Shown here piece after piece: positions 1 through 42,134 of a stretch of 42,134 nt of DNA; positions within the stretch are counted from its first letter, which is position 1, and each line of letters opens with the position of its first letter. A program made the position numbers and the translations under genes. The notes under the pieces were generated by a model. That model was not told the DNA's origin. It ran no database searches and worked only from the letters and a program-made list of their open reading frames with translations. This DNA is from Patescibacteria group bacterium (GTDB lineage: Bacteria; Patescibacteriota; Gracilibacteria; UM-FILTER-43-11). Location of the stretch: NCBI GenBank assembly GCA_018813295.1, contig JAHJBZ010000075.1, positions 1-42,134 on the forward strand, given 5' to 3'.

Positions 1-186
1 AAATTCCCGACAAAACATTTTATAGCAGAAGAAACTGATGATGGACTACTCATTAAACCAATAATAACTATGGAAAAAGATAAAGATATTATTTCTTACG
101 AAAAAAAGGGGGAAACTGGCTTAATTTTTCCGAAAGGAATAGATCCACAAGTATTAATTGATAAAATTATTGAAATAGATGGATGA
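1..186 (+). CDS. Partial (5' end outside window) antitoxin-like protein, AbrB/MazE/VapB style
   Basis: Frame 1 reads KFPTKHFIAEETDDGLLIKPI...EKKGETGLIFPKGIDPQVLIDKIIEIDG* and overlaps the start of the following RelE-like ORF, as is typical of type II TA pairs. Confidence 0.45.
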   Translation, partial: KFPTKHFIAEETDDGLLIKPIITMEKDKDIISYEKKGETGLIFPKGIDPQVLIDKIIEIDG

Positions 187-424
187 AATTACAAAATTTC
201 TACTAAAATTGCATAAAAAGGAAAGGCAATATTTACAAAGTATTATTTTCCCAAAAATTAGAGATCTAAAATTAAAAGGATTAAGTATTAAAAAAATCAG
301 TGGCTTTTCTTTGTGGCGAATTCGTCACGGGAAAATAAGAATTATATTCGCAAAAATAAATGGAAAAGGAGTTTTGGTCCGAATTGGATTTAGGGGTGGT
401 GATATATATAAAAATTTAAAATAA
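179..424 (+). CDS. RelE/ParE-superfamily toxin-like protein
   Basis: 81 aa; ...SIKKISGFSLWRIRHGKIRIIFAKINGKGVLVRIGFRGGDIY resembles the RelE core (LR.GkyRiiy...); overlaps the upstream antitoxin ORF. Confidence 0.65.
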   Translation: MDEITKFLLKLHKKERQYLQSIIFPKIRDLKLKGLSIKKISGFSLWRIRHGKIRIIFAKINGKGVLVRIGFRGGDIYKNLK

Positions 425-431
425 CTCATAT

Positions 432-481
432 TTGATTTTTTAGGAAATAATCAGCTATACTGATTAAGAAATATTTCCTAA
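432..481 (+). promoter_or_regulatory. Putative promoter of the transporter gene embedded in an inverted repeat
   Basis: TTGATT (432-437), 18 nt, TATACT (456-461); arms TTAGGAAATA (440-449)/TATTTCCTAA (472-481) and AATCAG (449-454)/CTGATT (460-465). Confidence 0.4.
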
Positions 482-486
482 CCAAA

Positions 487-2133
487 ATGATTATGGCACT
501 TCGTCAGCTTTGGAGCTCTCGGACAACTTTTTTGCTAGCCGCAATTGGTTCAGCAGTAGGGCTCGGTAATTTATGGCGCTTTCCTTTCATAGCTTATGAA
601 AATGGTGGAGGCGCTTTTTTAGTTCCTTATTTCGTCGCTCTCCTCACAACTGGTATACCGCTTCTTATGGCGGAATATGCATTTGGCGCACGCAGTAAAA
701 CCGGCGCCCCGCATGCCATGCGCAAAATTTCCCCACGTGTTGAGTGGGTAGGCTGGTGGGCCATACTCACGGGTTTTGTAATAATGACATATTACTTAGC
801 TGTCATGGCATGGAGTTGGTTTTATCTCGTAAAATCTCCATCAATTCCATGGAGTGGAGATGCGAGCGCTTACTTCTACAGTAACGTACTTCAAATTTCC
901 GAAGGCCCAATGCAACTAGGTGGACTGGTTTGGCCACTGGTTTTTGGGGCATTGCTAACATGGATCCTTTGCTACTTCATCACCCGCTGGGGCACAAAAA
1001 GTGTAGGTGCCGTAGTTAAATGGACCGTTCCGCTTCCTTATATATTGCTTATCATTTTACTGGTACACGGCCTAATGAGAGTGGGTTCAGCAGAAGGAAT
1101 TTTATACTACTTAACTCCAACATGGGACGTATTAACAAATCCTAGCGTTTGGATGGCTGCTTATGGACAGGTATTTTTCTCTCTTTCCCTTGGGTTTGGT
1201 GTAATGATAGCTTATGCAAGTTATGTAAAAGAAAAGGAAGACCTGCCATGGCAGGCTACATTTGCAGGGCTTGCTAATTCCGCAACAGAATTCTTTGCAG
1301 GTTTTGTAGTATTTGCAGTATTAGGTGCACTTGCAGCAGTTACTAATGTTTCTGTTTCAGAGGTTGTTGCCGGCGGACCGGGGTTGGCATTTGTCGCATT
1401 TCCAACAGCTTTGGCGGCACTGCCTTTTGCTAAGTTCTTCTCATTTGCATTCTTTTTAATGCTGCTTACTCTTGGAATAGATTCTGCATTCAGCTTATTA
1501 GAAGCTGCAGTCACAGCTATTCAGGACAGATTCCCAAAATGGAAAAGAGGAAGAATTTTATTCTGGCTATGTCTTGTAGGCTTCTTGCTTGGCCTGCTTT
1601 TTGTAACAAATGCAGGACTTTACTGGTTAGATATTGTGGACCACTGGATGAACAGCTATGGTCTTGTTGGTGTAGGACTTGCTGAAGCATTAATCCTAAC
1701 ATTCTTGCTGGGTACCAAAAAACTAAAGTCAGAACTTAACGAACATACAATTCGTCCCGTTGGTTTAATTTGGGAGCTAAGCATATGGTTTATTACCCCA
1801 ATCGCTTTAACAGTTACAATTATACTTTCGCTTAAAGGAGAGTTCACCAATGCCTACGGAGGATACCCACCACTCGCTCTCGCAATAGGAGGTTGGGGGG
1901 TTTGGGCAACCACAATCATTCTTGCTTTATTATTCCAAAAGGATAAGATGAAATGGTTAAAGCTCCTAGGATTCTTACTAATCGTAGCTGTAATTCTTGT
2001 TGGCATGTTTGTTTCTCCAGCTGCAGCTATGGGCTTATTCGGTAGCTTAGTTCTTATCGGTGGTCTATTATGGCTAATAATTATTGATTGGATGAAACGC
2101 AATAAATTAATGCCAAAAGCAGTGAAAAAATAA
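487..2133 (+). CDS. Sodium-dependent transporter, neurotransmitter:sodium symporter (SNF) family
   Basis: 548 aa polytopic protein; N-terminal WSSRTTFLLAAIGSAVGLGNLWRFPFIAYENGGGAFLVPYFVALLTTGIPLLMAEYAFG is the SNF signature region. Confidence 0.95.
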   Translation: MIMALRQLWSSRTTFLLAAIGSAVGLGNLWRFPFIAYENGGGAFLVPYFVALLTTGIPLLMAEYAFGARSKTGAPHAMRKISPRVEWVGWWAILTGFVIMTYYLAVMAWSWFYLVKSPSIPWSGDASAYFYSNVLQISEGPMQLGGLVWPLVFGALLTWILCYFITRWGTKSVGAVVKWTVPLPYILLIILLVHGLMRVGSAEGILYYLTPTWDVLTNPSVWMAAYGQVFFSLSLGFGVMIAYASYVKEKEDLPWQATFAGLANSATEFFAGFVVFAVLGALAAVTNVSVSEVVAGGPGLAFVAFPTALAALPFAKFFSFAFFLMLLTLGIDSAFSLLEAAVTAIQDRFPKWKRGRILFWLCLVGFLLGLLFVTNAGLYWLDIVDHWMNSYGLVGVGLAEALILTFLLGTKKLKSELNEHTIRPVGLIWELSIWFITPIALTVTIILSLKGEFTNAYGGYPPLALAIGGWGVWATTIILALLFQKDKMKWLKLLGFLLIVAVILVGMFVSPAAAMGLFGSLVLIGGLLWLIIIDWMKRNKLMPKAVKK

Positions 2134-2137
2134 TTTC

Positions 2138-2177
2138 AAAACTGTACGGACGCGATATATCGCGTCCGTACAGTTTT
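2138..2177. terminator. 40-bp perfect palindrome between convergent genes, candidate bidirectional terminator
   Basis: AAAACTGTACGGACGCGATATATCGCGTCCGTACAGTTTT; A-run/T-run on both flanks; lies between stops at 2133(+) and 2180(-). Confidence 0.85.
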
Positions 2178-2179
2178 AT

Positions 2180-3856
2180 TTAATATACTTCCTTTAGATA
2201 GCATTCCTCACAATAAACTTTTTCCGGCCTGTCTGGTGAGTAAGTTGTTTTAATGTCGATCTTGCATTTATCGCACCTCCTATCATAAAGCTCTCTTGGA
2301 TTTCTCAAGTTCATTCTGTCTATATGACGCTGGTCAGGACATCTTCGAGATATTGGAATGCCTCCATCGCGATAAAATTGAAGTTCTTGCGGAATAATCT
2401 TATAAAATTTACCGGACTCTTCACATTTAAGAATTTTTTGCGTAATATCATCACCAACATCCTTAATGTTATCAGGAATTTGATAATCAGCACCTTGATA
2501 TACCGCTGAATCTTCTTCTTCATGCCAATTCCATCCTCTCTTGATTACCTCTTTTTTGCTTAAAGGATAGTACTCAGAGGCAAGTGATTCATTATAACCA
2601 TGTGGAGAATATTTAACTGGGAAAAAGTACCCCCATTCCCCTGTTTTCTTCATATGCTCTATTATTTTTGGAACTAATTCTTCGTACTGCTCTTTTGTAT
2701 ATTGTTTGTTGAATATGCAATACTGCTTTCTCTTTAATCCAACACAGCCAAATAAATCTTTTGAGTGAAATATCTGCTCGCAGTACAAAATATTCTGACT
2801 ATGGAAACCATAAAGGGTATAAGCCATGTTAAATGTTTCGATGGTACCCAGTGTCTGATAATTCAGCTCAGGCTTAACGTACATATTTGATGAGTCATAA
2901 ACATCTTTTAATTCAACACCAACCATCACATATCTACAATCTTCACTATCATTAACATCGTAGCAATTGAGACAATTTTTTGAATTTAGAATAAAGTCTC
3001 CAGTAGAATTCTCAGAATTTGTAATGTTGGCATACTTATGAATTCTTTCTTTTCTCATGCTATCTAAAATTTCCGAAGCTTTTTTAAAATTGGTATATGA
3101 ACCAGTAAATTCCGAAATGCGTTTTTTATATTCATCCTTATCTAAAGGCTTATTCATAAAGTAATATTCTTTATTCTTCAAATTTGTACACAGAAAACAA
3201 TTTTTACACCCACTTAGATTTTCCGAAAACCAACAATCGGAACAATTGGTAGCGTAAGAAAGATATTTACAATTATAACTGTCATAAACATTAAAACATT
3301 CATAGCAAAGCTCGCTGTCATACAAATAACTGCAATCGATAGAAGTCTTACATTTTTGAAGAAGTTTTCCATAATAACAATCCTCACAGTATTCGGATGA
3401 ATTAATTAAATGACAATTTCTACAATAACCCGTGCCAGTTGTATATGGACTGTTGTCGTTGCTTACCTGCATAAGTGGCAGCCTTGGAACAGCCTTATGT
3501 AGTTCTGCAAATTGCTCAAAGAAAGGACGGCTAAAATCGAAGTCTCGTCCGTATTCAAGGCCATCCCATGCATCACCATTCCATTCCTCCTGTGTATACA
3601 CTTTATATGGTTCTCCCCATGGAGCTTTTGAGCTATACAACGTTACTATTTGTTTCCCAGACATATCAGACTTACGTTGGTATAAATATTGCTCATTACG
3701 GTGTGCGACTCTACCTTGCGAACGGCAATCCGGACACAAAACAGGTTCTGGCAGATTATATGTTTTATCACCGTAAGTGAATATCATCTTTTTTAGGAAC
3801 TCAATTTCGTCGGGGAATATTTCAAACGATAATTTACATTGTTTACAATTTTGCAT
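2180..3856 (-). CDS. Cys-rich array family protein, member 1
   Basis: Start trimmed from ORF 3979 to MQNCKQCKLSFEIFPDE, matching other members; C-term ...CDKCKIDIKTTYSPDRPEKVYCEECYLKEVY. Confidence 0.85.
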   Translation of the reverse strand: MQNCKQCKLSFEIFPDEIEFLKKMIFTYGDKTYNLPEPVLCPDCRSQGRVAHRNEQYLYQRKSDMSGKQIVTLYSSKAPWGEPYKVYTQEEWNGDAWDGLEYGRDFDFSRPFFEQFAELHKAVPRLPLMQVSNDNSPYTTGTGYCRNCHLINSSEYCEDCYYGKLLQKCKTSIDCSYLYDSELCYECFNVYDSYNCKYLSYATNCSDCWFSENLSGCKNCFLCTNLKNKEYYFMNKPLDKDEYKKRISEFTGSYTNFKKASEILDSMRKERIHKYANITNSENSTGDFILNSKNCLNCYDVNDSEDCRYVMVGVELKDVYDSSNMYVKPELNYQTLGTIETFNMAYTLYGFHSQNILYCEQIFHSKDLFGCVGLKRKQYCIFNKQYTKEQYEELVPKIIEHMKKTGEWGYFFPVKYSPHGYNESLASEYYPLSKKEVIKRGWNWHEEEDSAVYQGADYQIPDNIKDVGDDITQKILKCEESGKFYKIIPQELQFYRDGGIPISRRCPDQRHIDRMNLRNPRELYDRRCDKCKIDIKTTYSPDRPEKVYCEECYLKEVY

Positions 3857-3902
3857 AAAAAATAAATTAATTGATAAAACAATACTTTTTGATGCTGTCA
3901 AT

Positions 3903-3930
3903 ATTTTATCATATACTGTAAATATGTCAA
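3903..3930 (-). promoter_or_regulatory. Predicted promoter of Cys-rich member 1
   Basis: Minus strand TTGACA (3930-3925), 16 nt, TAAAAT (3908-3903); TGTCAATA occurs twice (3896-3903, 3925-3932). Confidence 0.55.
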
Positions 3931-3973
3931 TACAACAGATATTAATAAATCTTAAAAAAGGTATCTTTTTGGC

Positions 3974-4023
3974 TTGCAATAAGCATTTTAGTGTGATAGA
4001 ATAAGTGTAGAAACATTTCTACA
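3974..4023 (+). promoter_or_regulatory. Predicted promoter and operator-like palindrome of the first trmB-like gene
   Basis: TTGCAA (3974-3979), 17 nt, TAGAAT (3997-4002); TGTAGAAA-CA-TTTCTACA (4006-4023) between -10 and start codon. Confidence 0.5.
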
Positions 4024-4027
4024 ACAT

Positions 4028-4789
4028 ATGCTAGTCTCCGACCTAGAACAACTCGGCCTAAGCGAAGAAGAAGCAAAAGTATATCTTGCTGTTTTAGAAT
4101 TAGGTGGTTCATACGTAAGCGCAATCGCCAAAAAAGCAAAAGTACATCGCGTAAGCTGTTATCACACTTTGGACAACCTCGCCAAAAAAGGAGTGATTAG
4201 TACTTTTACAAAAGACAAGATGAAGTACTACTCCATAGATAGTCCAAAGATCCTGGTAAATCAAATGGAAGAGAGGTTACATAAAGCAGAGAAGCTTTTG
4301 CCGGAACTTCTCTCAATTACAAACGCATTAGCCTATAAACCTAAAATCCAATATTACGAAGGAATTCAGGGAATTAAGAATATTTTTGAAGACACACTAA
4401 CAGCCGAAGGTGAACTTCTTGGTTATACCAATCTGGCTGAACTGCCGGAAGTAGTAACTGAAGAATATCTAAGAGATTATGCAAAACAAAAAATAGAGAG
4501 TGGTATAAAAACCCGTATGTTATCACCTATTTCAAAGCACGCGTTGAAATATACGAAAAAATATTACCCAAAAAACTTTGATACAAATCTGGTGGAAATA
4601 TTTTTCATAAACCCAAAAGAATTTATGTTCGAATATGAGATAAATATATATGGAGATAAGGTATCAATAGTCTCATTAAACCCAAACGAACTAATGGGTA
4701 TGATTATTGAAAGTCCAATTTACGCAAAAACCCAGCGAGCTATTTTTAATCTGGCATGGCTGGGAGCTACGAGTTTTATAGCTCGTTAA
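4028..4789 (+). CDS. TrmB-family (sugar-type) HTH transcriptional regulator
   Basis: 253 aa; LEQLGLSEEEAKVYLAVLELGGSYVSAIAKKAKVHRVSCYHTLDNLAKKGVIS is a TrmB-type winged HTH; close paralog at 24233-24994. Confidence 0.85.
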   Translation: MLVSDLEQLGLSEEEAKVYLAVLELGGSYVSAIAKKAKVHRVSCYHTLDNLAKKGVISTFTKDKMKYYSIDSPKILVNQMEERLHKAEKLLPELLSITNALAYKPKIQYYEGIQGIKNIFEDTLTAEGELLGYTNLAELPEVVTEEYLRDYAKQKIESGIKTRMLSPISKHALKYTKKYYPKNFDTNLVEIFFINPKEFMFEYEINIYGDKVSIVSLNPNELMGMIIESPIYAKTQRAIFNLAWLGATSFIAR

Positions 4790-4875
4790 CTTATTGTAAT
4801 TTTTTGATTTTCATTTGACAGGTAAACAAATGTTTACTACACTTTAAACAATATTTAGTATTTAAATGAATTATT

Positions 4876-5475
4876 ATGGACAATAATGAGCCTAGAGGTA
4901 TCACAATATCTAAAAAATCAATTATCCCCAAAGAACGTATTGAAGGGGTTGTTTATGCCATACGCAATAAGAAAGTAATGCTGGACAAAGATTTAGGAAA
5001 ACTTTATGGAATTGAAACTCGTAGTCTTATTCAAGCTGTAAAGAGAAACCTTGAACGTTTTCCCGAAGATTTTGCATTCCAACTAACCAAAGAAGAATTT
5101 AATTTTTTGAAATGCCAAATTGGCATTTCAAACGAAAATTCTTTGAGATCACAAACTGTGATCTCAAAAGGTCGTGGTGGTCGCCGCACACTACCATATG
5201 CCTTCACAGAACAAGGAGTCGCAATGTTATCGAGCGTACTACGTAGCCCACAAGCAATTAAGGTAAATATCGAAATTATCCGCACTTTTATAAAGCTACG
5301 CCAAGCAATTCAATCCCACAAAGAATTAGCAAAAGAGCTATCGGAAATTAAAGAGTTTATGCTAAAAAATTCAAACAAAAACAACCGTGAATTCCGTCGC
5401 ATCTGGCAAGCAATTGAAAAACTAACAAATACAGACAAAAAAGAGCTTAAGAAAATTGGCTTCAATTTAAATTAA
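4876..5475 (+). CDS. ORF6N-domain protein
   Basis: 199 aa; VVYAIRNKKVMLDKDLGKLYGIETRSLIQAVKRNLERFPEDFAFQLTKEEF...GGRRTLPYAFTEQGVAMLSSVLRS is the ORF6N signature. Confidence 0.9.
   Translation: MDNNEPRGITISKKSIIPKERIEGVVYAIRNKKVMLDKDLGKLYGIETRSLIQAVKRNLERFPEDFAFQLTKEEFNFLKCQIGISNENSLRSQTVISKGRGGRRTLPYAFTEQGVAMLSSVLRSPQAIKVNIEIIRTFIKLRQAIQSHKELAKELSEIKEFMLKNSNKNNREFRRIWQAIEKLTNTDKKELKKIGFNLN
5106..5132. repeat. Intragenic palindrome 1 of ORF6N gene 1
   Basis: TTTGAAATGCCA-AAT-TGGCATTTCAAA, perfect 12-bp arms, 3-nt loop. Confidence 0.95.
5142..5168. repeat. Intragenic palindrome 2 of ORF6N gene 1
   Basis: TTTGAGATCACA-AAC-TGTGATCTCAAA, perfect 12-bp arms, 3-nt loop. Confidence 0.95.
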
Positions 5476-7139
5476 TAAACTTCAGAAAGATAGCATTTCT
5501 CACAATAAACCTTCTCTGGTCTGTCTGGAGCATAAGACGTACGAATATCAATACCACATTTACCACATTTCCTATCCCAAAGTTTGCGCGGATTACGACG
5601 AGCAAGTCTGTTTTTATGACGTACCTCAGGGCAGTACACAGGAATAGGAATATTATTTTCCTTATAAAACTTAAATTCTTGCGGAATTATCTTGTAAGGC
5701 CTACCAGTTTTCTCACATGTAAGAATTTTGTCACAAATACTCTTATCTACATCTAAAATTGAATCTGGAATTTCGAATTTCTCAGCAGGTGACTGAATTG
5801 GAGGTTCATCAGCCCACTTGACACCAATTTTTTCAGCATACTCTTTAGTGATAGGTAAATAATCTTGGCCAACAGTTTGATTGTAGGCAAGCGGAGAAAC
5901 CCACATCGGGAAAAACTCACCCCATTCGTCTGTTTTCTGCATATACTCTATGATTTTTGGAACAAGTTTTTCATATTCTTCTTTAGTATATTGTTTATTC
6001 AAAATACAATATTTTTTATTCCTCAAAGACACACAAGCAAAAATATTTCGGCAGTTCATTGAATAATATGAATAAAGAACATTATCTCCATTGTAAGTGG
6101 AAATAGAGAATAAAACGTGATAACTATTATCTCCTACTTCCATACACTCATAACATTCGCTCGACGGAAAACCCCAAGCATAAATATCCATTGAATTTTT
6201 AGCCTCATTAAACCAAGTGCAGTACTTACAGTCTTCAAGTTTATTTACATCAAAACACTCAAAAGTATTACGAGACTCATTAATTCCATTTCCTGTAACA
6301 TTTTCATTCAATTCACCGAGCATATATTTATGAGGATACTGCAAACGATGTTTTTCAAAAAACTCAGCAGCTTCCATAACGCGACTTCGACGATCAAGTT
6401 GCAGCTTACTAATCCTTTCTTCGTATTTTTCTTTAGTTAATTGTTCGTTCATAAACACATACTCCTTCCCGACCAAATTGACTGAACCGAAACAATACCT
6501 GCAGTTTCTACAGTTATATAAAAAGTATGAATCACTGCAATTATGGCAATTAAAAGCATATTTTAAGTTATAACAATCTTTAGAATCAACACATTCATAA
6601 CAAAGTTCACACTTACTGATAAAACTGATATCAACACAGCTCAGACAAGAATTTAAAAAATTGCCGTAATAACAGTCCTCATTATGATTTGCACCTGCAA
6701 CCAAATAACAATTTTTATTCCAGGAAGCACAATTTATATAATCGCAATTCTCATTCCCCTGTTTAGAAAGAGCTTGCAATGGAACAACCTTAAGTAAATC
6801 AAGATATTGGTCAAAAAACGGACGTGAAAAATCAAAGTCACGCCCATATTCCACTGGACTCCAATCATCCGTCCACCACTCATCATGCCCATACACCTTA
6901 AAATCAGCTTCTGGAGGATAAAATGAAAGTATTGTTTTACCTGAAAAATCACTTTTCCTTTTAAATAAATTTAATTCCGCCCGCCAAATCATACGCCTTT
7001 GACTGCGACACTGAGGACACAAAGTCGGCTCAGGAATCGCATACTTCTTATCACCTACTGTGATACTCAATTGATCCAGAAGCTTGCGGTCCCAATCTAC
7101 GATCTCAAAGCCGGTGTTGCATTGTTTGCAGTCTGGCAT
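5472..7139 (-). CDS. Cys-rich array family protein, member 2
   Basis: Start placed at MPDCKQCNTGFEIVDWD by family alignment; stop overlaps the stop of the convergent ORF6N gene at TTAA 5472-5475; ends CGKCGIDIRTSYAPDRPEKVYCEKCYLSEVY. Confidence 0.85.
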   Translation of the reverse strand: MPDCKQCNTGFEIVDWDRKLLDQLSITVGDKKYAIPEPTLCPQCRSQRRMIWRAELNLFKRKSDFSGKTILSFYPPEADFKVYGHDEWWTDDWSPVEYGRDFDFSRPFFDQYLDLLKVVPLQALSKQGNENCDYINCASWNKNCYLVAGANHNEDCYYGNFLNSCLSCVDISFISKCELCYECVDSKDCYNLKYAFNCHNCSDSYFLYNCRNCRYCFGSVNLVGKEYVFMNEQLTKEKYEERISKLQLDRRSRVMEAAEFFEKHRLQYPHKYMLGELNENVTGNGINESRNTFECFDVNKLEDCKYCTWFNEAKNSMDIYAWGFPSSECYECMEVGDNSYHVLFSISTYNGDNVLYSYYSMNCRNIFACVSLRNKKYCILNKQYTKEEYEKLVPKIIEYMQKTDEWGEFFPMWVSPLAYNQTVGQDYLPITKEYAEKIGVKWADEPPIQSPAEKFEIPDSILDVDKSICDKILTCEKTGRPYKIIPQEFKFYKENNIPIPVYCPEVRHKNRLARRNPRKLWDRKCGKCGIDIRTSYAPDRPEKVYCEKCYLSEVY

Positions 7140-8827
7140 TAATAGGCTTCTTTTAAATAACAATCCTCACAATAAACCTTCTCCTGTCTATCAGGCGAGT
7201 AAGTAGTTTGAATTATTTTCTGACAGCTATCGCACTTCCCCCCATAAAGATGACGAGGGTTACGACGATGAAAGCGATCCAAATGACGCTGATCGGGAGA
7301 TCTGCGCGGGATAGGAAGATTCTGATCACGATAAAACTTTAATTCTTGAGAAATAATCCTAAAAGGTTTTCCCGTAACCTCACATACAATGGCCCAATCT
7401 AAAATATCATCCGGAATGTCTTTGATGTTATCCGGTAACCGATTTGCGGGAATTGTTTTATCAACTTTCGGCAGTGGTGGTTCATAATCATCCCACTTAA
7501 ATCCTTTTATAAGTGCTTCTTCTTTTTCAAGAGGATAATACATTTGCGCTGAAGTTTTGTTGTAACCAAAAAGTGAAATACTAGAGGAGAAAAAATTTCC
7601 CCACTCTCCTGTAGACTGCATATGTTCAATGATTTTAGAAACAAGTCCTTCATATTCCTCTTTTGAATATTGTTTATTTAAAATGCAATAAGTTTTTTGC
7701 TGCATATTTACACATCCAAAACAGTTTTTTGATCTTTCCATATACCAGCAATAAATCAAATCAGCAGAACTGACGTGACAGTTGTCACAAAAAAGTAAAT
7801 GATAGCTATTTTCACCGCTTATCGTACATTCATAAGACTGCTGAAGATTCAGACCATATTGATAAATATCATAAACATTCTTAGCACCTGTTACCACTTG
7901 ATATAAATATTTCCCATTTTCAACATCTTCACAATCAAAGCTCGAATGAACATCCTTACAATTATTCAGATAATTTCCTGAACAATTTTGTAAATTATGC
8001 CCCTGAAATTCCTTAAAAGGTACATTTTTTTCGATTTCCCGTCTCTCATCCTTATATTTTTGATACTGACTATAATCCCCTAGATCTATTTCAGACATAT
8101 GCTTTTCATATTCTTCTTTGGAAAGTTGTTCATTCTTATAACAATATTCTTTTTCACGCAATCCCACACAGAGAAAACAATTCTTGCAACCAATACAATC
8201 TCGAAGGAATGCACTTGAATGACAGTTTATACAATCCTGACATCCTTTTAAGCCATAGCTCTTATGAACGTAAATTGAATCGTAACAAAGTTCACATTGA
8301 AGGTTATAAAAACCATCCACACAAAAGATATTTTTCTTAAAACCATACCCGTAATAACAATCTTCACAAAAATCGGCATGCATAATCAAATAACAATTTT
8401 TGCATGAGCCAGCATAATGTATGTATTCTGAATTTTGAATAGTGCCTTGAGTATTAAGCGCTAAAGTCGGCACACTTTTTTTGAGCTCAAGGAGCTGCTC
8501 GAAAAAAGGACGAGAGAAATCAAAATCCCTGCCATAATCAATTGGATTCCATTTATCGCTATGCCAACATTCACGACAGTAAATTGGTTGATTGTTATGC
8601 GGAGGTTGCTCAGTTAATGTCCTTTTTTTACACATTCCACACTCACCAGAATACAAGTGTCTTTCGTTACAAAAAGAGAGCCGTCGTTGCTGCCTGCAAT
8701 CCGGACATAAAGTTGGTTCTGGAATTAAATACTTTTTACCGTTAAACTCCGGACTCACCATTTCATAAAACTTGCGGTCCTGATCTGTGACTTCAAACCC
8801 TACATTGCATTGTTTGCAGTTTTTCAT
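7139..8827 (-). CDS. Cys-rich array family protein, member 3
   Basis: 562 aa; MKNCKQCNVGFEVTDQDRKFYE...; stop overlaps the start of member 2 (TAATG), suggesting translational coupling. Confidence 0.9.
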   Translation of the reverse strand: MKNCKQCNVGFEVTDQDRKFYEMVSPEFNGKKYLIPEPTLCPDCRQQRRLSFCNERHLYSGECGMCKKRTLTEQPPHNNQPIYCRECWHSDKWNPIDYGRDFDFSRPFFEQLLELKKSVPTLALNTQGTIQNSEYIHYAGSCKNCYLIMHADFCEDCYYGYGFKKNIFCVDGFYNLQCELCYDSIYVHKSYGLKGCQDCINCHSSAFLRDCIGCKNCFLCVGLREKEYCYKNEQLSKEEYEKHMSEIDLGDYSQYQKYKDERREIEKNVPFKEFQGHNLQNCSGNYLNNCKDVHSSFDCEDVENGKYLYQVVTGAKNVYDIYQYGLNLQQSYECTISGENSYHLLFCDNCHVSSADLIYCWYMERSKNCFGCVNMQQKTYCILNKQYSKEEYEGLVSKIIEHMQSTGEWGNFFSSSISLFGYNKTSAQMYYPLEKEEALIKGFKWDDYEPPLPKVDKTIPANRLPDNIKDIPDDILDWAIVCEVTGKPFRIISQELKFYRDQNLPIPRRSPDQRHLDRFHRRNPRHLYGGKCDSCQKIIQTTYSPDRQEKVYCEDCYLKEAY

Positions 8828-8910
8828 AATTTCTAATTGGTGTTCTAATTGGTGGCCTTATCGGTGTACACCCATCAGGTCACCAATTAGACCCCCGCCG
8901 AAGGCAGGAA
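8828..8910. repeat. Intergenic hairpin spacer, family 1
   Basis: TCTAATTGGTG (8844-8854)/CACCAATTAGA (8881-8891) around GGTGTACACC; ends CCCCCGCCGAAGGCAGGAATTAAT. Confidence 0.85.
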
Positions 8911-10560
8911 TTAATAAACTTCCTTATGGTAACACGCTTCACAATAAATTTTCTCCGGTCTTTCAGGGGCATAAGTCGTTTTAATATTAGCACCACATTT
9001 ACCACACTTCCTATCAAACAATCTACGTGGTGTCCGTTTAGCCATCCTATCTAAATGACGTTGGTCGGGAGAGCGGTGCGGAACTGGTAAAAAATGATTA
9101 CGGTAAAAACGTAATTCCTGAGGAATAATTTTAAATGGCCGTCCATTCACCTCATCAACAATAGCCCAGTTCGTGACATCATCTGGTATTTCAGTAATAC
9201 TATCCGGTAAGCGATCTGCTGGAATACTTTTTGTGGCCTCTGGTGGTGGTGCCTTATAATCCTGCCACTTAAAATCAGATTTTTGAGCCTGCTCTTTCGT
9301 TAATGGAAAATATTCCTGAGCAACTGTTTCGTTGTAACCAAAAGGGCTGAGATTTGCTGGAAAAAATTGACCCCATTCCCCTGTCTTCTTCATATGCTCT
9401 ACGATTTTGGACTTTAGATCTTCGTACTCTTCCTTCGAATATTGTTTGTTTAAAATGCAGTACTCTTTATGGGTTAATCCATCGCAAGCAAACAAGTGTT
9501 TGGAGTGATTTGTTTGATCGCAGTAAAAAATATCATGACAATAATGACTGGCCATGCTAAAAGCCGAGTGCGTCATATTTAATGTGCTTATTAGTTCGAC
9601 AGATAATTCCGGTTTATATAAGGAATAATTTAAATCCACACAATCCTTTGCATCCAAAACGTCGTAGAGATACTTGGAATCTTCCGCATTAGTTACATTG
9701 AATCCAAATTGCACGTTTTTACAATCTTTTAAATTGTTACCAGTGCAATTTTCGCAGTTTACCTGATAACTATCCCTAAAAATTGCGTTTACCGGAAGGT
9801 GCTCCTTCCACTTTTCTATAGCAGACTGGAGAAGGGTGTATGATCCACTTAAAATTTCATTCCATTTTTTCTCAAACTCTTCTTTCGAATGAGGTTTGTT
9901 AAAAATGTAGTACTCTTTATTCCGTAAATTGTAAGAAAAGAGACAATTCTTGCAACCAATTAGGTCATAAACAAAAGCACTATCGGATGTATTGTTGCAA
10001 TACTGACCATATTTAACGTTGTGACACTCATAACAGTTAATGGATTCATAGCAAAGCCTGGAATTATAAACAAAAGTAGAATCAACAGTGTCTTTAGAAT
10101 ATTTGACGAATAAATTGTAATAACAATCCTCGTTCGCCTCTCCGGCAATATCCAAATAACAATTCCTGTCATCTCCACAGTAGTTACAGAACTCACTATT
10201 CTCACAATTAACTATATCCAAATTCATTCGAGGAACTTCTCTCTGTAATTCTTCAAACTGTTCAAAAAATGGACGAGAAAAATCAAAATCACGTCCGAAG
10301 TCCAAAGGATTCCAGTTATCGCTATACCATTCGGTAGAAAGATAAACTTTATAAGGTCTACCTGGAGCATATAAAGAAATCATAGACTTACCAGAGAGAT
10401 CCGACTTATCACGATAAAAAGATCTGTCATTTCGGTAGGCCATACGCCGCTTATTGCGACAGTCGGGACATAGCGTTGGTTCGGGCACAGCAAGTTGGCC
10501 GTAAATCTCTTTATCGGACTGCGTGATATCAAAGCCAGTGTTGCAGTTTTTACAATTCAT
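8911..10560 (-). CDS. Cys-rich array family protein, member 4
   Basis: 549 aa; MNCKNCNTGFDITQSDKEIYGQLAVPEPTLCPDCRNKRRMAYRNDRSFY...; ends CGKCGANIKTTYAPERPEKIYCEACYHKEVY. Confidence 0.9.
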   Translation of the reverse strand: MNCKNCNTGFDITQSDKEIYGQLAVPEPTLCPDCRNKRRMAYRNDRSFYRDKSDLSGKSMISLYAPGRPYKVYLSTEWYSDNWNPLDFGRDFDFSRPFFEQFEELQREVPRMNLDIVNCENSEFCNYCGDDRNCYLDIAGEANEDCYYNLFVKYSKDTVDSTFVYNSRLCYESINCYECHNVKYGQYCNNTSDSAFVYDLIGCKNCLFSYNLRNKEYYIFNKPHSKEEFEKKWNEILSGSYTLLQSAIEKWKEHLPVNAIFRDSYQVNCENCTGNNLKDCKNVQFGFNVTNAEDSKYLYDVLDAKDCVDLNYSLYKPELSVELISTLNMTHSAFSMASHYCHDIFYCDQTNHSKHLFACDGLTHKEYCILNKQYSKEEYEDLKSKIVEHMKKTGEWGQFFPANLSPFGYNETVAQEYFPLTKEQAQKSDFKWQDYKAPPPEATKSIPADRLPDSITEIPDDVTNWAIVDEVNGRPFKIIPQELRFYRNHFLPVPHRSPDQRHLDRMAKRTPRRLFDRKCGKCGANIKTTYAPERPEKIYCEACYHKEVY

Positions 10561-10643
10561 AATTTCTAATTGGTGGCCTAATTGGTGGTCTTATTGGTGT
10601 ACATCGATTAGGTCACCAATTAGGCCCCCGCCGAAGGCAGAAA
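10561..10643. repeat. Intergenic hairpin spacer, family 1
   Basis: GGCCTAATTGGTG (10575-10587)/CACCAATTAGGCC (10614-10626), 13-bp perfect arms; same CCCCCGCCGAAGGCAGAAATTAAT end. Confidence 0.9.
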
Positions 10644-12284
10644 TTAATATACAGCCTTAAAATAACACTCCTCACAAAATACTTTCTCCGGATGATCAGG
10701 GCCGTAAGTAGTTTTAATCGCAGTTTGGCATTCATCGCACTTACGATCATATAACTTGCGAGAATTTAAAAGGGCAACACGATTTTTATGACGTTCTTTT
10801 GGAGACAGATGTGGAATTGGTAATCCTTTTTTTCTATAAAACTGAAGCTCTTGTGGGACAATTTTAAACGGCTTACCGCTAAGATCAGATTCAAGTGCCC
10901 AATACAAAATATCATCCGGAACGTCCTTGATATCATCTGGCAAACGACGAGCTGGAATTGTTTTGGTGGTATCAGGTGGTGGCGTTTCATAATCAGACCA
11001 GTTCCAACCACGTTTTAAAACCTCATCACGAGTCAAAGGATAAAATTCTTGAGCTTTAGTTTCGTTGTAACCAAAGGGAGAAAGTTTAAATGGAAAAAAC
11101 TCACCATATTCACCCGTTTTATTCATATGTTCCTTAATTTTCGGTACTAACTGACGATATTCATCCTGAGAATACTGCTTATTCAAAATGCAGTATTTAT
11201 GGCTTTTTAGCCCCACACACCCAAATGAGAAACTACTATTTTGGCAATTGTCGCAGTATGCCATGTTATCGGAGTGATACGTAAGATTGCAGAACTTTCC
11301 AAAGCTCAAATCAACAATACCCTGTGTTTCATATAAAAATTCCCCCAAAGTTCGAGTTACATCATATCCATCTTTTACACTTTTGGACTCATAGATATAA
11401 CGCGCATCTTCCACGTCTTCAACATTAAAAGCAAACTTCGCATTTTTGGAATTTATAATATAACTACCAGTACAATTCTGAGTATTAAGCATCCAATTTG
11501 CATTCTTTGGTAATGAAGCTTTTAAATCTTCATACTTCTTTTTAAAGTCAGCGAAAAATTTAGGATCGGTTTTTAACTTTTTAATTGTACTCAAGCACTC
11601 TTCTTTGGAAGCGGGTTGATTTAAAATATGATTTTTACGATTACGGATAGAAACACAAGCAACTAAACGTTGAGAACCTCGACAGTCAAAGCAAAGAAAA
11701 GATTCTGCAACATTCGAACATAATTCGAGATAATTTGAATGGGAACAGTTGTGTGAAAACACGCACTCATAACACATCTCCATATGGGTACAAAAAAGAA
11801 GATCAATACAATCTCTTGATTGCATAACCCAATCACTATAGTGAACATCCTCACAGTCGACCAGTGAACTAGCCATAAAACAATTGCGATTCTTGGAACT
11901 ATGAACAGTAAAATCACTGTTTTCACTTTGCGTATTGAAGATGGCAATACGTGGAACCCCTGCTCGCATCTCGCCGTATTGCTCAAAAAACGGCCGACTA
12001 AAATCAAAGTCCACTCCATATTCCAATGGATCAAATTTATCGCTCCAAAAACAATCCGAACAAAGAACCGGAATAGTTTTATCGGGTGAATAAATGGAAA
12101 TTATATTTTTTTCGCAAATATGACAGATGTTTTTGTAATAATTCTGATCATTCCTAAAGGCCATACGCCTTTGGTTCCTGCAATCCGGACACAATGTAGG
12201 CGCAGGCACGTTCATTTTCTTATGAACCATCTCATCTGCCTTGGTAATACCAAACTGTGATTTGCATTGTCTGCAATCAGTCAC
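10644..12284 (-). CDS. Cys-rich array family protein, member 5
   Basis: Open from ATG 12311; GTG at 12284 gives (V)TDCRQCKSQFGITKADE, the family-consistent N-terminus; ends CDECQTAIKTTYGPDHPEKVFCEECYFKAVY. Confidence 0.8.
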   Translation of the reverse strand: MTDCRQCKSQFGITKADEMVHKKMNVPAPTLCPDCRNQRRMAFRNDQNYYKNICHICEKNIISIYSPDKTIPVLCSDCFWSDKFDPLEYGVDFDFSRPFFEQYGEMRAGVPRIAIFNTQSENSDFTVHSSKNRNCFMASSLVDCEDVHYSDWVMQSRDCIDLLFCTHMEMCYECVFSHNCSHSNYLELCSNVAESFLCFDCRGSQRLVACVSIRNRKNHILNQPASKEECLSTIKKLKTDPKFFADFKKKYEDLKASLPKNANWMLNTQNCTGSYIINSKNAKFAFNVEDVEDARYIYESKSVKDGYDVTRTLGEFLYETQGIVDLSFGKFCNLTYHSDNMAYCDNCQNSSFSFGCVGLKSHKYCILNKQYSQDEYRQLVPKIKEHMNKTGEYGEFFPFKLSPFGYNETKAQEFYPLTRDEVLKRGWNWSDYETPPPDTTKTIPARRLPDDIKDVPDDILYWALESDLSGKPFKIVPQELQFYRKKGLPIPHLSPKERHKNRVALLNSRKLYDRKCDECQTAIKTTYGPDHPEKVFCEECYFKAVY

Positions 12285-12306
12285 TGAAAAATGATAAATG
12301 ATAAAT

Positions 12307-12339
12307 CTCATCTAATCCCGCTAAGCGGGATTAGATGAG
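12307..12339. repeat. 33-bp hairpin spanning a stop codon and an upstream start codon
   Basis: CTCATCTAATCCCGCT-A-AGCGGGATTAGATGAG, 16-bp arms, 1-nt centre; includes the stop of the ATPase gene (12331-12333). Confidence 0.85.
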
Positions 12340-14574
12340 CGGCTCCTCAAATTCCTGCTCCATATCCGGCGCGGTATTATCTTCGGTAAATTCACCTGCC
12401 TCATCCCACTTAGAGAGAAGCTTTTCGACATCAGCTTTAGGTGTGCAGTAATTCTTACGTGAATGCTTGATGATTTTATCAGTAAAATCATTAGTTACAG
12501 GTGGGCAATCTATTGTTCTTCCGGAAAACGCCTCACGGATTTCACCATTTACAGACATCTTGGTATAAAACTCACGAACACCTAAGTTTATAATATCTCG
12601 TTCTTGGAATATCGGCGTATATTCATTCGCAAGCACCTTTGCATCTTCCGCACCAACACGAAAACTCACAATTGTACCTATATTACCGAATACCGTTTTT
12701 TGTACGATATTCATCAATTGCCCCATATACTGATGAGCAAGAGTAAGACTCAGGCGATACTTGCGCGCTTCGGAAATAATTTCATCAAATGTTTCCGTCG
12801 CAAAGTTCTGGAACTCATCTATATATAGGTAGAAATCTTTTCTGTTCTCCTCTTTTACACTCGCGCGCTGCATGGCGGCCTGATACATTTTTGTAATAAC
12901 CATAGCACCAAGTATCTGGGAATTCTCTTCTCCAAGCAAACCTTTCGATACTTTCATAAGTAAAATCTTCTGCCCATCCATCATCTCGCGAATATTGAAT
13001 TTATTTTGAGGCTGGCCAATTATGTTTCTAATCATATTTGTAGAAACAAGTTGCCCCACCTTATTTAAAAGCGGAGTAATTGCCTCGGCATCGAACTTTT
13101 CACTCCATGCAGCAAATTCAGACACCCAGAAGTTTTTAACAACGGAATCCTGGATACGTGAAATAATTTTCTGACGATAGTTTTTATCCGTCAGCATCTT
13201 TAAAATAGAAAGAATTGTTGTATTCGGACTATCAAGCAAAGCCAGGGTTGTATAACGAAGCACATGTTCCAAACGATCAGACCAGTTATCACCAAAAAGC
13301 TTCTTAAAAATGTCAATAAATCCAATTGTAAGCTGCATTTTATACTCCTCTCCAACATTTTCCAGTGGATTAAACGCAATTGGATTTTCTACATCGGATG
13401 GATCAAAAAGAACTACATCCTTCACGCGTTCCTCAGGAATATATTGCATTATATTGTCAATAAGATCACCATGCGGATCGAGCACTCCAACTCCATGCCC
13501 AGCTTCCAAGTCTTCTTTTATTAAAAGCTCAAGGAACTTGGATTTACCAGAACCTGACTTACCAACTGTATATAAATGACGTCTGCGATCATCACGCCTT
13601 ACGCCAAATTCCACAAAATTATTGTGATAATTAGTAGTACCAAAAAACGATGTCTCAGGGGTTCCGCGTTTAGGCAAGTCTTGAGGTGGCTCGTGTTTTT
13701 TTGCTAAAACATGAACGATATGCGGAACGTGATCGGCGTTGGGATAATGATAAAGTGTGGCAATTTCCTTTGCACCCATTTTATAAGCTCCGGAAACTGA
13801 ACGTTTTTTATAAAGTTCCGCAAATTTAGGGGAAGTGGTTGTTTTTTCTGCCGTAAATTCCTGAATATCAGTTGAATTAAATTGGTAGAAACTATTTTTT
13901 ACAGCTTCTAACTTCCTGCTAGCAAGTTGAGGGTCTTCAGCAACATATGCGCATCTAATAACAACGTCAAAAGGTTCCTGTTTGTATTTTTCTTGAGCCA
14001 ATTTAGCACGTTTGGCTTTAATTGTATCTTCACCCTTACTCTTCGCCCTAAACCAATCACGTATATGAAAAATCTGACGGATTCTTGCAAAACGCATTGC
14101 CCAGCCACGTTTAAAATGATAACCAGCTGTTTCATTAACCGGATTTACAACAATTTGTACCCACACCTGCTCATCTGAAGAAATCTTTGAAATAACTGAA
14201 AAAAGGCCTGACTGAGAATCTTCAGTAAATGTATCATAATCCTTGAGGGCATAGATATCAAAAAACTTAAGTTTTAAAGTAGTACCGGCAATAGCATTTT
14301 TACCAGGCATAAACCCGGAAGTATAATCCTTAGTCGGCTTAATTTCAGCATCGGGAAAAGTTGAATAAATCAGACCCTCAAGTGTCTCCAATAAATCATC
14401 TGGAACTACAACGTAACAGTATGTGTACTGCTCATAACCAAAAAACTCCAATGAAATAGGTTTATCTTTAACCGTATTCTGAAAATTCACCAAAACCTGA
14501 CGGAACAAGTCTTCTTTTTTCGGATTTTCCGCCTCACCCTGAGGAACTATGACATGAAGATAATGGTATTGCAT
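12331..14574 (-). CDS. TraG/TraD/VirB4-type DNA-translocase-like ATPase (type IV secretion DNA-binding domain)
   Basis: ORF to 14607, likely start MQYHYLHVIVPQGE; Walker A TVGKSGSGKSKFLELL, GHGVGVLDPHGDLID, DVVLFDPSDVENPIAFNPLE, Walker B FYLYIDEFQNFATETFDEIISEARKYRLSLTLAHQYMGQL. Confidence 0.85.
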   Translation of the reverse strand: MQYHYLHVIVPQGEAENPKKEDLFRQVLVNFQNTVKDKPISLEFFGYEQYTYCYVVVPDDLLETLEGLIYSTFPDAEIKPTKDYTSGFMPGKNAIAGTTLKLKFFDIYALKDYDTFTEDSQSGLFSVISKISSDEQVWVQIVVNPVNETAGYHFKRGWAMRFARIRQIFHIRDWFRAKSKGEDTIKAKRAKLAQEKYKQEPFDVVIRCAYVAEDPQLASRKLEAVKNSFYQFNSTDIQEFTAEKTTTSPKFAELYKKRSVSGAYKMGAKEIATLYHYPNADHVPHIVHVLAKKHEPPQDLPKRGTPETSFFGTTNYHNNFVEFGVRRDDRRRHLYTVGKSGSGKSKFLELLIKEDLEAGHGVGVLDPHGDLIDNIMQYIPEERVKDVVLFDPSDVENPIAFNPLENVGEEYKMQLTIGFIDIFKKLFGDNWSDRLEHVLRYTTLALLDSPNTTILSILKMLTDKNYRQKIISRIQDSVVKNFWVSEFAAWSEKFDAEAITPLLNKVGQLVSTNMIRNIIGQPQNKFNIREMMDGQKILLMKVSKGLLGEENSQILGAMVITKMYQAAMQRASVKEENRKDFYLYIDEFQNFATETFDEIISEARKYRLSLTLAHQYMGQLMNIVQKTVFGNIGTIVSFRVGAEDAKVLANEYTPIFQERDIINLGVREFYTKMSVNGEIREAFSGRTIDCPPVTNDFTDKIIKHSRKNYCTPKADVEKLLSKWDEAGEFTEDNTAPDMEQEFEEPLI

Positions 14575-14648
14575 TTTTTTATAGTAACTTAGAGTTAATT
14601 TTACCAAGAAAACCGCTCATTTGGCTAGTTGATTTACAAAATGCAAGA

Positions 14649-14686
14649 GCTCCGAAGGCGCGCAATCGATTGCGCGCCTTCGGAGC
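14649..14686. terminator. 38-bp perfect palindrome downstream of member 6
   Basis: GCTCCGAAGGCGCGCAATCGATTGCGCGCCTTCGGAGC, 8 bp beyond the stop of the 14694-16382 gene. Confidence 0.7.
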
Positions 14687-14693
14687 GTGTTTA

Positions 14694-16382
14694 TTAATAC
14701 ACTTCTTTCAAATAACATTTTTCACAATAAACCTTCTCTGGGCAATCTGACGAGTAAGTCGTTTTAATCGGAGTACCACATTTACCACACTTCCGATCAT
14801 AAATCGTACGAGGATTTCGAAGTTCCATCCTGTAGCGATAACGCTCATCTGGATGTAAATGTGGAACTGGCAAATTATTTTCACGATAATACTTTAATTC
14901 TTGTGCGATAATTTTATATGGACGATCTGTAGCCTCGCATTTAATAGCCCAATTTAAAACATCGTCAGGGATGTCATCTGTTCGATCAGGTAGCCTGCTA
15001 GCTGGAATATTTTTTGTAGCTTTTGGCATCTCATCAACCTCATCTCTCCATTGCCATCCTTTTTTCAGAACCTCTTCCTTATTCAGGGGGTAAAAATCCT
15101 GAGCCATAGTCTCGTTATATGCAAAATGAGAAAAATCAGCAGGAAAAAAATCTCCCCACTCGCCATTCGCCTGCATATTTGCAATAATCTCAGCAACTTT
15201 TTTCTCATATTCTTCCGGTGAATACTGTTTATTCAAAATACAGTGCTTTTTGCGACGAACACCAGCACACCCAAATGAATTTAAAGTTGTATGACAAGAA
15301 AAAGAATAAAGAAGTTCATTGCTATTATCCCAACTAGAGATGCACATGAGTACACCATTGGCATTATTTCCAATTTCCAAGGAGTTATAACACTTTTCAT
15401 TGCCATAACCAAAGGCATACACATCCTGGCAATCTTTAGAATCGTTATACCATCCGCAAAATTTACAATCCTCTAAATTATTGCAATCAAAACAGTACGC
15501 GCAGTTTCTGGAATTAAAAATATGATCGCTAGCTACTACATTTTCATTATTCTGACCATCGTAATAAAGACGTGTGTGACCTTTAATAAATTCCTGGAAG
15601 TCAGATTTTAATTTTTTAACAACTTCATGCGAAGTAAAATCAATTTCTGACATTTTCTTTTCATATTCTTCTTTCGAAAGTTCCTCATTTCGAAATACAT
15701 ACTCTTTATTTCGAAGCCCATAAGAAAAGAAACAATTCCTCGCACCATGACAGTCATATAAAAACCTGGAATCACTGCAATCCTTTGCATTCTGGCACCA
15801 GGCCAAACTGTAACTTCGATCACAATCAACGCATTCATAAAGTTTTTCCGAATCCATTACATGAATACAATCCACACAATTCTTATTTCGCGGCATAAAA
15901 ATTCCATAATAACAATCTTCATTATGACCGGAGGAAGAAATTAAATAACAGTTACGATTACGTGTTGTACTAGTGGTATATTCACAATTTTCCGCATTAT
16001 TATTTTGATGGGCAGCAAGTTTTGGAACCTTAAGAAGAAGTTCTTTATACTGCTCAAAAAATGGACGACCAGGATCATATTCCTGGCCATACTCTAGGCC
16101 ATCCCATTTATCACTCCACCAGCAATCATAACAATAAACAGGATATAATTTGTCAGGAGAGTAGATAGAAATAGTAGATTTATTACACAAATCACAATCC
16201 CTCTTATAAAGCTTGCGTTCATTTTTCCAAAGTAATCGTAGTTGTTCACGACAAACGGGACACATAGTGGGCTCTGGGATGGAAAACTTCTTGCCATCAA
16301 AAACCGGACTTATTTTATCGTAAAAATCCAGATCTTTCGGGGCAACCTCAAACTGTGCTGAACATTGTTTACAGGTTTTCAT
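14694..16382 (-). CDS. Cys-rich array family protein, member 6
   Basis: 562 aa; MKTCKQCSAQFEVAPKDLDFYDKISPVFDGKKFSIPEPTMCPVCREQLRLLWKNERKLYKRDCDLCNKSTISIYSPDKLYPVYCYDCWWSDKW. Confidence 0.9.
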   Translation of the reverse strand: MKTCKQCSAQFEVAPKDLDFYDKISPVFDGKKFSIPEPTMCPVCREQLRLLWKNERKLYKRDCDLCNKSTISIYSPDKLYPVYCYDCWWSDKWDGLEYGQEYDPGRPFFEQYKELLLKVPKLAAHQNNNAENCEYTTSTTRNRNCYLISSSGHNEDCYYGIFMPRNKNCVDCIHVMDSEKLYECVDCDRSYSLAWCQNAKDCSDSRFLYDCHGARNCFFSYGLRNKEYVFRNEELSKEEYEKKMSEIDFTSHEVVKKLKSDFQEFIKGHTRLYYDGQNNENVVASDHIFNSRNCAYCFDCNNLEDCKFCGWYNDSKDCQDVYAFGYGNEKCYNSLEIGNNANGVLMCISSWDNSNELLYSFSCHTTLNSFGCAGVRRKKHCILNKQYSPEEYEKKVAEIIANMQANGEWGDFFPADFSHFAYNETMAQDFYPLNKEEVLKKGWQWRDEVDEMPKATKNIPASRLPDRTDDIPDDVLNWAIKCEATDRPYKIIAQELKYYRENNLPVPHLHPDERYRYRMELRNPRTIYDRKCGKCGTPIKTTYSSDCPEKVYCEKCYLKEVY

Positions 16383-16465
16383 AATTTCTAATTGGGGACC
16401 TAATTGGTGACCTTATTGGTGTGCACCAATTAGACCTCCAATTAGGCCACCGCCGTAGGCAGAAA
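16383..16465. repeat. Intergenic hairpin spacer, family 1
   Basis: Inner palindrome ATTGGTG-TG-CACCAAT (16415-16430) nested in CCTAATTGG...CCAATTAGG; ends CCACCGCCGTAGGCAGAAATTAAT. Confidence 0.85.
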
Positions 16466-18103
16466 TTAATAAACAGATTTCAAATAACACGCTTCACAGT
16501 ATACCGTCTCCGGCCTATCCGGTGAATAAGTAGTTTTGATGTCGGACTGGCATTTAGCGCATTTGCGGTCAAAAAGATGCCGAGGATTACGTAATGTCAT
16601 TCGATCCTCCTGACGTTGATCAAAACAATTTCGAGGTATAGGTAAATTATAAGCACGATAAAACTTAAGTTCCTGAGGAATGATTTTGTAGTGCTTACCA
16701 GATTTTTCACAAATCAAAACTTGATCAGAAATATCATCGGAAACATCTTTAATATCATCCGGTATTTGATAATCAGATCCCTTTTTCTGACTAATTTCAT
16801 CCTTTTCTTTCCATCTCCACCCATTAGACTCAATTTCTTCCTTAGATAAAGGTATATATTCCTGTGCCATTGTTTCGTTGTAGGCAAAAGAAGTTAAATC
16901 CGGTGGAAAAAACTCACCCCATTCACCAGTCTGTTTCATATACCCAATAATGCGATTCTTTAAATCTTCATATTCCTCTTTTGAATACTGTTTATTCAAA
17001 ATACAATATTTTTTACCCTTTAACCCTGCACACGCAAAACAATCTTTGCAGGAGTAGCAGTTGTCTGCATAGTAAATATTTGCTGAATCGTGAACGTTAT
17101 GACAACTCATTAATTTATAACCAGATACAGCAACAACATTAATTGACCATTCTGTTTTAGATGGAGAATAATTGGCATCATAACAATTTAAAAAGCTCTC
17201 TGCAGTTGCTAAATATCGACTGTCCTCACAATTTTTTGCATCATAGGAATCAAAAACATTTTTACAATTATAAAGGTAGTCTCCCGTTACATTTTCACAA
17301 TTAAAACCATGGAAATGTTTTACTATTTCTTTCCCAACTAATTCTTTAACACGACTTTGAGCAATTTCGATTAACTTAATATTCCCCTGATTGAATTCAG
17401 ACATCTTTTTTTCATAATCCTCTTTTGAATAAGGCTTATTAAAAATACAGTGCTCCTTGTTTTTTAAACCAACACAGCCAAAACAATTCCTACAATTATT
17501 ACAATTAACTAAAAAACGGGAATCAGAACAGTTGTCGCAACCAGTACAAAAAGAGAGACCATTGCACTGAACACAATCAGTACACTCATAACAAAATTCA
17601 GATCGATAGGTATAAAGACAATCGAAACAATTTTTAGACTGCCAAACAATATGTCCATAATAACAATCTTCATTATCCACATTTCCAAATACCATATAAC
17701 AATTCCTACTACCGAATGAAAAATTACAATAATCCGTATTCTCACACTGAGTGTTTGAAATGTTCATACGCGGAGCAGAATTAAACAATTCTTTAAGTTG
17801 CTCAAAAAATGGACGTGAGAAATCAAAGTCCCGACCACATGCAAGATCATCCCATTCATCACCCCACCAAGCATGCATATCATAAACGGGAAACTTTGCA
17901 TCCTCGTCGTACATGGAAATAATGGACTTGCCTGTTAAATCGCATTTTCGATGATATAAGTTGAAAAAATTCCTATACATCAAACGCTGCTGCATTCTGC
18001 ACACAGGACACAATTCTGGTTCAGGAATATCGATCTTTTCATAAAACTTCAGATCTTGTGGGGTAACTTCAAAACTTATGTTGCATTGCTTGCAGTTTTT
18101 CAT
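16466..18103 (-). CDS. Cys-rich array family protein, member 7
   Basis: 545 aa; MKNCKQCNISFEVTPQDLKFYEKI...; clear AGGAGG Shine-Dalgarno upstream on the minus strand. Confidence 0.9.
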   Translation of the reverse strand: MKNCKQCNISFEVTPQDLKFYEKIDIPEPELCPVCRMQQRLMYRNFFNLYHRKCDLTGKSIISMYDEDAKFPVYDMHAWWGDEWDDLACGRDFDFSRPFFEQLKELFNSAPRMNISNTQCENTDYCNFSFGSRNCYMVFGNVDNEDCYYGHIVWQSKNCFDCLYTYRSEFCYECTDCVQCNGLSFCTGCDNCSDSRFLVNCNNCRNCFGCVGLKNKEHCIFNKPYSKEDYEKKMSEFNQGNIKLIEIAQSRVKELVGKEIVKHFHGFNCENVTGDYLYNCKNVFDSYDAKNCEDSRYLATAESFLNCYDANYSPSKTEWSINVVAVSGYKLMSCHNVHDSANIYYADNCYSCKDCFACAGLKGKKYCILNKQYSKEEYEDLKNRIIGYMKQTGEWGEFFPPDLTSFAYNETMAQEYIPLSKEEIESNGWRWKEKDEISQKKGSDYQIPDDIKDVSDDISDQVLICEKSGKHYKIIPQELKFYRAYNLPIPRNCFDQRQEDRMTLRNPRHLFDRKCAKCQSDIKTTYSPDRPETVYCEACYLKSVY

Positions 18104-18135
18104 TATTATCGCCTCCTAGTATTAAATTGAATTTT

Positions 18136-18708
18136 ATGAATAAAAAAGAATCTAAGGCTATTATACCAGTAGAAAGCATCGAAAGAACAATTTATGTCAT
18201 TCGTGATCATAAAGTTATACTTGATCAGGACTTGGCTATTCTTTATGGGGTTCCAACCAAACGATTAAATGAGCAAGTTCGCAGAAACATCAACCGTTTT
18301 CCTGAAGATTTTTCATTCCAGCTAACAAAAGGAGAATGGGATTTTTTGAGGTGCCAAATTGGCACCTCAAACGAAAATATTTTGAAGTCGCAAATTGCGA
18401 CTTCAAGTTGGGGTGGTCGTCGCAAACTACCATTTGTTTTTACAGAACACGGAGCTCTAATGGCAGCTAATATTCTAAGGAGCAAACGCGCAATCAGTGT
18501 AAGCATCGAAATAGTACGTGCATTTATTAGACTACGCCAAGCACTCGCATCACATGAAGTACTTACAAAAGAATTGCAAGAAATAAAAGAATTTGTATTA
18601 AAGAATTCCAATAAAAACAATCGTGAATTTCAGCATATTTGGAAAGCAATTGAAAAATTAACTGACAAACCAAAAGAACAACAAAAAATTGGTTTTAATT
18701 TAGGCTAA
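18136..18708 (+). CDS. ORF6N-domain protein (paralog of 4876-5475)
   Basis: ORF opens at TTG 18127; ATG at 18136 preferred; TIYVIRDHKVILDQDLAILYGVPTKRLNEQVRRNINRFPEDFSFQLTKGEW...WGGRRKLPFVFTEHGALMAANILRS. Confidence 0.9.
   Translation: MNKKESKAIIPVESIERTIYVIRDHKVILDQDLAILYGVPTKRLNEQVRRNINRFPEDFSFQLTKGEWDFLRCQIGTSNENILKSQIATSSWGGRRKLPFVFTEHGALMAANILRSKRAISVSIEIVRAFIRLRQALASHEVLTKELQEIKEFVLKNSNKNNREFQHIWKAIEKLTDKPKEQQKIGFNLG
18345..18371. repeat. Intragenic palindrome 1 of ORF6N gene 2
   Basis: TTTGAGGTGCCA-AAT-TGGCACCTCAAA, perfect 12-bp arms. Confidence 0.95.
18381..18407. repeat. Intragenic palindrome 2 of ORF6N gene 2
   Basis: TTTGAAGTCGCA-AAT-TGCGACTTCAAG, 11 of 12 arm pairs. Confidence 0.9.
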
Positions 18709-18714
18709 TATCAA

Positions 18715-18741
18715 CTTGAAGTGCCAAATTGGAACTTCAAG
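18715..18741. repeat. Extragenic palindrome resembling the ORF6N intragenic palindromes, between convergent genes
   Basis: CTTGAAGTGCCA-AAT-TGGAACTTCAAG, 11 of 12 arm pairs; between the ORF6N stop (18708) and member 8 stop (18743). Confidence 0.9.
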
Positions 18742-18742
18742 A

Positions 18743-20395
18743 TCAGTACACTTCCTTCAAATAACACTGCTCACAATAAACTTCCTCAGGACAATCGGGC
18801 GGATAAGTGCTTTTTATCTCTTTTTTACATTTATTGCACTGCCTGCTAAACAAGTTTAAAGGATTTCGTAATTCAAAACGAATTCTATGACGACAAGTGG
18901 GACAATGATGTGGAATTGGTAAATTTATTTCACGATAAAATTTCAATTCCTGCGCAATAACTTTGTAATTCTTACCACAATCCACGCATGCCAAAATTTC
19001 TTTAGTAATATCATCTCCAATATCTTTAATATTATCCGGAATCTCACTAATGGTAGCAACTTGATAGTCTTTTGCATCTTCTTCACGCCAACCATAACCT
19101 AATTCCAAAGCCTGCTCTTTTGTTAATGGGAAGAAATCCATAGCAGCACTTTCATTGTAGGCAAATAGAAAAAGTGAAAATGGAAAGAACCTACCCCATT
19201 CCCCCGATCCGCCTGGAGCGGACATATGTTCTATGATTTTTCCTTTCAAATCTTCATATTCCTCCTTTGAATATTGTTTATTTAAAATGCAATATTTTTT
19301 ATGCTGTAAACCAATACACCCAAAGCAATCGTTACACGCATTACAACTATCACAATATCGCAAAGTGCCTGAATACCAAGTGTAAGTACAAAAAGCTATA
19401 TCTTTTGAGCCTCTGGTTACAGCGCTTTGGTAAACCCCTTCGCACCCCTGCCACCCGGCAGAGTAGGAATTCTGAATTATTTTTGATTTAGCCATTGATA
19501 CGGAATTCACACCCTCTTCACTATCAAAACTTTCAAAACAATTGTCACAATTCCTACAATTATAAAGGTGATCTCCGGTAACATTTTCACAATTTAAATT
19601 ATGAACAAAGCGATGAACAGCTTTTTTTCGTATCTCCAGATAATGCTGATAAGCTTTTTGCCAAGTAGCCCATGAGCCATCTAGGGTTTTATTTTTAATA
19701 TCTTCAAACTCTTCTTGCCTGCAAGGTTTATTAAACAATTGATAACTCTGATCGGTTAAATTCGTGCAAAACAAACAATGATCACAGCCCTTGAGCTGAA
19801 AAGAAAAATGACATTCATTACAATTATTAGACTCCTCAAGCATCACACATCCGTATCCCTTATTTACACTAATGCAGTTATAGCAGAGTGTACTTTCATT
19901 GGTATACATAGAATCAACAACATCCTTGTCGAACGTCATCCAATAAGAGTAATGCATATCCTCGCACTGATGAACAAGGGAGTTTAAATAGCAATTTCGC
20001 GATTCGCGAATATGACTGTTATAGTCACAGTTCTCACAATTAAAAACCGTAGTCCCCTCTCTGGGAACTGCTTTTTGGAGTTCAGCGAATTGCTCAAAAA
20101 ATGGGCGGTTAAAATCATAATCCTTGCCATAATCAAGTGCATCCCAATCACTCCCCCACCACACTTCATTTTTGTAAACGGTAAAAGGGCTATTGGGAGG
20201 ATATGCACTGATTATTTCATCACCACTAGAATCGCACTTTCTTCGATAAAGCTTCCACTCATTCCGTGTAGCCATTATATTGCGTAAACGACATTGGCGA
20301 CATGTATCGGATACGGGCACGCCAAGCTGGTCGCAATAAGCTTTTTCTTTATCTGCAATTTCAAACGATGATTGGCACTGTTTACAGTTTTGCAT
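18743..20395 (-). CDS. Cys-rich array family protein, member 8
   Basis: 550 aa; MQNCKQCQSSFEIADKEKAYCDQLGVPVSDTCRQCRLRN...; C-module keeps CVDCGKNYKV and CPTCRHR. Confidence 0.9.
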   Translation of the reverse strand: MQNCKQCQSSFEIADKEKAYCDQLGVPVSDTCRQCRLRNIMATRNEWKLYRRKCDSSGDEIISAYPPNSPFTVYKNEVWWGSDWDALDYGKDYDFNRPFFEQFAELQKAVPREGTTVFNCENCDYNSHIRESRNCYLNSLVHQCEDMHYSYWMTFDKDVVDSMYTNESTLCYNCISVNKGYGCVMLEESNNCNECHFSFQLKGCDHCLFCTNLTDQSYQLFNKPCRQEEFEDIKNKTLDGSWATWQKAYQHYLEIRKKAVHRFVHNLNCENVTGDHLYNCRNCDNCFESFDSEEGVNSVSMAKSKIIQNSYSAGWQGCEGVYQSAVTRGSKDIAFCTYTWYSGTLRYCDSCNACNDCFGCIGLQHKKYCILNKQYSKEEYEDLKGKIIEHMSAPGGSGEWGRFFPFSLFLFAYNESAAMDFFPLTKEQALELGYGWREEDAKDYQVATISEIPDNIKDIGDDITKEILACVDCGKNYKVIAQELKFYREINLPIPHHCPTCRHRIRFELRNPLNLFSRQCNKCKKEIKSTYPPDCPEEVYCEQCYLKEVY

Positions 20396-20504
20396 GTTTC
20401 TATTGTGGAGCTATGGTGGAACCCGCCTTAGGCGGGGTGGCGCTATTGTAGTTTTATCCACTATTGCGCTACGCGAAGTGGCTCCACAATTGCGCCACGA
20501 TTGG
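20396..20504. repeat. Intergenic hairpin spacer, different sequence family
   Basis: ATTGTGGAGC (20402-20411)/GCTCCACAAT (20481-20490); internal CCCGCCTTAGGCGGG (20422-20436). Confidence 0.8.
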
Positions 20505-22157
20505 TTAATAAACTTCCTTCAAATAACACTGTTCGCAATAAATTTTTTCAGGACGATCAGGTGAGTAAGTAGTTTTTATATCTATAGTACATTTGCCACA
20601 CTTCCTATCATAAATATCCCGCCTGTTTCTAATATCCATTCGGGCAATCCTTCTGCACTGAAAACATTGGTGAGGTAGAGGATAACCCTGTTTTTTGTAA
20701 AACTTCAATTCCTGCTCAATGATTTTATAATTCTTTTTACAGCTCTCGCATGCAATCACTTCATTTATAATTGTATCCGGAACATCATTAATATTATCGG
20801 GAATTTCCTTCAAAGTTTCCTGGCCATAAGTGCCAGGCAAATCATCTTGCCACTGCCAACCGTTTTTTAAAACCTCTTCTTTCGTTTTTGGGTACCACAA
20901 TTGTGCAGTAGTTTCGTTATAAGCTGACTGACTATATTTAATAGGTAAAAACTCACCCCACTCTCCATCGGCTTTCATCTTCTCAATAATCTTTTTCTCT
21001 AAATCTTTATATTCGGATTCGGAGTATTGCTTATTTAGTATGCAAAATTTACTTCTCTGAAGTCCAAAACATCCAAAACAATTTTTACTGGTATAGCAAT
21101 CAATGCAATAAGTTAAATCTGACACCTGCCAAAGACACAGATAACAAAAACGAATATTGTAAGCATTTGTTCCGATCATTGCACCTTCATAACAAAGCTC
21201 AGCCTCAACACCATATTGATAGATATCATAACAATACTTAACGCCCAATTGCATCTGGCTACAGTATTTTGAGTGTTCCATATCGCTACAATCAAAACAA
21301 TACATAGCATCATGCGCATTGAATAAATGGTCTCCAAAGCTGTCTTCACAATTGATCATCCGGAGCGCCTTCTTTGGCATTTTTAAAAAGAAATCCGTTG
21401 CCAGTTTTTTTAACTTTTGAGTTCCAGAATAAGTATTTACATTAAATTGCGCCAAAAATTTTTCATAATCCTCCTCGGTATAAGGTTTGTTATTAATGTA
21501 ATAACGTTTATTTTTCAAACCCACACACCCAAAACAATTCTTACAATCAGTGCAGTCTTGTAAAAAGTAACTATCAGCACAATTTGTACAATCCTGAGAC
21601 CAGGCAAGTTTATAACATTTCTTAACGTCGACACATTCATAACATAATTCAGAGTCATGACAGTAATGCACATCAACACAATTCAAAGCCTTCTTTACGC
21701 CATAACCGTAATAGCAATTTTCAGCAAATGTAGCATGAAAAAGCATGTAACAATTTCTTTCCTGACCAGCATGATGAGTATATTCGCTATTTTCATTACT
21801 AATATCGGTTGATACACAGCAATGAGGAACTTTTAACTCCAGTTCATGAAGCTGATCGAATATGGAACGATTCAAATCAAGATCCTGAGCATATGCATTA
21901 GACGTCCATTTATCGCTCCACCAGCAATCAACACAATAAACAGGCCGAGGATCTTTTGAATTAAGTTGCGAAATTACCCTTTTGCCGCAAAGCTGGCACT
22001 TGTTTGGATAAAGCATCATCTCATTACACCACGCCATACGCCTCATCTCACGACAATCCGGACACCAGGTTGGTTCAGGCACATCCATCTTATTATAAAA
22101 CTCCCGATCTTTATCGGTAATCTCGAAACTCTGTGAACATTGTTTACAATTTTTCAT
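20505..22157 (-). CDS. Cys-rich array family protein, member 9
   Basis: 550 aa with 45 Cys by hand count; all CxxC pairs of both terminal modules retained (CKQC, CPDC, CQLC, CVDC; CESC, CFQC, CGKC, CEQC). Confidence 0.9.
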   Translation of the reverse strand: MKNCKQCSQSFEITDKDREFYNKMDVPEPTWCPDCREMRRMAWCNEMMLYPNKCQLCGKRVISQLNSKDPRPVYCVDCWWSDKWTSNAYAQDLDLNRSIFDQLHELELKVPHCCVSTDISNENSEYTHHAGQERNCYMLFHATFAENCYYGYGVKKALNCVDVHYCHDSELCYECVDVKKCYKLAWSQDCTNCADSYFLQDCTDCKNCFGCVGLKNKRYYINNKPYTEEDYEKFLAQFNVNTYSGTQKLKKLATDFFLKMPKKALRMINCEDSFGDHLFNAHDAMYCFDCSDMEHSKYCSQMQLGVKYCYDIYQYGVEAELCYEGAMIGTNAYNIRFCYLCLWQVSDLTYCIDCYTSKNCFGCFGLQRSKFCILNKQYSESEYKDLEKKIIEKMKADGEWGEFLPIKYSQSAYNETTAQLWYPKTKEEVLKNGWQWQDDLPGTYGQETLKEIPDNINDVPDTIINEVIACESCKKNYKIIEQELKFYKKQGYPLPHQCFQCRRIARMDIRNRRDIYDRKCGKCTIDIKTTYSPDRPEKIYCEQCYLKEVY

Positions 22158-22243
22158 AATTCCTAATTGGCAGACTCGTTGTTGGACTTATTGGTGGACT
22201 TATCGATTAGTTCAACTATTAGTCCTACGATTAGTCCATCTAT
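22158..22243. repeat. Intergenic spacer made of iterated direct and inverted ~15-nt words
   Basis: GGACTTATTGG / TGGACTTATCGATTAG and complementary CTATTAGTCC / CGATTAGTCCA. Confidence 0.75.
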
Positions 22244-23920
22244 TTAGTAGACCAACTCGAGATAGCACTGCTCACAGTATACCTTCTCAGATCTATCAGG
22301 TGAATATGTAGTTTTAATGTCCGCACTACATTTATCGCATTTCCTATCCCAAAGATTACGAGGATTACGTAACGCCATCCTGTCTAAATGACGCTGGTCA
22401 GGACATCGGCGTGGGATTGGAAGATTAAATTGTTTATAGAAATTAAGTTCCTGAGGAATAATTTTATAATTCTTGCCGGTAACCTCACAAACCAAAATAG
22501 CCTTACAAATATCATCTTGGGTGTCTTCGATACGATCTGGTATTTCGTATACAGGACCTTTGTATGATTTAATCTCAATGTCTTTTTGCCATCTCCAACC
22601 CTTCTTTTTAACCTCTTCTTCGGTCATAGGATAGTGAAGGTTGGCAATAGTTTCGTTGTATGCAAACGGAGAACATTCCATTGGGAAAAATTCACCCCAC
22701 TCTCCTGTCCTCTTCATATGTTCAATGATTTTCGGTACAAGCTCTTCGTACTGTTCTTTTGTATATTGCTTATTTAAAATACAGTACTTTTTCTTACGAA
22801 GAGAAATGCATCCAAAACAATTTTGATCACCAAGCATTAGATCGCAATAATATAAATCGGAATGTGTTTCCCATGAATTCATACAAAAAGCACATTTATT
22901 CAATTGATAAGCAGAGCTAACCATCTCATAACAAAGCTCGCTTTTTCCTCCAAAAAAATCCCAATCATAACAATCTTTCAACCCACCGCCTCCTATGTAA
23001 GAACAATATTTACAATCCTCTAAATCGTTAGAATCAAAACAGTACTCAGAATTTCTAGAGTCTTTTAGATAATTACCCAAACAATTTTCACAATTTAAAT
23101 TTTCCAAAAATTTTCGAGGGAATTTCAAAAACAATTCCTGAGCTTTCTTTTTCGCTGCCTGAAAAACAGCATAAGACGAGAAAATCTCTTTCCTCTTTTG
23201 TTCAAATTCCTCTTTGGATACCTTTTCATTAAAAATGCAGTACTCCGCATTGGTTAAGTTGATACAAAACATGCAGTTTTTACTGCTTTGCATGTTATAG
23301 CAATACGCAAGACCGGATGAATTCTCTACCTTTTGACAGTAAAAACACTCATGGCTTTTGTAGACATCAGTACATTCATAACAGAATTTACAATCATCCA
23401 TGAAATCAAAATCAAAACAGTTAAAATTCCTGAGAGCAGTTCTTCCATAAGCACATTTTTCATTATAGTCCGCTGTATATATGAGGTAAGAATCTTTATT
23501 GCCAAGAGCGATATTTGTGTAAGCACTGTTTTCACTATTAATAACAGAAAGTGACATGCGTGGAACTTTTAACTGAAGCTCTTTGAATTGCTCGAAAAAA
23601 GGACGTGAAAAATCAAAATCCTGACCATAGTCGATTGGATCCCATTTATCACTCCACCATTCCTCCTGATCGTAAACGGTATAAGGAGATTCAGGTGCAA
23701 ACATAGTTACCATTTGTTTACCGGTAAGATCACATTTGCGATGATAAAGACTGCGCTCATTACGAAAGGACATACGACGTTGTGATCTACATGGCGGACA
23801 GAGTGTAGGTTCCGGAATGGGAAACTTCTTTCCGCCTATTTCAGGACTAACTCTTTCATAGAAATCACGATCTTGATCTGTGACTTCAAAGGAATTGTTA
23901 CATTGTTTGCAAGTTTTCAT
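22244..23920 (-). CDS. Cys-rich array family protein, member 10
   Basis: 558 aa; MKTCKQCNNSFEVTDQDRDFYERVSPEIGGKKFPIPEPTLCPPCRSQRRMSFRNERSLYHRKCDLTGK...; ends CDKCSADIKTTYSPDRSEKVYCEQCYLELVY. Confidence 0.9.
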   Translation of the reverse strand: MKTCKQCNNSFEVTDQDRDFYERVSPEIGGKKFPIPEPTLCPPCRSQRRMSFRNERSLYHRKCDLTGKQMVTMFAPESPYTVYDQEEWWSDKWDPIDYGQDFDFSRPFFEQFKELQLKVPRMSLSVINSENSAYTNIALGNKDSYLIYTADYNEKCAYGRTALRNFNCFDFDFMDDCKFCYECTDVYKSHECFYCQKVENSSGLAYCYNMQSSKNCMFCINLTNAEYCIFNEKVSKEEFEQKRKEIFSSYAVFQAAKKKAQELFLKFPRKFLENLNCENCLGNYLKDSRNSEYCFDSNDLEDCKYCSYIGGGGLKDCYDWDFFGGKSELCYEMVSSAYQLNKCAFCMNSWETHSDLYYCDLMLGDQNCFGCISLRKKKYCILNKQYTKEQYEELVPKIIEHMKRTGEWGEFFPMECSPFAYNETIANLHYPMTEEEVKKKGWRWQKDIEIKSYKGPVYEIPDRIEDTQDDICKAILVCEVTGKNYKIIPQELNFYKQFNLPIPRRCPDQRHLDRMALRNPRNLWDRKCDKCSADIKTTYSPDRSEKVYCEQCYLELVY

Positions 23921-23950
23921 ATATTAGGTAGTTAAGTGATTTCGAGAAAC

Positions 23951-24016
23951 AGAATATCATATATTTTCAATCAAGTCAAGAGCATGTTGACTTGTTTCAA
24001 CAATATATGCTATAAT
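23951..24016. promoter_or_regulatory. Back-to-back divergent promoters with -35 boxes in an inverted repeat
   Basis: CAAGTCAA (23972-23979) N7 TTGACTTG (23987-23994); plus: TTGACT-N18-TATAAT (24011-24016); minus: TTGACT-N17-TATTCT (23956-23951). Confidence 0.65.
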
Positions 24017-24098
24017 TTAGGTAGAAATTTTATTTTAAATAAACCATTCACTCAATATTTATCTTTTTCTGTTGAACCAACTCAACAACAAATAAACT

Positions 24099-24246
24099 AT
24101 GATAATCGAGCAGCCTTTGCTGGCTCCATGGTTATACCTGGAGTCAGCAAAGCACATTAATACCCATGATAATCGAGCAGCCTTTGCTGGCTCCATGGTT
24201 ATACCTGGAGTCAGCAAAGCACATTAATACCCATGATAATCGAGCA
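24099..24246 (+). repeat. 67-bp tandem duplication (2 copies plus 14 bp of a third) carrying a hairpin; the third partial copy is the trmB-like start
   Basis: ATGATAATCGAGCA at 24099, 24166 and 24233; hairpin CTTTGCTGGCTCCA...TGGAGTCAGCAAAG at 24115-24152 and 24182-24219. Confidence 0.95.
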
Positions 24247-24994
24247 AGAATTAACAAATTTAGGCCTTACAAAGGAAGAATCAAAGGTATATCTGTCTAT
24301 ACTCGAGTTAGGCGGATCTTTTGTCAGCGCCATAGCCAGGCGTGCTGGGGTTAATAGATCCACGTGCTACCACACATTGGATAATCTGGTTAAAAAAGGA
24401 CTTGTTAGCTCTTATCAAAAAGGCAAAGTTCTGCATTTTACAGCAGAAGATCCAAACCGCTTTATGCAAATGGCAGAGGAGCGCGTAGAAAAAACAAAAG
24501 ACCTTATCCCCCAGCTTATTTCACTTTCCAACACCCTGGCCTTCAAACCAAAGATTAGGTTTTACGAAGGCATTGAGGGGATTAAAAGTATTTTTGAAGA
24601 CATTTTAACCACGAAAGAAGAAGTACTCGGTTACACAAGTATCAAAGATGTGGGAAAACTTATCCCCGACTACTTTAAACGCTATTGCCATAAGAAAGTA
24701 AAAAACGGTATTAAAACCAGGTACATTACCCCGGCAACAGAAGAAGGCGTAGATATGATCGATGAGTATTATCCAAAAAAATATGACCCAAATTTACTGG
24801 AAGTATTAATGGTTAACCCCAAGGAATTTAACTTTCAAAATGAAATTGCAATCTATGGAAACAAAGTCGCCATTATCTCGTTAAATCCGGACGAATTAAT
24901 CGGCTTAATCATTGAAAGCAAAACCTTTTCAGATAGTATGAAGTCATTTTTTGACCTCGCATGGCTAGGTGCAACTGCATTCGTAGCCCGATAG
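24233..24994 (+). CDS. TrmB-family HTH transcriptional regulator (paralog of 4028-4789)
   Basis: 253 aa; MIIEQELTNLGLTKEESKVYLSILELGGSFVSAIARRAGVNRSTCYHTLDNLVKKGLVSS; extensive identity to the first copy. Confidence 0.85.
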   Translation: MIIEQELTNLGLTKEESKVYLSILELGGSFVSAIARRAGVNRSTCYHTLDNLVKKGLVSSYQKGKVLHFTAEDPNRFMQMAEERVEKTKDLIPQLISLSNTLAFKPKIRFYEGIEGIKSIFEDILTTKEEVLGYTSIKDVGKLIPDYFKRYCHKKVKNGIKTRYITPATEEGVDMIDEYYPKKYDPNLLEVLMVNPKEFNFQNEIAIYGNKVAIISLNPDELIGLIIESKTFSDSMKSFFDLAWLGATAFVAR

Positions 24995-25085
24995 GATAGA
25001 TTTACTAATATCGAACATGGATTTTATAATTTTGAAGTACTTATAAAATATAAAATCATCATTCAACATTATTAAATCAGAATAT

Positions 25086-25115
25086 TTGACGATATTAAGA
25101 AGCCGGGGGTATAGT
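25086..25115 (+). promoter_or_regulatory. Predicted pckA promoter
   Basis: TTGACG (25086-25091), 18 nt, TATAGT (25110-25115), upstream of ATG 25141. Confidence 0.5.
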
Positions 25116-25140
25116 AAAAAGCGTCCTTAAATAATAAAAA

Positions 25141-26727
25141 ATGTTTTTCGACCCCAAAGAGCTAGAAAAGGTTAATATTTTTGCTAAAGGAAAAGTCTAT
25201 AGCAATTTCAGTTTTGAGCATTTGGTGGAAGAAGCGATTATCAGGCGCGAAGGTAAACTAAGTAACACAGGGGCATTGGCAGTTAAAACAGGACGTTACA
25301 CCGGGCGGGCAGCAAAAGCTCGTTTTATTGTTAAAGATAAATTTAAGAATGAAATTGATTGGGGGGAAGTTAATAAACCGATTAGCCAAGAAGTTTTTGA
25401 TCATCTTTACCAAAAAGTCACAAAATATCTTTCAGAAAAAGACACATTATTCGTTTTCGACGGATATGCCGGAGCCGACAAAAAACATAGCCTTAACGTG
25501 AGAGTGGTTAATGAGCTTGCCAGCCAAAACCTATGTATCAGAAACATGCTTCTTCGTTATAAGCACGAGGAATTAAAAAACTTCAAACCGGATTTTACAT
25601 TATTGGTTGCCCCGAACTGTAAATCCGATCCGGATACGGACGGAACCGGTACCGACGCCTTTGTGATTATCAATTTAAGTAAAAAAATAATCTTAATTGG
25701 AGGAACCGGATATGCAGGAGAGATGAAAAAATCAATCTTCTCAGTTATGAATTTTTTGATGCCAAAACAAGGCGTACTACCAATGCACTGTGCTGCAAAT
25801 GCAACTGAAGATGGTGATATGGCTTTATTTTTTGGACTTTCTGGTACAGGAAAAACAACCCTTTCAACCGATAAAAAAAGAAAGCTGATCGGGGATGACG
25901 AGCACGGATGGAGTAAGGATGGAGTTTTTAATTTCGAAGGTGGTTGTTATGCAAAATGTTACAAATTGGAACAAAAGCATGAACCACAAATCTACAAAGC
26001 CATGCAATTTAAAGCGGTGGTAGAAAATGCAATCATGAATCCGCTGGATAGAACTTTTGATTTCTACGACAAAAGTATTACTGAAAATGGAAGAATTTCA
26101 TATCCGTTAGACTTTATTCCAAACGCAGTTAGATCAGGACTGGGCGGACATCCAAAAACAATCATCTTTTTAACAGCCGATGCATTCGGAGTGCTTCCAC
26201 CTGTTGCAAAATTAAATGACAAGCAAGCCATCTATCATTTCCTATCTGGATACACCAGTAAGCTAGCGGGGACGGAGGATGGGATCGTGGAACCGCTTGC
26301 AGTTTTCTCCCAATTCTTCGGAGCTCCATTTATGCCATGTCATCCTCATGTATATGCTGACCTTTTTGGTAAGTATCTAAAAAAATATAAACCAAATGTC
26401 TTCCTTATCAACACCGGCTGGACAGGTGGGGGTTTTGGAATTGGCAAACGCATAAGCATCAAAAATTCACGTGCAATGGTAAATGCAGCTCTTGATGGAA
26501 AATTTGATAAAGTGAAATATAAAACACATCCAATTTTTAATTTAGATATGCCAGCAGCCTGCCCACAAGTAGATGCAAAAATACTGGAACCATCAAACAC
26601 CTGGAAAAATAAAGACGAATACAAAAAACAAGCCAACAAACTCGCAAAACTATTCACCGAAAACTTCAAACGCTTCAAAAACATCCCAAGTACAATTGTT
26701 GAGGCTGGGCCTCATCCTGTTAAATAA
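25141..26727 (+). CDS. pckA: Phosphoenolpyruvate carboxykinase (ATP)
   Basis: 528 aa; GRYTGRAAKARFIVKD, LPMHCAANATEDGDMALFFGLSGTGKTTLSTDKKRKLIGDDEHGWS, NTGWTGGGFGIGKRISI signatures. Confidence 0.97.
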   Translation: MFFDPKELEKVNIFAKGKVYSNFSFEHLVEEAIIRREGKLSNTGALAVKTGRYTGRAAKARFIVKDKFKNEIDWGEVNKPISQEVFDHLYQKVTKYLSEKDTLFVFDGYAGADKKHSLNVRVVNELASQNLCIRNMLLRYKHEELKNFKPDFTLLVAPNCKSDPDTDGTGTDAFVIINLSKKIILIGGTGYAGEMKKSIFSVMNFLMPKQGVLPMHCAANATEDGDMALFFGLSGTGKTTLSTDKKRKLIGDDEHGWSKDGVFNFEGGCYAKCYKLEQKHEPQIYKAMQFKAVVENAIMNPLDRTFDFYDKSITENGRISYPLDFIPNAVRSGLGGHPKTIIFLTADAFGVLPPVAKLNDKQAIYHFLSGYTSKLAGTEDGIVEPLAVFSQFFGAPFMPCHPHVYADLFGKYLKKYKPNVFLINTGWTGGGFGIGKRISIKNSRAMVNAALDGKFDKVKYKTHPIFNLDMPAACPQVDAKILEPSNTWKNKDEYKKQANKLAKLFTENFKRFKNIPSTIVEAGPHPVK

Positions 26728-26729
26728 AT

Positions 26730-26999
26730 CTAATTTACTTCATTATAATAACACTCCTCACAATAAATAATGTAAGGAGAATTTTTTGGATATGTGCTTT
26801 CCAGATCTTTGTCGCACTTATCACATTTACGCTGATACAATTTACGCTCATTCCTTAAAGATTTTCGTCTGTTCCTGCGGCATTCATGGCAGTTAGAAGG
26901 TGTGGGAAGTTTCTTTTTTTCATAAAAAGACTGTTCCTGGGGAATAATTAAAAATTCTTTTTTACATCCCTGACATTTTTTTGTGACACTATCCTTCAT
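26730..26999 (-). CDS. Stand-alone zinc-ribbon module of the Cys-rich family
   Basis: 89 aa; CQGCKKEFLIIPQEQSFYEKKKLPTPSNCHECRRNRRKSLRNERKLYQRKCDKCDKDLESTYPKNSPYIIYCEECYYNEVN matches the terminal modules. Confidence 0.8.
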   Translation of the reverse strand: MKDSVTKKCQGCKKEFLIIPQEQSFYEKKKLPTPSNCHECRRNRRKSLRNERKLYQRKCDKCDKDLESTYPKNSPYIIYCEECYYNEVN

Positions 27000-27009
27000 G
27001 CTAAATTAT

Positions 27010-28257
27010 TTAACCAATATTTTGCCAATAACAATCTAAACAATAAACAATATGTGGGTTGTCTGGCGAATAAGTTGTAATAAGAGGATTTTTGCATCCC
27101 CCACATTCCCTTTTATACATTTTACGTTCATTTCTTAGATCGATCCTTTGTTCAGCTCTGCAATTTGGACAATAAATTGGAAGTATAATATCCATTTTTT
27201 TATAAAAACCAATCTCGTCTTCGGTAATTTCAAAATTATCTCCACATAAAGTACAACTGCGACCCAATTGATCGTCAGACACACTAACAACATCTCTATC
27301 TAGATCTTTAAAAAGAAGATCGTAGAGTGCATAAATACCTTTTTCTCTCAAAATATCGATAATTTCTTTTGTTGTCTTTTTATAAAAATCCTCATCTACT
27401 TTTTGATTTAAAATATAATATCCATCTTCTTTGCTCTTTATATAATGACAACCAAAAAGATTCTTGGATTCAAAACAATTAGTGCAATATTGACTATCTT
27501 TTAAATTCCCACACCAATATAAATGCTTACAATTAAAGAGGTAGTGGGAGTAAGCTATGTCATAACATAAATCCATACCAGTAGGAATTGGACCACAATC
27601 CCAACTGTCTTTTGTACCCATATCCAAATTAGCCTGATAAATATAACCGCTATCCTCTGTGTGGCGGGTATCAAAACATCTATAACAATTTTTACTATGA
27701 TAAATATAATCACCAGTACAGTTTTGGGTATCGAATTGATGAACAAATTTACGAGGAATTTCTCTCTTTAATACTTCTAATTTTTTATCAATTTCCTCTA
27801 AAATTTTTGGATTGGAGAAATCTAAAGTTTCCAAAGCTTTTTCATAATCTTCCTGTGAATGTTTTTTATTGAATATGTAATACTCTTTATCCCTAAGCCC
27901 AACACATCCGATGCAATGCTTACATCTTCTCAAATCATATGAAAAATGAATATCCTCGCAGTTCACGGAATCTTGGCAGTAATTAGAGTCATAACAATTA
28001 TTACAATCAACACATTCATAACAAAGTTCACACTGCTCACAAAAAGCGCAATCGGTGCAGTTGGTAAGTGCACGACTATCTTCACAATAATAAGCATCAC
28101 GACAATTACCGGAGTTAAAACACATGTAAGAATCTTTGGATACAGTAATAATGTCTCCATAATCACAATTTTCACTCCCCCTAGACCAAGAACCACACTG
28201 AGGTGATTTCAAATACAAATCCCGAAAATCCTGTATGAAGTTTTCTGAATTAATCAA
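27010..28257 (-). CDS. N-terminally truncated Cys-rich family member
   Basis: 415 aa, apparent TTG start right after an in-frame TAG (28261-28263); has B, B' and C-terminal module with all four Cys pairs (CTLC, CPNC, CGGC, CLDC) but no N-terminal module. Confidence 0.75.
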   Translation of the reverse strand: MINSENFIQDFRDLYLKSPQCGSWSRGSENCDYGDIITVSKDSYMCFNSGNCRDAYYCEDSRALTNCTDCAFCEQCELCYECVDCNNCYDSNYCQDSVNCEDIHFSYDLRRCKHCIGCVGLRDKEYYIFNKKHSQEDYEKALETLDFSNPKILEEIDKKLEVLKREIPRKFVHQFDTQNCTGDYIYHSKNCYRCFDTRHTEDSGYIYQANLDMGTKDSWDCGPIPTGMDLCYDIAYSHYLFNCKHLYWCGNLKDSQYCTNCFESKNLFGCHYIKSKEDGYYILNQKVDEDFYKKTTKEIIDILREKGIYALYDLLFKDLDRDVVSVSDDQLGRSCTLCGDNFEITEDEIGFYKKMDIILPIYCPNCRAEQRIDLRNERKMYKRECGGCKNPLITTYSPDNPHIVYCLDCYWQNIG

Positions 28258-28305
28258 AATCTAAAATCGTAAATCGCTAATCATAAATCTTAAATCAAAA
28301 GGTGG

Positions 28306-28380
28306 TGGTGGCCCCGACAGGAATCGAACCTGTATCTAAGCCTTAGGAGTGCCTTATTCTATCCGTTGAACTACGGGGTC
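28306..28380 (-). tRNA. tRNA, probably Arg (anticodon CCT), CCA encoded
   Basis: GACCCCG-TA-GTTCAACGGATAGAAT-A-AGGCA-CTCCTAA-GGCTT-AGAT-ACAGGTTCGATTCCTGT-CGGGGCC-A-CCA; T-arm perfect; A:C mismatch in acceptor, weak anticodon stem. Confidence 0.8.
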
Positions 28381-28477
28381 ATGTTCAATTTACAATTTAC
28401 ATTTTTCAATTTACAAAAGAAACCCAAATCTTCTAAAAAACCGGAAAATTTTTAAATTGTAAATTTAAAATTGTAAA

Positions 28478-29119
28478 TTAGTTTGCTGACTCTAAGACGA
28501 CAACCTTTGAGTTATCCTCAGGAAGCTCACTCTTTTTAACAACAAAAGAATCAACCGGCTCAGTATTCTTTGCAGCCATAACGGACAAAAACTCCTCAAG
28601 ACTTGCAAGGTTACGATTACTTCCCTCGGTGTGGTATGTCATTGGAATAATAATGCGAGGTTCTATTTGCTCAATAATCTCTTTTGCCTTTTTAGCATCA
28701 ACGGATTCAGTTTTACCAGCAGGAACAAATAAAACATCAACATCCCCTACTTGTTCTAATTGCTCAGGAGTAAGCTTTGTTCCCTGTGCTCCCAAATGAC
28801 AAAAACGAATACCATTGAAGTTGATTGTAAAAATAACATTCTCAAGCTGCTCTTTGTCTTCTTTTGTATTATGGAAAGAATGAATACCTTTAAAATGAAC
28901 TCCTAAAGTCTCATACTCCCCTGGCCAATTAAGAACCATAGGGTTGCCATCAACTACATCTTTAGCACTATGAGCTTTGCTATCAAAACTAATAGTAACA
29001 ACATTTGCGGTTAATTTTGGCATTTTTAAACCAATGCTCTCATCGTACGGATCTGTAACAATTACAGTTTTTCCATCTTTAATAGAAAAGCAGGCATGGC
29101 CGTGGAACTTGATTTCCAT
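28478..29119 (-). CDS. MBL-fold (UlaG-like) metal-dependent hydrolase
   Basis: 213 aa; MEIKFHGHACFSIKDGKTVIVTDPYDESIG...NWPGEYE...DVLFVPAGKTESVDAKKAKEIIEQIEPRIIIPMTYHTEG. Confidence 0.8.
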   Translation of the reverse strand: MEIKFHGHACFSIKDGKTVIVTDPYDESIGLKMPKLTANVVTISFDSKAHSAKDVVDGNPMVLNWPGEYETLGVHFKGIHSFHNTKEDKEQLENVIFTINFNGIRFCHLGAQGTKLTPEQLEQVGDVDVLFVPAGKTESVDAKKAKEIIEQIEPRIIIPMTYHTEGSNRNLASLEEFLSVMAAKNTEPVDSFVVKKSELPEDNSKVVVLESAN

Positions 29120-29227
29120 AATTTTGTTTAAGTTAAAAGACCGAGAGATATTCTAGCACACTCTCTTGATAACTAAAAACAAATTCGTAACCCACTAGGA
29201 ACCAGGAACTAGACACTAGGCACAAAA

Positions 29228-30076
29228 TTATGCTCGAGCAATTTTTAACATTCTCCAACCAAGCAAACTAACAAAAGCAAGTGCTAAAGCAATAAGCAAT
29301 GATTCTTTAGGACCAGAATCAGGTGTGGTACTTACAGTAGAAAGCTGAGCACTATAATCTGCAGTAGTTGTAGCCGCAGCTAATTGTGCCTGATATTGAG
29401 CTGTATTTTGAAGTAAAGCTTCCTGCGGTGTAATTGTAACAGTGTGGGTATTAATACGATAACCGGTTGTTGTTTGGCCAAGAGTAGTAGTAGCTGCTGC
29501 GGCTGTATCACTTGCAGCGGGACGTAAATCCCCTTCGGATATCTCATCAGCAACTATTGCAGTAAGATCCTCCAGCGCTTCACCAGTTGCCTCACCTTGC
29601 TCTTTAAATTCAGCAATTTGCTGACTTAGTTCCTCAAGTAACTGACGATTTGCATCGAGTTCTGCTTCTAAGTCAGATGTACCTTCTTCGCCTTCACCAC
29701 CTTCTGTAACTACAGGTTCTATTTGGATGCTGACAGCCTCTGTTTCTGCTTCGACAACAACACCTTCCAAAGCATCTTCACCGGTATCTGTTTCTGCCGG
29801 AACTGTCTCAGTAGTATCGGTAACACCTTCATCAGCAATATCATCTGGAACTATATTAAGGCCTTCATACTGATCAAATAAATTCCCCTGCAAGAGCGAA
29901 GCCATTTGATTGGGGGCAACTAATGCAAATGTAAAAATTACTAAAACAACAAAACCGGCTCCCCAAAAGAGTTTATTTTTTACAGGACCTTGTTTTGATT
30001 TCTTTGGGGTTTTAGAAACCGGTGTATGAACAGTTTCTTCCGGAATAGTTACCCAATGTGATGATTTCTTAGCCAT
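29228..30076 (-). CDS. Membrane-anchored protein with acidic/coiled-coil ectodomain and C-terminal sorting-like tail
   Basis: N-terminal TM LFWGAGFVVLVIFTFALVAP; Glu-rich coiled-coil segment; C-terminal PDSGPKESLLIALALAFVSLLGWRMLKIARA. Confidence 0.6.
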   Translation of the reverse strand: MAKKSSHWVTIPEETVHTPVSKTPKKSKQGPVKNKLFWGAGFVVLVIFTFALVAPNQMASLLQGNLFDQYEGLNIVPDDIADEGVTDTTETVPAETDTGEDALEGVVVEAETEAVSIQIEPVVTEGGEGEEGTSDLEAELDANRQLLEELSQQIAEFKEQGEATGEALEDLTAIVADEISEGDLRPAASDTAAAATTTLGQTTTGYRINTHTVTITPQEALLQNTAQYQAQLAAATTTADYSAQLSTVSTTPDSGPKESLLIALALAFVSLLGWRMLKIARA

Positions 30077-30131
30077 TTTGTTTTTATTTAATTAATTTGA
30101 AATTTAAAAATTTGAAAATTTTGTTGTTTTG

Positions 30132-31193
30132 TTATTTCGTCGTTTCGTCGTAACGTCGTTTACGAAACATAAGTGTTCCGCCAAGTCCAACGGCAGAAAA
30201 AACAACCCATCCAACTAGCGGACCATTTTGCGGCTGTTCAGGAATAGCTGCAAGCAAGGCTGCCATTACATCCTCCCATGGAGAAGTTGAACTAAGCGGT
30301 TCATTAACAATTATTCCAACTTCATCAGAATAATCACTTTCTCGATTTATTTGATCATAAGCAGTAATTGCAAAATAATAAGTTTCACCGTTATTAAGGC
30401 CATCAATGCGATAGCTATTAACATTGGTTATTGTTCGACGTCTTGAATACTGGCCACTGGTCTTGCCATAATAAATATTATAACCCATTAATTCCGGTTC
30501 ATCTGATTCATCCCATTTTAAATCCACATAACCGGATCCTGTGTTTGCCCTCAGATTTTGAGGGCGCTCAAGATTTGCATAACCATTTCCTCCAATATCT
30601 ACTATAGTTACAATTGGTTCAGGTTCTGTTGTAGTTGTAATCGTTGCAGCTGAAGCACCACCATTTAATTGAACGGTAACTGAATCCGGTTTTTCGGAAA
30701 GGATATTAACCGGGAAACCATCTTCAATAATATTCACACTTGTATGGCCGAGTTCAGTAACCTGATAATCATGAGGACTGATAACAGTTGTCACAGGATT
30801 CTGAGTTTTAACTTTAAAGCGGACTGTGGCAACAGTAGTTTCAGCATCGGTTACACCACCGCTAATATTTGATCGGCCGATCTTGGCATATCCCTCGGTT
30901 GAACTGAAATTATCCTCACCGGGGGCAGACAATGTAAAAAGAGAATCATCAGTAGAAACACTAACTCCTTCTAGGGCATTGGTGTCGTATGTTAACCATG
31001 AGCGAACAGAAATAACGTTCTGCTGCCCTGGGTTTTTGAGTACAACATCAACATCAAACTCATCACCATAATTTGCTTGTGTAACAACTGACTGCAGTTC
31101 AAGCACAGCATCACCCTGCTGAGCAAAAGTAAACAAATTACTGGCAAATAACAAAGTTATTATTACTGTGATGATTAAAATATTTCTTTTCAT
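30132..31193 (-). CDS. Secreted/envelope protein with cohesin-like domain and fibronectin type III domain
   Basis: Signal peptide MKRNILIITVIITLLFASNLFTFAQ (ORF to 31217); cohesin-like DEFDVDVVLKNPGQQNVISVRSWLTYDTNALEGV...; FN3 PQNLRANTGSGYVDLKWDESDEPELMGYNIYYG...GETYYFAITAYD. Confidence 0.7.
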   Translation of the reverse strand: MKRNILIITVIITLLFASNLFTFAQQGDAVLELQSVVTQANYGDEFDVDVVLKNPGQQNVISVRSWLTYDTNALEGVSVSTDDSLFTLSAPGEDNFSSTEGYAKIGRSNISGGVTDAETTVATVRFKVKTQNPVTTVISPHDYQVTELGHTSVNIIEDGFPVNILSEKPDSVTVQLNGGASAATITTTTEPEPIVTIVDIGGNGYANLERPQNLRANTGSGYVDLKWDESDEPELMGYNIYYGKTSGQYSRRRTITNVNSYRIDGLNNGETYYFAITAYDQINRESDYSDEVGIIVNEPLSSTSPWEDVMAALLAAIPEQPQNGPLVGWVVFSAVGLGGTLMFRKRRYDETTK

Positions 31194-31240
31194 GATATTT
31201 CTAATTAGAAAATTCAAAATTCAAGATTCAAAATTAATTT

Positions 31241-31834
31241 TTAATTTTCTAATTTTGAATTTTGAATTATTAAAGCTGGACTCTCAGGCTTCTTAAGAAT
31301 GTTATAAGGAAAGCCATCAAGTATCATATTTACGGATGCATGACCCGTTAAATTTGTTTGATAATCATAGATATCAACCATTGTGGTTCCGTCTGCAATC
31401 AAATCAAAAACAACCTCTGCAACTGTAATGCTTTTGGCAACTACAGCTTCATTGGTCCCACGACCGATCATCACTAAGCCAAAAAATTCATCAAATGTAT
31501 TTTCATAAGGAGCCGAAAGCACAAAATCAGAATTGCTGAAATCTACACTCTTGCCCTCCAAAGCTTTTGGATTATAGGAAAGCCAGCTTTGCACTGAAGT
31601 AATTGGTTTTTCTTCCGGATTATCCAGCATAACTTTTACAGTTACCTGGTCACCCTCACGATCAGCAACAAGCACAAGATCTACTTCTTTAGTAACATCC
31701 TGAACTGCTTGTAGAGATCTGACGGCAGCATTATGAACCGATATCTCTTCTGATGAACGCTGAATACAACCAGAGAGAAAGCTCGAAAGTAAAATTATAA
31801 TAGCTGCTGCGATTAAGATTCTTGAAGTCTTCAT
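31241..31834 (-). CDS. Lipoprotein with cohesin-like domain
   Basis: Lipobox LSSFLSGC; DQVTVKVMLDNPEEKPITSVQSWLSYNPKALEGKSVDFSNSDFVLSAPYENTF...GHASVNMILDGFPYNIL parallels the neighbouring cohesin-like domain. Confidence 0.7.
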   Translation of the reverse strand: MKTSRILIAAAIIILLSSFLSGCIQRSSEEISVHNAAVRSLQAVQDVTKEVDLVLVADREGDQVTVKVMLDNPEEKPITSVQSWLSYNPKALEGKSVDFSNSDFVLSAPYENTFDEFFGLVMIGRGTNEAVVAKSITVAEVVFDLIADGTTMVDIYDYQTNLTGHASVNMILDGFPYNILKKPESPALIIQNSKLEN

Positions 31835-31899
31835 TTTGTTAAGTTTTTAAGATTTGAAAATTAAAATTTGTTTTAAAATTGTAAATTGTAAATTTAAAA

Positions 31900-34800
31900 T
31901 TATTCTATGGGTATATCCCCTCCGCTTGGTTCAGAAGTAGTAGGAACAGTCCCATCGGTATCTCCCTCATCATAATCATCAGTAGTATTTAGATAAGAAG
32001 TTCCATAAACAGCTGAGAACATAGTGAAATCTGTAAAGTCAACAACGCCATCTCCGTTCAAATCCGCCCGATTAGCTGTTGAGTAAGTTTGTAATAATTG
32101 AATATCAAGTGACACAAAATATTCGTACACACTTACGCTAGGAGCAGTGCCGTCATAAGAAGCAACATCTGAAATTCTCAAACGATATTTTTGACCTGAC
32201 TTCATAGTTTCAGTTCTTATCTGAAGAATGTTTGCTGCGCCTGCAAAATCAACACCGATAACCTTAAGTTCATCAGATGTTCCGCCGCTCTCATAAATCT
32301 CAAAATTATAATTAATACCGGCTGAATCTGCTGCAAGTAATGCCTGATCACCTGTTACAGGTGAAAGAGCTAAGCTTGAAGGAAGTAAATTATTTTCGAA
32401 TTCAACTTCAATCATATCCGTATCAACAGCGGTTACATAAAGAACATTCGGAGGATTACCAAGCTCCTCAAATCCGTAAAAATAGACTCTATTGGATGCG
32501 CCGGCAACAAGGGATACACCTACGGCATCATAAATATCACTGCTGCCCTCCAGAGCATAACTCTTATCCCCCTCTTGTTCTGCAGTAGTCAAAGTAACAA
32601 TAGTTCCGGCAGCATTAATTGTGGCACCGGTAATTGCTAAAGTTTGGCTTGTGTTATTTCGATCCATAATAGTAAATTCACTGCCATTTGATGAAATTGA
32701 GCCAGAGGAAATTTCCTCATTGAATAGAACTTCAACTGTTGTAGAACTTGTGGCTACAGCCGTTACTATTTCTGGTGGTGCCTGATCGTTGGTATAAGAA
32801 TCGCCATTATTTACATATATAGGTATATAGCCATAAGTTGTTTTCCCGGCCATATCAGTAGCAGCAATTTGTACTTCGTATGGCTCAGAGCTAGGTGTAG
32901 TTGACTGATTAATGGTCACACCGGAAAGAATAAACCATTGTCCTTCACTGCCCTCAGATACACTAGGTGTCATACAAACCAATGTATTTGAACCGGTTGG
33001 ACATGTGCCATTACCACTGGAAGATGAAGAACTGGATGAACCTCCAACTTCACTAAAATCAGAAGCATTGGATCCGACTTGCCCGACATTGCTTAAATTA
33101 ATTACAACTGAATCAAGGTCACCATCGTCATCCCGAACAAAAGCATATATAGTGATCGGTGTTTCACCATCGTTGATGGCTACTGTAGGTGTGGTATAAC
33201 CGCGATCTTCATGAATATAAGGCGGATCACCTATTGTATCTTCATTTGTTACATCTAACTGCATAATAAGGTTAGCTGAACCTCCGGTAGTATCGGTTGC
33301 CCTTATTTCAATTTCATGGATACCTGTCGGAGCAGTTGTAGGAACTGTTAGATTTTCAATAGAATACCAAGCACTTTCAGCTTCAGTACTAATATCAGGA
33401 TCTCTGGTTAAAGTTTTAGGGGAAATACCAAGGGTTCCAAAACTTGCTGAAACACTTGTAATATCACCTACCCCATCAGGATCAGTAACATACATATAAA
33501 GAGAAAATGCTGTAGTGGCATCATTTGGAACTGACCGACGAGGTGAAATATAGCTGCTGCTTGAACTGATTGACGGACCTGTAAGTTCAGTTGAAACATT
33601 AAGCGACAAAGTATCACTTGAGCTTTCACCAGTCGTATCCATTGCGGTAACACTGATTGTATACTGCCCGGAAGGAGTGGTATCCGGAACAGTAAATTCT
33701 TCTGATTGGAAGTATTGAGTTGTTAATTCATCTCCTGTTGCAGCTGCCTGTGAGATTGGGGTAAGAACCTGGAAACCGGCACCAACACTTCCCAGATCTG
33801 CTGTAACGGAAGAAATGCTGTCGATACCATCTGTATCGGATACCTGAGCGTAAATAACGGCTGGCGTTTGACCATCCGGAGGCAAAGAAAGCGGGCTGAC
33901 ATAAAGCTGATCAATTGTAGGAGCTTCACTTTGATAAATATCACTTGTAACAAGTAAACTGACAGTACCATAAGCTGTGTCATTGCCCTTGCGAACCTCA
34001 ACCGGAAGTTCATAAGGATCTGCCGAAGTAGGAACTGTTGCCGGCACAGTAAGTTCGTATGTATACCATTGACTGTTCGCAGGCTGAGTACCGTCATCCT
34101 CTTCCATTTCCTGTGTATTTGGCCCATCGAGCTGACTTAGATCAACTATAACAGTATCAATATTAGCAAGACCTACTGGATCTGTAACAAGAACCCACAA
34201 AGTAATGATGGTAACGCCATCATTTGGTACTTCGTATGGAATTGATTGAGATTCTTCGGAAACAATCTGCATAGGAATTGTAGGATCACTGACGACCAAT
34301 GCTGAAGTAATTTCGGTAGATTCATTTGCGGTATTAACTAAAGTAATATTATATATGCCAGCTGCAAAATCAGCAGGAATTAAAATGGTAAGCGAAGTAG
34401 CACTCTGGCTTACAATTGTTACCTCTTCATTGCCAACCTCAACAGTTTGAATTGTATCCAGGTTCTGACCGGTTAACACGATCTCCTGATCTTCATCATT
34501 AGCAACAACACTTGGATCAACATCGGTCACAGTTGGTTCAGGCAGTTCAAAGCCAAAGAAGTTAAGTACCCGAGCATTACCGAGCAAGAAACCGCTTGTA
34601 TCTTTTACTCCATCAAAAATTACAAAATAATTAGCACCGGGCTCCTGAAGACCAGTGGTTAATTCGTATAAACTGCCGCTGACTTGAGTGACATTAGTAA
34701 CATTTAATTCCACTTGGGTAAGCGGATCATCAAATTTAACAATATAGACATTAACCGGAGTCATTGTTGCAGAATCAACATCGGCAGAGAAATTTAGCTG

Positions 34801-37116
34801 GATAGATGTGCTGTCAGAAACATCAACGCTGGAAAGTGTAACTTCACTTGCCGCTGCAGCTGCTCCATAACCTCCAAAAGCAGTAACGCTCTTTCTAAGT
34901 GCATTAGCTCCTGTGTATGCATAAATAATATCACCTGTATCCTCTGCCGCATTTACATAGTAAACCTGGCCTGCAGTTAAAGCAGTAGTGGTTAAACATA
35001 CGGTCTGGAAATCAGGTTCAACTGAAACAGCGCTGACTGAAATGGAAGGCTCTACTGCAAAATCATTTATATCCACTGTGTCCTCATCAATATTCTCTGA
35101 AAATTCAACGCAAACTTCAGTAGCTGCAGTTGCCTCTGCACTATCTGCATCTAAATCCTGATCTATTACAAACTCTTTTATAACAATTGTATTATCGCTG
35201 GCATAATCATCGACTATTCGCAGAATATAATGAGTATTTGGCTCAAGAGGATCTGTAAATACAATCTTTAAATTACCATTAACAATGCTTACAGAATCAA
35301 TATCTTGTTCTGTAATATTTCCCTGAGACGCATATTCAAAAATAGCAATATTATCATTCGTAGGATCACCATCATTTGAATATTCCACATCGGTAAAATC
35401 ATAACTACCTGGTGCAATTTCTATAGTATCTTTAGCGGTTGGGGTAAGAGTACTTACCGTATTCGTTGCAAGATGACCATATCCCCAGAAAGTAACAGTT
35501 TTATAAGCTGTATCAACCGGCACGTTATAATTATTTAAAATATAACTGGCAGCTGAAACACTAAAGGCATAATTCAGATCCACATCAAACACGCCTCCAT
35601 CAACATCAGTTAAAGTAAGAGTTGTTCCGGAAATCACCGGGCTGAATTCAGAAGTGTTATTGATAACATGCGCAACAACATTTGAACCGGTTTCATAAAT
35701 ATGACCGTACATAGTTCCTGATCCATGTATTGCTTCATCAAAACTTATTTGCAGCACATAATCATTACCACTTTGAGAAACTGTAGCACCAATCATACGT
35801 GGCCCGTTTTTATTTCCGGTAAATGCAACCTTATCAATTCCTAAAGACCGGCCACTGGTGCTTAAAATAGAACTCGGTGAAACTGCACTTATTAAATAGG
35901 TATTCTTTTTAAGGAATTTTCCATCTATTGTAAGAGTGACTTCATTTCCGGAAACCGAATCCACGCTATTAATAGTAGGAACATCAAATTGGTCGGTAAT
36001 ATTTTCTAAAGTGAAGTCATTTTTAGTTACCGAAGCCGCCTGTATATTATCGGTAAATGTAATTGTGACTTCATTGTAACTATTGGTTGGCACTTCAGCG
36101 CTTTCCATACCGAAATCGCTAAGCACTCCAACAACTGCACCATAACCATAAAAAAGAACGCTGGCATGATTGGAGTCAACTGCACCTTGCGTATTACCCC
36201 TAACGGCTGAATCAGCAGTCATCACATATTGCTGACCAGGAGCTTGAGTATCAGTTGTTAAGACTACAGTCTTTTGGTCATAACCATGAACATTACCAAG
36301 TTCTACAGTATTAACTGTTAAACCAGGAATGTCATAATAAGAAGTATCACTATATTCATCCAAATAATCTGAAAATCTGACTACAACATGTGTATCATCT
36401 GTAGCCTCAGCATTCAGAACCTTAAGCTCATCCACACTCTCAACGGTAATAGTGCCAACCTGCATTGTTCCGATATTAACTTGGGTAATACCATTAAGTG
36501 CAGCTAAATTTTCTATTCCCAACTCAATCTCTTCACCAGTAGCAACTGATGGACTGATTTGAGTTGTTAATTTGAATAAAACAGGATGTGTCAGAGGATC
36601 AAGTGGGTTAATACCATAAGAAGCATCTATTTCAATTGGATCATCTAAAATAATTGTTACAACAAGTTCACCATTACCAGCATTAGCCATTTCAAAAGAA
36701 GCATTCTGGAATTCAGTATCTCCGTCAAAAAGAATAGGATTTGCACCAAAAATCAAAGCATCTATCGGTTCATAAGTTAAAGTAAATGTAATACTGTCAA
36801 ATTCAGGAAGCTCATCCATTGTTTTAATAGATATATTCCCCTCTTCACCCGGACCACCCTCATATGAAGGAATGTATAGCTTAGTAGCAGAAGGAGGAAC
36901 ACCCATCTCAGTAAGTTCAGCTCTGAAAAGTTGGGGGCTTAAATAGGTAAAAGCACCAACCACAATTGCAAGCACAGCAACACCAAGACCAATAAAGAGT
37001 TTATTTCTTTTCTTGGGTTGTTCCTGCATATTTTGTTGCAAGTTATTAGTTGTTTCGCTCTCTGTTGTCCCCCCAAGCGAACTTTGTGAGCCAAGGGGTA
37101 GATTTGTATTTTCCAT
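31900..37116 (-). CDS. Giant envelope protein with SbsA/Big-like and IPT/TIG-like repeats and C-terminal dockerin-like motif
   Basis: 1738 aa; N-terminal TM; IPT-like PTVTDVDPSVVANDEDQEIVLTGQNLDTIQTVEVGNEEVTIVSQSATSLTILIPADFAAGIYNITLVN; C-terminal RADLNGDGVVDFTDFTMFSAVYGTS. Confidence 0.75.
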   Translation of the reverse strand: MENTNLPLGSQSSLGGTTESETTNNLQQNMQEQPKKRNKLFIGLGVAVLAIVVGAFTYLSPQLFRAELTEMGVPPSATKLYIPSYEGGPGEEGNISIKTMDELPEFDSITFTLTYEPIDALIFGANPILFDGDTEFQNASFEMANAGNGELVVTIILDDPIEIDASYGINPLDPLTHPVLFKLTTQISPSVATGEEIELGIENLAALNGITQVNIGTMQVGTITVESVDELKVLNAEATDDTHVVVRFSDYLDEYSDTSYYDIPGLTVNTVELGNVHGYDQKTVVLTTDTQAPGQQYVMTADSAVRGNTQGAVDSNHASVLFYGYGAVVGVLSDFGMESAEVPTNSYNEVTITFTDNIQAASVTKNDFTLENITDQFDVPTINSVDSVSGNEVTLTIDGKFLKKNTYLISAVSPSSILSTSGRSLGIDKVAFTGNKNGPRMIGATVSQSGNDYVLQISFDEAIHGSGTMYGHIYETGSNVVAHVINNTSEFSPVISGTTLTLTDVDGGVFDVDLNYAFSVSAASYILNNYNVPVDTAYKTVTFWGYGHLATNTVSTLTPTAKDTIEIAPGSYDFTDVEYSNDGDPTNDNIAIFEYASQGNITEQDIDSVSIVNGNLKIVFTDPLEPNTHYILRIVDDYASDNTIVIKEFVIDQDLDADSAEATAATEVCVEFSENIDEDTVDINDFAVEPSISVSAVSVEPDFQTVCLTTTALTAGQVYYVNAAEDTGDIIYAYTGANALRKSVTAFGGYGAAAAASEVTLSSVDVSDSTSIQLNFSADVDSATMTPVNVYIVKFDDPLTQVELNVTNVTQVSGSLYELTTGLQEPGANYFVIFDGVKDTSGFLLGNARVLNFFGFELPEPTVTDVDPSVVANDEDQEIVLTGQNLDTIQTVEVGNEEVTIVSQSATSLTILIPADFAAGIYNITLVNTANESTEITSALVVSDPTIPMQIVSEESQSIPYEVPNDGVTIITLWVLVTDPVGLANIDTVIVDLSQLDGPNTQEMEEDDGTQPANSQWYTYELTVPATVPTSADPYELPVEVRKGNDTAYGTVSLLVTSDIYQSEAPTIDQLYVSPLSLPPDGQTPAVIYAQVSDTDGIDSISSVTADLGSVGAGFQVLTPISQAAATGDELTTQYFQSEEFTVPDTTPSGQYTISVTAMDTTGESSSDTLSLNVSTELTGPSISSSSSYISPRRSVPNDATTAFSLYMYVTDPDGVGDITSVSASFGTLGISPKTLTRDPDISTEAESAWYSIENLTVPTTAPTGIHEIEIRATDTTGGSANLIMQLDVTNEDTIGDPPYIHEDRGYTTPTVAINDGETPITIYAFVRDDDGDLDSVVINLSNVGQVGSNASDFSEVGGSSSSSSSSGNGTCPTGSNTLVCMTPSVSEGSEGQWFILSGVTINQSTTPSSEPYEVQIAATDMAGKTTYGYIPIYVNNGDSYTNDQAPPEIVTAVATSSTTVEVLFNEEISSGSISSNGSEFTIMDRNNTSQTLAITGATINAAGTIVTLTTAEQEGDKSYALEGSSDIYDAVGVSLVAGASNRVYFYGFEELGNPPNVLYVTAVDTDMIEVEFENNLLPSSLALSPVTGDQALLAADSAGINYNFEIYESGGTSDELKVIGVDFAGAANILQIRTETMKSGQKYRLRISDVASYDGTAPSVSVYEYFVSLDIQLLQTYSTANRADLNGDGVVDFTDFTMFSAVYGTSYLNTTDDYDEGDTDGTVPTTSEPSGGDIPIE

Positions 37117-37206
37117 TTCTTTAGGTTTTAATTTTGTTTTTTAGAATTTGAGTTTATTTAGAATTTAGATTTTTAAGCTTAAGACTTAAGACTTAAAACT
37201 TAAGAC

Positions 37207-40200
37207 TTAAGTTATAGCTTGATGAAAAAGTAAAATAACATCAATCATATCCACATCTCCATCTCCATCAATATCAGAAGCCTCTAGTTGAGACTGAGTG
37301 CCGGTTACACTGCCGCTGGCAATTCGGAAGGAAATAATCACATCAACCATATCCACATCGCCATCACCATCCACATCACCGGAAGCAAGTTCACCTATAT
37401 ATATAGGATATACATAAGCAGATGTATGATTGGCTGCATCGGTAATAACAATTACCAATTTATAATTGCCATCATATAAGTTTGCATCCACTGGAATCTC
37501 AACAGGAATAGAATAAATGCGATAATAGTCAGCTTCAGGTTCACCCTCTCCCTCACCTTCTCCTTCACCCTCGCCACCATCACCTTCTTCTTCTATTTCA
37601 ATATCTTCGACGTAAGTAGTACTGGTAAACCAAACTGCATTTGGATCTGAATCTATATCCTCATAAGTTTCAAAATCAGATTCAACAACATATATATTAA
37701 TATCCTGAATATCCTCTATGCTATCTACATCCGTAACTTTGACTTCCAGGTCAATTTGACTGCCTTCTGTAATCGAACCGGAACCGATACGATGTACATA
37801 TTCAATCATCGGACCTCCTTGCACTGTAACAATTAAATCATTACTGGTAACAACCGATTGATCTGGATTAGTAAATTCCGCAACAACTGTAGAAGTTCCA
37901 CTGATTTCACCAAACACAAGTAAACCGGTATCAAGTGATGCCTGTTCCAAGTAATTAACAGGAGTGTTAACCCATGTCACATCTGTAGGATTTAAGCGTT
38001 CTGTTTTACCGCTTTCATATTCAGCAATCACCATAAGTGAATAAGTATCTTCAGGTGGTAATTCAATACCGCTTCCAAAATTAGGAACGATAGAAACATC
38101 ATCTGCATCCGCAGTTGTGCTAATATCAATAATTCCATTTTCATTAATGTCTTCAACACCATCTACATTAGCATCAGTTTGATTTATAGTTTCAAGAACT
38201 AAAATTCCTGGAAAACCAGGCAAACTGCTAACCTGAACAACAGGTAGTTGGAGCATTGGATCAGGATTATTATCCATAATCTCAGCAATCTCACCAGCAA
38301 CTCCAAGATCCAATGGATCAAGAGGGTCACCATTCATAATTGCTTCAATTTCCTCAAGGTCAGTATTATAAGTCCCAGCAGGCAAATCTATATTTATTAC
38401 CTGACCTTCAATTGTAATAGTGCGGCCAACGGCATCGGAATTATGGATAATGAGAAGCACGCTTTCAAAGGCCGCTTCAACCTCTTCTTCAGAAAGGAAT
38501 TCGTAAGCGCTTTCATCCAATGCAATTGTTAAACCTGTTAGCTCATTTACAGTAACCTGGAAAGGATCTGATTCAACAGTTCCAATATCCGCATCATCTG
38601 TATCGTAACGAGCAGTAATATTGGTTACGCCAGAACCAACTGCAGTAAGAATTCCTGTACCATCTACAGTGGCTACAGTTTCATCACTGCTAAACCATTC
38701 AATACCCGCCTCAGCGGTTACATTTTGTTCTTCAAAAACTTCACCGGCAGTATTACCGAGATAAGCTGCAATTTGAATTTGATCTCCGATTTCAATTACA
38801 TCACCCTGGGTGTAGTCATCTGATTCAAGTGCAACAACCATTCCATAAACTTCTACATCAAGTGCCGCAACACAACCTTGTTCATCGGTAACGGTTAAAA
38901 CACTGACACCTTCATCCTTAGCATATAAATATGCATAATTAGTTACCGCAGTACTGATAATTTCAACAGTTGTGCCGAATGTATTTTCCACTTCCTGGAG
39001 CAAACCGGTTGTAATGCTTAAAGTAGGAAAGTTATTAATAAGAGTGTCAGCAGTTAAAACTGTTGGAGTCGGAGCATACGGATCTGAGAAAGTTGCACCT
39101 GCACTGATATCGGCAGATACAGTTCCATAAACTGTGCCGGTTGCATCACCGGTAGCAGTACCGGTAAGACTACCTGTAACAGTTCCTTCTAATTGAAGAC
39201 TCATACCACTAAGGCTTGTCCAGGTTCCTGTACCGGATAAACTGCCTGCCAAAGCACCGACTTCTGAAGTAACCTCCACACTCTCATTGCCGATATTAAC
39301 TACTGTAATAAAGTTATTAGTCGGAGCAGTATAATCGACTGGAATGGTAATATCTACTGAGCATGTTTGGGAATCAAGATCCCCAGAAATTTCATCATAT
39401 TCCTCTTCACAATCGTAAATATTATATGATCCGGCATATTCATCATAATTTTCAGTACTTCCGCTAAAGTAATCAGGTATAAATTCAATTACAGGTTCTG
39501 CTTCTTCTTCATCAACTTCAGAAAGTGATTCCACCTCAATAACTGATGGATGGCTGCTCACCCATTCGCTAACACCAACGCCACCAGCGACATAAACCAA
39601 AGTCGTATCACCCTGAGTCATTGTGTTGTCTTGAGAAAGCGGTTGGGTAATTATATCAGCAGCATCACCAGTGCCAGCCGTACCACCTGCAAAACAATAC
39701 CCTATCAGAGTAGGATTGCCATGAGGTGTACTCACTGCTGGATTTGGATAGGCAACATTGTTAACGGTACATTCGTAACTATTAACATGCAGACCTAATT
39801 CCTTAGTAATCAAATAAATTTCATTTGTATCAAAATAAGTATAAGCAACAACTGGTGAAGAGAGTCCCAGCAAATCATTAAATACATAGGCAAAATTAGA
39901 AGCCGTATCAGATGTATTTTCTTCTTCATCTCTCACTGATATTTCATATGAACCATCACCAGAACTGAATGTAATCTCTGCACGTTCAGCAAGGCCAGGA
40001 ACAAAAGTTAAAGTAATATTAAATGTTTGTGCACCAGTTACAGCTGTAGAAGGATAACTGAGTACAATAGACTCAACATCTTGCGGCGCAAAATCAAATA
40101 TCACACTTTCAGCAGATGTGGGTAAGGTTTCCGCACCTGTGTAAATTCCAGTACCCTCACCACGTAAAATAGATGTCTCTAAATTTGCACAATTAGCAGA

Positions 40201-40656
40201 AGTGACATACAAATCAGTATTATTTCTTGTGGTCTGAGTTTGATCATCTGATAAGAAAATCTCAACATAAAAAGGTGTAAACCCAGTCGGGGCAATAATT
40301 TGATTACCTGAAATCTGAATGCCATCGGTAGTACACTGTGCTTGATTTACACATCGAAAACTAACGGTTGAACTTGTAAGATCATTCCCGCTTAAATTTC
40401 CACTTGTAAAACCAGACAATGGATCAAATTCAACATAAACAGTATTGATAGTAACAACATTATTCACCGGAACTACAGAACCGCTCGGAGAAACAAATTC
40501 AATGGACGTGATATTAGCTGGATCTGCAGATTGTAAATCCTGCAAAATATCTCCAGAAAATATTCCGAGCTGATTTTTTTGAGTGAAGTAAAGTGAAACG
40601 CCAGTAATTACAATGGCGAGCACTACGACTAATGTTATGTTGAGTATTTTTTTCAT
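37207..40656 (-). CDS. Large envelope protein with Big_2-like domain and C-terminal type I dockerin
   Basis: ORF to 40707, likely start MKKILNITLVVVLAIVITG; Big_2-like IEWFSSDETVATVDGTGILTAVGSGVTNITARY; dockerin GDVDGDGDVDMVDVIISFR...SDIDGDGDVDMIDVILLFH. Confidence 0.8.
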   Translation of the reverse strand: MKKILNITLVVVLAIVITGVSLYFTQKNQLGIFSGDILQDLQSADPANITSIEFVSPSGSVVPVNNVVTINTVYVEFDPLSGFTSGNLSGNDLTSSTVSFRCVNQAQCTTDGIQISGNQIIAPTGFTPFYVEIFLSDDQTQTTRNNTDLYVTSANCANLETSILRGEGTGIYTGAETLPTSAESVIFDFAPQDVESIVLSYPSTAVTGAQTFNITLTFVPGLAERAEITFSSGDGSYEISVRDEEENTSDTASNFAYVFNDLLGLSSPVVAYTYFDTNEIYLITKELGLHVNSYECTVNNVAYPNPAVSTPHGNPTLIGYCFAGGTAGTGDAADIITQPLSQDNTMTQGDTTLVYVAGGVGVSEWVSSHPSVIEVESLSEVDEEEAEPVIEFIPDYFSGSTENYDEYAGSYNIYDCEEEYDEISGDLDSQTCSVDITIPVDYTAPTNNFITVVNIGNESVEVTSEVGALAGSLSGTGTWTSLSGMSLQLEGTVTGSLTGTATGDATGTVYGTVSADISAGATFSDPYAPTPTVLTADTLINNFPTLSITTGLLQEVENTFGTTVEIISTAVTNYAYLYAKDEGVSVLTVTDEQGCVAALDVEVYGMVVALESDDYTQGDVIEIGDQIQIAAYLGNTAGEVFEEQNVTAEAGIEWFSSDETVATVDGTGILTAVGSGVTNITARYDTDDADIGTVESDPFQVTVNELTGLTIALDESAYEFLSEEEVEAAFESVLLIIHNSDAVGRTITIEGQVINIDLPAGTYNTDLEEIEAIMNGDPLDPLDLGVAGEIAEIMDNNPDPMLQLPVVQVSSLPGFPGILVLETINQTDANVDGVEDINENGIIDISTTADADDVSIVPNFGSGIELPPEDTYSLMVIAEYESGKTERLNPTDVTWVNTPVNYLEQASLDTGLLVFGEISGTSTVVAEFTNPDQSVVTSNDLIVTVQGGPMIEYVHRIGSGSITEGSQIDLEVKVTDVDSIEDIQDINIYVVESDFETYEDIDSDPNAVWFTSTTYVEDIEIEEEGDGGEGEGEGEGEGEPEADYYRIYSIPVEIPVDANLYDGNYKLVIVITDAANHTSAYVYPIYIGELASGDVDGDGDVDMVDVIISFRIASGSVTGTQSQLEASDIDGDGDVDMIDVILLFHQAIT

Positions 40657-40715
40657 TTTTTTATTTTGAGTGATAATTTTTTTCACAAGGCACAAGACAC
40701 TAGACACTAAAGTAA

Positions 40716-41738
40716 TTAGACAGGTAAAACCCCAAGTACATTCAGGGCAAGTAAAATACCAAGACTCATAGAAAGAGCCTCTTCGAGTAAATGGAAATTA
40801 ACATTACGAACAACTGGAAGATGATTCCATTTACGGGATAAATAATCGAATTTATTTTTATGTAAATCAGTATGCCGCAGCATTTCGATTAATTCCTTTC
40901 TTGCAAACTTACCCCAGTTGCGAGCATGCTGTTCAACAACTATGTAACGAATTGTTGCGAATGTAATTAATGTGATGAAATAAAGAGTTAACGCAACAGC
41001 AAAAGTTCCTGCAAAAAGGTACACAATCACAGAACCGACAACTGCAAAAAGAAGTGCAACTCTTGATTGGGTCCTGCTGATATAATCCTCTTTTTCCTTG
41101 TAATAAATTTTAGTAAGCGAATGTAAAAAATAAATCAAACCAGCAAGAAATGGAATGAAATAACTTGCAGGCTGGCTAAGCAAACTGAAATTTAAAACAT
41201 TCCATGAACCGTGTAAGAGGTATGGAACTTGAACTAAAAGATATAGCCCCCAAAGCACTGTAATGAAAAGTGCAAGTTGAATGACAACAAACACTGCACC
41301 TCTGGCATGCATCTTCTCATTCACAGCATACAAAAGATTGAGTTCATGTTTAGTTTCACTTAGCTTTAATTCGCCGGAATTAAAACGGTCGATAAGTTTT
41401 TTGTGGAAGATATGAATCTTTTTTTGCTTAAGCTGAATGCGTACGCTTGGATACAAAAGTACTAGTTCAACAATCAAAGCGAGCACAACGATGGAAAGCA
41501 AAACACTGTCTCCAAAAACGCTCATCAGGGAGTTGATCACAACAGTAAAAAAGTTCGCCACATGTGCCTGAAGGCCTGTGTACACAACTGGTGACATGTT
41601 GAAAGATGCAGCCAGATGAGCTGGCGCTTGTCCCGCATCCGAACCAATGTTACCCTGCACAAAAGCGATGTATATGCTCAGTGCAAAAAGCACAAGGGTA
41701 GTAAAAATTAAACTTAGTTTTTTGATTTTCGTTTTCAT
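40716..41738 (-). CDS. YidC/Oxa1-like polytopic membrane protein (tentative)
   Basis: 340 aa; SVFGDSVLLSIVVLALIVELVLLYPSVRIQLKQKKIHIFHKKLIDRF...ELNLLYAVNEKMHARGAVFVVIQLALFITVLWGLYLLV resembles the YidC core layout. Confidence 0.5.
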   Translation of the reverse strand: MKTKIKKLSLIFTTLVLFALSIYIAFVQGNIGSDAGQAPAHLAASFNMSPVVYTGLQAHVANFFTVVINSLMSVFGDSVLLSIVVLALIVELVLLYPSVRIQLKQKKIHIFHKKLIDRFNSGELKLSETKHELNLLYAVNEKMHARGAVFVVIQLALFITVLWGLYLLVQVPYLLHGSWNVLNFSLLSQPASYFIPFLAGLIYFLHSLTKIYYKEKEDYISRTQSRVALLFAVVGSVIVYLFAGTFAVALTLYFITLITFATIRYIVVEQHARNWGKFARKELIEMLRHTDLHKNKFDYLSRKWNHLPVVRNVNFHLLEEALSMSLGILLALNVLGVLPV

Positions 41739-42134
41739 TTTGTTGTCGGTGTTTATTTTTTAAATCTCTATATTATACCAAATTTCGACTCTTTTTTCAA
41801 TAACCTTGCCCTTGACCTATATAGGTTTTAATGGTGTCGGGAAAAACAGAGAAAAGACGTAAATTTTTGAAAATTTGGAAATCTTACAATCTGAAAAATT
41901 GTCAAAATTAAAATCTAGTTTTCAAATTTTCAAATTTTCAAGTTTACCCATCCCTTTGCCCATACCTGCACCATAAAAAAATTAGAGGATAATAACGTCA
42001 ACATCCATTTGACAATCACAACTTTCATGCCCACCACTTTTTGGCTACACAAAAGCAGAAAACAGACATCATGAAAAATCAAAAATGACAAATTACAAAT
42101 ACCCTAATAACACATTAAAAATTTAAAATTAGAA

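Follow-up and report, generated by a model that had tools for sequence, protein, structure and literature searches.

Tandem arrays of proteins with two predicted cysteine-core solenoids and zinc modules at both ends are linked to a VirD4-like ATPase in Gracilibacteria

Results

Gene content of the locus

The DNA analysed here (the window) is a stretch of 42,134 nucleotides from a genome of the Gracilibacteria, a class of the Patescibacteria. It carries ten tandem full-length paralogs on the minus strand, between positions 2180 and 23920, which share pairwise identities of 35-48%. The protein followed in most detail, p7, is encoded by a minus-strand open reading frame at 16466-18103, and the sequences quoted for it in an earlier, sequence-only reading were all found in it, letter for letter. 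The genes considered below are as follows.

2180-3856, minus strand: p1, paralog
4028-4789, plus strand: second TrmB-family regulator, divergent from p1 (Pfam scan)
5472-7139, minus strand: p2, paralog
7139-8827, minus strand: p3, paralog
8911-10560, minus strand: p4, paralog
10644-12311, minus strand: p5, paralog
12331-14607, minus strand: VirD4/T4CP-like ATPase, 758 aa, a member of the linked subfamily, with no predicted N-terminal membrane anchor
14694-16382, minus strand: p6, paralog
16466-18103, minus strand: p7, entire protein, 545 aa
18743-20395, minus strand: p8, paralog
20505-22157, minus strand: p9, paralog
22244-23920, minus strand: p10, paralog that heads the array, divergent from a TrmB gene
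24233-24994, plus strand: TrmB-family regulator, divergent from p10 (assigned through the Pfam match of the 4028-4789 paralog, which is 50% identical to it)
26730-26999, minus strand: q2, stand-alone two-finger zinc module, 89 aa (PF13451 match; AlphaFold2 pLDDT 94.9)
27010-28257, minus strand: q1, B-B'-A' form lacking the N-terminal module and retaining 8/8 module Cys

The 1.53-Mb genome holds about 20 copies of the family, fragments included. One of these, on contig C2, encodes 510 aa and lacks the C-terminal finger described below, though the genome has the linked ATPase. The survey of related loci comprised 76 genome loci, selected by similarity to the window family from among the matches listed, and a TrmB-family regulator occurs in at least 22-23 of them, in most cases transcribed divergently from the gene that heads the array. 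An extreme expansion is seen in another genome of the class (G291), with 47 candidate family matches in approximately 0.9 Mb. TGA-recoded Gracilibacteria also carry the family (L034, L067 and L075), and the internal stops in these three loci are all TGA. A full-length member (L081, 5998-7656) lies on a contig labelled Candidatus Micrarchaeota, a placement that reflects a binning error or else gene transfer into an archaeon. No paper describing the solenoid family was found in the literature searched, and none of the family and structure libraries searched covers the whole architecture.

Several other features of the window were recorded. Two head-to-tail 67-bp units, each containing a palindrome, occupy 24099-24237, just upstream of and into the start of the TrmB gene; genome-wide, the palindrome core has about 27 copies, many of them arranged like REP doublets, as oppositely oriented pairs some 50 bp apart. 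Two ORF6N-type genes (4876-5475 and 18127-18708, plus strand) interrupt the array and run opposite to it, and the one at 18127 strongly matches the PADLOC candidate defence family PDC-S05 (E=1.7e-54). At 30132-41738 (minus strand) lie consecutive genes for large repetitive proteins that look exported, and two of these proteins (31900-37116 and 37207-40707) end in dockerin-like motifs. Genes homologous to those at 28478-31834 stand ahead of the same array in L022, L043 and L054. A phage or plasmid origin of the locus was rejected, as searches of phage and plasmid collections gave no match and a single partial match to a viral contig was obtained elsewhere.

Symmetry and predicted fold of p7

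It had been proposed that p7 has an internal A-B-B'-A' symmetry, in which the two ends and the two halves of the middle are each related. To examine the protein at the level of profiles, homologues were gathered from public genomes and 110 were aligned. The end modules (residues 1-90 and 452-545) align with a profile-profile probability of 99.8% and a score of 146.7 over 78 ungapped columns, and the central halves (residues 108-236 and 255-385) with a probability of 99.9% and a score of 203.7 over 127 columns. Controls with column-shuffled profiles, including shuffles that preserved the three-residue phase, reached a maximum score of 18.6, and comparison of the N or C module with B or B' gave scores of only 10.7-16.3. 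Thus, the A-B-B'-A' architecture is secure.

The AlphaFold2 model of p7, built from the same 110-sequence alignment, has a mean pLDDT of 91.6 and a pTM of 0.89. From N to C terminus it displays a zinc module, a helix, a solenoid, a helical hinge, a second solenoid, a long capping helix, a linker and a zinc module. The earlier suggestion of a beta-solenoid capped by zinc modules is thus borne out by the prediction, which is a repetitive, two-lobed beta-solenoid with a zinc module at each end and not a single non-repetitive globular fold; the self-alignments, likewise, are highly significant. The segments of p7 are listed below.

17864-18103, minus strand: zinc module A, residues 1-80 (hhalign to the C-module, ligand conservation, model)
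17759-17863, minus strand: linker, residues 81-115, with a helix at 99-109 and the conserved motif DFDFSRPFFEQ..EL...VP
17435-17758, minus strand: beta-solenoid B, residues 116-223, nine 12-residue rungs with a Cys-lined core
17324-17434, minus strand: helical connector joining the two solenoids, residues 224-260, the least conserved segment (model)
16991-17323, minus strand: beta-solenoid B', residues 261-371, homologous to B, with less regular rungs
16721-16990, minus strand: capping helix and linker, residues 372-461, with the motifs KQYSKEEYE and GEWGEFFP
16469-16720, minus strand: zinc module A', residues 462-545 (hhalign, ligand conservation)

A Foldseek search of the p7 model against the PDB yielded nothing beyond weak resemblances to beta-helical enzymes (highest TM 0.12, rmsd >11 A), and one against viral models produced no convincing match. 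The model therefore supports the solenoid class of the predicted fold, while the whole protein resembles no solved structure.

The solenoid repeat and its cysteine core

The sequence-only reading had placed Cys/Asn-rich strings at a spacing of roughly 20 residues, and on this point it did not hold. Across the 110 homologues, the similarity autocorrelation of B has maxima at 12 and at all multiples of 3, and its value at 20 is negative, a result that rules out a repeat of about 20 residues; the peak at 12 is also present in B', although weaker than in B. Cysteine makes up 39.1% of the residues in one of the three phases of B, versus 0.4% in the other two, and the family as a whole has a mean Cys content of about 6.7%. 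The pattern in B is the one expected from rungs of 12 residues of which four face inward, and it is the Cys phase that would point inward.

A 12-residue Cys solenoid is known from the thermal hysteresis protein of Tenebrio molitor (1EZG/1L1I), and the rungs of the family are likewise 12 residues long. In the solved Tenebrio protein the inward positions are every third residue and are Cys-rich. When the family profile was compared with the PDB, 1EZG was the only solenoid reached, over 64 positions of equal length, at an E value of 0.6 that is not significant; thus, no homology is claimed and the likeness is an analogy of geometry only. The Tenebrio protein, in contrast with the family, consists of one 84-aa solenoid that is extracellular and disulfide-linked, and it has no zinc modules. 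Two phmmer queries of the PDB, using isolated B and the split B-B' protein, yielded nothing useful. Left-handed beta-helix (hexapeptide) and pentapeptide solenoids share the beta-solenoid architecture, and hexapeptide acyltransferases dominate the weak Foldseek list, but their rungs comprise 18 or 20 residues rather than 12. The best hexapeptide-type matches have TM values of 0.06-0.12 with an rmsd above 11 A and so do not constitute a structural match. A pentapeptide or hexapeptide solenoid was rejected, as p7 lacks any such Pfam match and has a Foldseek TM of about 0.1 to the hexapeptide enzymes.

The zinc end modules

The first half of the end module had been likened to zf_Tbcl zinc ribbons. 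The free-standing module q2 bears this out, as it passes the Pfam cut-off for PF13451 (33.6 bits versus 24). The second half of the module corresponds to a second, related finger, zf_Tbcl_2 (PF23477; TIGR04272, CxxC-x17-CxxC), and the module of the family would comprise two fingers in tandem, zf_Tbcl first and zf_Tbcl_2 second. Among 89 isolated modules, 43 match PF23477 and 24 match PF13451 at E<=0.001; p7 itself reaches 20.1 bits against a cut-off of 27 for PF23477, and none of its matches passes the cut-off. The AlphaFold2 model of q2 shows two hairpin-helix units for which Foldseek returned no solved structure, treble clefs included, at E<=0.001.

The two ends have not retained the same finger. 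At the N end the four Cys of finger 1 are conserved in 98, 85, 96 and 86% of sequences and those of finger 2 in 73, 14, 14 and 14%; at the C end the corresponding values are 96, 33, 60 and 33% for finger 1 and 99-100% at all four positions of finger 2. In p7, finger 1 of module A is intact (CKQC...CPVC) and finger 2 degenerate (CDLT...D..A), and in module A' finger 1 is mostly degenerate and finger 2 (CxxC...CxxC) is approximately 100% conserved. The end modules have thus degenerated in a complementary manner, with finger 1 kept at the N end and finger 2 at the C end, and most copies possess one full zinc site per end module, the first at the N end and the second at the C end. It is through these sites that the end modules would bind metal. 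The long proteins of the family differ from zf_Tbcl and zf_Tbcl_2 proteins in that their fingers are duplicated around a solenoid and are complementarily degenerate. The modules also differ in charge; the C-module is basic, with a mean net charge of about +7, and the N-module has a mean of +1.7 (-4 in p7). The solenoids are acidic.

Paralog lineages and the variable face

A tree built from 195 proteins places every one of the ten window paralogs in a lineage of its own, and all ten lineages have relatives in other genomes. The paralog lineages are therefore old, and recent tandem amplification is ruled out as the origin of the array, with the proviso that the loci were chosen by their similarity to the window family.

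Paralog-specific information was computed over eleven well-supported groups. In B, the rung positions {11,0,2,3} carry a mean of 0.73, versus 0.29 on the outward positions {5,6,8,9} (p=8e-8). It should be emphasized that the positions {11,0,2,3} were picked after B had been inspected; the same positions were then carried to B', where, transferred by alignment, they replicate the difference (0.72 versus 0.27, p=4e-7). The ends of the proteins hold little paralog-specific information (0.19-0.28). Paralog-specific residues thus form a stripe on one face of both solenoids, and this pattern is what a shared handle combined with a variable binding face would look like.

Linkage to a VirD4-like ATPase

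The ATPase encoded between p5 and p6 matches the Pfam families PF02534 (9.2e-11), PF10412 (9.4e-08) and PF12696 (2e-05), all above cut-off. The domains matched are T4SS-DNA_transf, TrwB_AAD_bind and TraG-D_C, and a VirD4-type ATPase domain is thus present. Among members of the linked subfamily, no hydrophobic 19-residue window was found in the first 300 residues, while the VirD4 paralog L130 has one. Judged by its sequence, the enzyme is predicted to have the motor domain of a coupling protein and to lack one of the defining features of that class, the N-terminal membrane anchor, and thus may not serve a secretion channel.

A VirD4-type ATPase is found in at least 18-19 of the 76 loci, usually directly downstream of family genes and on the same strand. 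In 17 of 20 family-bearing genomes the linked subfamily lies no more than 1.5 kb from a family gene; among the matches listed, none of the 55 other VirD4 homologues of the same 20 genomes is within that distance. With the subfamily defined by a score threshold (E <= 1e-180), and again among the matches listed, it was present in 30 of the 34 genomes of the class that carry the family and in 0 of the 36 that do not (70 class genomes; Fisher 8e-16). Three of the four exceptions are genomes that read through TGA, in each of which a diverged VirD4 is located beside family genes. The linkage indicates shared function or co-inheritance, and not a mechanism; indeed most copies of the family sit in tandem arrays and not directly beside the ATPase.

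The recoded genomes in which a diverged VirD4 adjoins the family are G319, G331 and G336. In the fourth exception, G303, no VirD4 is linked to the family, and its two family proteins both terminate immediately ahead of the C-terminal finger that is otherwise invariant. That the ATPase and the finger are missing together is suggestive, but this is a single genome, and the ATPase-bearing genome studied here also has a truncated copy, on contig C2. In G303 (locus L153) the truncated family genes alternate with repeat genes at 373-1617 and 3379-4395 (minus strand). The latter encode repeats of the type 'DELKGDKEVVMAAVSQ.G.AL.YAS', which we take to resemble DUF4116.

No T4SS channel gene was recognised among the open reading frames of the window. 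The genome contains a VirB4-like gene on another contig (C38:8978-10465), and VirB4 was ruled out as the linked partner because genomes that lack the family have VirB4-like genes as well.

Origin of the long form

Two loci encode the parts of the long form as separate genes. In L140, a B-B' gene (318 aa) and then a gene for a free module (110 aa) come after an ATPase of the linked subfamily. L139 has the reverse order, with the free module (98 aa) ahead of the B-B' gene (301 aa), and a VirD4-type gene lies one gene away from them. On the basis of these gene arrangements, the preferred reading of the long form is that a free module gene and a B-B' gene fused, an event that may have placed a module at both ends. 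In such a scheme it is the B-B' gene next to the ATPase that would have fused with the free module gene, an order of events that we infer. Apparent intermediates in the duplication and fusion of the module and the double solenoid thus persist in living genomes.

Discussion

The arrays described here encode what would be soluble rods, in each of which two homologous beta-solenoids are joined by a helical hinge and a two-finger zinc module sits at either end. Our tentative preference, which we regard as plausible rather than probable, is that they form a repertoire of soluble adaptors or cargo for the linked ATPase, in which the conserved ends dock and the variable faces select partners. A common handle for the soluble ATPase or, alternatively, for nucleic acid held by the ATPase would be provided by the ends that the paralogs share, and chiefly by the basic, invariant finger at the C terminus, and the variable stripe of the solenoids would give each paralog its own partner. 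The array, presumably expressed under the TrmB-type regulator, would then be a set of adaptors or cargoes acted on by one hexameric ATPase.

It could be argued that the proteins are instead scaffolds that bind nucleic acids and work with a DNA translocase of the HerA/VirD4 type, with the zinc module at either end holding on to DNA or RNA. The two-finger zinc modules, the basic charge of the C-module, the Pfam and NCBIfam matches of the ATPase to DNA-transfer families and the missing membrane anchor, which is compatible with a cytosolic DNA motor, are all consistent with this proposal. However, the N-module is close to neutral on average and negative in p7, the solenoids are acidic, and no relaxase or nuclease family is prominent among the recurring neighbours; we consider such a role unlikely.

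VirD4-type ATPases are the substrate receptors of type IV secretion systems, and the proteins could thus be effectors or cargo exported to a host or neighbouring cell through a patescibacterial T4SS, with the end module as the signal recognized by the VirD4-like protein. Many divergent paralogs share a conserved basic C-terminal module and lack an N-terminal signal sequence, the genome has a VirB4-like gene, and Patescibacteria are believed to rely on host cells (PMC12102498). The arrangement may be compared, from sequence features, with XVIPCD-type T4SS effectors, otherwise diverse proteins that are bound by VirD4 through a conserved terminal domain. Export is nevertheless a rather unlikely role, as the linked ATPase lacks a membrane anchor, VirB4-like genes are also found in genomes that do not have the family, and domain scans of the family proteins detected no toxin or enzyme domain.

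That the family is part of an anti-phage defence module appears improbable. ORF6N genes flank some copies, the one tested matching a PADLOC candidate family, and the ATPase weakly matches mad8 and HerA models, but among the matches listed ORF6N genes lie beside arrays in only 3 of the 76 loci, and no effector domain was recognised. The family proteins themselves match no PADLOC defence model, and a known defence system was rejected on this ground. A metallothionein-like store or buffer of thiol-binding metals, or of Cys itself, is very improbable despite the high Cys content and copy number, as the Cys are fixed in one phase of the solenoid core, the lineages keep group-specific outward residues that a store would not need, and the dedicated ATPase would be left without explanation.

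Large Cys-rich proteins have been reported previously in the same broad bacterial group. Those of Ca. Peribacter riflensis (PMC4736985) contain about 7% Cys and are encoded in a gene cluster, similar to the family, but they average 1,655 aa and have predicted signal peptides, whereas members of the family are approximately 550 aa long and begin with a zinc module in place of a signal peptide. The Peribacter proteins are thus a different class. A predicted 12-residue, Cys-core solenoid that would reside inside a bacterial cell is structurally interesting.

A 2025 survey of 2,918 Patescibacteria genomes counted 5,713 VirD4 homologues, of which only 148 are near virB4, and considered exaptation (PMC12102498). 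The linked ATPase shares with these coupling proteins its matches to T4SS-DNA_transf, TrwB_AAD_bind and TraG-D_C; in contrast with them, its subfamily appears to lack the N-terminal anchor and is tied to solenoid arrays and not to virB4. The arrays and the ATPase together look like an undescribed molecular system. That it is an ATPase system of the Gracilibacteria class in which up to 20 or more zinc-capped, Cys-core rods, alike at their ends and paralog-specific on their faces, serve as interchangeable adaptors or cargo for a dedicated soluble VirD4-type motor is a possibility that we advance with some doubt. This study provides one VirD4 subfamily with a specific partner, a large and ancient repertoire of unusual architecture. 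If the adaptor or cargo reading is true, the ATPase-solenoid system would account for some of the numerous orphan VirD4 homologues in Patescibacteria, and it raises the question of whether the motor binds the solenoids, and by which end, in bacteria whose dependence on their hosts is poorly understood.
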